Part shown: positions 1 to 64,000 of the stretch, in pieces
Numbering within the stretch: the stretch's first letter is position 1
Layout: every line of letters begins with the position of its first letter
Origin: Endotrypanum monterogeii
Taxonomy: Eukaryota; Euglenozoa; Kinetoplastea; Trypanosomatida; Trypanosomatidae
Assembly (NCBI GenBank): GCA_000333855.2
Contig: CM007327.1
Span: 171,611-235,610 of the forward strand
Direction: 5' to 3'
DNA: 64,000 nucleotides
Program-made: the position numbers and the translations under genes
The notes under the pieces: model-generated
The model's database searches: none
The model's input: the letters and a program-made list of their open reading frames with translations, nothing else
What the model was told of the DNA's origin: nothing

Positions 1-1930
1 CGGCGCCGCCGGGGGCAATAAGAGGGGCTGGCGGCACCACCGCGGCTTGCAAGGGTAACGAGGCATTCGACACTGTCGGTGCCAGATTCCCACTCGAGAT
101 ATTTGTGCATCCGTTGGGGGTGTCAAGATAATGCACCATGCGGCCGCGCTGCCGCAGCACATCTGCCTCCTCCTGCAGGACTCGGCACAAGTCCTTGGAG
201 GTGACAAGGGCTTGCGACAGCAGCAGCAGGTGATCCTCGACGCAATCCTTTATATGCCCCATCATGTCCGCTCGTGGCAGCGCTACCGTGCAGCCATGCT
301 CCGCAAAAGGGCATTCAACGATGATATACGGACATTCGGACAAGTGCACTAGTGCATCGGACACGCAGCCGGCCCACGTGCATCGCGGATGGGACTTCTC
401 TTCGCACTTTTGAGTCCCCACATCGTCACCGTCGCCTCCCTCCACCGCTGCCCCCCCGCCCACCACACGGCTAGCAGACCTTAGGCGCAGCAGCCCCCAC
501 TGCTGGACCTGAGAAAGTGAAGCCGGACAGCGACAAGGAAGAGTATTAATCTGCCGCTGCGCGCGGACGTCAGTATGCAACAACTCCAAATCGATAGGGG
601 TGCGGTCCAGTGGACACAACGCCGCCGGGTTCGCTTGTATCCAGCCCTGGAGGCAGCTGCGACAAAACAAATGGCCGCATGTTGTTGCCGTTGGCCGCCT
701 GCAAAGGGACATGCACACGCCACAGACAAGATCGCCTGGCGTGTGGCACGGGTCCATGACGAGCACGCCGCTGTCAACCTCGAGCGTGAGGAGGCAGCCG
801 AGGTCAGCGTCATGCGATGAGGCGATGACCTTCTTCGCCCCCAACTGAGGCGCGAGACGGGCGGTGGACACGGCAGCAACCAGAGGCGACGAGGTACGCC
901 AGAACCGAAGCGGATTGACGGTGAGGTCGGGAGCTGACGTGACCTCCCGCATCGAAACATTATCACTCGTGCTCGACTGAGAACAGTCGCCTCGATCGAT
1001 GCAATCTGGGTGTGTCGCCGCTGCTGCCACCCCCAGTCTTGCCGCAACGTCCGTATTGGCCCTAAATGGGGAAGCAGCTGCAGTGACACCACCTGTTACG
1101 GCGGCTCTGCGAACACTAGGACACGGACACGAGCGCCCCCGACGGCCACAGGAAGTCGTGACATCGCCTCTGACGGATAAGGCCATGGGCTTGCGATGGC
1201 GCTCCTGGATCATTAGTTCGCCAGAAGCAACGACTCCGGAAGCTGTCGGGCAGGTGTCCTGCGATGAGGTCAGACACACAGACGGAAAAGGTTCCGAGGA
1301 CTTGCGCGATGCGTCGTTGAGATGCGAACGTGTAGCGCCGTCCACAACATCAGACAAGCATGAACGCTCCCTCCCTGCAGCGGTGCCCGTCGATGTGTTT
1401 TCACCGTGTCTGCTTGGAGCAGCGCCAGGGCCCACCGGCAAGAAAGCCGAGGCACCCGCGGCGATGGCGACGGGTGGCGAGGCTGGAACAGCTCGGCCTG
1501 CCGGATGCTCAGCCCTCTCTGTATCTCCGTACTTGACGGGCACTGAGGCGAGTGTCCCAGGCGGGTCGCTCAGCCCCGTTGAGGGCGACAACAGCAACGA
1601 CGTCGATGATAGCGAGCTCCAATGTGATGTCGCTACTGACTGCGGAAGGTCATTGACTTGCTTCAGCCGCTCCTCCTTTGGGGTGGAGACGCCGCAGGGC
1701 AAGACCCTCGCCTGACCAGTGCTGCTGCAGCGACTGCGGCCCACCAGCGGACCTGCAGCACGACTTTCCCGCAAAGATTGAGAGTGATGATGCTGGCTTA
1801 ACGTTGCCGTGTTCAGCCGCGATGCGGTGTCAACGCTGCCGCTGATGCAGTGGCTACTGCGCGCGCACTCGCGGTTAAGCGGCAACGAGGATGACGGACA
1901 CGGAGCATGGGTTCGATACAAGTCGCACAT
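1..1930 (-). CDS. RING / TRAF-type zinc-finger protein, putative E3 ligase (partial, C-terminus off left edge)
   Basis: Open from an ATG at 1930-1928 to the window edge (643 codons seen, no stop), so the C-terminus is missing. An in-frame stop lies upstream with no other ATG between, which fixes the start. Residues 1 to about 390 are Ser/Thr/Ala/Pro-rich low complexity. A RING finger follows: C403-x2-C406-x11-C418-x-H420-x2-C423-x2-C426-x12-C439-x2-D442. An Asp as last ligand (C-x2-D) is typical of TRAF-family RINGs. At about residues 515-558 a Cys/His-rich segment with HLSECPY and HIKDC fits a TRAF-type zinc finger, then a probable helical stretch begins. RING proteins of this kind usually bind E2 enzymes and act as ubiquitin ligases; that role is inferred here. 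Last visible gene of the leftward unit. Confidence 0.8.
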   Translation of the reverse strand, partial: MCDLYRTHAPCPSSSLPLNRECARSSHCISGSVDTASRLNTATLSQHHHSQSLRESRAAGPLVGRSRCSSTGQARVLPCGVSTPKEERLKQVNDLPQSVATSHWSSLSSTSLLLSPSTGLSDPPGTLASVPVKYGDTERAEHPAGRAVPASPPVAIAAGASAFLPVGPGAAPSRHGENTSTGTAAGRERSCLSDVVDGATRSHLNDASRKSSEPFPSVCLTSSQDTCPTASGVVASGELMIQERHRKPMALSVRGDVTTSCGRRGRSCPCPSVRRAAVTGGVTAAASPFRANTDVAARLGVAAAATHPDCIDRGDCSQSSTSDNVSMREVTSAPDLTVNPLRFWRTSSPLVAAVSTARLAPQLGAKKVIASSHDADLGCLLTLEVDSGVLVMDPCHTPGDLVCGVCMSLCRRPTATTCGHLFCRSCLQGWIQANPAALCPLDRTPIDLELLHTDVRAQRQINTLPCRCPASLSQVQQWGLLRLRSASRVVGGGAAVEGGDGDDVGTQKCEEKSHPRCTWAGCVSDALVHLSECPYIIVECPFAEHGCTVALPRADMMGHIKDCVEDHLLLLSQALVTSKDLCRVLQEEADVLRQRGRMVHYLDTPNGCTNISSGNLAPTVSNASLPLQAAVVPPAPLIAPGGA

Positions 1931-2193
1931 GTCGGGTGGAGGAGGGAAAGGGGAAGTGGGAAAGAATGTACCACCGAAAGAAGTTGCTTTATTATCTGTC
2001 AACTGCCCACACACATACACATACACATACACACATGCATGCACACCAAGAAACACAACTGTGCCTTCTCTGGTGAGGAGGTTTGCTTAAAGGGGGCAGA
2101 GCAGGAAGCAGCAACAATGTACCGGAATAGATAAATGGCGTATGTATAGAGGCGTGTGTGTGTGTGTGTGTGTGTGTGCGTGTGCGTGTGCGC

Positions 2194-2224
<31 letters not shown>

Positions 2225-3061
2225 GAGAGGGGGGGACGTAGCTATTGGCTGAGGTGGGGTCACACAGACCGAGACGCGTCCCTACGCACAACGAAGTGAC
2301 CTGATGCGACGTAAGGTCGACAAGGAAAGGAGCCGACAAAGACAATGAAACACTTCAATGAGGTGATATGGAGGGAGGGAGGGAGGGAAGGAGATGCAAA
2401 TCCCCTCGCTGAGAGGATAGACGCACAGGGAAAGGGAGAAGAAGAAAAAAATTAAAAAGGGTGGCGCTTATTTTGTGAGCATGTTGAAGAAATATAAATA
2501 TAGACATGTAATTATTTATTCATTGAATGAGAAAATCGACAAGGATGTTGGCAGTGACCCTGTGCGACTTCACGCGTGAAGGTGACACGACGACCACAGC
2601 ATTCGGCAACAAAAGTCAACAATGAAGAGGAGCAGTCACGCCCGAGACACCAGAGACATACGTCACCTAAAGAAGTTGCCAGAGACCATCCCACCCCTCC
2701 GCCCCTGGGAGACTCAACGGGGACAGTGCCCTAGAATGTTGTGCGATCCCCTCCCACTCCCCTACCGGAAGAGAGAGAGACCGAGACAGGAAAGGATCTC
2801 GAGCATCAATATTGCCGAAGATTTCCATGTGATATTTGTTTGTTTATTTTTTTTTTTTGGTCACTCACGTGCTGCCTTATTCTCATACATCTGTGTATGC
2901 AGATACGTACACGAAAAGAGGACGCCAACAAGAACAGGGAGGCCTGCCCGCCCCCACTAAAATCTAAAAGCAAGCACCACTGTCGCGTGGAGTATGCGTG
3001 AAACCTCAAAGTGCGTCCCCAGAGGGCCAAAAAAAAAACAAAAAAACAAAAACAACAGACC
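1931..3061. other. Intergenic region between RING gene and DMXL-like gene
   Basis: No credible gene. It should hold the 3'UTR of the DMXL-like gene and the 5'UTR/splice region of the RING gene. Upstream of the RING start the minus strand is pyrimidine-rich (about 1931-1972). Contains an interrupted (TG)n tract, a GGGA/GGAA-type run near 2370-2390, and poly-A/T runs near 2845 and 3030. Confidence 0.7.
2154..2224. repeat. Interrupted (TG)n microsatellite
   Basis: About 70 bp of almost pure GT dinucleotide, broken by a few CG steps near 2179-2196. A CA-rich tract on the same strand (about 2009-2035) lies 120 bp away, so the two could pair in single-stranded RNA. Confidence 0.9.
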
Positions 3062-6000
3062 TCACGCAGACTCCAACAGATGAATCGGAATGGTACAGCG
3101 CGCCGTGAGACGCGCTCGAGTTGCGTGGGCAATGAGCGAGGCAGCCATCACCTTCCCATCCCGTAGTCCAGCCAGCAGCATTGATGGACTGAACACCAGA
3201 TCGTCGATAGCGCTGCGGGTACTGATGTGCGGGGCCACCTGCATGCATGTTGCCTCCATCAAAACAGTTGTTTCTGGAAGCTGCTTCAGGAAGGCGCTGC
3301 CCATTGCCGGATCCACCACATCGCCCACCCCTCCATGCGGTGAGCTCAAGGGAAACAGGGCGCTGCCCCTCTTCTCTTCAGCGCCCCTGCGCTTGCCGCT
3401 GCTGCTGCCGCCGCCGCCGCCGCCGCTGGATGCCCCATCGCCGGAACATGGCACAGAGGGCTGGTAGTACATAAATGTGTCCTCGCCCTCGTCCAGGATG
3501 CGCCGCTCCGCCCGTGACATCGCGGCTCCGATGCTCCGGATGTGCAGTAAAAGCACGACGCCATTGGATACACCTAGTGCGACGAGTGGATCGTAGCTGC
3601 TACGCGCCACACATGTGATGTATACCGAGTCGCTGCCAGGTGCGCTTCTCGTAGATGATGACCTATCCGGTGCGGCATCACCGCGGTCGGCGCCAAGAGT
3701 TGGCTCCAGCATAGACTGCAAGACCTTTGTGAGAGGTACAGTACTAATGATCGACAGTCTCCCCGTTGCCAACGCGTACGTCGCCATCTTGCCATCCACG
3801 GATACCATCAGCACCGCTCGCAGAGGGGGCATATAGACGGCGTAGGAGGGTATAAAGGGTAGCGCACACCGTGCCGTGATCGCCCCATCACCCAGCAGGA
3901 TATCGAGTATGAGCACCTCTCCAACCATCTCCCCAGCGTTGACACTCCCTGCCTCCCTGCCCTGCGCGGGAGTTGCCGAAGCGCAAATCGATTTCAGCGG
4001 CGAGGCCGCCAAGGGCGTGCGGAGTGCTGTCAACGGTGTATCGGCGGACATGCTCAACGGGGGCACGGACCCGGCGGGATTGCGAATGCGGGGATGCTGA
4101 TGCGGCTCCCTGGTCACCCCAACCACTGCCAAGAGTGAGCCGCGCGCACCGCAGAAGGTGCAGGCACGTATGCCGAAGGGGACGAACAGATGAGACAGAA
4201 AAACGGTTGGAGGACTCTCCACGGCAGAAGCTGCAAACCTCCAACACGCCACGGAGCCGTCGGAAAGGCCAGCGGCGATGATGTAGCCATTGGGGGAGAA
4301 GGCCGCAGGAGTGACGGCGAAGCAGTCGCTCCGTCCACGCGAAGAAGATCCAGATGCGCCACCTGCAGAAGATGCTGACCGTGTGTCCTGTACAAGCACC
4401 GACGCGGTGGTACCCGCCCCCGCGCCCAAAGCCGGCCATCCATCAGTCTCACCGCTGGCACTGCTGCCATCTATGGGTGCACTCTGACCGTGGGGAGCAG
4501 CACAACGAAAGCTTGCTACGGACTCTGGAGACGCGAAAGGGTAGAGGTCAAGGTGTCCATCACGATGCCGTGTGACAAAGAAAGGCAGGTGAGGGTGGCT
4601 GGACGGCATCGCATCAGCCGCCATGTCGCATGGCGGTCGACTATCAAGAATCGATTTGGCGGCCACGGCTGCTATGTCAACGGTGGTGTGTTGCTGACCC
4701 ACGTGCTCAGTTGACCGACGCAATCTATCGTGTTGTGCAGCCAGTTCCAACGTGAAGGCTGACGTCGCCAAGTTACGCTCCGTCGTCTGCCTCCACAGCG
4801 CCTCCTCGTTGTCCCCGGCGAGCAGCTCGCGGAAGCCGTGACCAATCGAGGTGCCTTTACCGGTTGTCCATACAACGCTGTCGCAGCTGGATGCATCGAA
4901 GTGAACCCCCGTGACGCCGTGCCTGTGGTGAGCAAGGATTAAGCGGTCGGTGCTCACAGTGCGTGGGCCTTGTCCCTGGTCGCGATCCAGCGTCACCATA
5001 AGCAGGAGCCAGCGCAGCGATGCGTGCGTGTGGTGCCGCCGTATCCATGCCAGTTGCATGTAAGAGAGCGCTGGGCAACACATATCTCCGTAGTCCTCAG
5101 AAGGCTGTTTCTTACCTCCCCATTGCTTCGCACCCGCAGCGAAGAAAGACTCAGCCTGCGTCGGCGAAAGACAGAAGGTCGGTGACGCCGCGGGCGAAAA
5201 GATAGAAGGGGAATCCTGTGAGGCGGGCGAGGTCCCGTTCACAGTCGCTCCTGTGTTGCCAACGCCACTGCGCGCCGCTGGTGTATCTACAACCACCCTC
5301 ACCGGACGCAGCAGGCATCTCAAAACAATTCGCGCCGGCGAGGGCAAAGTAGAAGACCCCTGCAGCCGTCTCAGTGCTGCGCGGGTCGGTGCAGCTGGCT
5401 GACTGCACTGCGCTAGCATCAGCGTCGGCAGCCTCCAGAACAGCTCAACGTGAGTCGCACACAGTTCCACCAGCATGAGGGTGTTGTCCTTCAACCACGA
5501 GGTCGACCACTCGCATGTCTGCACCACGGGGTCAGACGACAATCGATGCGCAGCCTCCCCTCCTGATAAGCATTCGTTCGGTGTCGAGGCCCCGGCCACC
5601 GCCGGCGAAGCGACGACCGCCACATGTCTCGGCGGAGCGTCGAGCACTGCCACCAACACCGCCAGCATTAGCTTCACCATCCGCTGCGCTTCTAGAAAAA
5701 CTCCATTGGGATCCGTTGAGGAGCACAGCGCGCTCAGTGGTTGCGCCTTGTAGATGCGCATCATGCACTCCTCCGTTAGCGCACACCACTGCAACGTGAC
5801 ATGTAACAGCAGGATACATAAGAGTACACGATATTGCGTCAGTGCTGTCTGTGTTTCCAAGGAAAGAGTATCGGCGTGAAGAATACCGGCGTCCATGGCG
5901 CAACGTGTAGTCGGGGAGATGGCCGCCCCCTCGAGCTCCGCCTCTACCAGCTCCTTGAGATGATGAGCAAGCCGCAAGTGCAGCTGGGCCTGGCAACACG

Positions 6001-9000
6001 AGAGCAGCAGCGACACCTGATCCGAGTCCGTCAGGTAAAGCGGTGCCGCGTATCGAGGTTCGCCCAGATCGTCGGCAGTCTCATCTGCATCGGTCTTCGG
6101 ACAAGGAATGCTATACCCCCCTCCCGCCGTCGCGTGAAACACCCCGCGCACCTGCTCCGCACAATTCGTCGCACCCTTCGCCGCTACGGTACTAGGGAGC
6201 ATATTTTCAAAAATGCTCTGATGGGCTCGACTGGCATCTTTGCTGCATCCATGGATCGCGTCCTCCACCTCTGCCACCGCCTCCACGTCGGCCCTCCCCA
6301 TGCAACTCTTCTCGCCGCATGTCCCCTGCCAAGGGGTCGCTGATGTAACTGACTGATTACGAGTCAATCGACCCCCGTCCGCCTCACACGCGTCATGGTG
6401 ATACTGCCGCATGTGATGTCTGAGAAGACGAAAAAAGGCCTTCAGAGGAGTGTATAAAGAGGGCAGAGACTCAGGGGGAGATGCCGCCCCCGTATCACTA
6501 GCAGCAGCAGCAGCAGCAGTAGCAGCATCAGTAGGACCACTGAGGGGAGCATCACCGGCCCCCCTCAGCGCTGCAGCACAGTCTGCCGGGAGTGTTTCCT
6601 GCACTGCAGCCTTCAAAACCCCCTCCGTGGAGACGGGAATTTGCTGGAGAGCGAGCAACATGACATAGTTGCATCCTTGCAGCGCTACATTGCTGAGGAG
6701 GAAGTGAACCAGCGGAATGCACAGTGCGAGCCATCCCCCTCCTCGATTTTCGAAGGTGGCACTCCTCACCGGTGGCAATGCGGCTGTATGACACTCATGG
6801 ACAGCACCCTCGGCGCCGTCAATACGGCCTGGGCTCCCCGTTGTTGTATGGCATTCCTGCTGCGTCTCGATATCTTTGCTTGCCAAAAGATGAAGCAGCG
6901 ATGTCAGAAGCTTCTGGAAGGACTCGTGCGCGTCGGAAATATTCCAAGAGAGCTCCGCTGGCGACGACGAGGACGACGCAGCGTACGATGGCACGAAGAC
7001 CGCCTCTGCTATCCCAACGCCATCACCAACGGTCGCAGCGCTTGACATCATCATGTGGGACGAGCGGGCGGTGAGGCTCAGTAACATGCGGCACAAAATT
7101 TCTTCAAACGCGCCCGTGCGTGGAGCGATGCGAGCATCACGTGCTGCACCATCGCCTTGCTGGGCTATAGCGCCGGTCCTAGCGTATGCGTACTGCACCT
7201 CTGCCTCTACCGCAGCGACCGCCTCCTCCGAGAGCGTGAGCCCCGACAAGAAAGAACCCGAGTGGTTGTCAGAGACGCCCGACACGCACTCCCCCTGTCC
7301 CTCATTCGCGGGAGCCTCGCTGCCAGGGTCACAGATTTGATCGTCATCGCTGTCGCTTCCAAACCCACGAAAAAGAAGCGTTCCGGTGTTGAAGTCCGCT
7401 GCCATTTTCGGTGGCAGCGGTGCTGCGTGGGGGTGCACACCTCCGCAAACACGGACACCATCCGATGCGCCAGAGCGACCTGTCCGTGCCGCGGCTGCCT
7501 CTACCCGTAGCCCCTGCAGGAGCGCCTCGGCGTCGCGGTAGTGCAAATATCCGTTCAGGTTGAGTCGATGCGCTAGGCAATAGCGGCCAAGCCGCAGAAG
7601 GCACACCACCTCCTGCGCGGGGGAAAGAAATAGTGCGCTACGATAAGCGACGGAAGCCACGCAGTCCCTGGCGTAGCGTAGCGCACAAATAACCTCGGGG
7701 TTCGCGGTGGGGTGGCCAGCGATGCGCTGCAGGGCGCGGATGCGTCGCTGCACTGTCACCTCAGAAGACATCAGCGGAGGGGCAACGTCGATCCAGCTCA
7801 AGCACATGAGCTCCCACATGTCCAGCGGACCACACCTATCCACCTCCGCCGAACGCTGTGCAATATACCACTCCAAAGGAGTCTCCCCCAATGGCGGCTG
7901 CTCTGCGAGAGCGTCACTCGCTGCTCGCAGCACGAAGAGGGCCAAGGCGGGGTCTTGGCACCGCTGCAGAATCACCTGCACGGCACTCCAGATGTCGCCA
8001 GCGAGCAAGAAAAAAGCTGCTCCATACTGCGGCATGTTCTTGCTGATGGCGGCATACGCGTTGGCTGACGCAGCCGCGCGGTGGTGGGGGTCATGTAAGA
8101 AGTCGCGGCTTAAAAAGGCGTGAAGTCGCTGGTTGTTCTGGGCCCTGGCCAGTGCCGCCAGTGTGCCCACCTTGCGAGCGGTGCAGTACATCAGCGCACA
8201 GTCGGCGATCTCTCTCGTGGAATGATATTGATGACGAGCAACTCGGTCTGCCATGACACGTAAGTCTGCCGCAGAGCGCAGCCAAAGCGCGACCCCGGAT
8301 TGCTTCACCTGTTCCCAGGCAAGGCCCTGTACGGAGGCATCTGCAACCGTCGTCGACAAGGTGCCCCTTGTAGTCTCACCGCCCGCACCACCGTTCAGGC
8401 ACAGAGGACTTGCCTCGTCAAATAGAAGCGATACGAGAGAGGACTGCGAGTCGGACAAGGCAGCCCAAAAAAACGACGCTGTCGTTATGGTGCGCGCGGT
8501 GGTCGGCGCGGCTTCGAAGTGCAACACCGAGTGGATGGGGGCGCACGGGTCTGTGGTAGCAGCAACAGGTGCGTCGGCATCCACCAGTCGCGACGGTCCT
8601 CTGAGGCTCATGTAGCGACTGTAGAGAAGATGTCGTGCCGCCGCCTCATCCACGCTGCGACTCACCGGCAGTGTGTCCCGTAACGCCCGCAGGAGGTGCA
8701 ACAGGTTCAGCTGCTCCTCGCTATCCAACCCACTAAGGGTCACCTGTGGAAGAAGCTCCGTGAGCTCCTCAACGAGTGTGCCGCAGTTCGCACTAAGATC
8801 ATAGAGACGGCCAGCAGCCGTCGTACAAGGCACCGAGGAAAACAGTGCAGGCGCCCGCGCCTGGACCAACGTCGCCTCCTCGACTAGGACTGAGAGTGGT
8901 ATCTCTGGAGGGGTCACACAGCGCCGCCCTTTTCCCTCACTCGACGCCCGGGGACGATATTGGAGGCCTCGTTCCACGGCCGAGGAACAAATAAACCGCG

Positions 9001-12000
9001 CAAACTCCACTGAGGATTCAGCGAAACCCGTCACCTTCAATGAGGCATCCACAGTCGCGGCTCGACCGCTCGCCTCTGCCGACGTCACCACCGCCCTCGC
9101 CGCGTCGGCAACACACGTCAAAACCCTCGCCAGCACAGCCCATTGCGCCATGCCGATCAGCTGCATGAGAGCATCTGGATGATACTGGGGGACCGCTGCC
9201 TCACGCATGCCGAAAGCGGATGAGCTGTGTGCAGAAGCCACTGCGGTGGCGGTGCTCTGCAACGGCAGTCGGACAACATGAATGAAAGAAGCTTCAGCAG
9301 TCGCATAGAAGGCATGGCACGTACACGTGTCATCGACGGTCGGTGTAGCTGCGCCTAGACTCCAGAGACTCGTGAAGCTCGTCGTATGAGCCCTGGCAAC
9401 GTTCACAGTCATGAGAGCCGTCACTCTGTCAGCAGCGACCGGCAAGTCACGTCCGCCGAGACCGGGAAGCCCACCGGTGGCTCCGCAGGGCGGACACCAC
9501 GTCAGGTCCTGGACATAAGCATACCCGCTGGTGTCTCCTTTGGGGAAGCAGCGCAGCCACCGCTCGAACCGCAGCCCGTGCGGAGTCGCGCTCTGTTCCG
9601 GAGACGGTGATGCGCTCACCTCAGCCGGCCACCGCCGCAGCAACACAACCTCGCCACCTGCGCTAAGGATGAAGGACTCCACCCCGGAGAACGTTGCCTC
9701 AAGTATAAATGCGGATGGCTCTGAGGAAAGACCAGATGTTGCCAAGTCAGTGCTACAGCTCGGCCTCGCCAATGCGGCAGCTACAGCGGACCCTGGTTCT
9801 TCGAGTGACTGAACCGCTGGACAGCCGTAGAGATACAGAATAGGGGATGCGGCGCCGCTGTCCGCTGAACTGCGGGTAAGCAGACCGATCACAACGTCAT
9901 TATTCACAAGCAGGGAGCCGATCACACGCGTAATGCGCTTCGGGTCTATCGTTGAGGGGATGGGGAGATGATGTCGAGCAGTCCGTACGTCATCCTCTCC
10001 AGACCCGGGGGAAAGGGGACTGCAAACTCGAATATATCGTTTCCCGGGTGACTCAGGTACAAACTCGCACTGCACTACGGCCGCCCTCCTCGCAGACGCT
10101 GCCAGACGCTGGCAGGTCCAAAAGGCTCCTCGAACCTCCGACTCCGAGACCTCCGCGTGACTTGACTTGGTGGCACACGTCACGGAGCTTCGACCTTGTG
10201 CCAGTGGCTGCGACCACCAGCGCTGCTGCACCTTGGCGGGCACGTGCAAATACTCGACCACCTCGGGCTCAAATGGAATGTAGAAACACCCGGTACTCAC
10301 AAGACGCTGCACTGAGGCAAATACTCTCAGACACGGCGGACGAAGACGAATCAGCGCCGCGTCATCACCGCTCCCGCCACCCTCACTGCTGCTGCCACAC
10401 GGCGTGTTCGCACAAAGCAGCAGCAGCACCTCGCCCTCTGCGCTGATGCAAGCACTGGCCAGAACTGAAAGGTTGGGCACATCGGTAGGGGTAGCAGCCA
10501 CCATAGAGACGCGGTTAGTTGCTCTGTCATCACCCTCCATGTCATTCGATGGTGCCTGAGCCACATTGATGCTCTCCTCCATAGCACCGTACTTGGCCAT
10601 GAGCTGCATCAACAGACGCCCTGGATCGCCGTGGACCGCCTTCAGCAGCGCTGGCATGAAGCGAAGCTTCTCTGGGCACTTGAGCGCCATGAAGGAGGCA
10701 ACCACCTCCTCAGTTGCCGCTGCTGAACTACCCACTGCTACAGAGGTCGAAGCGACTGTTGCGGATGTTGGAGAGGACCCTCCCAGGGGCGTGGCACGCG
10801 GACTTGCACATGCCGGCACGGAGGCCTCTTCGCGTGCGCCTGGAACACCTTCCACGCCGTCGACGACGCCGCCACCGTCCTCAGCTGCCCCCGAGATACC
10901 AACAATGCGTACGTCGCCAAGCGGTGCCACGGTAAGTACACGCGCCCGCATACAGTAAGACTCAACATGCAGCAAGACCACACCCCACACCACGCGAGCA
11001 GGAGCCACGGCGGTTCTGGGGTGGGAAACAGTGTTAGAAACGCCACGCCAAGAAGACTCAGAGTGTGACGCGGTTTGAGCGCTGGCCATGGTCGCGCCGC
11101 CAGCCGGCTGCACACACCCAGCGTCTCCAGAGCCTACCTTCTCAGCCTCGGGAAGCGAGGAAGACACTTGCAGATGGGGCTGCTGTGAATTGGGTGAGAC
11201 CGGTGACGCAGGCGTGGGGAAGCCGAGCAGACCGACAATAAGAATCATCGCCGAGCCTGTGGACCTCCCACCGGATGACCGTGACTGCCCATAGGGGTCC
11301 CTTGCAGACTCTGCCAGAGGCACCACTGTCCGCAGCGACAACAGTGGCGCACAGCCCAAGGCAAGGAAGTACTCTACCTGATAGATGGCGGCGGAGAGGT
11401 CCACCATCACCGCCACCAACACCCCCGTCCTAAAGCGCAGAACCAGCCGATACCGCTGCGACGAGCTGAGCATAACCTCCATCGCACAGGGCTGATTACC
11501 GATATCGTGCCCCAGCTCAATGGGGCGTGTACGCCACCTCGGGAGCACTGAGACCTTCGTCAGGCTACCGTACAGGTCTAGAAGAGGCTTCAGCAGCTCC
11601 ATACACGCCAGCCCCAAAGCGCGCTGCTTGGCAAAGCTAGCATTTTTCTGTCGCCCGAACAAGTAGCTAGAAGTCCGGACAGTACCATCACCTTCGACGT
11701 GAACAAACTCCATACGGCTGCCCATCGAGTTGGTTTCGGTGTTGCGCGAGAAGTTGGGGACGAGGCTCGTGTGCATCTCGGCAACAGACGGCGGCGGCGC
11801 CCCTCCCCATGTAGTTCCCACCGCCGCCGTAGGAGAAAGCATAACAACATCAGGCGTCTTGGGCTGTGGGGAAGGATGGTTGCCAGGCAACTTGGCGGCA
11901 GAGGCGAGAGAATGATTCCCGTCGCCAACGCGGGATGCAGTGTTGCTGTTGGCACACGAGTGGCTATGAGACCGAACATTCGGGGAAGATGGAATGTACT

Positions 12001-13804
12001 GTAGTGCAATCACACCAGCGGGAACCAATTGAAGAAGACCCACGCCACCCCCACCGAATAACCCAAAGTTTGCGCTACTGATACTCTTCCCCGCCCTCTC
12101 GTACCCGCCTCTGCACAACCCCCAGCCGCCATCTGGGTACTCCTCCATTATATTTGTGTACCGCCTCGTGCCCGAGAGGGACTGCAGCGTGTACAGCATC
12201 ATGAATGTGGTTGCATCCTTCGGATGTATACATGTAACGCATAGCAACGTATGCGACGAAACACAATTCCATTGCATATCAGTGATGCGATAGATGCCGA
12301 CCGAGGCGGTGAGCCCACGCTCCGCCAGCGTCATGTGTTCAGCAGCAGCGAGGGACGGGAAAACTCCATCTGCCATCGAGGGTCGGCCCTTCGCACTCGC
12401 AAAGTCCTCCTGCAGGCCCGGGTGCGACGTTGGGGAAAAAACAGGCGCTGATGCACTATAGGAGGTGTACCCCCCGGGTGCTGTCATCGCGTTTGCGCCG
12501 CTCCCTTCAGGGAAGGCGGTCGAGGAAATGAATTCGGCGACTGGGGACGTTGCGACGCTCAATTTGTGGACGTCTGTGGTGTCTGGAGACATGGACGGCG
12601 GTATCGGTGCCCCTCCATCGGATGACAAGACACAGGCGGGGAAGACAACTATCGTGTCGTGGCCCAGGGAAAGAGCAACGTGGTGATTCCTACGGCACAC
12701 GGAGAGTCGTCGGTAGACCCCCATGGAGCGCCACACTACGCGATCAAGGAACTGCACGGCAGTGGTGCTATTGCCGCCCGTGAGGGTGATCGACGGAACG
12801 GAATTGTCCTTACTAAGCTCGATCAGCACCGCCTCTGAGTCCGTCACCAGACACAAGGTGTCTTCGCTTACAAAGTCCATCGCTCGCACAGCGGAGGGGC
12901 GCATTGGCGCGGAAATACGGACCGGCACAAAAGCAGCCCCGTGGCGTCGTGGGTCAGCAGCGGTACACGTAGAGGACTTCTTGGGAATGGTGGTACCACC
13001 ACAGGACGTGCTAGAGGGGACAGCGGTGGTGTTGACTAGAGAGGGTCCAGGTCGGGTGACCCATGTCGTTGCGCTCAAGTGAAATGATACCCTCCTCCAC
13101 CGAAGACGCCCTGCCGATCCGCACTCGCCTTTAGTTGGCTGCCCAGAAGGCGTGCTGTGAACGGAGGCAAAGGGCTGTCCTGTGGTGGACGAAGACTGAT
13201 GCGTGGCTTGAAGGGGATTGCTGCGCTCGGGTGCGAGTCGATAGTTGTTCCTCTCACCCTCAGCCGTGAGCGGCGACGCGGTGGCAAGAAACGGTGACGC
13301 TGTCCTGCTAGCATCGGCGACGTACGTGTCCTCTGAACCTCTCCAAAATGAAGGTGGTTCGGTGTTGCTCCATAGCTGCTCCGCGCTATCCAGTTCAAAC
13401 AACAGCACATCCATGAGCGTGGCGACGGCAACACGCAAGACATTATCCGTGAAACAGCATACCGAAACCGCACTGACGCACGGCGTGGAAGTCTTCGAGG
13501 TTGGTGTGGAGTCGCTTGATATACGGGCTTTCACTGCGGTTGAGGCTGTAGAATCCGCGGTTCGAGTACTCGCGGTTGCAACGCTGAGCTTCGTACCTGC
13601 AGAGCACGACGCGAATTCGCCGAGTAGTGGATCACTCTGCGCCAGCAGTACACCGTTCTTCAGGAGCAACAATCTACTTCCCCCCGTGATAAGGGCGGTG
13701 TAGAGGTCTCCGCGGCTACTGAGGTAGTGTGTGTCATGAGAGCACTCCTGCGGGAACAACACACGCGGGAGCACATGCGACATCGAAGGTGACGATGACG
13801 ACAT
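3062..13804 (-). CDS. DMXL/Rav1-like protein (rabconnectin-3 alpha / RAVE complex V-ATPase assembly factor)
   Basis: 3580 residues from an ATG at 13804-13802. Residues 1 to roughly 1700 contain many short hydrophobic beta-like blocks (for example LYTALITGGSRLLLLKNGVL) separated by Ser/Ala/Gly-rich loops, consistent with degenerate WD-type propellers. The clearest signature is at about residues 1870-2020: an alpha-helical segment with AAFFLLAGDIWSAVQVILQR and DPALALFVLRAASD, matching the pattern of the Rav1p C-terminal domain (AAAFFLL...LKDAVNVC...LQLAIALARVYE). From about 3080 to the end there are further WD-like repeats (FSPNGYIIAAGLSDGSVACW). DMXL/Rav1 proteins promote V1-Vo V-ATPase reassembly on acidic compartments, so a role in acidocalcisome or endosome acidification is inferred. 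Long poly-Ala and Gly/Ser runs are lineage-type insertions. The family match is good; orthology is by eye. Confidence 0.72.
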   Translation of the reverse strand: MSSSSPSMSHVLPRVLFPQECSHDTHYLSSRGDLYTALITGGSRLLLLKNGVLLAQSDPLLGEFASCSAGTKLSVATASTRTADSTASTAVKARISSDSTPTSKTSTPCVSAVSVCCFTDNVLRVAVATLMDVLLFELDSAEQLWSNTEPPSFWRGSEDTYVADASRTASPFLATASPLTAEGERNNYRLAPERSNPLQATHQSSSTTGQPFASVHSTPSGQPTKGECGSAGRLRWRRVSFHLSATTWVTRPGPSLVNTTAVPSSTSCGGTTIPKKSSTCTAADPRRHGAAFVPVRISAPMRPSAVRAMDFVSEDTLCLVTDSEAVLIELSKDNSVPSITLTGGNSTTAVQFLDRVVWRSMGVYRRLSVCRRNHHVALSLGHDTIVVFPACVLSSDGGAPIPPSMSPDTTDVHKLSVATSPVAEFISSTAFPEGSGANAMTAPGGYTSYSASAPVFSPTSHPGLQEDFASAKGRPSMADGVFPSLAAAEHMTLAERGLTASVGIYRITDMQWNCVSSHTLLCVTCIHPKDATTFMMLYTLQSLSGTRRYTNIMEEYPDGGWGLCRGGYERAGKSISSANFGLFGGGGVGLLQLVPAGVIALQYIPSSPNVRSHSHSCANSNTASRVGDGNHSLASAAKLPGNHPSPQPKTPDVVMLSPTAAVGTTWGGAPPPSVAEMHTSLVPNFSRNTETNSMGSRMEFVHVEGDGTVRTSSYLFGRQKNASFAKQRALGLACMELLKPLLDLYGSLTKVSVLPRWRTRPIELGHDIGNQPCAMEVMLSSSQRYRLVLRFRTGVLVAVMVDLSAAIYQVEYFLALGCAPLLSLRTVVPLAESARDPYGQSRSSGGRSTGSAMILIVGLLGFPTPASPVSPNSQQPHLQVSSSLPEAEKVGSGDAGCVQPAGGATMASAQTASHSESSWRGVSNTVSHPRTAVAPARVVWGVVLLHVESYCMRARVLTVAPLGDVRIVGISGAAEDGGGVVDGVEGVPGAREEASVPACASPRATPLGGSSPTSATVASTSVAVGSSAAATEEVVASFMALKCPEKLRFMPALLKAVHGDPGRLLMQLMAKYGAMEESINVAQAPSNDMEGDDRATNRVSMVAATPTDVPNLSVLASACISAEGEVLLLLCANTPCGSSSEGGGSGDDAALIRLRPPCLRVFASVQRLVSTGCFYIPFEPEVVEYLHVPAKVQQRWWSQPLAQGRSSVTCATKSSHAEVSESEVRGAFWTCQRLAASARRAAVVQCEFVPESPGKRYIRVCSPLSPGSGEDDVRTARHHLPIPSTIDPKRITRVIGSLLVNNDVVIGLLTRSSADSGAASPILYLYGCPAVQSLEEPGSAVAAALARPSCSTDLATSGLSSEPSAFILEATFSGVESFILSAGGEVVLLRRWPAEVSASPSPEQSATPHGLRFERWLRCFPKGDTSGYAYVQDLTWCPPCGATGGLPGLGGRDLPVAADRVTALMTVNVARAHTTSFTSLWSLGAATPTVDDTCTCHAFYATAEASFIHVVRLPLQSTATAVASAHSSSAFGMREAAVPQYHPDALMQLIGMAQWAVLARVLTCVADAARAVVTSAEASGRAATVDASLKVTGFAESSVEFARFICSSAVERGLQYRPRASSEGKGRRCVTPPEIPLSVLVEEATLVQARAPALFSSVPCTTAAGRLYDLSANCGTLVEELTELLPQVTLSGLDSEEQLNLLHLLRALRDTLPVSRSVDEAAARHLLYSRYMSLRGPSRLVDADAPVAATTDPCAPIHSVLHFEAAPTTARTITTASFFWAALSDSQSSLVSLLFDEASPLCLNGGAGGETTRGTLSTTVADASVQGLAWEQVKQSGVALWLRSAADLRVMADRVARHQYHSTREIADCALMYCTARKVGTLAALARAQNNQRLHAFLSRDFLHDPHHRAAASANAYAAISKNMPQYGAAFFLLAGDIWSAVQVILQRCQDPALALFVLRAASDALAEQPPLGETPLEWYIAQRSAEVDRCGPLDMWELMCLSWIDVAPPLMSSEVTVQRRIRALQRIAGHPTANPEVICALRYARDCVASVAYRSALFLSPAQEVVCLLRLGRYCLAHRLNLNGYLHYRDAEALLQGLRVEAAAARTGRSGASDGVRVCGGVHPHAAPLPPKMAADFNTGTLLFRGFGSDSDDDQICDPGSEAPANEGQGECVSGVSDNHSGSFLSGLTLSEEAVAAVEAEVQYAYARTGAIAQQGDGAARDARIAPRTGAFEEILCRMLLSLTARSSHMMMSSAATVGDGVGIAEAVFVPSYAASSSSSPAELSWNISDAHESFQKLLTSLLHLLASKDIETQQECHTTTGSPGRIDGAEGAVHECHTAALPPVRSATFENRGGGWLALCIPLVHFLLSNVALQGCNYVMLLALQQIPVSTEGVLKAAVQETLPADCAAALRGAGDAPLSGPTDAATAAAAAASDTGAASPPESLPSLYTPLKAFFRLLRHHMRQYHHDACEADGGRLTRNQSVTSATPWQGTCGEKSCMGRADVEAVAEVEDAIHGCSKDASRAHQSIFENMLPSTVAAKGATNCAEQVRGVFHATAGGGYSIPCPKTDADETADDLGEPRYAAPLYLTDSDQVSLLLSCCQAQLHLRLAHHLKELVEAELEGAAISPTTRCAMDAGILHADTLSLETQTALTQYRVLLCILLLHVTLQWCALTEECMMRIYKAQPLSALCSSTDPNGVFLEAQRMVKLMLAVLVAVLDAPPRHVAVVASPAVAGASTPNECLSGGEAAHRLSSDPVVQTCEWSTSWLKDNTLMLVELCATHVELFWRLPTLMLAQCSQPAAPTRAALRRLQGSSTLPSPARIVLRCLLRPVRVVVDTPAARSGVGNTGATVNGTSPASQDSPSIFSPAASPTFCLSPTQAESFFAAGAKQWGGKKQPSEDYGDMCCPALSYMQLAWIRRHHTHASLRWLLLMVTLDRDQGQGPRTVSTDRLILAHHRHGVTGVHFDASSCDSVVWTTGKGTSIGHGFRELLAGDNEEALWRQTTERNLATSAFTLELAAQHDRLRRSTEHVGQQHTTVDIAAVAAKSILDSRPPCDMAADAMPSSHPHLPFFVTRHRDGHLDLYPFASPESVASFRCAAPHGQSAPIDGSSASGETDGWPALGAGAGTTASVLVQDTRSASSAGGASGSSSRGRSDCFAVTPAAFSPNGYIIAAGLSDGSVACWRFAASAVESPPTVFLSHLFVPFGIRACTFCGARGSLLAVVGVTREPHQHPRIRNPAGSVPPLSMSADTPLTALRTPLAASPLKSICASATPAQGREAGSVNAGEMVGEVLILDILLGDGAITARCALPFIPSYAVYMPPLRAVLMVSVDGKMATYALATGRLSIISTVPLTKVLQSMLEPTLGADRGDAAPDRSSSTRSAPGSDSVYITCVARSSYDPLVALGVSNGVVLLLHIRSIGAAMSRAERRILDEGEDTFMYYQPSVPCSGDGASSGGGGGGSSSGKRRGAEEKRGSALFPLSSPHGGVGDVVDPAMGSAFLKQLPETTVLMEATCMQVAPHISTRSAIDDLVFSPSMLLAGLRDGKVMAASLIAHATRARLTARCTIPIHLLESA

Positions 13805-14996
13805 GTTTGTATATTCACACCGTCAATCTTTAAAGAATACTCGACTGCTTTTGTGCGCGTGCGTGTGCGTATGTTTTGCCCTCACGGGTATAGACGGCAG
13901 GCAGGCAGGCGAAAGGAACTCGCACCCAGTGGCAGGAGGGGAGAAGGAAGGGTTCGCTATCACACGACACGCACTAATGTGTATATACATAAATGTATGT
14001 ATGTACACTGCGCCTGCGGATGTTTGGGGGGAAAAGCTGCACGCCACCCCGAGTGGGGGGGGGGGGGGGAGGGGAATCGGAAGAAGACCGATAAACCAAA
14101 AAAAAAAATGGGCCTTAGAAAACGAAAGAGACGTCCAGATCCCGGAGGAGCACCACAGAAGCAGCTGAGAATCCCACCCTTCTTCCTTCGATGAAGCAGT
14201 CCCACGCCTGTGCAAGCGAAAACGATGAAGCGGTGGGACACGGGAAAAACAGGAAAAGACAATGTGATTATAGAGAAAGAGCAGCCGATAAATACGATGG
14301 GAAGGGGATGATGAGAGGGGAGAACCCCTCGTGAGAACCGTGGATACTTTCGTGGATGGTCAGGAGAAACGACGGATGTGGGGCGATTCGCACACCCACA
14401 GGTAAACACGCCAGAGAAGAGGCGAGTATGAGGGAACCAGACGCAGGGCGGGGGGTGAGGGATGAGGAGTGCAAGAAAGATGAAAACAATCACGCGAAAA
14501 AAAAAGGGGGGGCTGAGTATCCACATGCGGAACCCAGAGCCTGGAGCGTGGCAGCTCGGGAGGGAAAAATGGGTTATACCCTTTGTGTGCAAAGACGCAG
14601 GTGTGCATGTGTGTGTGTGTGTGTGTGTGTTTCTGTGAAAAAGATACAAGAGGGAGTAACACACAAACATCGAGACAAACCGAGAGAGCTGTGGTCATAG
14701 GGAAGACCTATTTCTATAATAAATAAAAAGAGGCGAGTGCAACTAGCGGCACTCCCCCTCCCCCCTTCCTGTTCATCTCATCCAACACGTGGCAACACGC
14801 CTTTCAAGAGGAAGAGAAAAAAAAAAAAAGACGCTTGCTTGAATGGCACAAAGTACACGACACAAGGAGGCGCAGGAAAGGATGTTTGGAACACCACTCC
14901 TTCGCATACATGACATCACGTTGAACACTGCCGTGTGTGAAAATCACATCTGCGCACACGCGGGCCTCCCCACTACACCTCACCTACTCGCCGTGA
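13805..14996. other. Intergenic region
   Basis: No credible gene. Contains a G-rich run at about 14055-14074 next to a poly-A run (14098-14108), a (TG)n tract near 14608-14631 and A-rich tracts near 14818-14830. Purine-rich stretches on the plus strand (13929-13951, 14101-14190) are polypyrimidine on the minus strand and could serve splice-acceptor selection for the DMXL-like gene. Confidence 0.65.
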
Positions 14997-17681
14997 TCAG
15001 TGGCGCTGTGGAGCAACAGTGCCGGCAGTGATTCCAGCGATCCAGTCCTCCAGCACCATTTCCTCCGCACGACTAGTCGCCTCCCGTGCGGAGGTTACGG
15101 CGTCGCACCTCTCCTGTGGACTACGGGGGATCTCGGTATGAGGTCCTACAAGCGAGGCCTTGACGAGCAAAACCTCCCCCACGCCTACATCCCGCACAGA
15201 GAGGAACAACCGGTTTGTCGCACCGAGGTCCAGCCACGCAGAACACACCTCCTGAACAGCAACAGACGGTGGTGTCACACCACAAGTCTTACTCGGCACA
15301 GCTGATGTGCCAGCAGCGCTGCACTGCTGCTTGGGCCTCCGGCGCACCACGAGCCGGCCCGGCTGGTGCTCGTGCTGGCTGGGCTGAGACACGTTGAAAA
15401 GACTCTTCGCGCCGCTTTCGTACATGTACTCAGACAACATGTCTTCAAGGTAAGCGGCGGCGTTGCGGCCGTCACCGATTAAGGTCCAAACCGCAGACAT
15501 GTTTGCGAGCAAGGTGGGTATCGAAGACGCGAGCGACGAGGTGCCGCGGATCAGTGCCGAACCCTCCTGGCCAGCATCGTCTTCTGAGCACTGCAGTGAT
15601 TTCAGAGCGGTCCATGCGACAATGGAGCCGAGAGTGGTGAAGGCGTTGGAAGCAACCGGCATGAGATGAAGGTCAGCATAGCGTGTGGTCAAAGCAGGCA
15701 CGTGGAGAAGCAGCCGACCTGACCGTGAGCAGACACCACTGCTCTCGCGCGGGACTACCCCACGTGGAAGCCATAGTGAAGGAACGTGGGGGGCAATGCG
15801 GTACACCGATTGCAGCGCCGCTGCCGCAAGGGCAACACGGTCCTCTGTGTAAGCATCAGTGGTGTAATTGTCTTGCTCCACGTGGCACGTACCTGGGCAG
15901 CTTCCCCTCATTACTAGCGACGTGGGAACAGACATGCACACCACCAGGGCATGTCTACTCAAGACCCGTGGCGCGTGCAGTTGGAGCACATAAAGATCTT
16001 CGGTCTCTGTGCCAGCATTCGTTGAACCAGCTCGTGAAGTCTTGTCAGCGATGCCGTCAAAGTCGTTGGAGCACGGCTGCTCAACATCTGCAGCCCTGCG
16101 ACGAAGACGGAGCGAGTACGACGTGCACCGTGGAGAAACCAGCGGAGCTCCCACATCGCGTGCAACCAGACGCATGCAACGCTCCGAATCGCTAAGCGAT
16201 GGATCGTCCAAGACCAACTGATGCAGCTCCGCTTTGTGAAGCATAGCCTCAAGCTGCTCCGCCACAGGTCGTGACGACGTCGAAAGTCTGCGCAAATCCC
16301 ACTCCAAAACCGTCCCGTGTAGTACCGACGCGCTGCTGACCTTCCCCGTACCTTCTGCCAACTCCCTGCTACACTCTTGACGCTGCCTCTGACTCAGAAC
16401 ACAGCGCACGTGTGCCTCCCACGCCTGCTCCACCGAGGGAAAACTGTAGATAGAGCTCGCGGCCACACCCGCGACATCTAGCGGGAGGGCTGCTACAGCC
16501 ACCACCGTTTCTACTTCTGCTACCCTAGTGGACAAGACCAGTCCCTCCCAACAGAGCTGCAAGTCGTGCTGAAGAAGATGCTGCGGCGTGGAAGTACTGC
16601 CCCCATCACCGACCTCCGGCGCGGCAGAGCCCGGGTAAAAAATCCAAGATAAACTGCCGCGCTGACCTGCGAAGATCCCGCTATGCTGCTGCTGCTGCTG
16701 CTGCTGCTGTGGCGGCACTGAGAGGGGGGGCAACAGTAGCTGGAAAAAAGCTGCTCCAGCGGCTGAGTACAGAGCCGTTCCGAACGCTGGGCTGAGTGTT
16801 TCGTCACCCATATGTGCCAGCGCGTGCGGCGCGCACGGCTCCCGAAGCTGTGTTGCAGCGAATGTCGCAGAAAATAAATTAGCTGACTGCGGAGACACTC
16901 GCCTCGACTCACCCGGAAGAGCACCATTGGCTGCGCCACCTGCGGTGAAGCAGAAAAACCTGTCCAGCTCAAGGGTCGGTGTTAAATAGAGTTTTTGCAG
17001 GTGTTCCACGATCAGGTGGAGAGCATCCTCCACGGTCCCCGAAACGACAGATGCCGATGCACCACCGTCCCACACCACTTCAAGGAAAAGCCGAAAAAAC
17101 GGCTCCAATGCACCCGCAATCGAGCAGGAGGTGGTGGCGGCAGGGTCGACCCGCGACGTCACCGTGCCACTCGAAAAAGATGAATGGAGTGGAGTGACCT
17201 CTATCACCCACACACGAAGTGGCGCACACTCTCGTTCGACACAACCGCTCCCCGACGCCCCTGTCGCATCGGGGACTACGATGCTATCACACGCCACAGC
17301 GCGGTAAGCCCTCCACGAGGGCTGGCGTAGGAGACTTGCCCGCAGTCGCTCCGTGAACAAAGTCGAACCATCTGAATGTTCCGATCCTGGAGCGCCATAA
17401 AGGTCCGGGTGACTCGCATGCGGTACAAACAGCTCTGTCACGTACAACGTCGCCCCAGTTGCATCCATACTCTCAAAGCGTGCCGTGTTGCTAGACGTAC
17501 CCAGTGGAAGTGCATCTTTGATAGCTTCGCCCTTTCGCAGAGCCGACTTCGTAAAGTCTGCGCCGCCGTTCGGGTGAATGTGAGGAAGGTGGTGGGAGGC
17601 CACATCGAGGGTCCATCGCCGTGGGGCGAGGATGCACCCCGTCGAGAAGCCCCACACACGCCGTGGGCACAAGTCCTCCAT
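14997..17681 (-). CDS. Conserved-type protein of unknown function, 894 aa, with poly-Gln tract
   Basis: Starts at an ATG (17681-17679) and runs 894 residues. I do not recognise a family. The N-terminal 260 residues mix beta-like hydrophobic strands (ATLYVTELFVPH, RVWVIEVTPLHSSF) with an amphipathic helical part (FFRLFLEVVW, EDALHLIVEHLQKLYL). A run of eight Gln at about residues 325-333 is encoded by a CAG repeat. The middle has further strands (LYVLQLHAPRVL, HALVVCMSVPTSLVM) and the C-terminal third is mixed helical. No signal peptide and no TM segment are evident. Strand-rich composition suggests a globular scaffold or trafficking protein, but that is only an impression. It lies between the DMXL-like and SLC35F5-like genes on the same strand; context gives no functional link. 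Confidence 0.75.
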   Translation of the reverse strand: MEDLCPRRVWGFSTGCILAPRRWTLDVASHHLPHIHPNGGADFTKSALRKGEAIKDALPLGTSSNTARFESMDATGATLYVTELFVPHASHPDLYGAPGSEHSDGSTLFTERLRASLLRQPSWRAYRAVACDSIVVPDATGASGSGCVERECAPLRVWVIEVTPLHSSFSSGTVTSRVDPAATTSCSIAGALEPFFRLFLEVVWDGGASASVVSGTVEDALHLIVEHLQKLYLTPTLELDRFFCFTAGGAANGALPGESRRVSPQSANLFSATFAATQLREPCAPHALAHMGDETLSPAFGTALYSAAGAAFFQLLLPPLSVPPQQQQQQQQHSGIFAGQRGSLSWIFYPGSAAPEVGDGGSTSTPQHLLQHDLQLCWEGLVLSTRVAEVETVVAVAALPLDVAGVAASSIYSFPSVEQAWEAHVRCVLSQRQRQECSRELAEGTGKVSSASVLHGTVLEWDLRRLSTSSRPVAEQLEAMLHKAELHQLVLDDPSLSDSERCMRLVARDVGAPLVSPRCTSYSLRLRRRAADVEQPCSNDFDGIADKTSRAGSTNAGTETEDLYVLQLHAPRVLSRHALVVCMSVPTSLVMRGSCPGTCHVEQDNYTTDAYTEDRVALAAAALQSVYRIAPHVPSLWLPRGVVPRESSGVCSRSGRLLLHVPALTTRYADLHLMPVASNAFTTLGSIVAWTALKSLQCSEDDAGQEGSALIRGTSSLASSIPTLLANMSAVWTLIGDGRNAAAYLEDMLSEYMYESGAKSLFNVSQPSQHEHQPGRLVVRRRPKQQCSAAGTSAVPSKTCGVTPPSVAVQEVCSAWLDLGATNRLFLSVRDVGVGEVLLVKASLVGPHTEIPRSPQERCDAVTSAREATSRAEEMVLEDWIAGITAGTVAPQRH
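16684..16710. repeat. CTG/CAG trinucleotide repeat encoding poly-Gln
   Basis: Nine tandem CTG units on the plus strand, read as CAG on the minus strand inside the 894-residue gene. They encode most of a Q8 tract and are a likely site of length polymorphism. Confidence 0.9.
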
Positions 17682-19038
17682 CTCGCTGCACCTTCACACC
17701 AGCGTATATGGATATGAGGGAGAAGTACGGAACTCGTCCAATATATATAAATATAAATATATATTTATATATATTTATGTCGCTTTATATTGCCCCGAAA
17801 GGGTGAGGGGAAGAAGGGCGATTCCGTTGTGCCGCGTAATCGTGACAATCACGGTACACGACGTGTAGACAGCGAGAGCACCAACGGTGTTGTGAACCAA
17901 GGGAAAGAACCAGATGAACACGGAAAACAAAACAGAAAAGATGCGCGAGGTAGCGTAGGAAATAGAGCAAGACAAGGAATAAGGCGAGCGGGAAGGAGAC
18001 CGGTGGCCACAAAATGGGGAGAATAGAGGGCGGCGACTCTGTCTCTTAGTGAGTAGGTGTGCCCACACGTTTCTTCACGCCGCTCCTAGCCGTCTGACAC
18101 AAACACATATATATATATGCACGTGTACATGCAATGGATACCATACAGGGGTACAAATTAGTGGACGGGAGGAGGTGAATGGAAGAAGAGAGCTAGGGCA
18201 GTGCCCACCCTACATTATACCCCTGCCTCCCGCACCCCATACCCATCGCCCCCCCCCTCCCACCCCATCCCCATCATCCCAATCGCTCCGATGCCGGAAA
18301 AAAAAAGACTATTGGTCTCCCCCTCCACCCCTCTGGATGTTTCTTTTCAGGTTTGGGTCGGACAATTGCAATTTGCGGCCCTTCCCTCTTTCCCCTCCCA
18401 CCCCCTTCGTTCAGACACATTTCTTTTTCTTGTCGGAGTGTGGTAGCTTCTGCATCAAACAGACACACGTATGCGGATGATGTATAGCTGATGGAAAACA
18501 TAACTGCGGAAAAGAGGAGAAGGTAGAGAGGGCGACGAGAAGGGCCTTTAGTGAAAACCCCTTCGATGTGGGATGTCGGGGAGTGGCGGTGACGAAGTTG
18601 ATTTACGTGAAATGGAGAGACGACCAAAAATCCAGCAGAGAAAAAAGACATGTAGAGACAAACAAAACAACGAGGGAAGAGGTACCCGGAGACACACAGA
18701 CACAAAACGTTTGTCCATCTGTCTCGCCCCCTTTGAGCTGCCCCCCTCCTCCTTTTACCTGAAAAGAACGTATCTGTGTGTCTGTATGGATATGTGTGTG
18801 GGGGGGGGGGCAAACAACGGGAGACAGAGTCTAATAAAAGGGCGGAAAGCGAGTTGAACACAAAAAAAAAAGGGGGTCTGATATATCGCGGGTAGCGCAT
18901 TGCCATTGCCCCCATTCTCCCCTCCTCTCTTCACCCATGCCCCCACCCCCTTTTTCCCTTCGTCCTACCGCCCCCCCCCCCCACCCTCCCTCTCCTCTGG
19001 AGACCTATCGTACACACCTCCCTCACACCCTCGCCTCG
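17682..19038. other. Intergenic region
   Basis: No credible gene. Holds an AT-rich, partly self-complementary block (about 17740-17780), pyrimidine-rich sequence at 18200-18300 and 18900-19025, a poly-G run at about 18800-18809 and a poly-C run near 18970-18981. Confidence 0.65.
17740..17780. repeat. AT-rich imperfect palindrome
   Basis: Alternating TA/AAT sequence whose halves are nearly reverse complements (ATATATAAATATAAATATA against TATATTTATATATATTTAT). It lies just upstream of the start of the 894-residue gene. Confidence 0.7.
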
Positions 19039-20964
19039 TTACACACCATTGCCCTGCTGTGCTCCACCGCACATGAACACGCGCTTCGAATTGATCGAGA
19101 CGTTGGCGAGAAGAAACCCAACGGTCACCAAAATCGCGCCTGTCACGTAGGCGGCGCTGAAGTGTGCACTTTTAAAGAGGATATCGACCACCATGGCGAG
19201 GGGAGTGGTGAGCGACAATCCAAGTGTGGAAACCACCGGGGAGGTCAGGATGACGCTGCGTGCCCAGAGAACATCGCTGAGGTTGGTGCCTATCAAAGAG
19301 TTGATCATCAAGGGCCAGAGCTGCTTCCACGACGGCCACACAAACGGCTCCACACCCGTCGCGCTGATCAACACCAGACCAGGCCAGAGGAAAAGCAGGT
19401 TCACGACACCGAGAGCGCCAAAAAGCATACCGATAGAAAAACGTTCGTCCTCCGGCAGGTGCAACTTCAGCACCGACGTGTAGACACCATAAAAAAATGC
19501 GGACAGTAGTGCTGCGATGTTTCCACTTAAAACGCTGCGACCACCACTGGCACCTGTGTCAGATAGTCCAACGAGGATCGTGCCGCCGACGCTCAAGGCA
19601 ACTGCCACACATCGATGCAGCTCAAAGGGCTGATGCAGCAGCGCATACGAGAAGAAAAAGGTCCAGATGGACGACGTGGAGCTCAGGATTGTGGTCGAGG
19701 CAACCGAGGTGATCGAGAGAGATAAGTTGAACATGTAGTTGGCAAAAAACCACAGCGGACAGAAACAGAGCGCACAGCGCCAGATGCGCCGGAGTGAGTA
19801 GCGACGAACACGCTGTCGCCGCGCACGATAACGGAGGCGTCGCAACGGCGCCGAGGCGTGTTGTGGGTCCACGCTAACCATCTCGTCGTCATCCGTCAGC
19901 ACAACACTCACCACCTCCTCTCGAGCGCTCGTGACTGACGAAGTGGAAATAGAATCATCACGACATTCATCAGCGAAGTGCAACCGAATTACCGACCTCT
20001 CCCCACTGCCACTTCTGCCAACGTCACCACCAACATCGATGTCGTCGTTGTCAAAACCCAAAACACTTGTCGTACGACGGCTACTCGGTACACCATTGGC
20101 GTGACACGCCGGATTTGACGCCGGCGCTCCCAAAGGAGACATACATGCGGCGACAGGGCGTGACTGGCAGGCGGGGGCACTTCCGTAAAGCGGTGGTTGC
20201 ATCGGAAAAGGCTCCACGTCGGGAAGCAGCAGCGAGGAGGACAGGCGGTAGCTCAGAGACGACTGACGTTTTTCTTCTTCGAGAAGTCGACCGTGCGGGG
20301 CGGCATCAAATAGACCTAGACCCACACCGGAGACGGACCTATCATGAGGGAATATCCCACTCACAGCATCAAGTCCAACTCGCAGTGTTTCGCCGTCAGC
20401 ACCAATGCCCACCTGCAGGCCGGCCTCTCTTCCCTGGAGGATATCGTACCTACCACCCGAGCGTCTTTCACCGTCTCCCTGCACCATCCCCTGTCCCCTA
20501 GAGTCTCGTGTCCAAGAAAAATCCCACAAGACCAGTCTCTCATCCTCCACACACACAGGCTGCGCCCGCGAAGCTTCATCCCACTGGGTACGACGCCAGC
20601 GAGCTGAGAAGCAGAAGCCCAAGTTCCAAAAACAAAATCCAGTCGTGTTGAAGTAAGTGAGGAAGAAAGGCCTGTTGAACTCAAGTGCACCAAAGATATA
20701 CTGTATCCAGACAGAGGACGCCACCCAAATGACTGTGACGCAAAGGATGAGGCTGATGCCCAGTCCGTACTTGGATAATCTTATGAATGGCCTTAAGCGG
20801 GCACCAATGTCGAGAATCGTATTGTATACACAGTCCAGTACTTCACCAAGGCGGCGGCGGTGTTGGGTAGCAATGATCGTCAACCCCGGAGTGTAACCAA
20901 CCTCCTCAGCACAGCCAGCGCCTCCACCGCACGCCGGGGAAAAGGACGACGGGCCGCCTGGCAT
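19039..20964 (-). CDS. SLC35F5-like drug/metabolite-superfamily transporter
   Basis: 641 residues from the first in-frame ATG at 20964-20962. The frame stays open upstream only through a (TG)n repeat without an ATG, so that extension is rejected. Two N-terminal TM segments (GISLILCVTVIWVASSVWIQ and the following PFFLTYFNTTGF...NLGFCF segment) match the start of SLC35F5 (VIWVASSELT...NKPFFSTF). About 280 hydrophilic, Ser/Arg/Asp-rich residues follow, then seven or eight TM segments in the last 240 residues, including FFANYMFNLSLSITSVASTT, VALSVGGTILVGLSD, a GNIAALLSAFFYGVYTSVLK segment and STLGLSLTTPLAMVVDILF. That gives about ten TM helices, the usual EamA/SLC35 fold. SLC35F members are solute carriers of uncertain substrate in Golgi or endosomal membranes. 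The long loop between TM2 and TM3 is the oddity. Confidence 0.8.
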   Translation of the reverse strand: MPGGPSSFSPACGGGAGCAEEVGYTPGLTIIATQHRRRLGEVLDCVYNTILDIGARLRPFIRLSKYGLGISLILCVTVIWVASSVWIQYIFGALEFNRPFFLTYFNTTGFCFWNLGFCFSARWRRTQWDEASRAQPVCVEDERLVLWDFSWTRDSRGQGMVQGDGERRSGGRYDILQGREAGLQVGIGADGETLRVGLDAVSGIFPHDRSVSGVGLGLFDAAPHGRLLEEEKRQSSLSYRLSSSLLLPDVEPFPMQPPLYGSAPACQSRPVAACMSPLGAPASNPACHANGVPSSRRTTSVLGFDNDDIDVGGDVGRSGSGERSVIRLHFADECRDDSISTSSVTSAREEVVSVVLTDDDEMVSVDPQHASAPLRRLRYRARRQRVRRYSLRRIWRCALCFCPLWFFANYMFNLSLSITSVASTTILSSTSSIWTFFFSYALLHQPFELHRCVAVALSVGGTILVGLSDTGASGGRSVLSGNIAALLSAFFYGVYTSVLKLHLPEDERFSIGMLFGALGVVNLLFLWPGLVLISATGVEPFVWPSWKQLWPLMINSLIGTNLSDVLWARSVILTSPVVSTLGLSLTTPLAMVVDILFKSAHFSAAYVTGAILVTVGFLLANVSINSKRVFMCGGAQQGNGV

Positions 20965-21002
20965 TGAGAGGGACAAATCAACCTCGAGACCAAGTGCCTC
21001 AG

Positions 21003-21030
<28 letters not shown>
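21003..21030. repeat. (AC)n microsatellite upstream of transporter start
   Basis: 14 AC units directly upstream of the SLC35F5-like ATG. Read on the minus strand they give a spurious Cys-Val-Cys-Val extension with no ATG. Confidence 0.9.
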
Positions 21031-21033
<3 letters not shown>

Positions 21034-21466
21034 GGGAAAAAGACACGCAAGTGAAAAACCGTACTCGACTTCTACGCACCACCTCTGAGTGAAACAATTC
21101 TATAATAGGTGGAGGCAGGGGAGAGAAAAAAGGAAAGTCGGCGTGGATTTACGGAATGTTCACACCCTGTTTCTTTACCCACAGCTGCTCACCTTGATAT
21201 ACACACACTTCTATTTGGAGAAAAGAAGGAGAGGGAGGAAGAGGAAGAGGAAGAGCAAGGCGCACCGTGATCACCTTCATCTACGCGCACAGAAACGAAG
21301 AGCAGATAAAGGCAAACAAGTTGTGATGATGATAGCAAATACAAACAACGCTGATCAAAAACCTTCGACAAGAATTCTTTCTCCTCTGTATGCACGTATG
21401 CATGTCTGGGTGTGTTTGTATGTATGCACACCGGATGTGGTAGTCCCTTTCACGGAAAGGGGACGG

Positions 21467-21521
21467 GAGGAGGAGGAGGAGGAGGAGGAGGAGGGACGGA
21501 GGGGGGGGAGGGGGGGGGGGG
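21467..21521. repeat. (AGG)n tract followed by G-runs
   Basis: Nine or so AGG/GGA units run into long G stretches interrupted by single A. The plus strand has clear G-quadruplex potential. Confidence 0.8.
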
Positions 21522-21671
21522 TGCAGTATGCCGTATCGTCTGTTTGTGGGTAGTTGAAAAGGAGTAAAAAGAAAACAAAACAACTGACGCAGTCCAGCCC
21601 AATCAAGGTGTGTTTCTCCCCCCTCTACGTTCCTCTTCCTCCTCCTCTGTGGAATCGTAAACACGGATACG

Positions 21672-21674
<3 letters not shown>

Positions 21675-21722
<48 letters not shown>
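21675..21722. repeat. (AC)n microsatellite
   Basis: About 24 AC units, followed by degenerate ACGA/CGAA-type purine-rich repeats up to the assembly gap. Confidence 0.9.
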
Positions 21723-21724
<2 letters not shown>

Positions 21725-21818
21725 CGACACGAAGGAGAGACGACGACACGACAAACGAAACGAAAGAACGAAAGAAAACGAACGTACGTAGACGAACGAA
21801 ACGAAAACGAAAAGGAAA

Positions 21819-21841
21819 NNNNNNNNNNNNNNNNNNNNNNN
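21819..21841. other. Assembly gap (N run, 23 bases)
   Basis: 23 consecutive N. Flanking sequence is simple repeat on both sides, so the true length is probably unknown. Confidence 0.99.
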
Positions 21842-21877
21842 GTACGTACGTACGTACGTACGTACGTACGTACGTAC
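21842..21877. repeat. (GTAC)9 self-complementary tetranucleotide repeat
   Basis: Nine perfect GTAC units beginning at the edge of the gap, followed by TAC/GTAC variants, a (CT)n tract (21891-21917) and a 52-bp (AC)n tract (21962-22013). Each GTAC unit is its own reverse complement, so the tract can fold as a hairpin or cruciform at any register. Confidence 0.9.
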
Positions 21878-21960
21878 TACGTACTACTACTCTCTCTACT
21901 CTCTCTCTCTCTCTCTCCCCCCTCTCCTCTCGGTAGTACGTAACGTAACGAACGTACGAC

Positions 21961-21961
<1 letters not shown>

Positions 21962-22013
<52 letters not shown>
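21962..22013. repeat. (AC)26 microsatellite
   Basis: Uninterrupted AC dinucleotide repeat, second long AC tract within 350 bp. Confidence 0.9.
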
Positions 22014-22018
<5 letters not shown>

Positions 22019-24471
22019 AGGGAGAGAGCGTACACGCAACGAACAAAAGACAGAAAAGAACGACTGAGTCACAAGAACAAAGAAAAGGGGAGGTTAAATG
22101 TGACGCACAGAAAAGAAAACTGTGAAAGGGTGAATGGGGGAAGAAGGGGAAAAGACAGCGACAACCACGAGGGTGTGAGCAGCAGCAACTAGAATGGAAA
22201 CGAAACGCAAGCAAATCAAAGGACGAAAAGGTAGAAGACAATGCCTCAGACGAGATCAACTAGTGAGAACCGGCGGGGGGAGGGGGACACCTGCGCGTTG
22301 ACGTATCTCAAAATAAAACAGGGAAATTTTTTTTTATTCCAAGACGGGAGGAAACGGTGGTGTGATGAAGCCGATCGCGTCAGGGAGAAAAAAAAAAACG
22401 GAAAAACGAGGAGATCATAAGAATGACGGTAACCAGATAGGGGAGAAAACGAAACAAACCAAAAAAAAAGAAAGAAAAAAACTTTTCTAAGAACCACCAA
22501 ACGCCCCACACCTTTCTTTTGTTTTTTTTTTTAAGGAAATACCGGATGGCGCCCACCCTCGAGTTTCGCTTCGATATTCAGGAAAAAAAAATTATACCCG
22601 CCCCACTAAAGTAAGCGCGCCGCGGTGCTTACACGATGGCGATGAAATAATAATACGGGATCAGATTGGAGAAGAGAGATGTGAAGAGAGATGAAGAGAG
22701 GCGAAACACGGGTGAAACCCTGCTTTTCTCAAAACGTAAGAAAAAAAAAAGAATAAACACACAAACACGTATATACAGATATATATAGAGAGAGATATAA
22801 GGCCGATCTGTATCGAACTGCTCACAAGGCACGCGCGCGCGCGTCTCGTCTTGTAGGAAAGAAATTTGATGTTCCTCAGAAGAACAAGAAAAAAGACCAC
22901 ACTCAGCAGTACGGAAAGAACGAGGAGCAGAGGAGTGCGAGGAGAGGAGACAGAGAGATGAGTGAGGAAGGAGGGTCCGAAAAGTGAATTATATCGGAAA
23001 ATGTATGTGTGCGCGCGTGCCTCCCCTCAGCCCGATAGTTTGGGGTAGAAGCAGGTCACTGGAAAAAAAAAAGCAAATCTCAACGTTTCAAAGAAAAAAA
23101 ACGGCGAAAGATGAAGTAAAGGGGAAAAAGGGGGGAGAAAGAAGCGAAGAGGAGAGACTGGATGTATGAAAAGCTGGACCCCTTCTCCTCCTCCCGGTGT
23201 ACACGATACCAGACTGACCAGTTGTCTGTATGTGTATGAATGTATTGCAGGTGTGTATTGTGTGTGGGTATTGTGTGTGGGTATATGAGTGTTCCTGAAG
23301 AATCTAGACAAACGAATACCAAGGCAATCGAGAGGGCAGGGGCAAGGGGGAAGTGCTATAGTATTGTGCTAGATAAAAAGAGAGATTTTTTTTGCATGTG
23401 TCGCAATTGAAACAGCCGACATACAAATGCCCCCATCTAAATAGGGGCGAAACAAAAGCGGTGGTGGAGTCGATCGAAGGGGGGATCATCAGGAACGTCA
23501 GGCAGGCAGGCAGTAAACAAAAAGAGCAACAACATCGCGTAGTCGTAGAAAAAAAAAAATTGCGTCGCAGGTGCACACACGCACGCATTCGAGACAAGGA
23601 TACTACTCTCTTAAATACCACTGTGCAAACTGCACCCTCCCTCCTTTTTCTCCGCTGGTTCGCCCTCCATACTTCAGTGGCGACGTGCATAGAGCTATGT
23701 ACTCGACTCGGGATCAGCGTGTCCATCACCCCTTTCATGACGGCGCGGACAGTAATAAAAAACCTCGTATCTTTCCATTTTTTTTTTCTTGTGTGTGGGC
23801 GTGTGTCAGCAGTGGCCAAACTAACCCTCTGCGCTGTGGGTCCGACAAAGCGCCGTGAACGACGACCTCAGCCCCTTGTTGTTTTTTTGTTGTTGTTGTT
23901 GGTGACGGTGTCAGTGTGCATGTCAGTATATATATATATATATGTGTGTGTGTTGGTGTATGCGCGCATCTTCAGGACGGACAAAACAAATCGACGCAAG
24001 CACCCATTCACGCACTAAAATCGGTTGACAGTAGAAGAAAAAAAAGATAAATCCTTACGATACCCTTTTTCCTCACCTCTCCTTTTTCGCCTCCGTGCAC
24101 GTACGCACGTACGCAGAAACACAGTCATCATCAGAAACCAGGAGAAATATATATATATATATATTATAAAAAAAAACACGAGGTGGTTCAAAAAAAAAAA
24201 AGGAGGTAGTGAGTGTAGCAATTGTAAGTAGCAGCAGCAGCAGCGACAACACAACAGGAACCAGCGATATACCCGAGATGGGAGTGGGCCAAAAAAAAAT
24301 GAGAGGGAAGGAGGAAAGGGGGGAGGTGGAAGATGGGAAGAAAGGAAAGTAGAATTTTGGGGCAACACAAAGGCAAAGCCCACGCAATCGCCAACACATA
24401 CATACGCGTACAGACAACAATCAACAACCCTGCATGGGAGACCCTACGAGACCTGGGTGACAACAGCGAGC

Positions 24472-26016
24472 CTAGTCGTCACGGCCGCCAAACCACCTCC
24501 TACGAATCTCTGTCATGAAACGCTTCATTTTCGTCTCGCTCTTGCTGTTTGCCTCCTCCTCTTCCGCTTCCCGCTTGCGCATTTCGCGACGGACGATGCG
24601 GATCTTCTCGTTCAACAGCGCACAGTTGTATGTGGTTGTGCACTCGAAGTGGTCCTCCTCAAAGTGTGAGCCCTTTGTATAGACAATCTCCATGTACTTT
24701 GGCTTGTCGGAATAAACGCGCACCTCCTCAATGTCCTTGATCGTGCGCTCCGTTGTCTTGGGAAGCGCATCAGACACGTTCGGCCGCATTGTATACAGGT
24801 GTTCGCCGTCGACACAAAGCAAACGCTGCTGTCTTGCGCCGTATTTGTTGATACTAATCACCTCGAATTGCTGGAAAGAGGTTGCCTCATCGACGTCCAT
24901 ATCAATCACAATATCCTCTGCCAAATCACGTAGAGTTGCTGTAGGAGCTTCCTCGACAGCGCGCCCGTTAACAACCACCTCTCGAACGCCGAACCGGTAG
25001 AGGGAGAGGATAGTGCGCTCGGCAATGGGACAGTTCGGCTGACCGCAGCCAGCGCCGAAATTATAGTACTCATTGATATTCAACTCCACTGGCCCGTACA
25101 TGATACGCAAGGAGCCTTGAACAATTCCGCTAGCTGGCAGTCGACTACAAATGGTAGCCTCCAACGACTCCAAGAGCATGTCGGCTGGTACGACACACTG
25201 TCGATGCACAGGCTTTGCGTGTGGGTCTAATGGCCGCACCTGCACAGTCAAGTGAATGTCGCGTGCTGTCGTGCTTTGGAGGGCTGTGCGTTGGGGAAAG
25301 AGAAACAGCTTCGCCGCTGGCAAGGGATTAACCGCATAGCAAGAAAAGTTCTCTGCGCCAAGATCCAACTGCACCGCCATCTCCTCTTCCCCTGTGCATT
25401 CATCTGCAATAAAAAGTTTGTACAGGCGTGGATTCATGGAGTAGCGCTGTGTAAGAAGCTCATTCGTCGCCACAGACTGCTGCAAGAAAGCTGCCACGAC
25501 ATCTACGCCGCGGTAGGTCGGCTGTGTCATGTTTAATGTAACAGGGCTGCGCAAGCCTTGAGAATTCAAAAATGTACTAAATACACGCACCTCACGCGTT
25601 GGGGGAGTGACATCAAGGACAGAGCCATTCGAGAGCAGAGTCTGTGTGCTGCCTATTGCCTCGTCTATCGGAGGACCACGATTGCCACTGGAACGCATCC
25701 CTGAAGGAGGGCCACACGCAATGGTGGCGGGCCCCTGCCGCTGAAACGCACCTACCGTGGGCCTCCCCATATTACGAAAGACTTCTGCCGCCCTCATCGC
25801 CCGCTCCGCGAGCGCCTCCTCCAGCTCGCTGCGAGTAACAGCACATACCTTCCCCAGCATGTCACTATCAGCACTTGCATCAGCTTGCCAATGATCTACC
25901 GCCTGCCATGACTCATCATGGGCACTCCTCGACACCTCATAGACATACTTGGTCTGCTCCCGCTTCAAGTCCTCGGCAACATCGATGCCTGTCACGTCGA
26001 CGGCCCAACGCATCAT
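24472..26016 (-). CDS. SIN1/AVO1-like protein (putative TORC2 subunit; CRIM - RBD-like - PH architecture)
   Basis: 514 residues from tandem ATGs at 26016/26013. By eye it follows the layout of SIN1 (human SIN1 is 522 residues). Residues about 150-245 resemble a CRIM domain, with YKLFIADECTGEEEMAVQLD set against the YDLRIAEDDGEVDEDFPPLD-type block, including its acidic loop. Residues about 250-345 form a ubiquitin-like, RBD-type region. Residues about 380-480 look like a PH domain (FEVISINKYGARQQRLLCVD, ERTIKDIEEVRVYS). The C-terminal 40 residues are a charged helix (RREMRKREAEEEE). SIN1 links TORC2 to membranes and recruits AGC-kinase substrates. The PH-like part is the safer call; the SIN1 assignment is inference from domain order, spacing and length. 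Confidence 0.55.
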   Translation of the reverse strand: MMRWAVDVTGIDVAEDLKREQTKYVYEVSRSAHDESWQAVDHWQADASADSDMLGKVCAVTRSELEEALAERAMRAAEVFRNMGRPTVGAFQRQGPATIACGPPSGMRSSGNRGPPIDEAIGSTQTLLSNGSVLDVTPPTREVRVFSTFLNSQGLRSPVTLNMTQPTYRGVDVVAAFLQQSVATNELLTQRYSMNPRLYKLFIADECTGEEEMAVQLDLGAENFSCYAVNPLPAAKLFLFPQRTALQSTTARDIHLTVQVRPLDPHAKPVHRQCVVPADMLLESLEATICSRLPASGIVQGSLRIMYGPVELNINEYYNFGAGCGQPNCPIAERTILSLYRFGVREVVVNGRAVEEAPTATLRDLAEDIVIDMDVDEATSFQQFEVISINKYGARQQRLLCVDGEHLYTMRPNVSDALPKTTERTIKDIEEVRVYSDKPKYMEIVYTKGSHFEEDHFECTTTYNCALLNEKIRIVRREMRKREAEEEEANSKSETKMKRFMTEIRRRWFGGRDD

Positions 26017-27531
26017 TTTTCTCTACACAAACACAGTTACTCAACGCGTAATGAACGTTTTTCTGTGTGTCAGCGTGCCTTTGCTTTTCTCCCTCTGTGT
26101 GCGTATGCGTGCGCGTGTGCGTGTGCAACCGCTACCGATTGATAAATAATGGAAGACACGGGACAAAGAATATACGCGTGTATGAATGAGTATATATAAA
26201 TATATATATATATATAAGATATGTAAGACACAATTTTGGCAAGTAGCACGCAGGACGTGAAATAAAACACCAGCGCAATATGGCTGTGGTGGAGGGAGTT
26301 GGAGGAGGTGGGAAGAAAAAGAAACGGAGGCTAGCAGGAATGCCTCGGGAGACGTAAACGGGACAAATAAAAAAAACACAGAACTGATCCAATAACCAAA
26401 CGCATGCCCTTCGAAGGCGCCGCCCTGCTGTTGTGTTGAAGAGGGGGGCGGGGCGGGGCGGGGGCAGCCTTGGAGGCAGACCACGGCCCTCTCGTCAGCG
26501 GCGACTTCCAGAGAACGCACGGAAGCGCCACGTCCGCCCCCTCCCCCTCTCTATCTCTCTCCCCATAAAAGAGAAATCTAGAATGGATGAACAGGCACAG
26601 CTGGCGCCCCTGGTGCGTGCGGCTAACGTATGTGCAAGAGAATTTCTTTTGGGACAGCATCAATAGAAAAAAAGGTATAGCACGACATGCATGTGTGTGC
26701 GTGTGTAGGGAAGGGGAAAGGAGGAGGGGGGGGGGGGAGCTAATCATCCAGCGAGAAATAGAGAAGGGCGAAGTGAAAGCCCCGAGACACAGGAGAATGT
26801 AGGGACAACAGCGTTCTAGGCATAAATGCATCTTGCATCGCCAAGAGAGAGCTGAACTCCTCTTTCCCGGATTCACCTGCTTATTCAACAGCATCCAAGG
26901 TGCCTCCAGGATATAGAAGATAAGAAAGTGAAGGAGGCGAGCATTAGCCTCACAACACCCACGCTGGCTCCCTCACCCTCTCCCCCTCCTTCCCCCAAGA
27001 CAATTGTCAGCGCACAATAGAACTGGCACACTGATGACACATAACACTCCACAGTGTTTCGAAGTGTCCCGATTGCTGTCAGTAACTAACATACGAGGAT
27101 ATCACCAGTCCCCCCGTGTCTTGTATACCCTCATAGAGTGCGTGTTCTCCCAGACGTACAGCCAGGGAATAGAGGTTTTTTTTCTGAGTGTGTGTCTGCT
27201 GATGTGAAACATGAAGCACTCGAAAACCAGGAAAGAGGGTAGGAGAGCGGCCAACGTCATCTCGAGGTGCGCCAGCGGCAGCGACACTGAGAAGATGCGC
27301 GACAAGAAAAGCAACGACGAGGGGGAAGAGCAAAAAAAAAAAAATGCATTGATAGGCCGCCAGCGCCGTTGTGCGCTTCGCCGAAAAGAGCACAAGCAAC
27401 AGCGGCACCTAGCAGGTAGATTTTTTTTCCATCACCTAGAGCAATCGAAGCTCACAACGGCTTTCAGTCACCCCCACCCCCTGACCTCAACCAACCACAA
27501 GTCGAAAAGAAAGGTGAGGATGGCGATCACA
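26017..27531. other. Intergenic region
   Basis: No credible gene. Contains an AT microsatellite (about 26187-26216), GC-rich runs at 26440-26465, a poly-G run near 26727-26739, and poly-A/T runs at 27175-27184, 27332-27344 and 27421-27429. Confidence 0.65.
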
Positions 27532-27861
27532 CTACTCCGTGGATATGCGCCGGTGATCCAAAACACGTAAATCTCGGTTCAGTTTGTAGTTTCGCCGGTA
27601 CAAAGGAAACATGCGATCCCGCGAGGCTGCCAACGATCCTGGACGGCTGGTGCGGCCCTGTTCTGCGGGGTAACGCTGTCCCTTCACCGCATACGTGTAG
27701 TGCAGTGGCTTGTGGAGCGATGCCACGTACGCCTCATCCAGCTGCAGCTCTGCGGCGGCCTCATCCAGGTTAAACCGGCCACGACGGTCAAGCGGGTGGA
27801 CAGTCTTGTCCTTCCATCCACGCTCAAAGGAATTGTAGAGAACGCGCACAGTGCGCCGCAT
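27532..27861 (-). CDS. Small basic protein of unknown function, 109 aa
   Basis: The first in-frame ATG is at 27861-27859. The frame is open further upstream only through an (AC)n tract without ATG, so that extension is dropped. The 109-residue product is strongly basic, rich in Arg, Tyr and Leu, and begins MRRTVRVLYNSFERGWKDKT. It contains GRFNLDEAAAELQLDEAYVA and ends in an Arg-rich stretch (YRRNYKLNRDLRVLDHRR). Size, charge and the Arg-rich N-terminus would suit a mitochondrial protein such as a ribosomal or respiratory-complex accessory subunit, but I recognise no family. It has the non-repetitive composition of a true gene, unlike the surrounding low-complexity sequence. Confidence 0.65.
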   Translation of the reverse strand: MRRTVRVLYNSFERGWKDKTVHPLDRRGRFNLDEAAAELQLDEAYVASLHKPLHYTYAVKGQRYPAEQGRTSRPGSLAASRDRMFPLYRRNYKLNRDLRVLDHRRISTE

Positions 27862-28571
27862 TTCTATCACCCTTTCGCAAGAAAGCAGATACACACACAC
27901 ACACACACACGTAGTTATTTAATTGGCAGGTTAATTGCACTCGTGTGTGTGTATGTTCAAGCGCTGTTCCTCTATTGTATTCTTTCGTGATTGAAGCTAG
28001 CGTTGGTATTGGTGGTCTCGTGGCACACGGCTGACCAATATCGTAGAGGTCAACACAAAGCCTAAAAGCCTACACGCAGTCACAGACACGACCCTCACAC
28101 TTCGCAGCGTAGATGTGAAGCAAAGAGAGATGAAAATACTGTCGCTTCATGGTCGTAAGCGGGTGAAGGGAAAAGCAGTGTCATGGATACAAGCGGAGGG
28201 GGAGATAAAGGAAGTAGGGAGGTCAGCAGTGGGCGTCAGGTTCATCAGACGCCCCGAGAAAAATGAAGCGCATTCAAGGCGGCAACAACGCCTGGGGGAG
28301 AGAGGGGATAGCCAAAACTCTGCATGTGTTTGCTGGGGCGGCTCCTCCCCAGGTGTCTCCTTGAGCTGGACTGACTGCGGTCAGCGGTAGAGGTTGAAGA
28401 AAAACGTTAAATCAAGAGGCACTTTCTTTCAAAGGCATCCCGGATCCTCCATTGGACTCGCGGGTAGCAAGGGGGTATTCCCGGGGAGAGGGGAATGCAG
28501 GAAGAAAACCATAAATAATCAGCTGAGACCGAGGAGAAAGAAAGAAAGGATGCAGAGTTAGCATGCTCAAC

Positions 28572-28573
<2 letters not shown>

Positions 28574-28616
<43 letters not shown>

Positions 28617-28640
28617 ATGCGTGTGTGTGTGTGTGTGTGT
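28574..28640. repeat. Compound (AT)n-(GT)n microsatellite
   Basis: About 40 bp of AT/TA dinucleotide followed by about 20 bp of GT dinucleotide. Confidence 0.9.
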
Positions 28641-28927
28641 GACTACACCTTTCTTTCATCGCTCTTGATCCTTTCTCTGTCCTCTTTCACACACATCATG
28701 GTCTGTGGTCGTCTCTTTATGGGATGAGAAGACAAGGGGGTGCACTTCATGAAGCAAGCCCTCACGTGGATGAATAACCTCACAGAAAAAAATGTGGCAA
28801 GGTAGGTTGCGGGTTCAGCGCTGTAGAGGAAAAGAAAACGCTGGAGAAATCAAATGAAACATCAGAGAAGGGGGAGGCACTGATGACCTATGTGGTGCTC
28901 GTACGTGGACACCAAGGGGGGAGGGGA

Positions 28928-28946
28928 GGGGGGGGGGGGGGGGGGG
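28928..28946. repeat. Poly-G run (19 G)
   Basis: Nineteen consecutive G on the plus strand, preceded by GGGGAGGGG-type sequence; strong quadruplex potential. Confidence 0.9.
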
Positions 28947-29140
28947 ATATCAAGTCAGTGTAGCAGTCACTCTACAGGCACCTGTAAAGTCATGTATCCT
29001 CGTTGCTTCCTTACGACCAGCCATGACTGGCGCTCACTCACTTCCTCACTTCCTCTCTCCCCTCTCCCCCTCCTCCACCACCACCACTATCATCGCCACC
29101 CTCAGAGCCCCAGCCAGCGGTCACGCTGCCTCGTTTCACT

Positions 29141-29614
29141 TTACCTCTTCACAGACCATTCGCTCTCGCCGTCAAACCGCACCGTCTTGTTCATCACCAC
29201 CGCAGCCCCTTCCACGCACACCACCGCTTCGTCGGTGGAGGGGGATTTCTTCCGGACGATATGGGAGAGAGAAATGAGACCTTTATCCCTCCGGAACTCT
29301 TTTACCTCGGCGATGACCTCGACATCATCGCCAACAAAGATGGGAGCAGTGAAGCGCAGGTTCTGCGAAAGATATACCGTACCGGGACCGGGCATCTCCT
29401 TCGCCATAAGACCCGAAAAGAGCGAGCCAGCATACATGCCGTAGCAAATGGGTGCGGGAAACCCAGCCGCCTTGGCCGCCTCCAAGTCGCTGTGAATTGG
29501 GTTGTGGTCGTTGATCACATCACCGAATGTGGTGACGCTCTCTTGAGTGATGTGAACTTGCCTGGTCACTCGCGATCCTACGCGAATGACAAGTGGCGCG
29601 ACCTCGCTGGACAT
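29141..29614 (-). CDS. MaoC-like hydratase, (R)-specific enoyl-CoA / 3-hydroxyacyl-ACP dehydratase type (copy A)
   Basis: 157 residues from the ATG at 29614-29612 (a GTG five codons upstream is not used). Single hot-dog domain like bacterial PhaJ. The hydratase motif DHNPIHSD supplies the catalytic pair Asp36 and His41; ICYGMYAGSLFSGLMAKEMP and VYLSQNLRFTAPIFVGDDV follow in the family's order and spacing. MaoC/PhaJ enzymes hydrate trans-2-enoyl-CoA (or -ACP) to the (R)-3-hydroxyacyl form, in beta-oxidation side paths or mitochondrial type II fatty acid synthesis. No clear targeting signal. A close paralogue lies 2.3 kb upstream on the same strand, and an acyl-CoA dehydrogenase family gene 5 kb upstream. 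Family certain; substrate carrier (CoA or ACP) unknown. Confidence 0.88.
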   Translation of the reverse strand: MSSEVAPLVIRVGSRVTRQVHITQESVTTFGDVINDHNPIHSDLEAAKAAGFPAPICYGMYAGSLFSGLMAKEMPGPGTVYLSQNLRFTAPIFVGDDVEVIAEVKEFRRDKGLISLSHIVRKKSPSTDEAVVCVEGAAVVMNKTVRFDGESEWSVKR

Positions 29615-31944
29615 GATCGAGTATGACACCCTTAGGTCTTCCCACGGTTCGTTTATGAATTAAATAATTGTTGTTCCGCCGCGCTCCGATCAAGAAAGCG
29701 CGTGGACAGAGTCGATAATGAGAATATATTTCTTTTTTTACCCTGATGGTGTCTGGGTGAGTCGGTGAACATGCACACGCAAAAAAAAATTATATCTATG
29801 TATGTGTAGGTGTGTACAAATAATTTTTTTAAAAAAGGAGGGAAAAGAGGGTCCATTTGTCGCTGCGAATACATGAAACTTTACAACAGAATATGTGTGT
29901 ATGTATGTACGTATGTATAAGAGTGTCACATGGGCAGTGGTGTAGGGAAAAGAAAAAAACGAAGACAAACACGCTCGGCTTGCAGAACAGTAGGGGGGGG
30001 GAGCACCCAAAGAGGTACAAAATGAACTACTCTCCTGTTCGCTTGGGGATTCTGAAACTCGATGTGCTCAATCCTGCTGGCCTCTCTCCCCCATATACAA
30101 GTACACACATATATATATACATGTACATCAAGATTCGCAGCACACTTTTGTTTCCACACTGAGGCTTGGTCGACTCGACAGCAAACTTTACATCGCCGCC
30201 CTCATCCAAAGCACCCCGCACCCCACCACCACCACCGGCCCACCCACCCACCCAACCACCGAAGCAACCGCACGCGCAGAGCACAAACACGCACACACAC
30301 AGAACGCAAGACAAAAGGGCTGGGTGCTTTGACTCCCTCCCTCACCCTGCCTATCTCGCCCCTCTCTCTCCTACTATCACCCCTGCCTGCTCTGCACCGA
30401 CGCCGCGCATCACACCAGCTGTCTCTGATTGCTTGCTGGCACACAACTGTTTTATTATTTCTTTTTTTTTTTAGACGATGGGAACATTTACAGGACGACA
30501 CCGCCTGAGGGAAATAAAAAAGGGAGGGGAGCAGGTACCTCACCACGTGGGCCCCGTGTGCCACAGCAGGCCGGATATCGCGATAGGGTTGCGGCTGAAG
30601 AGGCATGGCGGTGTGCCCTCGTGAATCCGCACCCGCCTTGACTAGGGGTGTTGGGATCCAGTGCAAGGATCCTGTGGAGGAGCAGGTGCTGTCGGCGATA
30701 CCCCAACTCACCTATTAGCCTTCACGCAGCTGCCACTACCGCACCTCTCCTTCCCCACTACACCATTGTACTCAGCCGATACCCCAGATGCCTCATAAGT
30801 CTCTGGTGATGGAGAAAGAAGGGAGGGAGATGCATCCTTTGGGAAGCACAGCCTTTTATTGAAAGCTGACCAAGAGGCTCCTACCAGCCAACATGGTTTC
30901 TCTTCCCTCCAGCGCGTCGGATATTCAGTGCATCTACCACGCGCTGGCGCCAGCGTTACACTCATCGCTTTGAAGCAAAAAAATCCGGATAGTAGTACGT
31001 AGATGTACACGCCTGATGGGGGATCCTCTACACTCTTCGCAGTGAGTTGCCGCAAGCCTCGCCACCATCACAGGGTGACCTCAGCATTGTGCCAATCTCA
31101 GACGTACGCGCTAACAACCATAGACCGAAGCCATACCTGATGGCTGGGGAATGCCGACTCGCAGCTTCCAGATTGCGTGACGAGAAAGATCCCTGACCCC
31201 CTCCCACCGCTTGCTTAGAGGAGCCCGTTCCCAGCATCGTCAGCATTGTGGGTATAGCCGAATACCTCCATCTATATATATATATATATATATACAACTA
31301 CATGAAGATGGAGATGACGGTAAGAGGAGAAAAAAACGATAGGCGGATAAGAGGTATGAAGCATCGGGTGTGCCACTGTGGTGGAGGTGGGAAAAGGGAG
31401 GGAAGACGGCAGGAGAGAAGAAAGGACATGAAAAAAAAAAAAGCGGCCGAGGAGGGGAGGGGGGAAGAGAATACGTGTGAGTATAATATCCAAGATGCAG
31501 AAAGACGTTGAGGCAAAAAAAAAAAGGGGGAGGGAACGCTGTGGTGACGGTGGCGGTGGTGACGGTGGTGATAGCACCAAATAAGATGACTTACATCCAT
31601 ACACACACACACACACACACAGCGAAAGAGGCACACCGACAGATGAAAAACACAGGGAGGGCACAAGAAGTCACGAGAATAGTACTCAGTTGTTAAACAA
31701 CTTTTTTTTTAGGAAAAAAAAATGCACTGGCGCATCGCCTTTCCCTACCCCCCCCTCCCTCGCCTGCCCTCACTTCAGAACTACACTTGATGAAACGGAT
31801 GTGCATCACCTCCTCCGTTAGCACAGCTCCTGACACCCCGAACGCGAAGCGGCCAGGTTTTGTTTTTTGTTGTTTTTCGCACTCCATTCCTCCCCTACTG
31901 GGAAAGGGAAAATGTTCTGTCGCCCCAACGTCGACAGCGAAGCG
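29615..31944. other. Intergenic region between MaoC paralogues, carrying a dispersed repeat
   Basis: No credible gene. Holds one copy of a ~429-bp element (30191-30619), an AT microsatellite (31271-31293), a (CA)n tract (31602-31620), and poly-A/T and G-rich runs. In the leftward unit this is 3'UTR of MaoC copy B plus 5' region of copy A. Confidence 0.7.
30191..30619 (+). repeat. Dispersed element, copy 1 (possible SIDER-type retroposon remnant)
   Basis: 429 bp nearly identical to the reverse complement of 43560-43984. By eye there are about five substitutions and one 4-bp indel in a CCCA repeat. The edges are sharp: similarity stops abruptly on both sides. It contains an internal T-run and a GCCCCGTGTGCCACAGCAGG block. 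Length, non-coding nature and intergenic/3'UTR position resemble the SIDER elements of Leishmania, but I cannot confirm the diagnostic signature. Confidence 0.85.
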
Positions 31945-32418
31945 CTATAGCCGACGTGTCCAGTCACTCTCCCCCTCAAAATCTACCGTTCTGTTCATCC
32001 CAACCGAAACCCCCTCAATGCAGGTGATCTTCTTGCCCAGGTTCTTCGGGTCTTCCTTCTGGATGATGGTGGACATCTCAATAAGCCCCTTAAGACGGCG
32101 GAAGTGGGTAACCTTGGCAATCACCTCCAGCTCATCACCGACAAAGATGGGCGCTGCGAATCGCAGGTTCTGCGAGAGATACACCGTGTTCGGGCCTGGT
32201 ATTTCCGTTGCCATCAGACCAGAAAAAAGAGAGCCGGCAAACATACCATAGCATATGGGAGAGGGAAAGCCGGCTGCCTTCGCGGCAACGGCGTCACTGT
32301 GAATGGGGTTGTGATCCTGAATCAGATTACCGAAAGTAACCACATCCTCTTGCGTTATTATGACCTTCTTTGAAGCTTGTGCCCCGACGCGAATAATGCG
32401 GCGTGCAGCCGTTTGCAT
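31945..32418 (-). CDS. MaoC-like hydratase, (R)-specific enoyl-CoA / 3-hydroxyacyl-ACP dehydratase type (copy B)
   Basis: 157 residues, ATG at 32418-32416. Paralogue of the gene at 29141-29614: equal length and the same core (DHNPIHSD with Asp35 and His40, ICYGM-AGSLFSGLMA, VYLSQNLRF-APIFVGD). Differences are concentrated at the N-terminus and the segment after residue 115. The N-terminus (MQTAARRIIRVGAQASKK) is Arg/Lys-rich without acidic residues for 23 positions, so it could act as a short mitochondrial targeting signal; copy A has an early Glu. The catalytic residues are intact, so both copies should be active. Divergence of the intergenic sequence suggests the duplication is not recent. 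Confidence 0.88.
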   Translation of the reverse strand: MQTAARRIIRVGAQASKKVIITQEDVVTFGNLIQDHNPIHSDAVAAKAAGFPSPICYGMFAGSLFSGLMATEIPGPNTVYLSQNLRFAAPIFVGDELEVIAKVTHFRRLKGLIEMSTIIQKEDPKNLGKKITCIEGVSVGMNRTVDFEGESDWTRRL

Positions 32419-33096
32419 TGTGCTTCCTTTCTTGACGTTTTTTTTTTCTTCTCAGCACGGCTGTTTTTTTTTATTACTTTTTGTAGCTGTTATTGAGTAG
32501 AAGAAAAAGGGGGAAAGGCGATGGAAGCACTTTGTAGATACGATAAAGCCCTGACAGAAAAGTTGTGTGCGTATAAGTGGTCTGGGGAGAGAGGAGGAGG
32601 GGGGGGACGCCATCATCAACTATAGATACAGCAAATTGAATGTTGCACAATCGAGACGCTGAAAGAAGTTCAGGTAAGGAAAATGTGAAGAGGAGGGAAG
32701 CCAAGTAGGTCGCCGTGCCAATAGCACTCAGACCTGCGCGTTCGGGGGTCGGGGGTAGAGATACTGTTAAAGCCTAGAGAAATCTCCCCCTCCTCCGCCG
32801 GTGAGGTGATTTGGAAGGCAGGCAAAAAGATCAAGTCTCTCGCACCTGTGAGGGGAATCTCTCGAACCCCGCCAGCCCCCAACCCCTTGTCCTCATGCGT
32901 ATCATTGAAGAAAAATGTGCCCTACAATGGCCACAGCCGGGCCGACAGGCGTAGGCACACACACACACACACAAATCGGGTTGCTTTAAATAAATCGCAA
33001 CGATATCCTTCTCTCACTCAACCCTCGGAGACACAAGACCATAATTACACGCAAGTACACGCAATTAAAGCAGGTCCGCTTGATTGGCAATACAAC
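32419..33096. other. Intergenic region
   Basis: No gene seen. Purine-rich plus-strand sequence at 32498-32525 (polypyrimidine on the minus strand) could guide trans-splicing of MaoC copy B. A (CA)n tract lies near 32957-32973. Confidence 0.6.
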
Positions 33097-33597
33097 TCAA
33101 ATCCGGTTGTACTGCAGCGCGTTTCGCTGCATCACCTTGTTCCATCGGTGCTCCCAGCCGCCCTGGTTCAGGGCCCGGTCGGTGCCCCATCCCCTATAGT
33201 GAACACGGTGCACTAAAATATTACCAGTTCGAACCATCTTGTTCATCGTCCAGGAAGACACGTTTGCATACGGAACCCACTCACGCGTGCCCAGTGCACC
33301 CTGCACCGCGTGGTAGCGATCAACGTTAGCGAGGCGATAGTAAGGGACTTTGAACAGGCCGAACTGGTTGTAGCTAAAACACGTAACCTTCCTCTGAAGC
33401 ATCTGCTGAGGGATCCCGCAGAGCGACTTAGCGAGAGGCTCATCCACGTTGGCTAACGCCTGGCAAAGACTGCGCAGCCACTCGTCACGGAAAGACTTCT
33501 CGTACATCAGGCGCGACTCGAGCACGAAATGGGTGTGCCGGCGTGGCACATCCTGCCCAATGTGCCGCATCAGCAAGAGACTCGTGCAGCTGAGCAT
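33097..33597 (-). CDS. Small basic protein of unknown function, 166 aa
   Basis: Start taken at the ATG 33597-33595. The frame is open upstream to 33936, but that part translates A- and GAAGGT-type simple repeats (Phe/Thr/Val runs) and is rejected. A second ATG nine codons in (33570) is possible. The product is basic, rich in Arg, His, Tyr and Trp, with blocks KVTCFSYNQFGLFKVPYYRL and REWVPYANVSSWTMNKMVRT and a basic, aromatic C-terminus. The composition suggests an RNA-binding or mitochondrial complex subunit, such as a trypanosomatid-specific mitoribosomal protein; this is a guess from charge and size only. Compact, non-repetitive sequence supports it as a true gene. Confidence 0.7.
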   Translation of the reverse strand: MLSCTSLLLMRHIGQDVPRRHTHFVLESRLMYEKSFRDEWLRSLCQALANVDEPLAKSLCGIPQQMLQRKVTCFSYNQFGLFKVPYYRLANVDRYHAVQGALGTREWVPYANVSSWTMNKMVRTGNILVHRVHYRGWGTDRALNQGGWEHRWNKVMQRNALQYNRI

Positions 33598-34570
33598 GGC
33601 CTCCGCTCTGGCAATATGCAACGGGAGAACGGCTAAGTGGTGGTGATGTGGGGCGGGGGGATCCCAAGAATGCAAACATTCAACAACAACAACAAAAAAA
33701 AAAGAGAGGGTGAAGGTGAAGGTGAAGGTGGGGGTGCAATTAAAAATGAAGATGATGACGCTTCGAACAGAAAAAGGATTTACGATCCGCACATTGGAAC
33801 CGACACATTTTACTTCACTTCGCTGCACAAATAACAAAAAAAAAAAAAACAAGGCAGTCACCACGACCACCAGCCCTCGATCTGGAAGAACATCTGCAGC
33901 GTGTCTGCAAGCATGCAGGGAGAGGCACATTGCCAACGGCCGTGTGACTATTAGATGTGTTTTCTTACTTCGCTGTGAACCGACATCAAGCCATCTGCTT
34001 TATTCACATATGAGAAACGAGCCCTACTACTTGCGCATCGAAGCTTCACCTCATCTCAGCAGTCCGATGCCTGAGCTCGTATTTAAACCTGTCCCAGGTC
34101 AGTGCTTCATTGGGGAAAGAGGACCACAAGAAATATGGTGACATTGTCACAACCCGGTAAAAAAAAAGAAAAAGTATCCAAGTCGTTTGTTAGAGCTTTA
34201 AAATTGACCACCACGAGTCGGTCTGTGATGCACCACAACATCGCGTCTCACAACATTTGAGGAATAGCAAAAGAGGAGGAAAGACCCACGAACCCACCTA
34301 CACGGAAACGCAAGACGCTTACAGCAAAGAAAATGCACTACACAACTTCACCGCGCCACACTGGGTGGATCCCTCTCTGCAGTGCATCCTCCTTTCACTT
34401 TGATGCTCGCGCAGCGAGCCACTATTTATTTTTTTGTTGAATATATATATATATATATATATATATGGGTATCAATAGCCATGGGAAGGGGGGAAACGAG
34501 ATGGAGAATGTGTAGTGCGGCTAGTAGAGGAGTCTGCTCGTGTAGAAATCCTGGATCCCCCCCTTTTCTC
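33598..34570. other. Intergenic region
   Basis: No gene seen. Contains GAAGGT-type hexamer repeats (about 33708-33732), poly-A runs near 33693 and 33836-33849, and an AT microsatellite (34441-34466). Confidence 0.6.
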
Positions 34571-36130
34571 CTACGACCGCAACGCCTTCTCACACATCTC
34601 CACAGCAATCCGTTTATAAGAGTCATCTGCAGTCATTCCGATGTTGCGGGACTCCTCGGAAAGCCGATTGGCACGGTTGGTGGCCATGGCGATAAACGTT
34701 CTCGCGAGCTCTTTTTCGGTTCGGGCGGTCGGTAAACGCTTGCTGTGACACATGGCTGCGCGTGAGGCGCTGGCAGAAGCGGCGTAGAGCAGCGACGCAG
34801 CCTCACCAAGGCGGTTAATTATGAGCTGCTGATGAGGAACCTGTGAAGCATTACGGACAAAGGTAGTCTCCACCGCATTGCCGAATGTAATCACGGCGGA
34901 GTCGATGGCGGAGCAGTCTATCTCCTGAACAGGAACACGATCCTTCATGCCGATCGATCGCATCGTTCGCAGCTGCATCATCTGCAACGTAGACGTGCGC
35001 TGAAAAACAAGACCGTAGTCCTCAACTCCGCAGCAAACAGCAGATGAATAAAGAAAATCTGTCGACTCCATCATGGATAACAAACGGCGCGCATTCTCGA
35101 AGCAATTTTCCAGTGACTCGCTCACGGGCGTTGCCGTCGACAGGATGCTGAGCCATTCGTTTGTAGTGCTTTGCACGAACACACTAACAAGTGCCGCCTC
35201 TAGCAAGCTATCCTCAGTGGGCAAATCCAGGTTGGCAGTAAGGGCGTATAGTGCCGACTCCATGGCGTACATGATGCACGCGCACGACGCGACCGTGTCA
35301 GAGGCCCATTGCTCCGGTACACTGTTCCGTAACTCTTGCACAACCCGCTTCAAAATACCAAGCAGCGTGGAGGCGTAGACGTATTGCTCAGTAAACAACG
35401 TGATCATACGATCCTTAAACCCTTCCCCAACTACGCCAACAACGTCAGCTACAGGAGCGTCCTTGAAGCTGACGACTCCATCCTTCACACTTACCCCCTT
35501 TGCGTTTCTATCAACGACAAAGAAAGTGTTCCGCAACACCTCCACTGGCCCCGCCTCGGTGGCAGTTTGAGTGACCGTCTTGGCCAGCACCAAATAATGC
35601 GTCGCACCTTCAGCAAACTCGCACCGTTTGCACCCTGTGAGCACATAACTACCGTCACCTATGGAAATCGCCTTGGTGGTGTTCATGCTAATATCGTTGC
35701 CACAGTCCTCTTGCGTGGCCCATCCCATCATGATCTTGCCATCGGACATGCCAGTGAGGTATTTCCCTTTCACCTCCTTCGACCCGACGGTGGATAACAA
35801 ATAGGACGCGACGCTGGAGTGCTGAATCGTTTGCAACAACCTGCCGTCACCGCTGGTCCCTACTTCCTCACAGACGAGAGCGTGTGTGGTGTGCCCCAGT
35901 CCCAACCCGCCGTACTCAGTGGCGATTCGAGCGCCTGCGAGATTCAGCTCCGTGTCCCTGGTGCGAATCTGTTCAATCAGTGCCTGCACGGTTTCCGACT
36001 CGTCGCCGTCCAGCTTACGTGAAGGATACGGAAACATCTCCTCAGGTACTACACGGAAGTTGAAAAGACCGGCCACGTACGATGCATGGCGCACGTACTG
36101 CCTTGACGCGGGCAACAGTATGCGGTGCAT
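34571..36130 (-). CDS. Acyl-CoA dehydrogenase family protein, mitochondrial, lacking the usual catalytic Glu
   Basis: 519 residues from the ATG at 36130-36128 (an upstream GTG is not used). The N-terminus MHRILLPASRQYVRHASYV is basic and without acids, a probable mitochondrial presequence. The ACAD core follows: ATEYGGLGLGHTTHALVCEEVG (central part of the N-terminal helical domain), WATQEDCGNDISMNTTKA (the FAD-contacting TEPxxGSD-like motif, changed to TQEDCGND), then a beta domain (GCKRCEFAEGATHYLVLAKT) and the C-terminal helical domain. Length and an extra C-terminal ~130-residue helical part point to the VLCAD/ACAD9 subgroup. At the position of the C-terminal catalytic motif (Y/F-E-G-T-N/S) the sequence reads FQRTST, with Gln377 for Glu. 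Family membership is firm; dehydrogenase activity is doubtful. MaoC-type hydratases lie just downstream. Confidence 0.82.
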   Translation of the reverse strand: MHRILLPASRQYVRHASYVAGLFNFRVVPEEMFPYPSRKLDGDESETVQALIEQIRTRDTELNLAGARIATEYGGLGLGHTTHALVCEEVGTSGDGRLLQTIQHSSVASYLLSTVGSKEVKGKYLTGMSDGKIMMGWATQEDCGNDISMNTTKAISIGDGSYVLTGCKRCEFAEGATHYLVLAKTVTQTATEAGPVEVLRNTFFVVDRNAKGVSVKDGVVSFKDAPVADVVGVVGEGFKDRMITLFTEQYVYASTLLGILKRVVQELRNSVPEQWASDTVASCACIMYAMESALYALTANLDLPTEDSLLEAALVSVFVQSTTNEWLSILSTATPVSESLENCFENARRLLSMMESTDFLYSSAVCCGVEDYGLVFQRTSTLQMMQLRTMRSIGMKDRVPVQEIDCSAIDSAVITFGNAVETTFVRNASQVPHQQLIINRLGEAASLLYAASASASRAAMCHSKRLPTARTEKELARTFIAMATNRANRLSEESRNIGMTADDSYKRIAVEMCEKALRS

Positions 36131-36367
36131 TACGCTTTGCACACAAAGCGACTCTGCAGAATTTCGTTTTTTAACTCAGACAGAAGCAACGCAACACCTC
36201 ACAATACACACATATATATATGTATGGAGAAGGAAATATGTTCCCCCACCCCCTCATTGAGCACAGAGGTCAATCAGACAGCATCACGAAAGCGAGTAGA
36301 AAACATTTTTTTTTGTCGATACAGTGAAGAGATCCAAGACATGCCAACATCCTCGTGTTATAAGCAG

Positions 36368-36393
36368 TGGTGCTTTACGTGGGTAAAGCACCA
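36368..36393. other. Hairpin 1: 11-bp perfect inverted repeat
   Basis: TGGTGCTTTAC (36368-36378) and GTAAAGCACCA (36383-36393) are exact reverse complements around a 4-base loop. Confidence 0.85.
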
Positions 36394-36499
36394 TGCGTGT
36401 ACCTCGAAAGAAGTCACGACACACGGAAGAATCAATCCAAAGTATACCTCAACTCTTTGAAGTAGTACTTGGATTCTATTATTATTATTAGTATTATTA

Positions 36500-36524
36500 T
36501 TCGGCAGATCTCGAATCTGCCGAA
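36500..36524. other. Hairpin 2: 10-bp perfect inverted repeat
   Basis: TTCGGCAGAT (36500-36509) and ATCTGCCGAA (36515-36524) are exact reverse complements around a 5-base loop, directly after a TTA-type microsatellite. Confidence 0.85.
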
Positions 36525-36576
36525 CAACAACAAAAAAGAAAAACGAAGTCTTCAGGGTCGTCTCCACCCCTTCGCC

Positions 36577-36598
36577 TCCCCCACCAATGGGTGGGGGA
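36577..36598. other. Hairpin 3: 9-bp GC-rich inverted repeat
   Basis: TCCCCCACC (36577-36585) and GGTGGGGGA (36590-36598) pair exactly around a 4-base loop. Flanking GGGTC (36555-36559) and GACCC (36601-36605) could close an outer stem. Confidence 0.8.
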
Positions 36599-36727
36599 CG
36601 AGACCCACACTCCTTTGTTTGCAGTTTTGTGTCTTATACGAGGCTTACCAAGAAGAGAAAGAGTTAGGTTTTTTTTTTTATGTGTACACCTTCTGCTCGA
36701 CGATAAAAGCCGATCTCACCTCACCCC

Positions 36728-39070
36728 CTACTCCTCCTCGTTTTCTTTATCAGCAGCAGCAACGTCAGACATGCTGAATGCAACGGTAGTCCATTTGGGA
36801 AACACCCGCTTGAAGAGATCCATGCACACGACGTCATGCTGCATAACCTGATCGTTGAGGACTGCTTTGAAAAGACCGTGGGTGCCAACGGGTTTGGTGA
36901 TTTTTCCACGACGGCCGAACTTGGTGTAAAGGTCGACCGGTTGAAACCACTTGACGTCCTCGTCGTTGAAAAACATATACTTCACAACGATCTGTTTTTT
37001 GTGAATGACGGCAACACGACCACTGAGAACAGTGCGCTTCAGCAGCATCGTGTCTGGATTGGGAGGAAGGCCGCCACCAAAGCATGCTAATCGCAGGGGA
37101 TTTCCCTCCGTCTGCTCCTCAAGCGAAGGCACCTGGAAAAGCAGCAGCGGACATGGATTGTAGCTGATAGGACCAAAGAATGTGGCCATACGGAACTTGT
37201 CACCCTCGTGAAAAAAGCGAGAAAATTTCGATCGGTCTCCGGAGCTGATGTCACTGAATAAGGGTGAAATGTAAAACTTGCGGAAGCCGATATGCGCCAG
37301 CATGGGAGTTTTGGATTTGATGGGCTCATCCAGCTCTGAGGCCCGCTGCACCTGGAAGTGCAGCACAGACCATTTTTGCTCATGCTGCAGCTGACCGGAG
37401 GCAATGAGAAAACACCACTCAGCCGCATCCCACACTCTTTGAGGAACGTTGACCAGCGTTATGGCGATGTGCATCCCCACTTCAGCCATGCCATCTTCGC
37501 ACAATGCGATCGCACTCTCGCGAATACGAGAATACCCTTGTAGCTTGTATACGTAAGCGTAATGTGGGGGCAGGTTCTCCGTAGGGTCCCACTTGCCTGT
37601 GTGAAAACTTTTCATTCCACGGTACTTTGCAAAACGCTGTCTTGCGGGAATGTTTACAGGAGTGTCCACCATGTCTGGATTCCAGGCTTCCTCCTCGCTC
37701 AGCTCTTTCAGCTTTTCCATTTCTTGCGCCCTCTCCTCGTCTGTCATACGCTCTAGACGAACGACATCTTCGGCCTTGAGAAAGTCAACGTCGGTTTGTG
37801 TCGTGCGGTAAGACATGGCATCCCCAGCAAAGGCATCCTCATTGTCCATAGGAATGCGCTGCTGCTCCGGTACGTCGTCGATTACGAAGTTCTCCTCCGT
37901 ATCGTACCACGCTGCTTGATCGCTGGAAACGCCAGCTGGTACACGAATTTTGTGGGTACCACTCACCTCCTGATGATAAAGGACGTCGGCATCAGTAGGA
38001 CAGCCATCGTCTTCAAGAGTCGCACTCGCTTGAACTTGTTGAAGCGACTCTCGTTGGCCCTCCTCAGATTCCTCGATAAGGCCTCGCTCTCCACTTTTTC
38101 GTATCTCCTCGATCTTGCAAACCTGGAAAGTACCGTGATTAGTCAAGTGAAGAAGCTGCGTAGCAGAAAGAGGCTTTCCACGCAAATAACCTGTAATCGT
38201 GAGCTCTTGTGTTTCGGCATTGTACGCCTTTTCTTCTACGGCCATGTACGGGTGCTGATCTCTCCATTTCAGGGTGCGAATTTTCGACACCTGGATATGG
38301 CGCAGAATGTTTGCGTAATCCTCTTCGTCTACCACGGACACAATCTTTGTTGTGTCACCCTGCACCGATTTGAAGTAGCGTTGATGGATCTTCAGCACTT
38401 TTTGTCGCTGGCGATCGGTGAAGGTATCCAAGTTCTGAATCACAACGACAATGTTTGGGGCGCCATGTGCATTGATAGAGGCCACAAGATCACGCGTGTA
38501 GTCCGTGATACACAGTCCGATATCGCTAAACCACGTTGTTGCATTCGTCGCAGTGCCGTCACCGTCATCTGTAAAACAGAGAGTATCTTGAAGCTCCCGA
38601 ATGGTGTTTTGTACGGCCTGTGAACAATCCAGTGTTAGAACCAGAAAATCACTCACCTTCGCTACATCAATGCAGTCCTGATCGTTGCAATTCTTTTCGC
38701 ACACAAATGTAAATGCAGCTTTTTTTTCCTTAGATACAACAGTAAATGGTCGATCGCCACCTGAGAAATCAACATTTAGACTCTTACAGAATCCTTGAAG
38801 AATTGTCTCAGTGTTCCCCGATTCGTTCGCGGGAACAATACCCACAATACGAGGCATTCCGTCTGCGCTGCCTAAGCGCCGCTGCTCCAGGGCTGCACGA
38901 GCTCGTTTGTCCCGCAGCGCTGCAGCTACCTGCTTTGACCTCTCCTTGTTGTAAACAGAAACACCAGCTTTGACGCTGGACTGCTTGCTCGGCACCTGCC
39001 GACCCTTCGATTTGTCCGCCAGCGCGTGCTTTGACGCAAAGCGCTGTTTGTGTTCTTTGTTGCGAGCCAT
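36728..39070 (-). CDS. TSR1: TSR1-like 40S ribosome biogenesis factor
   Basis: 780 residues from the ATG at 39070-39068, preceded by a strong splice acceptor 19 bases upstream; in-frame sequence further upstream translates the polypyrimidine tract and is rejected. Starts with a basic segment (MARNKEHKQRFASKHAL). A GTPase-like domain (about 75-215) begins PRIVGIVPANESGNTETILQ, with no GxxxxGKS P-loop, as expected for TSR1 but not for the related GTPase BMS1. The AARP2CN-type part follows (about 225-310), then an acidic linker, then the conserved C-terminal domain with RRGKITKPVGTHGLFKAVLN and DLFKRVFPKW, a hallmark of the BMS1/TSR1 family. Usual family length is about 790-800. TSR1 binds late pre-40S particles and blocks premature subunit joining. 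It is the first gene of the leftward unit. Confidence 0.9.
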   Translation of the reverse strand: MARNKEHKQRFASKHALADKSKGRQVPSKQSSVKAGVSVYNKERSKQVAAALRDKRARAALEQRRLGSADGMPRIVGIVPANESGNTETILQGFCKSLNVDFSGGDRPFTVVSKEKKAAFTFVCEKNCNDQDCIDVAKVSDFLVLTLDCSQAVQNTIRELQDTLCFTDDGDGTATNATTWFSDIGLCITDYTRDLVASINAHGAPNIVVVIQNLDTFTDRQRQKVLKIHQRYFKSVQGDTTKIVSVVDEEDYANILRHIQVSKIRTLKWRDQHPYMAVEEKAYNAETQELTITGYLRGKPLSATQLLHLTNHGTFQVCKIEEIRKSGERGLIEESEEGQRESLQQVQASATLEDDGCPTDADVLYHQEVSGTHKIRVPAGVSSDQAAWYDTEENFVIDDVPEQQRIPMDNEDAFAGDAMSYRTTQTDVDFLKAEDVVRLERMTDEERAQEMEKLKELSEEEAWNPDMVDTPVNIPARQRFAKYRGMKSFHTGKWDPTENLPPHYAYVYKLQGYSRIRESAIALCEDGMAEVGMHIAITLVNVPQRVWDAAEWCFLIASGQLQHEQKWSVLHFQVQRASELDEPIKSKTPMLAHIGFRKFYISPLFSDISSGDRSKFSRFFHEGDKFRMATFFGPISYNPCPLLLFQVPSLEEQTEGNPLRLACFGGGLPPNPDTMLLKRTVLSGRVAVIHKKQIVVKYMFFNDEDVKWFQPVDLYTKFGRRGKITKPVGTHGLFKAVLNDQVMQHDVVCMDLFKRVFPKWTTVAFSMSDVAAADKENEEE

Positions 39071-39088
39071 CGCGAGTGATATGGAAAT

Positions 39089-39090
39089 CT
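39089..39090 (-). promoter_or_regulatory. Predicted trans-splice acceptor of TSR1-like mRNA
   Basis: On the minus strand a pyrimidine-rich stretch (about 39125-39092) ends in CCCCCTTACAG; the AG lies at 39090-39089, 19 bases before the ATG. This is the usual arrangement for spliced-leader addition. Confidence 0.6.
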
Positions 39091-41118
39091 GTAAGGGGGA
39101 AAAGAACGAAAAGGGAAAGAAGGAAGTAGAAATACGCTTGTCAATAACATGGGAGGGATGGATTTTAAAATGCATAAAATGAGCTGAAATAGGCTCAGGT
39201 GGGGTAAAGGAGCTACATTCGGCATCTCCCGATTTTTTTCCAGCCTCTTTTGTTGCTCAGCTGCCCCCTCACATCGTGCATCAAGAAAGCTAAATATGCA
39301 GGATGAGTGCTTGTCAACGGATTATTAAGACCACCAGACGACAAGCAAAAAATAACAAATTCTGGTCAAGAGAGCACAACAAAAGGCGAAATCGGACATT
39401 GGAAAAATTAGTGCCGCTGAATGCTTACCCAATACTTGAGGTAAAAAAACTAGTGAACGAACAGTACTTTAGAGCTGTGCAACAAAGGAAAGTAAGTAGG
39501 CCCACGATTCATACGGAATTTTCCTGATCATCCTTTGCTGGTCCTTTCACCTCGGCGAACATTGAGGCAATATTCTCTGTACCCTCAAACCAGAAGAAGC
39601 CGCTCATGGTATGTGCCACAAAAAAAAAAAACGCAGGAAGTTCAAGTCCTGTACGAGAAACTTAGAGTTTCGAAACACTTTAGCAGCAACAAACGTCCAT
39701 AATTCTTAACCTACCACGCTGATACCTGCATTGCACACTAACAATTTTGTGTCTATCCAGTATCGATAACTGGAGCACCTAGACGTGGTTCTTCACAATA
39801 TCAGAAAAAAAAATGCTGGTGTCATGTGACTGGAAAACACACACGAAGACCACCGTTTCAGCTTGCCGGATATGGAAGTTCCAAAATTCAAAAAAACGAG
39901 AAAGCCTTGGGAAGAACGATAGAATAGAGAGCATCTATTCATTCCACCAACCACCGAAAGGGAAATCAACTGGACTCCTCAAACCATCATTGCCTTCCTC
40001 ATATCTCTTCACAGCTCCGGCATTCGTTCCCCTCGACCGTGATATCAAGTCATCACCGTAGAACAACTCCATGTTGTGGTGTTCGGAGGGTGTCAGAGAC
40101 GATGACTGCCCACAGTGCAAGGTTTTCATCAGAACTCGTAGTCCTGTCAATATTATCATCAGAGTTCATGTATTGCCCCAGAAGATCCAGCCGCAGTAAA
40201 AAGGTAAAGACAAGAACAATCACCCATATTTTGCTGCCACCCAGCTGTTGCTCACCGAAAACTGAATCAACCTCTACCCCCTACTGAGAGGGTTCAACCA
40301 TAGACGGGATGAAAAAAAACTCGATGAAGTGGCTTTCTCAAAACTAAACTAGAGCCAAGAGCAGCTCGAAAAGCAGTATCATTACCAGTTGTATGTCATT
40401 CATTTTCTCAGTAGCTGGCACACCAAAAATCGCCATAAATCCACTGGGTAGTTCAACTTTTCAGTAAAGCAATGCCTGTTCAACGATGACCTCTTCACAG
40501 CCTTAGAACAAAGTAACCAAGAACACCTCTGGAAAACTCCAAAAACCTAGAACGAAAAACAGTATGAGAAAACCCCGACGAAACACAAACTGCCACAATC
40601 ACCAGCTCGGCTCTGAAGCTGAGGAAGGGTGCAGCATTATACACAAACCACATTTCTTGAGCACGGAAACTTACACGGCTAACACTGTCCGAAGCCTGTA
40701 GTCTTGGAATTTTACTCGCACCACGCTGCAGTATATTTCTGGAGTATTTTTTTTTTCCTGGAAAATAAATTTTCCCCTCCATTTTCTATCACGCGGTTTG
40801 TGCTTCCAAGCGAACCCTAAAGGGCAATTTGCCCGACCCCTCGGCAGCTGCCGCAAAAAAAACTTCTCCCTTCTCGTGCGTCACCTGGGCGACGCGAGGG
40901 CCCAGAACCACACACTGAGAGCAACCAGCACCACAACACCACACCTCAACCCATGTGGGTTTTACGACGCAATGCATTTCAGTGTCATGGTGCAAGACTT
41001 CAGCAAAATAAAAATAAGACTTTGTCACGTCAAAACTGATGCACACGTACCCCCGAACAGGAGCAAAAAAAAAACAGACCTTCCAGGGAAACAAAAGCGA
41101 TACCAATTCATCCGTGTC

Positions 41119-41330
41119 GCCACATTATCCCCTGCCGCCCCCAACTCCCGGTCACTCAAACCCCCCCCCATCGGCCACCCCCGAACAGCATTACCAGCAC
41201 CCTAAAACACCACCGCACACGGCCCTTCCGACACCAGCCACCACCCCCAAGCAGCGAAACCGCCATCCCCCGAAGAGAAACGCACACGCCAAACAACAAG
41301 CGCGCCGACCCCCCGAAAACCCAGAAAACG
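41119..41330. other. C-rich block in strand-switch region
   Basis: The plus strand is very rich in C and A with repeated CCCC/CACC runs and few G or T. The minus strand therefore has many G-runs and quadruplex potential. Confidence 0.7.
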
Positions 41331-42581
41331 AATGACGACACCAATACCCCACCAACGTTCTGGCTGATGTGGGCCGTCTGATCTGCCAACACCGTAGCCA
41401 GCGGAACCGCGACCCCGCTGAACTGAAACAAGCGATTTCCCGTAGCACAATCAGATAAATGCTAGCATCCGCCACAAATATCCGAACAGAAGTAGACACA
41501 ACAAAAACAGCACACGGATACACGCGGCCCGGGGGGGCGATAGATAACCAAGACACCACCAGCCCAAGATAGCCATTCCCAGGAAGACAAATATAATGCT
41601 TTATAGGTCCACCAGTCCACACGACGAGCCCAGACCACATTCCAGCTGCACTGTCCATGGGTTCGAAAATTATACCCAGATTCTACATTAACATACACAT
41701 AACCCAACGCTGTCGTCAAAAAAGTGGGGAAATATGCATTCCACTTCGCACCCACCAAACACCCATGCCTCGCAAAAAGCCAAGAAACAGATCCAGCAAA
41801 AACTTACAAAAACATCTACACAGTGAATTTTTACGAGAATCCTTCCTTCAAAACAGACACATATCCTCTATGAATATCACCCACACCATACCGAAGCTCT
41901 TCGAAAACGCTACTGGTTTGGGCCATTTTGCTGCAACCGCTTTCCCCTACCTGCACCACACTGGCAGCCAGAGAGGTTCCAGAAACTTTGCCGCACCGCC
42001 AAACCCTTTCACGACCAACCGTCTCAGAACTTTTTCACACCCATGATCTTCTGTACAAGAGAGCAAAGGCCACACCACCTCCGCACTGATCATCCTACCC
42101 TGTTAGTTGAAGCTGCAGTCTCAAGATCCGAGCGTGCGTCGTTTCAAAACACGGAAATGGTGTTTTCTTGCCTTACCCTCCCCCCCGGAGAGAAATCATT
42201 GAACCTTTTGTCATTGCGGGCGGTGCGTGTGCTTGTGGCGAGGGGAGGGAAGGGCTTCGCATCCTGTTTTCGTGTGGCGCGTAACTCGGCAAGGCGGCAA
42301 AATACGCCAAATCTTTCGACAGCGGACGGATTTTCCACGGGATACTGCAGATGGGGGGGGGGCCGCCCCCACTTTTGTGCAGGCAGAGTGCGCCGAGCAA
42401 GGATCATCGCCTTTTCCGTGCGGCGCCACTACGCGGGGTCACCAGTACAGCAAGAAAAAAGAATGCGTGGGAGAGGGGGAGGGGAGGTGCGCCTACGCCC
42501 TTCTAGACCCGCTGTGGATATTGTCCTTTTTTTGTGGTCACTCTTCTCGCCGGCGAACTATCTCTACAGACGAAAAAAACA

Positions 42582-42609
42582 GTATATATATGTATATATA
42601 TATATATAC
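42582..42609. repeat. AT microsatellite in strand-switch region
   Basis: Alternating TA tract with one TG interruption, starting AGTATATATATG and ending TATATACT; the outer parts are self-complementary (AGTATATAT with ATATATACT). Confidence 0.8.
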
Positions 42610-43559
42610 TGATCCACATTTTTGGGTGCGGTCAACGACCTCTTCAGTCTGAGATGCTCGCGCGACTGCTTTCTGCTTCGCCTGACTTGTGAAGTGGACG
42701 TGTGACGAGCGTTATGCTAGGAGCGGTGAAAATATTCCGTTCAAACAGTAGCGCAAACAAACACACACCCACACATTGGCGCAACTGTCCGCGCCTGCGA
42801 CGAGGGAAGGGCTATGGTGCCCTTCTCCTGTCGGCGGCTCTACTTGCGTGGCGCTAGAGTGGGTGGAATCTTGTGAGCAGAAGAAGCAGCGCCGACAGCA
42901 AATGACAGGTGTGGTTAACTTCTCGTACCGCTTCCCGGTGCGAAGCCCGGCGGCAGCGGCCGCAAATTCAATCAGCGCAAAGAACCGTTGTGAGCTCGAC
43001 GAGTCTACAACTTTTTGGATTTTTGTAGATTACCCATATCATTCCAGCGCGTAATGTCCTTTATGATGATTCCTTTTTGAGCCAGTTATAGGCAGGACAC
43101 CCTTCCCCCCCCCCGCATGCAGCCCTCGGGAACATAACCCCACAAAGATACCCACCTATACGCAATGAGCGCGAAGGCAGCCACCCGAAGAAATTAAATT
43201 GCGTGCTCATTTTTGGCTGAGGTGTTTTCCGTTGGTACCTTGGTGAATGTACCTATACCGCATTGCGCCCACCGATTTGACCGACTCGTGGCACTCCTGG
43301 GTCCTTTTATGGGTATTTCATTTGAGGGAAATGGAGAACCCCCTACAAAAATCTCCCACAACATCTGGCCAAAGTTGTTGCTTTCGTAGGGAAGAAAACG
43401 GTGTCTTTCCCCACAAGTGGAAGTAACTATTACTTTTAGATATATCTCGAAAAAAAAACGCTGAAACATAATGCATGGCGATTCCTTTGCCATAGGTGCG
43501 GAATTTTACGCATCGAAGTCAGGGTGCGGTTGGCAGGTTGCTTCCCAAGCGGGGTCGCA

Positions 43560-43984
43560 AGGGCACACCGCCATGCCTCTTCAGCCGCAACCCTATCGCG
43601 ATATCCAGCCTGCTGTGGCACACGGGGCCCACGTGGTGAGGTACCTGCTCCCCTTCCTTTTTTCTTTCCCTCAGGCGGTGTCGTCCTGTAAATGTTCCCA
43701 TCGTCTAAAAAAAAAAAGAAATAATAAAACAGTTGCGTGCCAGCAAGCAATCAGAGACAGCTGGTGTGATGCGCGGCGTCGGTGCAGAGCAGGCAGGGGT
43801 GATAGTAGGAGAGAGAGGGGCGAGATAGGCAGAGTGAGGGAGGGAGTCAAAGCACCCAGCCCTTTTGTCTTGCGTTCTGTGTGTGTGCGTGTTTGTGCTC
43901 TGCGCGTGCGGTTGCTTCGGTGGTTGGGTGGGTGGGCCGGTGGTGGTGGTGGGGTGCGGGGTGCTTTGGATGAGGGCGGCGATG
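43560..43984 (-). repeat. Dispersed element, copy 2 (inverted relative to copy 1)
   Basis: 425 bp, nearly identical to the reverse complement of 30191-30619: about five substitutions and one missing 4-bp CCCA-type unit. Both ends are sharp. It sits inside the strand-switch region, 13 kb from copy 1. A frame is open through much of it, but the same frame is not flanked by coding sequence in either copy, so it is not treated as a gene. Confidence 0.85.
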
Positions 43985-44520
43985 AAAGGATTTGTTTCGA
44001 GGGAGGTAGGGTTTGGGTCCTGGAAGGGTCTACTGGTTAATGATCCGCGTGACCTTGGTGTGGTTTGGGTGTGCTTTGGTGCGTGGGTCGGCCTCGGTTT
44101 CGTGTTTTGCGTGTCGTCGTTCGGGCCCTTCTGCGGGACCCCTCTGTGGGGCGGGGTGGCCTGGGGGGCTGTCGGTGCGGTCGTGCGGGCGGTGCTCCGT
44201 TCCAGTGGGTTGGTGTGGTTTCGTGTGCGGTTGGGGTTTTGGTCGAGTTTTGGGGCGTGTCGTTTTCGGTCGCGCGCGGGTGTGTGGTGGTTGGGTTGGT
44301 GGGACTAATGCTTTCCGGTCGGTTCGTGATAATTGGCTGAGCGTCGCCGGGGTGGGTTCGGGTGTGGTGGGGAAGGGGGGGGCTGTGGGATAGGTGCGTG
44401 AGGGTGGGTGGGTTCAGTGCGTCTTCTTTGTTTAATTTATACTTCCCCCCCACTGTCCGGATGTAGTGGCGTGTGGGGGGGGGGGGCTGTGGCTTGGACC
44501 CGGGGAAGCTTCCGAGGTTT
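43985..44520. other. G/T-rich tract in strand-switch region
   Basis: The plus strand is overwhelmingly G and T, with very many GGG, GGGG and GGTGGG groups and scarcely any A between 44040 and 44300. It starts at the edge of repeat copy 2 and ends near a G12-type run at about 44478. Confidence 0.75.
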
Positions 44521-46188
44521 TTACTTTACGGATGCGGTTCAACAACTGTTCGATTTTGAAAGGTGCTACACCTAATGTACTCCGATACCGGGTTAGTGTT
44601 TATTTGGGTCACAATTATAAGCAACCAGCTTCTTCTATTTTGAACTCACCGATGAAGGAAGGGGGGAAACAGATGAGATGGTCGCCCGTATGGAGTGGAA
44701 GTGTGCGAGCCGGAAAGCTGAGAGAGAAAAGTTTCGATTATGTCTTGTGCGCAAAACCGCATCGTTTTGCAGGAGGCGAGGACACTATCACTTCCTGAGC
44801 TGGAGAAAAAGCGACATGATCCCATAAAAGGCTTTGCTTGAGGCGGCGTGGAAGAAATCTCCAAGAAGCTGGCAGGACAGTTTACTAAAATGGATCGAGG
44901 GGCAATGTTCTTTCAGGATCACGGTGTTTTATTGTTGATATTGTGTTCTCTCAGTTACTCGAGCAAAATTTTAGTTGAGGTAGTGATCTACCGGGCGGGG
45001 AAAGGGTTGCATTGTTGGTTGTCATATTGGTGGTGGCAAAGAGGCTCCATTTTATTTTGTTTTATGGGTAGTCGAAATGAAAACATATATTTTCAGAGGT
45101 TAGCTTTTTGATGGCTGCACCGATTGCAGTGCTCTCCTGTTTGGGGGAAGTTTTTTTTTTGGTAGCGTGGTAACATGCCAACGTAGTGCATAATAGTTCG
45201 CCAGGCGGGTGGAGGTCCATTCAGGTTTGTCAGTGGCAGCAGAGAAAGCGCTGACGCGGGCTTACGTCGATATACTCCGCGCCTGTTAAAGTTTGGTACT
45301 GAGTTGAGGTCTCACGGCTCTGCACGACTCACAAGTCAAAAGGTCAGTGTTTTCTTACCTTTCTGTTCTGAAAAAAATCAGGCAGCAGTTGGGTGTGGGT
45401 TTTAGGCGACTGAGGGCTCTGCATTGTATTTATAAAACAATCAACTTTCAAATGAAAGAGCGGATGGCAATGCACATCAAACCGCTGCACTTGCTGTTTG
45501 AGCGATGGGGTGCCCATCCAGTTATCAGTGACGCTCTACACTTGCTCCCACCTCTTCGATGGTGTACGGATTGACAATACCTTCTGGATTTCCATACTCA
45601 ACGCAGGGACTAGCCGGCATAGCTAGTATTTTTTTTTTCGAGTTAGAACGTTCTATATCTTGCCTCTCTAATTGTGTCGCTGATTCTTCTCTCAACTTGT
45701 GAATACCCTTTTTTAGACCAGTGGTTTCGTCAGAGCTCGTCAAAAAAAAAAAATGTTCACTGGGAGCTGATTAACTTATCACTTTTAATGGTTTTGGCAA
45801 TGAGGTATTTTTTCAAAGTGAGCTTCATGATCGCGTAGCTTTGTCCGAGCATCGTCCACGGCACTGGCCTGGTCGAGCTGAATAACAAAGTTTTGACTTA
45901 TGTGAAGGCGATTGTGCAGCGACTCAGGCGTCAATACAACGCTGCAACATAGTGGATCAATGAAAATTAGATGCGGTGGGAAAAAAAGAAAATGATTTCG
46001 CTATTTTGTGCGATTTGAATCAGGATTCTTTGAAGTCCGAAAGAGGCCCCAAAATGCGCCTTGCATTGATGGTAGTCTTGGCTTTGCATCTCCATTGTTG
46101 ATTACACAGTAGAAAGGTCATGTTTGATAAAGCGCCAAGTGTGAAGGTGAACTTGAGGGATGCCAAACGGTTCACATCAGTGCACTCT

Positions 46189-46212
46189 TAACTCTTTTTT
46201 TTTCCTTCTCAG
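46189..46212 (+). promoter_or_regulatory. Predicted trans-splice acceptor, first gene of rightward unit
   Basis: An uninterrupted pyrimidine stretch of about 20 bases ends in TTCTCAG, with AG at 46211-46212. It lies about 100 bases before the ATG at 46314. Confidence 0.55.
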
Positions 46213-46313
46213 AGAACTCTGAGAAAATCCATTTCTCACGGCTTGCGGAGGCGTTGGTCTACTACCACTAATATCGAACATCGTTACTATAGTGCTCTTA
46301 TCGAAGTGTAAGA

Positions 46314-46793
46314 ATGACTTCGGAAAGTGATAGAAAGCAGTTTGCGAGGTACGTTCTAGATATATCGCAGATGCAGCGGAATCATGTTGCCGATAGGGTA
46401 GAGCAGCTAGCCAAGCATGAGGGCCTTGCGTGGCAGTACTTTGTAGGTTGCGTAGCTTTTTCTACCGGAAGTGTGCTGGCGGCATTCAAAGCGTGGGGTC
46501 CACGTCACATTTTTAAAAATAGCATGTACTACGCGCGACCCCTACCTCCTGCCATCAGCATGGGTGTGGTCTTATACGGAATAATGTATACGTGTCGAGG
46601 AATGTTGATGAGAAATCGTATTTGCATCATGATAGAGGACTACGAATACGAGTTGAAGAAAGTCAAAGCCCATCACTGTGAAGAGGGAGTGACACAGTTG
46701 GCATGGCTTGAATTTGTTTTGGATCAGCTGAAACAGGGGTCAGAGCGACGCTTCGATTTTCAAAAGCTCCGAGAGACACCTACAATTCGGTAA
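46314..46793 (+). CDS. Small membrane protein of unknown function, 159 aa, two predicted TM segments
   Basis: Starts at the ATG 46314, downstream of a good splice acceptor, and is the first gene of the rightward unit. The N-terminal 40 residues are charged (SDRKQFARYVLDISQMQRNH). A first hydrophobic segment follows (WQYFVGCVAFSTGSVLAAF, about 41-59), then a short loop and a second (PAISMGVVLYGIMYTCRGML, about 79-98). The C-terminal 60 residues are charged and helical. Two TM segments with both tails probably on the same side suggest an organelle or ER membrane protein. I recognise no family. It ends about 300 bp before the dynein gene. Its composition is gene-like, in contrast to the strand-switch sequence on its left. 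Confidence 0.7.
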   Translation: MTSESDRKQFARYVLDISQMQRNHVADRVEQLAKHEGLAWQYFVGCVAFSTGSVLAAFKAWGPRHIFKNSMYYARPLPPAISMGVVLYGIMYTCRGMLMRNRICIMIEDYEYELKKVKAHHCEEGVTQLAWLEFVLDQLKQGSERRFDFQKLRETPTIR

Positions 46794-47065
46794 AACCGAC
46801 ACCCACTCGAAGACCAGCATCACATTTTTTGGTCATAACGCCCATCTGAAATGTCCGCGGTATTGCAAGTTATTGAGTCGTTTTTTTTTTTTTTCGACGG
46901 GAGGTACACCTTCTTTATGAGGGACTTGTGGAGAATTCTACCTACTGATGTTTCAAAAATTTTCAAGTGTGCGCCGCGCAAATACGTGATAAAAATCACG
47001 CGCTCTGTCCGCCTTGAGCCATATGCTGAATCCACTCGCGCATCTTCTTTCCATGATTCTTTTGA

Positions 47066-47094
47066 TTTCCTCGCTTTCTTCTCCATTTGTACAG
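47066..47094 (+). promoter_or_regulatory. Predicted trans-splice acceptor of dynein heavy chain mRNA
   Basis: A pyrimidine-rich tract ending CTCCATTTGTACAG has its AG at 47093-47094, three bases before the ATG at 47098. If used, it excludes the upstream in-frame ATGs at 47023 and 47053 from the mRNA. Another candidate is the T14 run at 46881-46894. Confidence 0.5.
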
Positions 47095-47097
47095 ACC

Positions 47098-50000
47098 ATG
47101 GAACCCACAAAAATTCAAGAAAAAGTTGGTGGTCGGCTAGAGAAAGTGCTGCGGTACTACTGGGACGGTGTACCCGTTCCGCTTCTCTGCAACGAGGGAA
47201 AGCTGAGAAGTCAAACTTTCCTTTTTAGAAAGCTTGCCTTCACACCCGATTACTATGGCGAAACCGTGGAGTTGCCCCTCGTAAGGACACAGGAAAACCA
47301 ACTGTTTAGCTCATTGTGTGATTTCGTTGATTCTCCGCAGTCGGCGACTTGCCGCATAGGCTCTCATTATTCCCCACATGTCGGTCTATTTCGCTTCGAC
47401 GAGGGAAAGAGATCTCTTGATGCTTCTCCAGAAGAGGAGGTGACAGCTGTGCGCGTGCCAACAGAGTACTGCGAAAAATGTGAAGAAGGCGCCAGTTCTG
47501 TTTCTATGGGGCATTCTCGTATCCGAACAGCGAAGATGGTGTCACTGTACAAACCTCTGATAAAAGAAAACTTTTCCATCAGTCGACAGAGCTTGCGAAA
47601 CATTTTACTTTTTTCTAGCAAAGGATGTGCTTCGATCTCAAGGGAGTTTGTCGCGCGGGAGATTTGCGATGTAAAGGAAGAGTACGCAGAAGCCGAGACA
47701 GAGGCTATCTTTTACTACATGTGCCTTAGTCCGTTGTTTCGAAAGATACTTACGCCACTTCAACTGGCAACGGAACCGCTGCCCATCGTACGTAGCTTCC
47801 ACCTGGTGGAGTTTAACAAAGCGCAGATTCCCAGGGAGTCCTTTGGCGCAGTCAAGGAGCGACTTGAAGCTCAATTGTGTTGGAATCCTCTCACGCACGA
47901 CTATTTTGTCGCACTTGGATCAATGTGGAAGGAAAAGTTTGCGCAACTTCGTGTTTTGAGCACAAATTTTTATTCAGCCTGCATTGATGTCGTTGATTTT
48001 CTCAATCAGATGTCGAAATCGATGAGTGCCGCTGTTTCACGAATTCGTATCGAGCTTTACGCATGTGTTGAAGATTTGTTTTTTGCACACTTTAAAACAG
48101 CACGTGAGGTGGTACTTCTGAGCGATGAGGAGTATGAGGTCAGTGTATTCAGAAAGGTTTTGCTCGCTACGGAGGTATTTTTAGTCAACCAGCTTCGAGG
48201 CCTTTTTCTCGATGCGCTGGATCGTCTCGTACACTTTTTTGATTGCGACGGTTTAGGAAACCGAGTGAGGATCTCACAGCGTGCTCGTCAAACGCCATCC
48301 CTTCGTGTGGAGCTAGTTGTCGGAGAAACGTTTCAGCCGCGAGCCCCAGCCTTTTCTCTCCTATTGCTTGGAATAACGGACTTCCTTGGGGAGGTCGAGA
48401 AGAACGTCAATAGCTTCCCAAGGATGTTTGGCACATTTTTTCGAACAATGGGTTTACGAGACGAAAAACTCAACGTTTTATCGCACGTGGAGTTGGCCTC
48501 GTACCGGGCCTTGATTTTGGAGATACTGGACGTTTCATCCTTGCTAATCGATCGCACTCTGTATTCCTATAGCATCTTCTGCAAGATACCGGTGAATTGC
48601 CTTCGCATTGTGAAAACGGGAACACCGGCGGAGTTCACTGAATTTGTGCTCACAGCTCGGCAAAATCTTGCAGGTATCCGTCAAGCTTCTCGCGATGTTC
48701 TTTTTCACAAACGTCTCGAAATTAATTGTTGCCCGTTGCGGGTGGAGCTGGTGGGGCACTGGGAATCTTATTTGTCCGCTTTGGTTATGGGGTTTCAAAG
48801 CACCATCGTAAGTATAATCGATAGGGCAAAGGAAAAAAGCCGGACGATTCTCGGGATGCTTCAAGGCACTCCCACTACAGCGCAAGAGTTGGAGCGTTAC
48901 CTGCGCAATACGGAAGCGGCGAGGGTTCTAGCCGACGATTTGAGCGAATCAAGCCAGAAGCAGATTCTTGACAGGGTTAGCTGCATCGAAAACCTGTATA
49001 TTCCAGTGGAGGCGCATGTTTGCCAAGCTGTTTTTGAGTTCAAAGAACTTCCCGGGGAGCTTCGTAAGCAGGTGGAAAAAAGTGAGAAGATTCGAGCTCA
49101 ATGCGCACCGCTACTGAAGAGCAAGAGGGAGGATCTACGCTGTACCATCTGTGACTACTTTCAAACTCTTTCGACAGGCGTCAGTGAGTTGTACGAAATG
49201 TTCGATTCGGACACCTCTGATATTGCAGCACAGACTTGTACGGAGCTACGCAAGCTAGTTTCCCGCATCACAGATGCCCGGCAGCGTTTTGATTACGAGA
49301 CAAGGGTGCTTGGCCTACCGCCCGACGATTCGTTCGATGAACACATGCCTCTCGTGAATCATTTCGAGATTATTGAGCAGTTTTGGATCACCTTGTTTGA
49401 ATCGACAAAACTGCGTGAGCTGTACAGGACACCTGTGTCTTCCGTCGATGCAAATGGCTTCGTGGAGCGGGTCCGCGAGTGGCGCCGGCTGATTCACAGT
49501 TCCATCCGTAACTTACGTGCATACCCTGCCTTGGTTCGTCTTGGCCACGAGCATGAATCAGCGCTCGCGAAGTTTGAGGAGCTGGAGCTTTTTCTTGAAC
49601 TCATCACAACCCCTGGACTGCGCAAGAGCCATTGGCGTGACATCGCTAAGCTGATCTCGCTGCAGTCCCCGGACGACATCCTGCTGGTAACAAATATGTC
49701 AGTTACAGTGCGGCGCTTGCTGGACGCCGGTCTGCTTAACCACATTGCACCTTTGGCGCAAATTGTTCTTCAGGCTCGCTGCGACTACTCAGTGGAGAAT
49801 GAACTTGAGGAGATGCGAAGCTCTGCCAAGCGCACACGTTTCGTTCTTGAAAGCTCATCCGGCCCAAATGACTGGAATCCACGACTTGCACACGAGTGTC
49901 GCTGCTCCATCCTGCGCCAACTCGAGGGGTACGTCGTCAAGTGTTGCGAGATGCGACGTAGACCCAGCTTGGGGCAGTCTGTCCAGAAGTCTGTGGACGA

Positions 50001-53000
50001 CTGGGTCAACGCCTGTCAAAAGAGTCACGAAGTTCTTGTAGCGTGGGATAAAGTGGCGACACGATGGCTACAGCTACGCCCGTGTTTGTCATCGATGCGG
50101 AGCGCGGTTACGGAGGGCATCTGCTCTGCCGAAGAGTCGAGCATCATCACTCGAACTCTTGCATCCGCGTCAGTTGCTTCCAAGGGCTTCTGTACGCTCT
50201 TGCACAAAGCACAGTTTTCTCTCTTCACTGTCATGGTGCAGGAAACGATCCAGGATGTCTTGCTGACTATAAAGTCTGACGTGGAGGATGCGACTGAGGT
50301 GCTGAAGGGTGTGATGGAGCGCCGTCGCTCTCTCGTCCCACGGTTCCGATTCCTGCCCGATTCTGAGCTCATGAGGTTCCAATCCGTGAAAGGTGGTCAC
50401 AGTGTCGTGCGTATCTTGCAATATATTTATCCGCGTATCGCCAACATTGAGGTAGTGGATGGAGCAGTAACCGCCGTTTTAGCAGCGGATGGCGCACGCT
50501 TACCCCTCACATCACCCTTGCCTCTAACCAAGGATATTCCGGACGTTTGGATCCAGCGCTTTGATCGCGCAGTGCGGGTATCTCTTGTCGCCGCAGTCAA
50601 AGCGTGTGTAGAAGCGTATAATCGATACAGCCTGGAGATCTGGTTGCAGCAGTGGTGCGGTCAGGTAACGGTTCTCGCCCTGCGAATTCTCCACACACAA
50701 GGGCTTCGGCGTGCTCTAGACCTTTCTGGGCTCAACGGACTGACTTCTTACATTACGAAAGTGTCGGATTTCTGCGGTTCAATCAGCAGGCGTCTGCAGG
50801 GTGAACGCGACAAACACACCAGAGGCGGGCAGGAGCAGGGGTACAAGGCTGTACTAGCGGCTGCACTGGCGTACGAGGACTTCGCCTTGAGGGAGCTTCA
50901 ACTGGCGGCAGAATGGCATGTGAGCAGTGTCACCGAACTGGAGTCCACCTGTGTTATGCAGACCTTTTTCACGGCTGCGGAAGACGGCCTCAACGTCCGT
51001 ATGATGGGTGTTGGCTTCAACTACGGGCTGGAATTTTTCGGCCATGGAAGCACGCCAGTGATGAGTGCGGCACAGTGGGTGCAGGTGGCGCCGATGCTTG
51101 TCGACATGGAGCTTTCCCACAATGTGTACCTGGTGCGTTCCGGCGACGACGTCGGGGTCGAGGGCGAAGTGTTGGAAGCTGCAGCGCTGTTTCTCGGGCG
51201 TGTTTTCTGTCGGGTTGAGGACACGGAAAATCTCTCCATCGAAACACTTCAAAGGTTGCTGCGCGGGTGCCTGGAGGTTGGGGCGTTAACTTGTCTGATG
51301 AACACTGAGACTGCGCCGAAGTGCGTGCTTGAGGAGGTCGTTTTGCCTATCGCCATCGCTTCTGTGGAGCAACGCCGTTCTCCCGTCTGGCAACTGCCCT
51401 CTGGTGAGAAGGGGGTCACAGCCGCAATTTCCGTCCACCCGCTGTTCAGACTGGCCCTTTCTGCCACTGCGCCGGTAGCGCTTCCTCGCAGTCTCGGTCT
51501 TGTTTGCAGAGAGGTGCGCGTCGCACCCTTTGGCGTTGAAGAGGCGCTTCATGATTACCTCACTTGGACTGGTGTGTTACCAGTGGGTCCGCTGACCCGC
51601 GAGGAGATAGAGTTTGCGAAGCTCTACCGGCGGTTGCAAGAACTGCAGCCGATGATCTTCACGCTAGGTCGATTGCGCGTAGTGGTCCGAGAAGCGTTTC
51701 CAAGTGCCGGTGCTTTAGGGGAAGAGGAGTCTCGAATGATTGGGTCGTCACCCTACGGATTAGTGCTCCGCCTACTGACTGCCTTGAGAAATGTGTCGGG
51801 AGTGTTCTTCACTTCCAAAGAGGGCCAGGCAGTGCGCCGGAGCCTGGAAGCACAAATCGAGGCAAAGGTGCTCCTTCCTTCGTGCAGCGGTGTCCCTACA
51901 GCGGGCTGGTGTGACCCGCCTGTCAAGTGGGCCATGTGCAGTCCGGTAGGAGGTGCCGTTTTCGAGCAGTTTTCGCTGTGGATGAATGTACACCGCCGCG
52001 TACTGCTCCTCGGACCGCAGTTTGCGGGGAAGACTCGACTGTGGCGAGCGTGGGCTGGCCCCCGGTTACCGCTAGTCATCTCACTCTCTCTCACATCTGC
52101 GGCGGAATTTTATGGCACCTCTTCGGAGCCCGGTTATCTTTCATTGATCACGTCACGGATTCGGGCTCCTCTACATCAAGGCGATATCCCTACTGTAGTG
52201 ATGGAGGATGTTGATACGGTCTCCTCCCTCGCTATTTTTTCGGGCTCTTGGTGGGACAGGGTACTCATGCGGGAGGGGGAGTCGCACAGCGGCAACACCG
52301 TCTTTCCTAGCCCACTGATGCGTGTGATCGGGACGGCGCGTGAGTTGCCCAACGCCACGCCTGGGTCGATGAGCAAGTTTGCGATGATGGCGCTCGCAGG
52401 TCCATCTTCGTGGCAGGAAGGGATTTCACATGCATTGGGTTCAATACCAGATGCAGAGTGGGCCGCAAGGGTCATTGAGAAGCTTTTACCACTGCTTGTG
52501 GAGCGCGCGTCGAGAGCCTCGCCCGAGGTAGTGCGAGGTGTAAACGACCTCACAGGCATGTACGCCATGGCCCAGCGAGCAGCAAGTTTGTGTAGGCGAT
52601 GGCACGCCTACGCATTAACACTTCGCACATACAGAGGTGCACTGGAGTTGCAAGGCGACGAGGACAACGTGCCACTGCGCCTTTTCACTGTGCGTTGTGC
52701 GGTGATGGCAGTTATCTGGTCGATAGGGTTGTCTCTCCCCGTCGAGGATCGTGACGTGCTGAAGCTGTTGCTTCTTGGTGCGGAGTTGGACATGGGCAAA
52801 GCGCTGGCGGCCTGCGAGCTCTCCGGTGACATCTTCCCAGTCTTGTCAAAAAGTGGCGTGAGTCCACTCGAGCAGATTGTTCTGCCTCATGGGTGGATAT
52901 CCTTCGAGGAGGCTGCCACGCGTACCGACTTGCCTTTGACATGGTCGAAATACCACCACACAAACCCGCATCTCGGTGCGTATTCACAAGTTTTCGCGAC

Positions 53001-56000
53001 ACCGTCACGTCTGGCGACGCTGCGAGCGGCGGAGTGCTTGATCAACTGCGGTCAGCACCTTCTCTTTCACGCCGGCCCTGTAGATGGCAAAACGACGCTG
53101 TTGCACAGTATGAGGTCGAACAAAGTCGATTGGGTCACACAAGAGTTCAGTGTAAACGGTGGGATGCGACTCACTCACGTCCAGCAGACAATGGCAAATC
53201 AGCTTCTTCAGCGTTCGGACGAACGTCTCAGCCCAGGTGCTGGCCGCCGCTTGGTTGTATGCATGGATGATGTGCATCTGAGCCCACTGTCCACATGCGG
53301 TGGAGCCGAAAGGCTGCACACCGGCTCGGTGTCTCTTGTCAGTCGCTTTATGCGCTTCTGCGAGAGGTTTCAGGCAATCAGCACGCCAAGGATAGGGACA
53401 GTATCGACGACCAACGTTGTCTTTTGCGGCTCAGCTCTCCTTCAAAAGGGTCCATTGCATCGAGAGGGGAATGAGGCCCTTGCTGTTTGTGTGGATGTCC
53501 GCTTGCCAGGGTTTGACAGTAACGAAATTTCCAGCGGGGTGCATCTGCTGTGTAGCTTGGCTTCCTCTCGCAAGCGTACGAAGGGGTTTCCGGAGGGCTG
53601 TGCAGCGTTTCTAGATCTTATCCATGGCGTGTACACTCAGCTGAAATCGCCAAGCGACACCCTTGAGTCAACCACTGCAGCTGCCCTCTCTCACCTGACG
53701 GGGAAAGCGACACAGTCTATATCGGACGTGGTGCATTCAACGCCTCTAGACCTCACCTCGGACCATATATCGGGAAGCCAGCCGCCACATATTGTATCTT
53801 GCTACTCCGAACACCTCCGCGATGCTCTGCAGGCTGCGGAAATGGTACGAATACATCTGATTAGCAATGCATCCGATGTGCAGGTTGCCACCCGAGTTTT
53901 TCTTGATCTCACAAGCTTCTACGAGAAAAAACTTCGTGTGTCGGCGTCGTCGGAGGCGATGGAATGCTCGACATTGTCACTGTTTTCGCAGCGGCACCTA
54001 ACGGGGCATGTGGGTCTCGGGTCCGTAAGTTCATCATACTCGCTCCGCGGCGCAGCAGTGAAGTCTGCGGAGGATACAATGCGCGAAAGTATCCGTGGCC
54101 TCGTTAATTTCACTGGGTTACTCCGGCAGTTGCCGATCCCTCCGTCTCCGGACATTGTCACACCTGGAGATGAGTCGTTCCTCGCAGATTGCATCGCCGA
54201 GCTCGCATATTCCTTCCAGGATGAGAGGGAGGAGGATCTTGCAAATCTGGAGGGGAAGCGTGGTCCTTTATCCGCCGCGAACATGAAAACGAGGCCAAAG
54301 TGCAGCGAGGCACAGTGTTCCTCGGTGCTGATCTTTTATTCCGACTACCCCAAAAAGGCAGTGGTGCACTTCGACGGACTACACAAGGATTCGCAGGCGC
54401 AACGATCCTCCAGCGTGATGGTGCTGAGTGCAAGCTCGTCCTTGCACGGGTCGTTCGCTGCGCCTTCAAGCCAAACTTTTTTAAGTACAATTACGGCGGC
54501 GCATCAGCAGCACCAGCAGAAAATACGATCTTCTATTCCTGTGCTGGAAAGCCCAACGTACCAGACTACGTGGATCACCACGCGTTATATTTTTCTTCAA
54601 GACGCCCTTTCCGTTCCTCATGCGCAGGTCGTGCTTCTAGGGGAGAACACCTTCGGTCTACGCCGACTTTTCCGTCTGTGGTGCGCTAGTACACACATAC
54701 CATTCGTATGGTTCAGAGTGTATCCTTCTTCTTCACGGGCAGAGGCGAGCGTCACCTTCCGTCGCGACCTGCGCCTTGCAGTCACATTTATCTGCAGGAA
54801 CAGCATTCACGCTGTCTTTTACTTCCCCCCCGAGTTGATGCGGTTGCCAGAGGTTCTGGGAACAGTAGACCTGCTCGTGCGCAGTGGCGATGTTTCAAGT
54901 CTCTTTTCAGAGGAGGAGCGCAGCTCTCTGATGCGGGGCTTTAATGTGACCCCTTCACGGTCGCTGAGATCGTCTTCCATACTCGACGACACCGCTCTTC
55001 GTGACCGCCTCAGAAGCTGCTTGAACTGTGTATTCCACCTGCGCGATACGGAGGAGTTGGAGCGAATGGCTGCTGCCTACCCTTTTTTGAGCCAGCACAA
55101 TACGAGCGTGCTGCCGTTGTACACAGATGCACTACAGGCCTCACTCTTGCGCGAGCTGGTCTTGGGGGTGCTGAGGACAAGCGACAATTCTAATAGCAGC
55201 TCTGATTTCGACGGCATCCCCATCCTCGAAGACAGCAACACAGACGATGAGGGTGGCATGGAGGGTGTTGAGAAGGGCGGCGGTGTCAGGGATGAGCGGC
55301 CTTTGAATCTGTCTCCGAGGGCTGTCTGTGAGGCTTTGTGTATCATCTTCGAACATGTCTCCAAAAGGCACACGACCTCTTTGTCGCAGCTGATAGAGTT
55401 CGTGTCGGTGTACCGGTACCTGAGCACAGTGGCACGTTTGCAAGTCCTCGAAAGCGCTAGGACGGGCTCCATCATAATGGGCCGCGGAGATGAAGCCATG
55501 CGCATGGTGAAGTTTGGAGCGCAGCGCGTACATGCCATAAATGATGATGTGGTTGCTCTGCAGACGCGCATAGCTTCGCTCTCCGAGCGGCTTCGAACTG
55601 AAGAAACCCAGCACAGGTCCCGATCGCGTGCAGCACAATCGTTTTATGCCAAGCTGGAGCTTAAGAAGGAGGCTCTCGCTCAGCAACGCGTGACTCTAGC
55701 TGATGCCCTACATAAGGTGGAGGAACGACTCGAGAAGGCTGCTCGACATCTGGTAAAGGCGAAGTTGAACAATATGCGCCTACTCGCCGTCTCGCGTGCT
55801 CCGGAAAAGGGGACTCTTCTTGTCCGGGGCCTCTATGCGGTGCTCGGTGAAGAGCTTCCCCCATGCCGCGACAATCCCCACGAGCTGTGGGGCACAGCTA
55901 TGAAACGGTTTTGCACGAAGGAGTTCACAACATCTCTGGTGAAGATACCTCCGGTAAAGGACGCTGAGTTGATGTCCACCTATCTTCCTTTGCGTCACGG

Positions 56001-59000
56001 GCTGGATGGGGTGCGGTATGCACCGGCGTTACCGTATGCTCAGCAGTTGGCTGACTTTATACTGGCATGGGTGGAGTGTGGGAGGTTTCGTACGCAGGAC
56101 TACGAGACGTCTGCTGACGCCATCGCAAAGGCTGAGAAGGAGGTGGCTGGGGACGAGGAGGTGTACTCGTTCCATCAGAGGAGCGTTCATTCCGCGGAAA
56201 GGACTGTGGAGAAAACGAAGGCAGAAATTGAGCAAGCACGACGCTCTATAGCAGAGTTGCAAAAGGAGCAGGGACAGATGACGGCGACAGAGATCCGCCT
56301 GAAGAAGTACACCGAACTGGTCGACGGGTTCTTACGATTTTTAGCTGCGCCTGCGGACGTTGCCGAGCGCATGCGGGCGGCACGCTGTGCCGACGGAGAT
56401 GCTTTTCTCGTCTCTGCCTTTTACTCGCTTCTTGCCATGCATAACGGGGCTCTTGACACCTACGAGTCCCTGCAGCAGCTGCTCGTCCAGAGGGTGCATC
56501 CCCGACTGCATTCTACAAGCCCCCAGGAGGCATTTTCCCACTTGCTCTACCAGACACACGGGCCACGCACCCGGGCGCTTATGCTGCCGGAAAGCAAGCA
56601 CCTGTCGTGGGAGTATACGGCTCTTTTCATGTCTCTTTTCAAGCGTGTCGCGTCGCGCTGGACATTGATTGGTGCTGTGACGCCACTCATTGAGCAGGAG
56701 TTGTGCAAGTATTTGTCTTACTCGTGTAATGGCTGCGTCGTCGTCTCGGTGACGGACTCAGCGGCGAAGGAGAAGCTTATTGCTGCCATGCAGGCTGGTG
56801 AAGGCGTTCTTCTGCGCGATATTCACGACTCGGAGCTCAGCGACATAATTCGCTCCCTGAACCCTCTGTACAGTCTGCTAAAAAAGCGGTGGAGAGCGGA
56901 GGAAGACCCGCAGGCGCCCTCGACCAAATCTATTCCTCGACCGGCAGACGAGGAAGAGGCTGCCGTGCCGTGCATCTCACTGATCTTGGAGGGGAGCGAG
57001 GTGAAGGTGCATCCCTCTTTTTATTTGATTTGCACCTCCTCGGTGGCCGTGTCCCTACATACCCAAGGGGTTTGTGACACACTCAACGTCTACAACCTCT
57101 TTAGCCCCATGCCCCGGCGTCCATACTACGCGTGTCTGCTTCGCGACGTCGTGTGCACCGCGCCGGTTTCTTCTAAAATGTATTCCATGCGCGAGGAAGC
57201 GCTCACGCGGCATCAGGGGTATTTCACTCTTCTGAAAAAATTTGTTCATGCACATGATACTATTGCAAAGCTTCTCGCATCAAATATGGAAACCATTTGT
57301 GATGAAGCGAGTGGAGATGCCGTAGTAGCCGAGGCCGATCAGATGCTTGCTGACATCGAGGTGTATGAGGGTCAGCTCTCGCAAACTGTTCTGCACCTGC
57401 AGAGTTGGCAACGGGTGGTGAAAGCGGCCTGGGATGCGGTATTGCCTTCCTTAGAGGCTGTCGCGAGCCTCTCCGAGCTGATCGAGGTGAGGAAGCTAAA
57501 GCGTCCATGGAGCGCGTCTGCATTGGATCGGTCGCTGAGGGAAATCGTTCGCTTTCCTCTTTTGTTCGTGCGCCGCTTTGCGCCGCAAACGTTTAGTGAT
57601 TTGTCGCAACCCCTGAAGCGTTACTACGCTGTCGTGAATTTCACGCGAAGCGTGGTGGAGCAACTCGCCGACGGCTGGCCTGTGCCAGTGAAAGATATTT
57701 TCTCGCTGTTACTGCTCTCGTCGGCGATGGCGGCTTCTCCAACCATTTCCTCGGAAAATGGCGATGCGCATGTGCTGACTGCAGAGCAGACAAGAGTGTT
57801 GCAGGATTTGATCAGTGATAGGCTTTGCTGTCCAGCGGACGGTAAAGTATCGGTACGCAATAACTCCCTGCCGGTTTTCTCGGAATCAGAGTTTTCCTCT
57901 GATGAGGACGTACTGGTGGATCTGCGCAGTAACATTCTGAGTCTTTACGCGACTTCTAAGGATCCGCTACTTCGTCGAATCTCACGAAGAGGCCACTTAG
58001 ATGCAGATCCGTTGCAGGAGATAGTTGACGACGTGGAGAGTAGTGTGGGCAGGAATCAGTTCTACGTGATGCAGCTTTTTTCGTCCATGGCTGATCTGCG
58101 CGTGGAGCAGGCAAACTACTACTCGGCTGCTCTTTACAGAATGTTCATGGATTCCGTCGTTGGTGTGCAAGGAATGGTGAGTGCGCCGAAGGTGCCTGAG
58201 ACAGCAGCTCCCGCCGATGGGGACGCAGCGGTGCGTAAGGTTAGAATCTCCCCTCATCCGACGTCGCAGGCCACTCACCACGCCAGACATGAATCGGATA
58301 CGCGCAGCGCTCCTAGCGACAACGGGAGGCCATCTTCTGATGAGGCGACCTTGCGCGAAGTGGTCTCCATGAAGGTACAGATGCGGCGTGCTGCAGACGC
58401 GCGCCAGCCCCTCTGCTTGATTACCGATTCAACATACACAGAGGCCCTCTCGTGGGTGCGCCACGAGGCCGTGGAGGCGGGTTTTTTTGTTGTCTGGCAT
58501 GATTTAATTCTTTCCAAGGTGACGACTGCGTTAGATTCTGGTGCCACTCTCTTGTGGTCCAAGAGCGAGTCACCGGGCGTCAGCTTCGAGGAGGCAAGGC
58601 AGACCATACTATCGTTGGCGAGCCAGTCCCGGTTTGCTGCGAAGGGCAGCAGCACTTGTTTGGCGCTTGTCGTGGACGCTGACGGGAAGGGAGAGGTGTG
58701 CGCAGAAGATGTGCGCATCTTCGGAGAGAAGTGTCAGCAGCTACTCGCTCTGTATTCCACTTCCTTTCGATCGTCGTCTGGCAGCAATATCTCTGGCGTT
58801 TTCTGCCTCACTGTAATTTGTTCGCCGGCCACAGAGCGGGTGCTGTGGAGAGAAGCCCTGGCAGGTTACCTGACGCCGTGCTGCTACGTTCCCATGATCA
58901 CCGTAACCCCTCAGCAGCGCCTTGTGGAGCTGCTCCAGCCGTCGCGACGGTACTTCACCGAGGGTGGCGCGGTTCAAATATTGGAGGCGATTCTGCAGAA

Positions 59001-61608
59001 CGTGTTGGAGATGGAAAGTCGAAAGGGCACCGACGCCGAGAACAGGCAACCTACAGTCAAGACAATTCGCGTCCGCGGTTCGGCCCTGACGAGGCTGCCA
59101 GTACCCCAAAGTGCCGCACAGACTTCGACGACGCTGGCCGCACTCCCTCGCTCTCTCTCGTCTGCCACCCTCATGGTACTGCGAAAGGCGATGGAGGATT
59201 TGGTGTCTCGCGCTCGTTTGGTTCATCACGAGTTGGTTGTGACTCACGTAGTCTCAACTTTGCGTGTGTGCATGCGTTCGGAGGGGGACACACTGGGAAG
59301 CTACGTCGACGATTCAGACGCACTGATGCAACTACATGACTTGTTGTCTGCATGGATTCTGCGGTGCTACGAGGGACTCGTTGGCGTCCTCGTGAACTTA
59401 CCCGAGGAGAGGATGCAAAGTTCTACCAAAGACCGGACTCCTATGGCGGAGAACATCATCTCGGAGGCTGGCAGCGCATCCTTGAAGGACGGCCCGGGCC
59501 TTTCGCTAGCGTCGCATCCCCTGCCCCAACACGACGTGTTGGAACTGAAAGCATTGCCCTACAGCCTGAAGGCGTACTACTATCTGCGGCGCCGTCAACC
59601 CGCGTGGCAGATGGTTATGGAGCGATACCTTCAAACGAGAAGAGATGGTTTACCGGAATCTTCGTCCTTTGGCACATCCGCCATTCAAGAGCGCTTCACA
59701 CACGCTGTGCTTTCCATTACTTCGAACTCGATGATAGATAGCGCGCTTTTGTCTCGCAACTTCGTCAGCCGTGACAGCAGCACTTCAGACCCCCAAGCAG
59801 CTTGGCTAGCCGACCCGTTACATCGCTTAGAGGACTTGCGTCAGTGTTCAACACAGCGGAGTATAGTGGAATTCACGATGGAGCAGTGGCGCACCGGATT
59901 GCTCGTGATGGCCCGCCAGTTCGCTTTCTTTGTGTATTGTCGCCGTTGCAACCGTGAAATGCCGGTCATTGAACAGCAAGCGCAGTGGTTGATGTTCCGT
60001 GCCTTGGTCGGGACGCCGGAGCATGCTAGCGAGCTTCCCTGCCTGGGGTGGCAGAACTCTGAGGGTTATGCAGGAGGAGAGGCATGGCGATCGCTTATCC
60101 TCGATGCCCATCAACTTGATCGGTTTTCGCAGGAGGTGGCTCTGTTCCCCTCTGATTTGACGGAGCTGTGTGGTGATGCAACGGTAACAAAACGGTTTCG
60201 GTCGATGCGACGACAGGCCATTTTCCGTCTGTGCTTTCCCCCTGGCAACAGTACAACTGACCGCTTCAGCGTCCCGCGCTGCAAGACAGACGAGTCTACC
60301 GCCAGCTTTTTAACTCTTCCTTTGGTGGGGGGCCTGGGTGTGTTTCAGGGAAGGCCTGGTGCGCAAGCCAGCGATTCAGCTTCTGCCGATCATGGCGAGG
60401 AGACCGCGACGAGGTGGGACGGGCCACCACCTCTTACATCGGCGCGCTTTTTGTCCTTGGATATGCCTGCCGCGCGGCAACAGAGACAGGCCTCTTCCAT
60501 GGATCTTGTCCCGCACATTTCGTCTACGGTGGATAGGCTGCACACACAGGTGTACCTGCCAGCTCTGCATCATCCTATTGTAGATATCGAGCTCCTCACA
60601 GCGATGGTCGACTGCCGCTCCCCGTTGAATCCTAACGGCACTGCAGAGGCACGACCTATGCCCGCTACGTCGCGGGAAGACGAACCCTTCGCTGGCAGCT
60701 CGTCCCTGGAAGGTGGGGGCGGGGGTGATGACAATTTTGTGGGCGATGGTGACCACAGCGCCGCCGTCAGTCGGATCGTTTTGGTGGTTACGCAGCGACG
60801 CTACATGATGCCCTCTGACCTCGTGCTGTCTGGGGCTCGTCTTTCGGATTCGCTGGAGAGGCAGCTGGTAGCTCACACGCCATGGTCACTAGGTCAGGGA
60901 GACGATAGCCGTCACGCAAAGCTTCCGGCCATGGTGGTGGTAGCTCGTCGAGTGCTAGTTCGACCACGCGCTCAGTACGTGGAGTCCTGGTCTAGGAAGG
61001 GAGAGGCGCTTCCTCTGCCAGTTAGCTACGAGATAGGTATGCGGATGTGGATGACAAGTCCGCTGCAGGGCGCGGTTCATAGCAGTTGGCGGGTGCTATG
61101 GCGGGCGGTTCCATGGTCGCGCCTACCAGCGGACGCATTCCTCTGGGATACCTCCGCCTCGTGCCGCCTCCCTGAAACATCCGTCGCGTATGCCCTGTCA
61201 TCAAATTCAGAGCATTCTCGACGCCGAGGGAATCCTTCCAGCAATGTCTTTGTCACGGAGATGGAGGAGTCAGCGGAGGCTGCCACATCGAGGTGTTTGA
61301 ATCTTAGTGCACCCCGTGCATGGGCCGTTACAGAGGTGCCCATACCTGTGCGTTGGCATCCTCTCTCAGACAACCCAAGGGGCACCCCCAAAGGGCGAGG
61401 TGAGTGTATGCTGGAGCTATACCTCTGCGTCGAGTACGAGCCGCTGTCGGTGCATACCTCTAGTTCAAGCGCCGACGATTTCAACAGTTCGCAGCTGTCC
61501 CCGCAGCTGACTCCCACAGCTGGTGCCTCCTCTTTTCTGGCCACTCAATGGGAGTGGAGCACACTGCACCTTCGAGACACACTGGACGCCTACGTCTGGA
61601 TCGAGTGA
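47098..61608 (+). CDS. Divergent dynein heavy chain with degenerate AAA1 (pseudo-ATPase) module
   Basis: About 4836 residues from the ATG at 47098 (an upstream in-frame ATG at 47023 would add 25 residues encoded by a splice tract). Tail: residues 1 to ~1290. AAA1 (~1298-1488) is recognisable by NYGLEFFG, aligning with the dynein FEYGYEYLG start, but where GPAGTGKTET should be it reads SGDDVGVEGE (~1349-1358), and the CFDEFNR and NPGYAGRTELP motifs are lost. AAA2 has GPQFAGKT (1639-1646) and TVVMEDVD. AAA3 has GPVDGKTT (1993-2000) and VVCMDD (Asp2057/2058). AAA4 reads GENTFGLRR (from ~2515), with no Lys. The stalk is two coiled coils (~2800-2890, ~3000-3077) around a tip domain (ARLLA-like start, AVLGEELPPC). 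AAA5/AAA6 follow (RWTLIGAV, EGVLLRDI, VHPSFYLICTS). The C-terminal part (~1750 residues after the stalk) is longer than usual and carries low-complexity inserts. Family firm; conventional motor activity unlikely. Confidence 0.87.
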   Translation: MEPTKIQEKVGGRLEKVLRYYWDGVPVPLLCNEGKLRSQTFLFRKLAFTPDYYGETVELPLVRTQENQLFSSLCDFVDSPQSATCRIGSHYSPHVGLFRFDEGKRSLDASPEEEVTAVRVPTEYCEKCEEGASSVSMGHSRIRTAKMVSLYKPLIKENFSISRQSLRNILLFSSKGCASISREFVAREICDVKEEYAEAETEAIFYYMCLSPLFRKILTPLQLATEPLPIVRSFHLVEFNKAQIPRESFGAVKERLEAQLCWNPLTHDYFVALGSMWKEKFAQLRVLSTNFYSACIDVVDFLNQMSKSMSAAVSRIRIELYACVEDLFFAHFKTAREVVLLSDEEYEVSVFRKVLLATEVFLVNQLRGLFLDALDRLVHFFDCDGLGNRVRISQRARQTPSLRVELVVGETFQPRAPAFSLLLLGITDFLGEVEKNVNSFPRMFGTFFRTMGLRDEKLNVLSHVELASYRALILEILDVSSLLIDRTLYSYSIFCKIPVNCLRIVKTGTPAEFTEFVLTARQNLAGIRQASRDVLFHKRLEINCCPLRVELVGHWESYLSALVMGFQSTIVSIIDRAKEKSRTILGMLQGTPTTAQELERYLRNTEAARVLADDLSESSQKQILDRVSCIENLYIPVEAHVCQAVFEFKELPGELRKQVEKSEKIRAQCAPLLKSKREDLRCTICDYFQTLSTGVSELYEMFDSDTSDIAAQTCTELRKLVSRITDARQRFDYETRVLGLPPDDSFDEHMPLVNHFEIIEQFWITLFESTKLRELYRTPVSSVDANGFVERVREWRRLIHSSIRNLRAYPALVRLGHEHESALAKFEELELFLELITTPGLRKSHWRDIAKLISLQSPDDILLVTNMSVTVRRLLDAGLLNHIAPLAQIVLQARCDYSVENELEEMRSSAKRTRFVLESSSGPNDWNPRLAHECRCSILRQLEGYVVKCCEMRRRPSLGQSVQKSVDDWVNACQKSHEVLVAWDKVATRWLQLRPCLSSMRSAVTEGICSAEESSIITRTLASASVASKGFCTLLHKAQFSLFTVMVQETIQDVLLTIKSDVEDATEVLKGVMERRRSLVPRFRFLPDSELMRFQSVKGGHSVVRILQYIYPRIANIEVVDGAVTAVLAADGARLPLTSPLPLTKDIPDVWIQRFDRAVRVSLVAAVKACVEAYNRYSLEIWLQQWCGQVTVLALRILHTQGLRRALDLSGLNGLTSYITKVSDFCGSISRRLQGERDKHTRGGQEQGYKAVLAAALAYEDFALRELQLAAEWHVSSVTELESTCVMQTFFTAAEDGLNVRMMGVGFNYGLEFFGHGSTPVMSAAQWVQVAPMLVDMELSHNVYLVRSGDDVGVEGEVLEAAALFLGRVFCRVEDTENLSIETLQRLLRGCLEVGALTCLMNTETAPKCVLEEVVLPIAIASVEQRRSPVWQLPSGEKGVTAAISVHPLFRLALSATAPVALPRSLGLVCREVRVAPFGVEEALHDYLTWTGVLPVGPLTREEIEFAKLYRRLQELQPMIFTLGRLRVVVREAFPSAGALGEEESRMIGSSPYGLVLRLLTALRNVSGVFFTSKEGQAVRRSLEAQIEAKVLLPSCSGVPTAGWCDPPVKWAMCSPVGGAVFEQFSLWMNVHRRVLLLGPQFAGKTRLWRAWAGPRLPLVISLSLTSAAEFYGTSSEPGYLSLITSRIRAPLHQGDIPTVVMEDVDTVSSLAIFSGSWWDRVLMREGESHSGNTVFPSPLMRVIGTARELPNATPGSMSKFAMMALAGPSSWQEGISHALGSIPDAEWAARVIEKLLPLLVERASRASPEVVRGVNDLTGMYAMAQRAASLCRRWHAYALTLRTYRGALELQGDEDNVPLRLFTVRCAVMAVIWSIGLSLPVEDRDVLKLLLLGAELDMGKALAACELSGDIFPVLSKSGVSPLEQIVLPHGWISFEEAATRTDLPLTWSKYHHTNPHLGAYSQVFATPSRLATLRAAECLINCGQHLLFHAGPVDGKTTLLHSMRSNKVDWVTQEFSVNGGMRLTHVQQTMANQLLQRSDERLSPGAGRRLVVCMDDVHLSPLSTCGGAERLHTGSVSLVSRFMRFCERFQAISTPRIGTVSTTNVVFCGSALLQKGPLHREGNEALAVCVDVRLPGFDSNEISSGVHLLCSLASSRKRTKGFPEGCAAFLDLIHGVYTQLKSPSDTLESTTAAALSHLTGKATQSISDVVHSTPLDLTSDHISGSQPPHIVSCYSEHLRDALQAAEMVRIHLISNASDVQVATRVFLDLTSFYEKKLRVSASSEAMECSTLSLFSQRHLTGHVGLGSVSSSYSLRGAAVKSAEDTMRESIRGLVNFTGLLRQLPIPPSPDIVTPGDESFLADCIAELAYSFQDEREEDLANLEGKRGPLSAANMKTRPKCSEAQCSSVLIFYSDYPKKAVVHFDGLHKDSQAQRSSSVMVLSASSSLHGSFAAPSSQTFLSTITAAHQQHQQKIRSSIPVLESPTYQTTWITTRYIFLQDALSVPHAQVVLLGENTFGLRRLFRLWCASTHIPFVWFRVYPSSSRAEASVTFRRDLRLAVTFICRNSIHAVFYFPPELMRLPEVLGTVDLLVRSGDVSSLFSEEERSSLMRGFNVTPSRSLRSSSILDDTALRDRLRSCLNCVFHLRDTEELERMAAAYPFLSQHNTSVLPLYTDALQASLLRELVLGVLRTSDNSNSSSDFDGIPILEDSNTDDEGGMEGVEKGGGVRDERPLNLSPRAVCEALCIIFEHVSKRHTTSLSQLIEFVSVYRYLSTVARLQVLESARTGSIIMGRGDEAMRMVKFGAQRVHAINDDVVALQTRIASLSERLRTEETQHRSRSRAAQSFYAKLELKKEALAQQRVTLADALHKVEERLEKAARHLVKAKLNNMRLLAVSRAPEKGTLLVRGLYAVLGEELPPCRDNPHELWGTAMKRFCTKEFTTSLVKIPPVKDAELMSTYLPLRHGLDGVRYAPALPYAQQLADFILAWVECGRFRTQDYETSADAIAKAEKEVAGDEEVYSFHQRSVHSAERTVEKTKAEIEQARRSIAELQKEQGQMTATEIRLKKYTELVDGFLRFLAAPADVAERMRAARCADGDAFLVSAFYSLLAMHNGALDTYESLQQLLVQRVHPRLHSTSPQEAFSHLLYQTHGPRTRALMLPESKHLSWEYTALFMSLFKRVASRWTLIGAVTPLIEQELCKYLSYSCNGCVVVSVTDSAAKEKLIAAMQAGEGVLLRDIHDSELSDIIRSLNPLYSLLKKRWRAEEDPQAPSTKSIPRPADEEEAAVPCISLILEGSEVKVHPSFYLICTSSVAVSLHTQGVCDTLNVYNLFSPMPRRPYYACLLRDVVCTAPVSSKMYSMREEALTRHQGYFTLLKKFVHAHDTIAKLLASNMETICDEASGDAVVAEADQMLADIEVYEGQLSQTVLHLQSWQRVVKAAWDAVLPSLEAVASLSELIEVRKLKRPWSASALDRSLREIVRFPLLFVRRFAPQTFSDLSQPLKRYYAVVNFTRSVVEQLADGWPVPVKDIFSLLLLSSAMAASPTISSENGDAHVLTAEQTRVLQDLISDRLCCPADGKVSVRNNSLPVFSESEFSSDEDVLVDLRSNILSLYATSKDPLLRRISRRGHLDADPLQEIVDDVESSVGRNQFYVMQLFSSMADLRVEQANYYSAALYRMFMDSVVGVQGMVSAPKVPETAAPADGDAAVRKVRISPHPTSQATHHARHESDTRSAPSDNGRPSSDEATLREVVSMKVQMRRAADARQPLCLITDSTYTEALSWVRHEAVEAGFFVVWHDLILSKVTTALDSGATLLWSKSESPGVSFEEARQTILSLASQSRFAAKGSSTCLALVVDADGKGEVCAEDVRIFGEKCQQLLALYSTSFRSSSGSNISGVFCLTVICSPATERVLWREALAGYLTPCCYVPMITVTPQQRLVELLQPSRRYFTEGGAVQILEAILQNVLEMESRKGTDAENRQPTVKTIRVRGSALTRLPVPQSAAQTSTTLAALPRSLSSATLMVLRKAMEDLVSRARLVHHELVVTHVVSTLRVCMRSEGDTLGSYVDDSDALMQLHDLLSAWILRCYEGLVGVLVNLPEERMQSSTKDRTPMAENIISEAGSASLKDGPGLSLASHPLPQHDVLELKALPYSLKAYYYLRRRQPAWQMVMERYLQTRRDGLPESSSFGTSAIQERFTHAVLSITSNSMIDSALLSRNFVSRDSSTSDPQAAWLADPLHRLEDLRQCSTQRSIVEFTMEQWRTGLLVMARQFAFFVYCRRCNREMPVIEQQAQWLMFRALVGTPEHASELPCLGWQNSEGYAGGEAWRSLILDAHQLDRFSQEVALFPSDLTELCGDATVTKRFRSMRRQAIFRLCFPPGNSTTDRFSVPRCKTDESTASFLTLPLVGGLGVFQGRPGAQASDSASADHGEETATRWDGPPPLTSARFLSLDMPAARQQRQASSMDLVPHISSTVDRLHTQVYLPALHHPIVDIELLTAMVDCRSPLNPNGTAEARPMPATSREDEPFAGSSSLEGGGGGDDNFVGDGDHSAAVSRIVLVVTQRRYMMPSDLVLSGARLSDSLERQLVAHTPWSLGQGDDSRHAKLPAMVVVARRVLVRPRAQYVESWSRKGEALPLPVSYEIGMRMWMTSPLQGAVHSSWRVLWRAVPWSRLPADAFLWDTSASCRLPETSVAYALSSNSEHSRRRGNPSSNVFVTEMEESAEAATSRCLNLSAPRAWAVTEVPIPVRWHPLSDNPRGTPKGRGECMLELYLCVEYEPLSVHTSSSSADDFNSSQLSPQLTPTAGASSFLATQWEWSTLHLRDTLDAYVWIE

Positions 61609-61967
61609 ACTAGCGCATTCGATGGACTGACACCCCCTCCCAATCGCACACGCACAAACTGCAGCTTTCCAGTGCTGTTTCCCTCATCATGCCGCCATTT
61701 AACTGATTCGCCTTCCAACTTCGCAGTGTCTCATTTCTTCGACATGGATGGTTCTCGTTGTCGCTGTTGGCTCTGATCATTTATGTGTGTCTTTGAGCCA
61801 TCGTGACTCTGTGCGTTGTCGGATTCTTTTTTTGTTTTTTTTTCCACGGTCGACATGGTATGCACTGTTTCGGCAACTGTTTTCTTCGATTTGACCGCCG
61901 CTCTCCTCAAAAGGGGATCGAAATCGTTTTGTTTTTCTGAGGCGTTTGTGCCGCACGCCACTTCTTT

Positions 61968-61968
<1 letters not shown>

Positions 61969-62009
<41 letters not shown>
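61969..62009. repeat. (AT)n microsatellite
   Basis: About 20 AT units, 27 bp before the large assembly gap. Confidence 0.9.
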
Positions 62010-62012
<3 letters not shown>

Positions 62013-62035
62013 TTTTAAGTTACTATTACTACTAG

Positions 62036-62273
62036 NNNNNNNNNNNNNNNNNNNNNNNNNNNNNNNNNNNNNNNNNNNNNNNNNNNNNNNNNNNNNNNNN
62101 NNNNNNNNNNNNNNNNNNNNNNNNNNNNNNNNNNNNNNNNNNNNNNNNNNNNNNNNNNNNNNNNNNNNNNNNNNNNNNNNNNNNNNNNNNNNNNNNNNNN
62201 NNNNNNNNNNNNNNNNNNNNNNNNNNNNNNNNNNNNNNNNNNNNNNNNNNNNNNNNNNNNNNNNNNNNNNNNN
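62036..62273. other. Assembly gap (N run, 238 bases)
   Basis: 238 consecutive N. The right flank begins immediately with tandem copies of a 60-bp G-rich unit, so the gap probably covers more of that array. Confidence 0.99.
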
Positions 62274-62409
62274 GCGTCCCTTTTTTTGTTTTGGCGGGGG
62301 GGGGGGGGAGGGAGGGATCGCTTTACTCCTCTGGCGTCCCTTTTTTTGTTTTGGCGGGGGGGGGGGGGAGGGAGGGATCGCTTTACTCCTCTGGCGTCCC
62401 TTTTTTTGT
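62274..62409. repeat. 60-bp tandem repeat with G-run core
   Basis: Two complete 60-bp units (62274-62333, 62334-62393) and the first ~16 bases of a third (from 62394). Each unit has GCGTCCC, a T7 run, a G12 run, GGGAGGGAGGG-type sequence and ATCGCTTTACTCCTCTG. The two complete units look identical. Confidence 0.92.
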
Positions 62410-63217
62410 TATGTTTGTTTTGTTTCCGAGCGGCGAGAACGGTGACACCTCTGCACGAGGACACACACACACACACACACACAGAGAGGGGGGAGACTGG
62501 GTGGTCCCGGGATCCAAATCTTTTTTTTCCCTCTCCGGTCTGTGTCCTGCTTTAATGACGTAAACGTTGATGTACATACGGTTACAACAGATGATCTTCC
62601 TCACTTTTTCATTGCTATCACCCTTGTAAACCACCAATAAATACCTGTCAATCCGATTTTCCTTGATAGCTGATCACCTTTTTTTTTTTTTGTGCGTGTT
62701 GTTGCGTCCAGCAGAGCTCACATGAGCGAAAAGAAAAAAAAAAACATATATTGCTCTACAGGTACGTGTGCATGTTTTCGAGTACTAATTTCTTTCCCTT
62801 TTTTGGCGTGTTTTCTTAGTGCGCTTCTTGAGGGTGGTATCTTTCGGGGCAGGTCGTGTTCAGCTCCAGGAGTTTTGGATAGGCAACTTCGCTCAGGAGT
62901 TTCTATGGATGTCATACGTGTTTTCTGTCTCGTTCCGTGTTTCAAGGACGACACACACACACACACACACACTCTGATGCGACTCTGTGCATGCCAACAG
63001 ACCTCTCAAGCGGATTCTCTTTTTGTCCCTTTTTCTCTCCTATCGTCATCTCACTCCACTTCTTCGCACACACGCTTACACATCTGCACATCTACGACAG
63101 CGAAGGATATGTATGAGTGTGCGTGCAGCCGCTTTCACTTCTTTATCCCCCATTTTGTAAGTCCCTTTCCTCCCATTCCCTCTCGTTAAAAAGCCTTCTG
63201 GTTTATTTTCTCCCCCT

Positions 63218-63221
<4 letters not shown>

Positions 63222-63264
<43 letters not shown>
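63222..63264. repeat. (CA)n microsatellite
   Basis: About 21 CA units in pyrimidine-rich sequence. Confidence 0.9.
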
Positions 63265-63267
<3 letters not shown>

Positions 63268-64000
63268 CCATTCCCCGTTTTTTTTCCTTTCGTCTTCTGC
63301 CCTTTCTCTTTTTCTGTATTCATCTCCACCCCCCTTTTTTTATCTCTCCGTCCCGATTTGACGAAGTGGGTGCTGGTATTCTGTTTCTGTGTGTATTTCT
63401 GGACGACTTGGGCATATTTCGCCCCCTTCCTCCCCCTCCTGCCTCGACGACCTACTCGCCCTCTTCGTTCGAAATCCCCTCTATGGTCTCTCTCTCTGTG
63501 TGCTTCTCGTCACGTCCCTTCGATTTCTCCACACGTGAGAAAAAAACTTTTTTTCTTTTTTCTCGTTTTCTTTCCAGTGGTGCTTCCTGTGGGTGTGTGC
63601 GCAGCGACTGTGTGTGTGCAGGTGTGCTGTTTTGAAAAAAAAAACAGAGGAAAGAAACGTTCACCTACGTCTTCGCTTCTTGCGGTCCTCTTCCAATCTC
63701 TACGTACGGCCACGTTTCTCGACAATAGATATCTGCTTTTCTCCTGTGGGGAGAAGACCAGAGTCGGGTCCCCGAGACGTGTGCACGGTCTTTCTTTCGC
63801 CGATAACCCCCCCCCTCCTCCCCCACGCATAGTGACATACAGACAGACAGACAGACATAGGCACAGTCACTTCAAGGGCTATCGAAATAGGCGACTGTCA
63901 TCTTTTTGGAGTCCTCGGGTGAAAGAAACTCTGCACACCAGGATTGTGCGTTTGTGTATGTCTGTGCTCGTTGGCGACTCCCTCGTCACCTCTCTCTCTC

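Follow-up and report, generated by a model that had tools for sequence, protein, structure and literature searches.

A dynein heavy-chain homologue with a degenerate AAA1 module in Endotrypanum monterogeii and related trypanosomatids

The dynein-like gene and its surroundings

The window analysed here, a stretch of 64,000 nucleotides from Endotrypanum monterogeii (contig CM007327.1), contains on its plus strand an open reading frame of 4864 codons that extends from a TTG at 47014 to 61608. The likely start codon is the ATG at 47098, from which the predicted N-terminus, MEPTKIQEKV, resembles those of related proteins. Read from this ATG, the gene encodes a protein of 4836 amino acids whose only stop is the terminal one, in agreement with the long uninterrupted frame reported in an initial annotation of this DNA; a random sequence of this length and base composition would be expected to contain about 190 stops. 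The features of the gene are collected in Table 1.

In an hmmscan search with the 4836-residue protein, Pfam DHC_N2 matched strongly, AAA_7 and AAA_8 fell just under the cut-off, and AAA_6, the model for AAA1, gave no match. Using HHalign, we compared a profile of 19 family sequences with a profile of the 13 canonical heavy chains of the same genome and obtained a single collinear alignment (2719 columns, E 5e-82), in which modules AAA1 to AAA5 stand in dynein order. This order, the DHC_N2 linker (over the Pfam cut-off and also found by HHalign) and a stalk with a microtubule-binding domain place the protein in the dynein heavy-chain superfamily. On the other hand, the three marks of a dynein motor, AAA1 Walker A GPAGTGK[ST], Walker B CFDEFNR and NPGYAGR, are all missing.

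Tail residues ~370–680 match canonical tails weakly (HHalign E 7e-5, probability 62%), and AAA5 and part of AAA6 are detected (E 2.2e-9). Against the canonical end, the best HHalign E-values for the C-terminal ~1,290 residues were 0.36–0.47, at which an eroded domain could escape detection. The protein had been described as full-size; this is accurate for its length but less certain for every one of its domains. The predicted model of the stalk side has a mean pLDDT of only 65.

Table 1. Features of the dynein-like gene (window coordinates)
Feature	Position	Strand	Evidence
Dynein heavy-chain homologue with degenerate AAA1	47098..61608	+	single open frame, 4836 aa; 21 database relatives
N-terminal tail	47098..49242	+	77% identity to Porcisia, 66% to L. 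mexicana
Linker (Pfam DHC_N2)	49357..50607	+	Pfam E 3.9e-41, HHalign E 5e-43; best-kept dynein domain
Degenerate AAA1 module	50974..51708	+	HHalign E 3.8e-14, 230 columns; reversed control E 0.43
Former AAA1 Walker A, SGDDVGVEGE (canonical GPAGTGKTE)	51139..51168	+	kept in 0/22 family members
Former AAA1 Walker B, GALTCLMNTETAP (canonical chains: GAWACFDEFNRI)	51280..51318	+	profile and family alignments
AAA2 P-loop GPQFAGKT, kept	52012..52035	+	full GxxxxGK[ST] in 19/22
AAA3 P-loop AGPVDGKTT, kept	53071..53097	+	[AG]xxxxG[KR][ST] in 22/22
AAA3 Walker B VVCMDDVHLS, kept	53254..53283	+	Asp-Asp in 22/22
Former AAA4 P-loop GENTFGLRRLF	54640..54672	+	no Lys/Arg at the Walker A lysine position in 22/22
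Stalk: coiled coil 1, microtubule-binding domain, coiled coil 2	55381..56346	+	
Microtubule-binding domain, short helices between both coiled-coil arms	55765..56004	+	stalk-side analyses
C-terminal ~1,290 residues unlike the canonical end (remainder of AAA6 and C-terminal domain)	57748..61605	+	HHalign

Pfam searches of eight neighbouring frames found no functional link to the dynein gene. The minus strand encodes a protein of 3580 aa that carries the C-terminal domain of RAVE protein 1 (3062–13804; Pfam E 3e-38), perhaps a Rabconnectin-3/DMXL-like giant, another of 514 aa bearing a SIN1 pleckstrin-homology domain (24472–26016; E 3e-11), which we take to be perhaps the TORC2 subunit Sin1/AVO1, and an acyl-CoA dehydrogenase with an ACAD9/ACADV C-terminal domain (34571–36142). 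There is no long frame between the minus-strand genes and the plus-strand dynein gene (39226–46313), and this region is likely a divergent strand switch.

Downstream of the dynein gene, beside a tandemly repeated stretch, a run of N at 62036–62273 marks an assembly gap. This gap in the 3' flank could point to an assembly error or a mis-called frame; however, it lies outside the gene, and the AAA1 P-loop is also absent from 21 other database sequences. The chance of such an error is practically negligible.

The AAA1 module and the other heavy chains of the genome

The initial annotation had described an AAA1 module that is in register but has lost its motor site. An HHalign comparison of the AAA1 module alone, based on 22 family sequences, confirmed the register, and the match was lost with the reversed profile (Table 1). 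The residues assigned to the Walker A and Walker B positions can both be read from the DNA. In the alignment with the 13 paralogues, GDDVGVEG----E stands opposite GAPAGPAGTGKTE (GAPAGPAG, TGKT, E), so that a four-residue gap removes TGKT, while CLMNTET stands opposite CFDEFNR with the highest confidence digit and NPGYAGR has no counterpart in the family profile. CFDEFNR and NPGYAGR are therefore gone, as had been claimed, and HMM alignment found no intact AAA1 Walker A. Placement of the gap depends on the aligner, MAFFT setting VEGE opposite TGKT; the P-loop is absent in the MAFFT and HHalign alignments alike.

Homology to AAA1 is also supported by five relatives (P0017, P0018, P0019, P0036, and P0037) for which the database's precomputed Pfam list still includes AAA_6, and which likewise have no AAA1 P-loop. 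An AlphaFold2 model of the linker-AAA1-AAA2 region was set aside as evidence on the AAA1 fold, because its scores were too low (mean pLDDT 66, pTM 0.39, mostly 33–76 along the AAA1 stretch) and because Foldseek, although it matched the model to dynein motors (E 3e-23), listed TM-scores of 0.22–0.29. Given the poor model, the case for AAA1 homology rests on the sequence profile and not on structure.

On these alignments, AAA1 catalysis is excluded in the window gene, and the protein almost certainly has no AAA1-driven motility. The label of pseudo-motor, given to it previously, is apt in this respect. The P-loops of AAA2 and AAA3 persist, however, so the ring need not be nucleotide-free. These two P-loops, the loss of the one in AAA4, and the retained stalk and microtubule-binding domain are additions to the initial annotation. 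One paralogue, C28a, has Arg at the AAA4 Walker A lysine position.

Searches of the genome (30.7 Mb, 44 contigs) found 14 dynein heavy-chain loci with DHC_N2 and 13 with AAA_6; the window gene is the sole locus without an AAA_6 match. At each of the other 13 loci AAA1 reads GPAGTGKT. Runs of N occur in 7 of the 13 fetched paralogue pairs (20 bases in six, 820 in C36). Phylogenetic analysis splits the 13 paralogues into ten axonemal chains and three that are cytoplasmic or IFT. The trypanosomatid IFT dynein heterodimer comprises two cytoplasmic-dynein-2 heavy chains; they are further heavy chains of the same genome beyond the arm dyneins. The two chains taken as IFT-type (C34b and C27), which group with cytoplasmic dyneins, differ from the window gene in having kept GPAGTGKT. 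The longest frame among the 14 (5552 residues) belongs to a cytoplasmic-dynein-like chain (G000, C22:435885-443339).

Conservation and kinship of the family

Together with the window gene, the family set consists of 22 sequences (P0002–P0013, P0015–P0020, and P0035–P0037 being the others), with named members from Leishmania, Porcisia, and two species of Trypanosoma (T. melophagium and T. vivax). Those named as Leishmania or Porcisia number eight of the 22 and hence are not independent. The closest relative is a protein of Porcisia hertigi, a genus within the Leishmaniinae, with 71% identity over 99% of the length. All members are long (4223–5304 aa), in searches that admitted lengths of 0.55–1.75 of the query and would miss short remnants. 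In a comparison across trypanosomatids of the kind suggested earlier, the degenerate AAA1 is common to all 22 family members found. Protein-database searches, whose word-based picking of candidates can miss distant sequences, found no orthologue in T. brucei or T. cruzi, and the T. vivax copy matched T. brucei chains in the PDB only at the level of paralogues (best 9e5c row 93 bits).

Compared to AAA1, the neighboring nucleotide sites have fared differently. The three members without a full AAA2 P-loop are P0020 and P0036, which have GK without Ser/Thr, and P0037 of T. vivax, in which it is lost. In the Trypanosoma pair, P0037 and P0036 (T. melophagium), the AAA3 P-loop is thus the sole complete one. 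A P-loop-like motif occurs in every member at AAA3 alone, with Lys in 18 and Arg in four (P0013, P0015, P0016, and P0020). From its motifs, AAA3 probably binds nucleotide. Hydrolysis at this site is doubtful: the family shows neither the sensor-1 stretch, in a region of low alignment confidence, nor the Arg finger that AAA4 contributes (RxRxRxFP in the paralogue), and both look lost.

The persistence of the AAA3 motif in all 22 members could indicate an ATPase in which AAA3 is now the main catalytic site and still moves the stalk somewhat. The four Lys-to-Arg replacements and the unconserved sensor-1 and Arg-finger stretches argue against this, as do published AAA3 effects, which are described as acting via AAA1, and we give the idea only a very slim chance.

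To compare constraint along the protein, we calculated identity in six regions for seven family pairs, all of which include the window protein, and seven canonical pairs, of which three include the same DNAH1 and another compares two paralogues. AAA1 was the most conserved region (69–98%) and the tail the least in 7/7 canonical pairs. In contrast, AAA1 led in none of the family pairs, the top region being the linker in five and AAA3 in two. The peak of constraint is therefore no longer at AAA1. Overall identity is 61% between the window protein and its L. braziliensis relative, compared to 81% between the IFT-type dynein C34b and its L. guyanensis relative, so that the window protein evolves faster than the C34b motor. 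The strong selection that had been read from the open frame is accordingly an overstatement.

One possibility for these observations is a slowly decaying relic of an inner-arm dynein whose function has gone, and both the faster evolution and the erosion of AAA1, AAA4, and the C-terminus fit it. However, long open frames in all 22 sequences found, from Leishmania to Trypanosoma, the absence of the many stops expected by chance, and the retained AAA3 Walker motifs, stalk, and linker are difficult to reconcile with decay, and a chromosome-7 heavy chain of L. infantum, probably the same gene, has a transcript. We consider a relic very unlikely. Ordinary pseudogene decay is likewise improbable because the loss of AAA1 is common to all 22 members and each is long; the gene very probably encodes a conserved, functional protein.

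The kinship of the family was analysed in a tree of the linker-to-AAA2 region (1100 columns; 12 of the 22 family sequences, the 13 paralogues, 11 other dyneins, and one DNHD1). The family sequences form a clade whose stem is very long; DNHD1 adjoins it, apart from the canonical chains (99.4/99). When DNHD1 was removed, the family became sister to DNAH1/3/7/12 and three paralogues (100/100); when the family was removed, DNHD1 fell at the base of the axonemal chains (85.8/78). Forcing the inner-arm placement in the presence of DNHD1 cost 22 log units under LG+F+R4 (p-AU 0.039) and 5 log units under LG+C20+F+G (p-AU 0.30). Orthology to DNHD1, backed by the first tree, was judged a probable long-branch effect after taxon removal and the LG+C20+F+G analysis.

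The sequence comparisons thus make long-branch attraction the probable source of the link to DNHD1 and an inner-arm origin likely. In agreement with inner-arm kinship, PDB matches are led by DNAH1 (92 bits), DNAH3, and DNAH7 chains, with DNAH12 lower. In one search, the family profile scored 35 bits to DNHD1 and 142 to the highest-ranking DNAH chain. With the single-headed inner-arm chains (DNAH1, DNAH3, DNAH7, and DNAH12; IAD-3/4/5 of Wickstead and Gull 2007) the window gene shares the order of linker, AAA modules, stalk, and microtubule-binding domain. It differs from them in having no AAA1 P-loop, Walker B, or NPGYAGR and no AAA4 P-loop, and in its unrecognisable C-terminal ~1,290 residues.

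As far as we know, the vertebrate orphan heavy chain DNHD1 is the closest precedent for a dynein with a damaged AAA1. Its alligator sequence reads GRRATGRT at the AAA1 P-loop (Lys to Arg) and has two further intact P-loops, which by their spacing we take to be AAA2 and AAA3. The kinetoplastid family is far more eroded at AAA1, is widely kept, and is only weakly similar to DNHD1 directly. DNHD1 has been termed a ghost gene, possibly turning into a pseudogene (PMC8754002), and variants are reported in human genetics with abnormal sperm flagella.

The family may be a kinetoplastid counterpart of DNHD1, acting in the assembly or packaging of the flagellum in a way comparable to vertebrate DNHD1, whose loss malforms sperm flagella. 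The joint tree, the lower support for the inner-arm placement under LG+F+R4, the missing AAA1 lysine in alligator DNHD1, and the variant reports all favor this. On the other hand, the two lineages have the longest branches in the tree and removing either moves the attachment of the other, the preference is not significant under LG+C20+F+G, only a single DNHD1 sequence was included, and the direct score is low. This role is distinctly unlikely.

Possible function and place in the cell

Dyneins are taken as motors because, in the ones studied so far, hydrolysis at AAA1 is considered essential. In the window protein, the linker, AAA2, AAA3, an AAA4-like fold, the stalk, and the microtubule-binding domain are recognisable despite the loss of AAA1. 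Our best explanation, to which we give an even chance, is that this heavy-chain homologue has abandoned the ATPase of AAA1 and serves as a non-motor tether or scaffold that binds microtubules. That its job is specifically that of a static tether or cross-linker is a little less secure, and we propose it tentatively.

Without ATP at AAA1, both the priming stroke and ATP-triggered release would be absent, and the stalk would hold microtubules regardless of ATP. A chain of this kind with a stalk and microtubule-binding domain would be an ATP-insensitive binder whose strength depends on load; the tail would dock onto another structure, and ATP or ADP at AAA2 and AAA3 could serve a structural role or as a slow switch. 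Given the retained linker and tail and this predicted ATP-insensitive binding, we favour a static tether or scaffold over the other ideas. The published mechanistic data concern yeast cytoplasmic dynein, from which we infer the behaviour of the window protein. We count two sequence observations against the tether: AAA6 is detected only in part and the C-terminal domain not at all, which bears on closure of the ring, and T. vivax has no AAA2 P-loop, which two other members keep in imperfect form, with Arg at AAA3 in four.

The 96-nm repeat of the L. tarentolae axoneme (PDB 9Y6S; preprint PMC12637542) is described as resolving all major axonemal dyneins, with the heavy chains in each dynein identified. 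Comparison of the L. tarentolae relative, P0006, with PDB chains gave paralogue-level matches only (best row 79.5 bits, best 9y6s row 34.8); by sequence, none of the chains in the solved repeat is the L. tarentolae copy. Trypanosomatid arms are reported to comprise a two-chain outer arm, a two-chain IDAf (the two-headed inner arm), and six single-headed arms. The ten axonemal paralogues equal the number that these arms need, so by this count the fourteenth chain would be left without an arm position. It may lie outside the regular repeat, be sub-stoichiometric, have been lost in preparation or gone unresolved, or not be flagellar. Absence from 9Y6S could mean that the tether is not flagellar, and we count this too against the best explanation.

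The two-headed inner arm and two-chain outer arm also speak for a different possibility, a regulatory or structural partner in which a tail-dimerised dead head in a heterodimer modulates an active heavy chain. It is also favoured by the linker and tail, which are among the better-conserved regions; however, the tree without DNHD1 groups the gene with the single-headed DNAH1/3/7/12 type and not with two-headed or IFT chains, and P0006 is not among the 9Y6S chains, in a structure reported to identify the heavy chains of each dynein. We regard a partner role as unlikely.

Returning to the tether, we propose more tentatively that since at least the ancestor of Leishmania and Trypanosoma this has been a dedicated non-motor dynein that kept linker, ring, and stalk but not AAA1 as its engine, with AAA3, the one P-loop-like site in every member, serving a nucleotide-tuned static microtubule clamp outside the regular axonemal arms. 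If this is true, the family would be a naturally occurring equivalent of the AAA1-dead mutant made in the laboratory. A conserved AAA1-less family separates the roles of the linker, AAA3, and stalk themselves from the needs of a motor and offers a natural test of the idea that AAA3 acts as a "gate". For DNHD1, a human infertility gene, it also provides an independent point of comparison, and it adds a fourteenth heavy chain outside the solved L. tarentolae axonemal repeat.

In our literature search, which covered mostly freely available papers, we recognised no description of the gene as an AAA1-less dynein; it may be described elsewhere. Wickstead and Gull (2007) state that they retained a sequence only if its score to their HMMs exceeded 1600 and that they excluded extremely divergent ones; a gene of the window type would presumably have been among those omitted.

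A dynein heavy chain of L. infantum, LINF_070010300, is listed with a value of 5.90 as up in an antimony-resistant line by RNA-seq (PMC7706067). It is probably the same gene, since contig C7 of the E. monterogeii genome, on which the window lies, carries one heavy chain only. If so, the L. infantum counterpart of the window dynein is transcribed.
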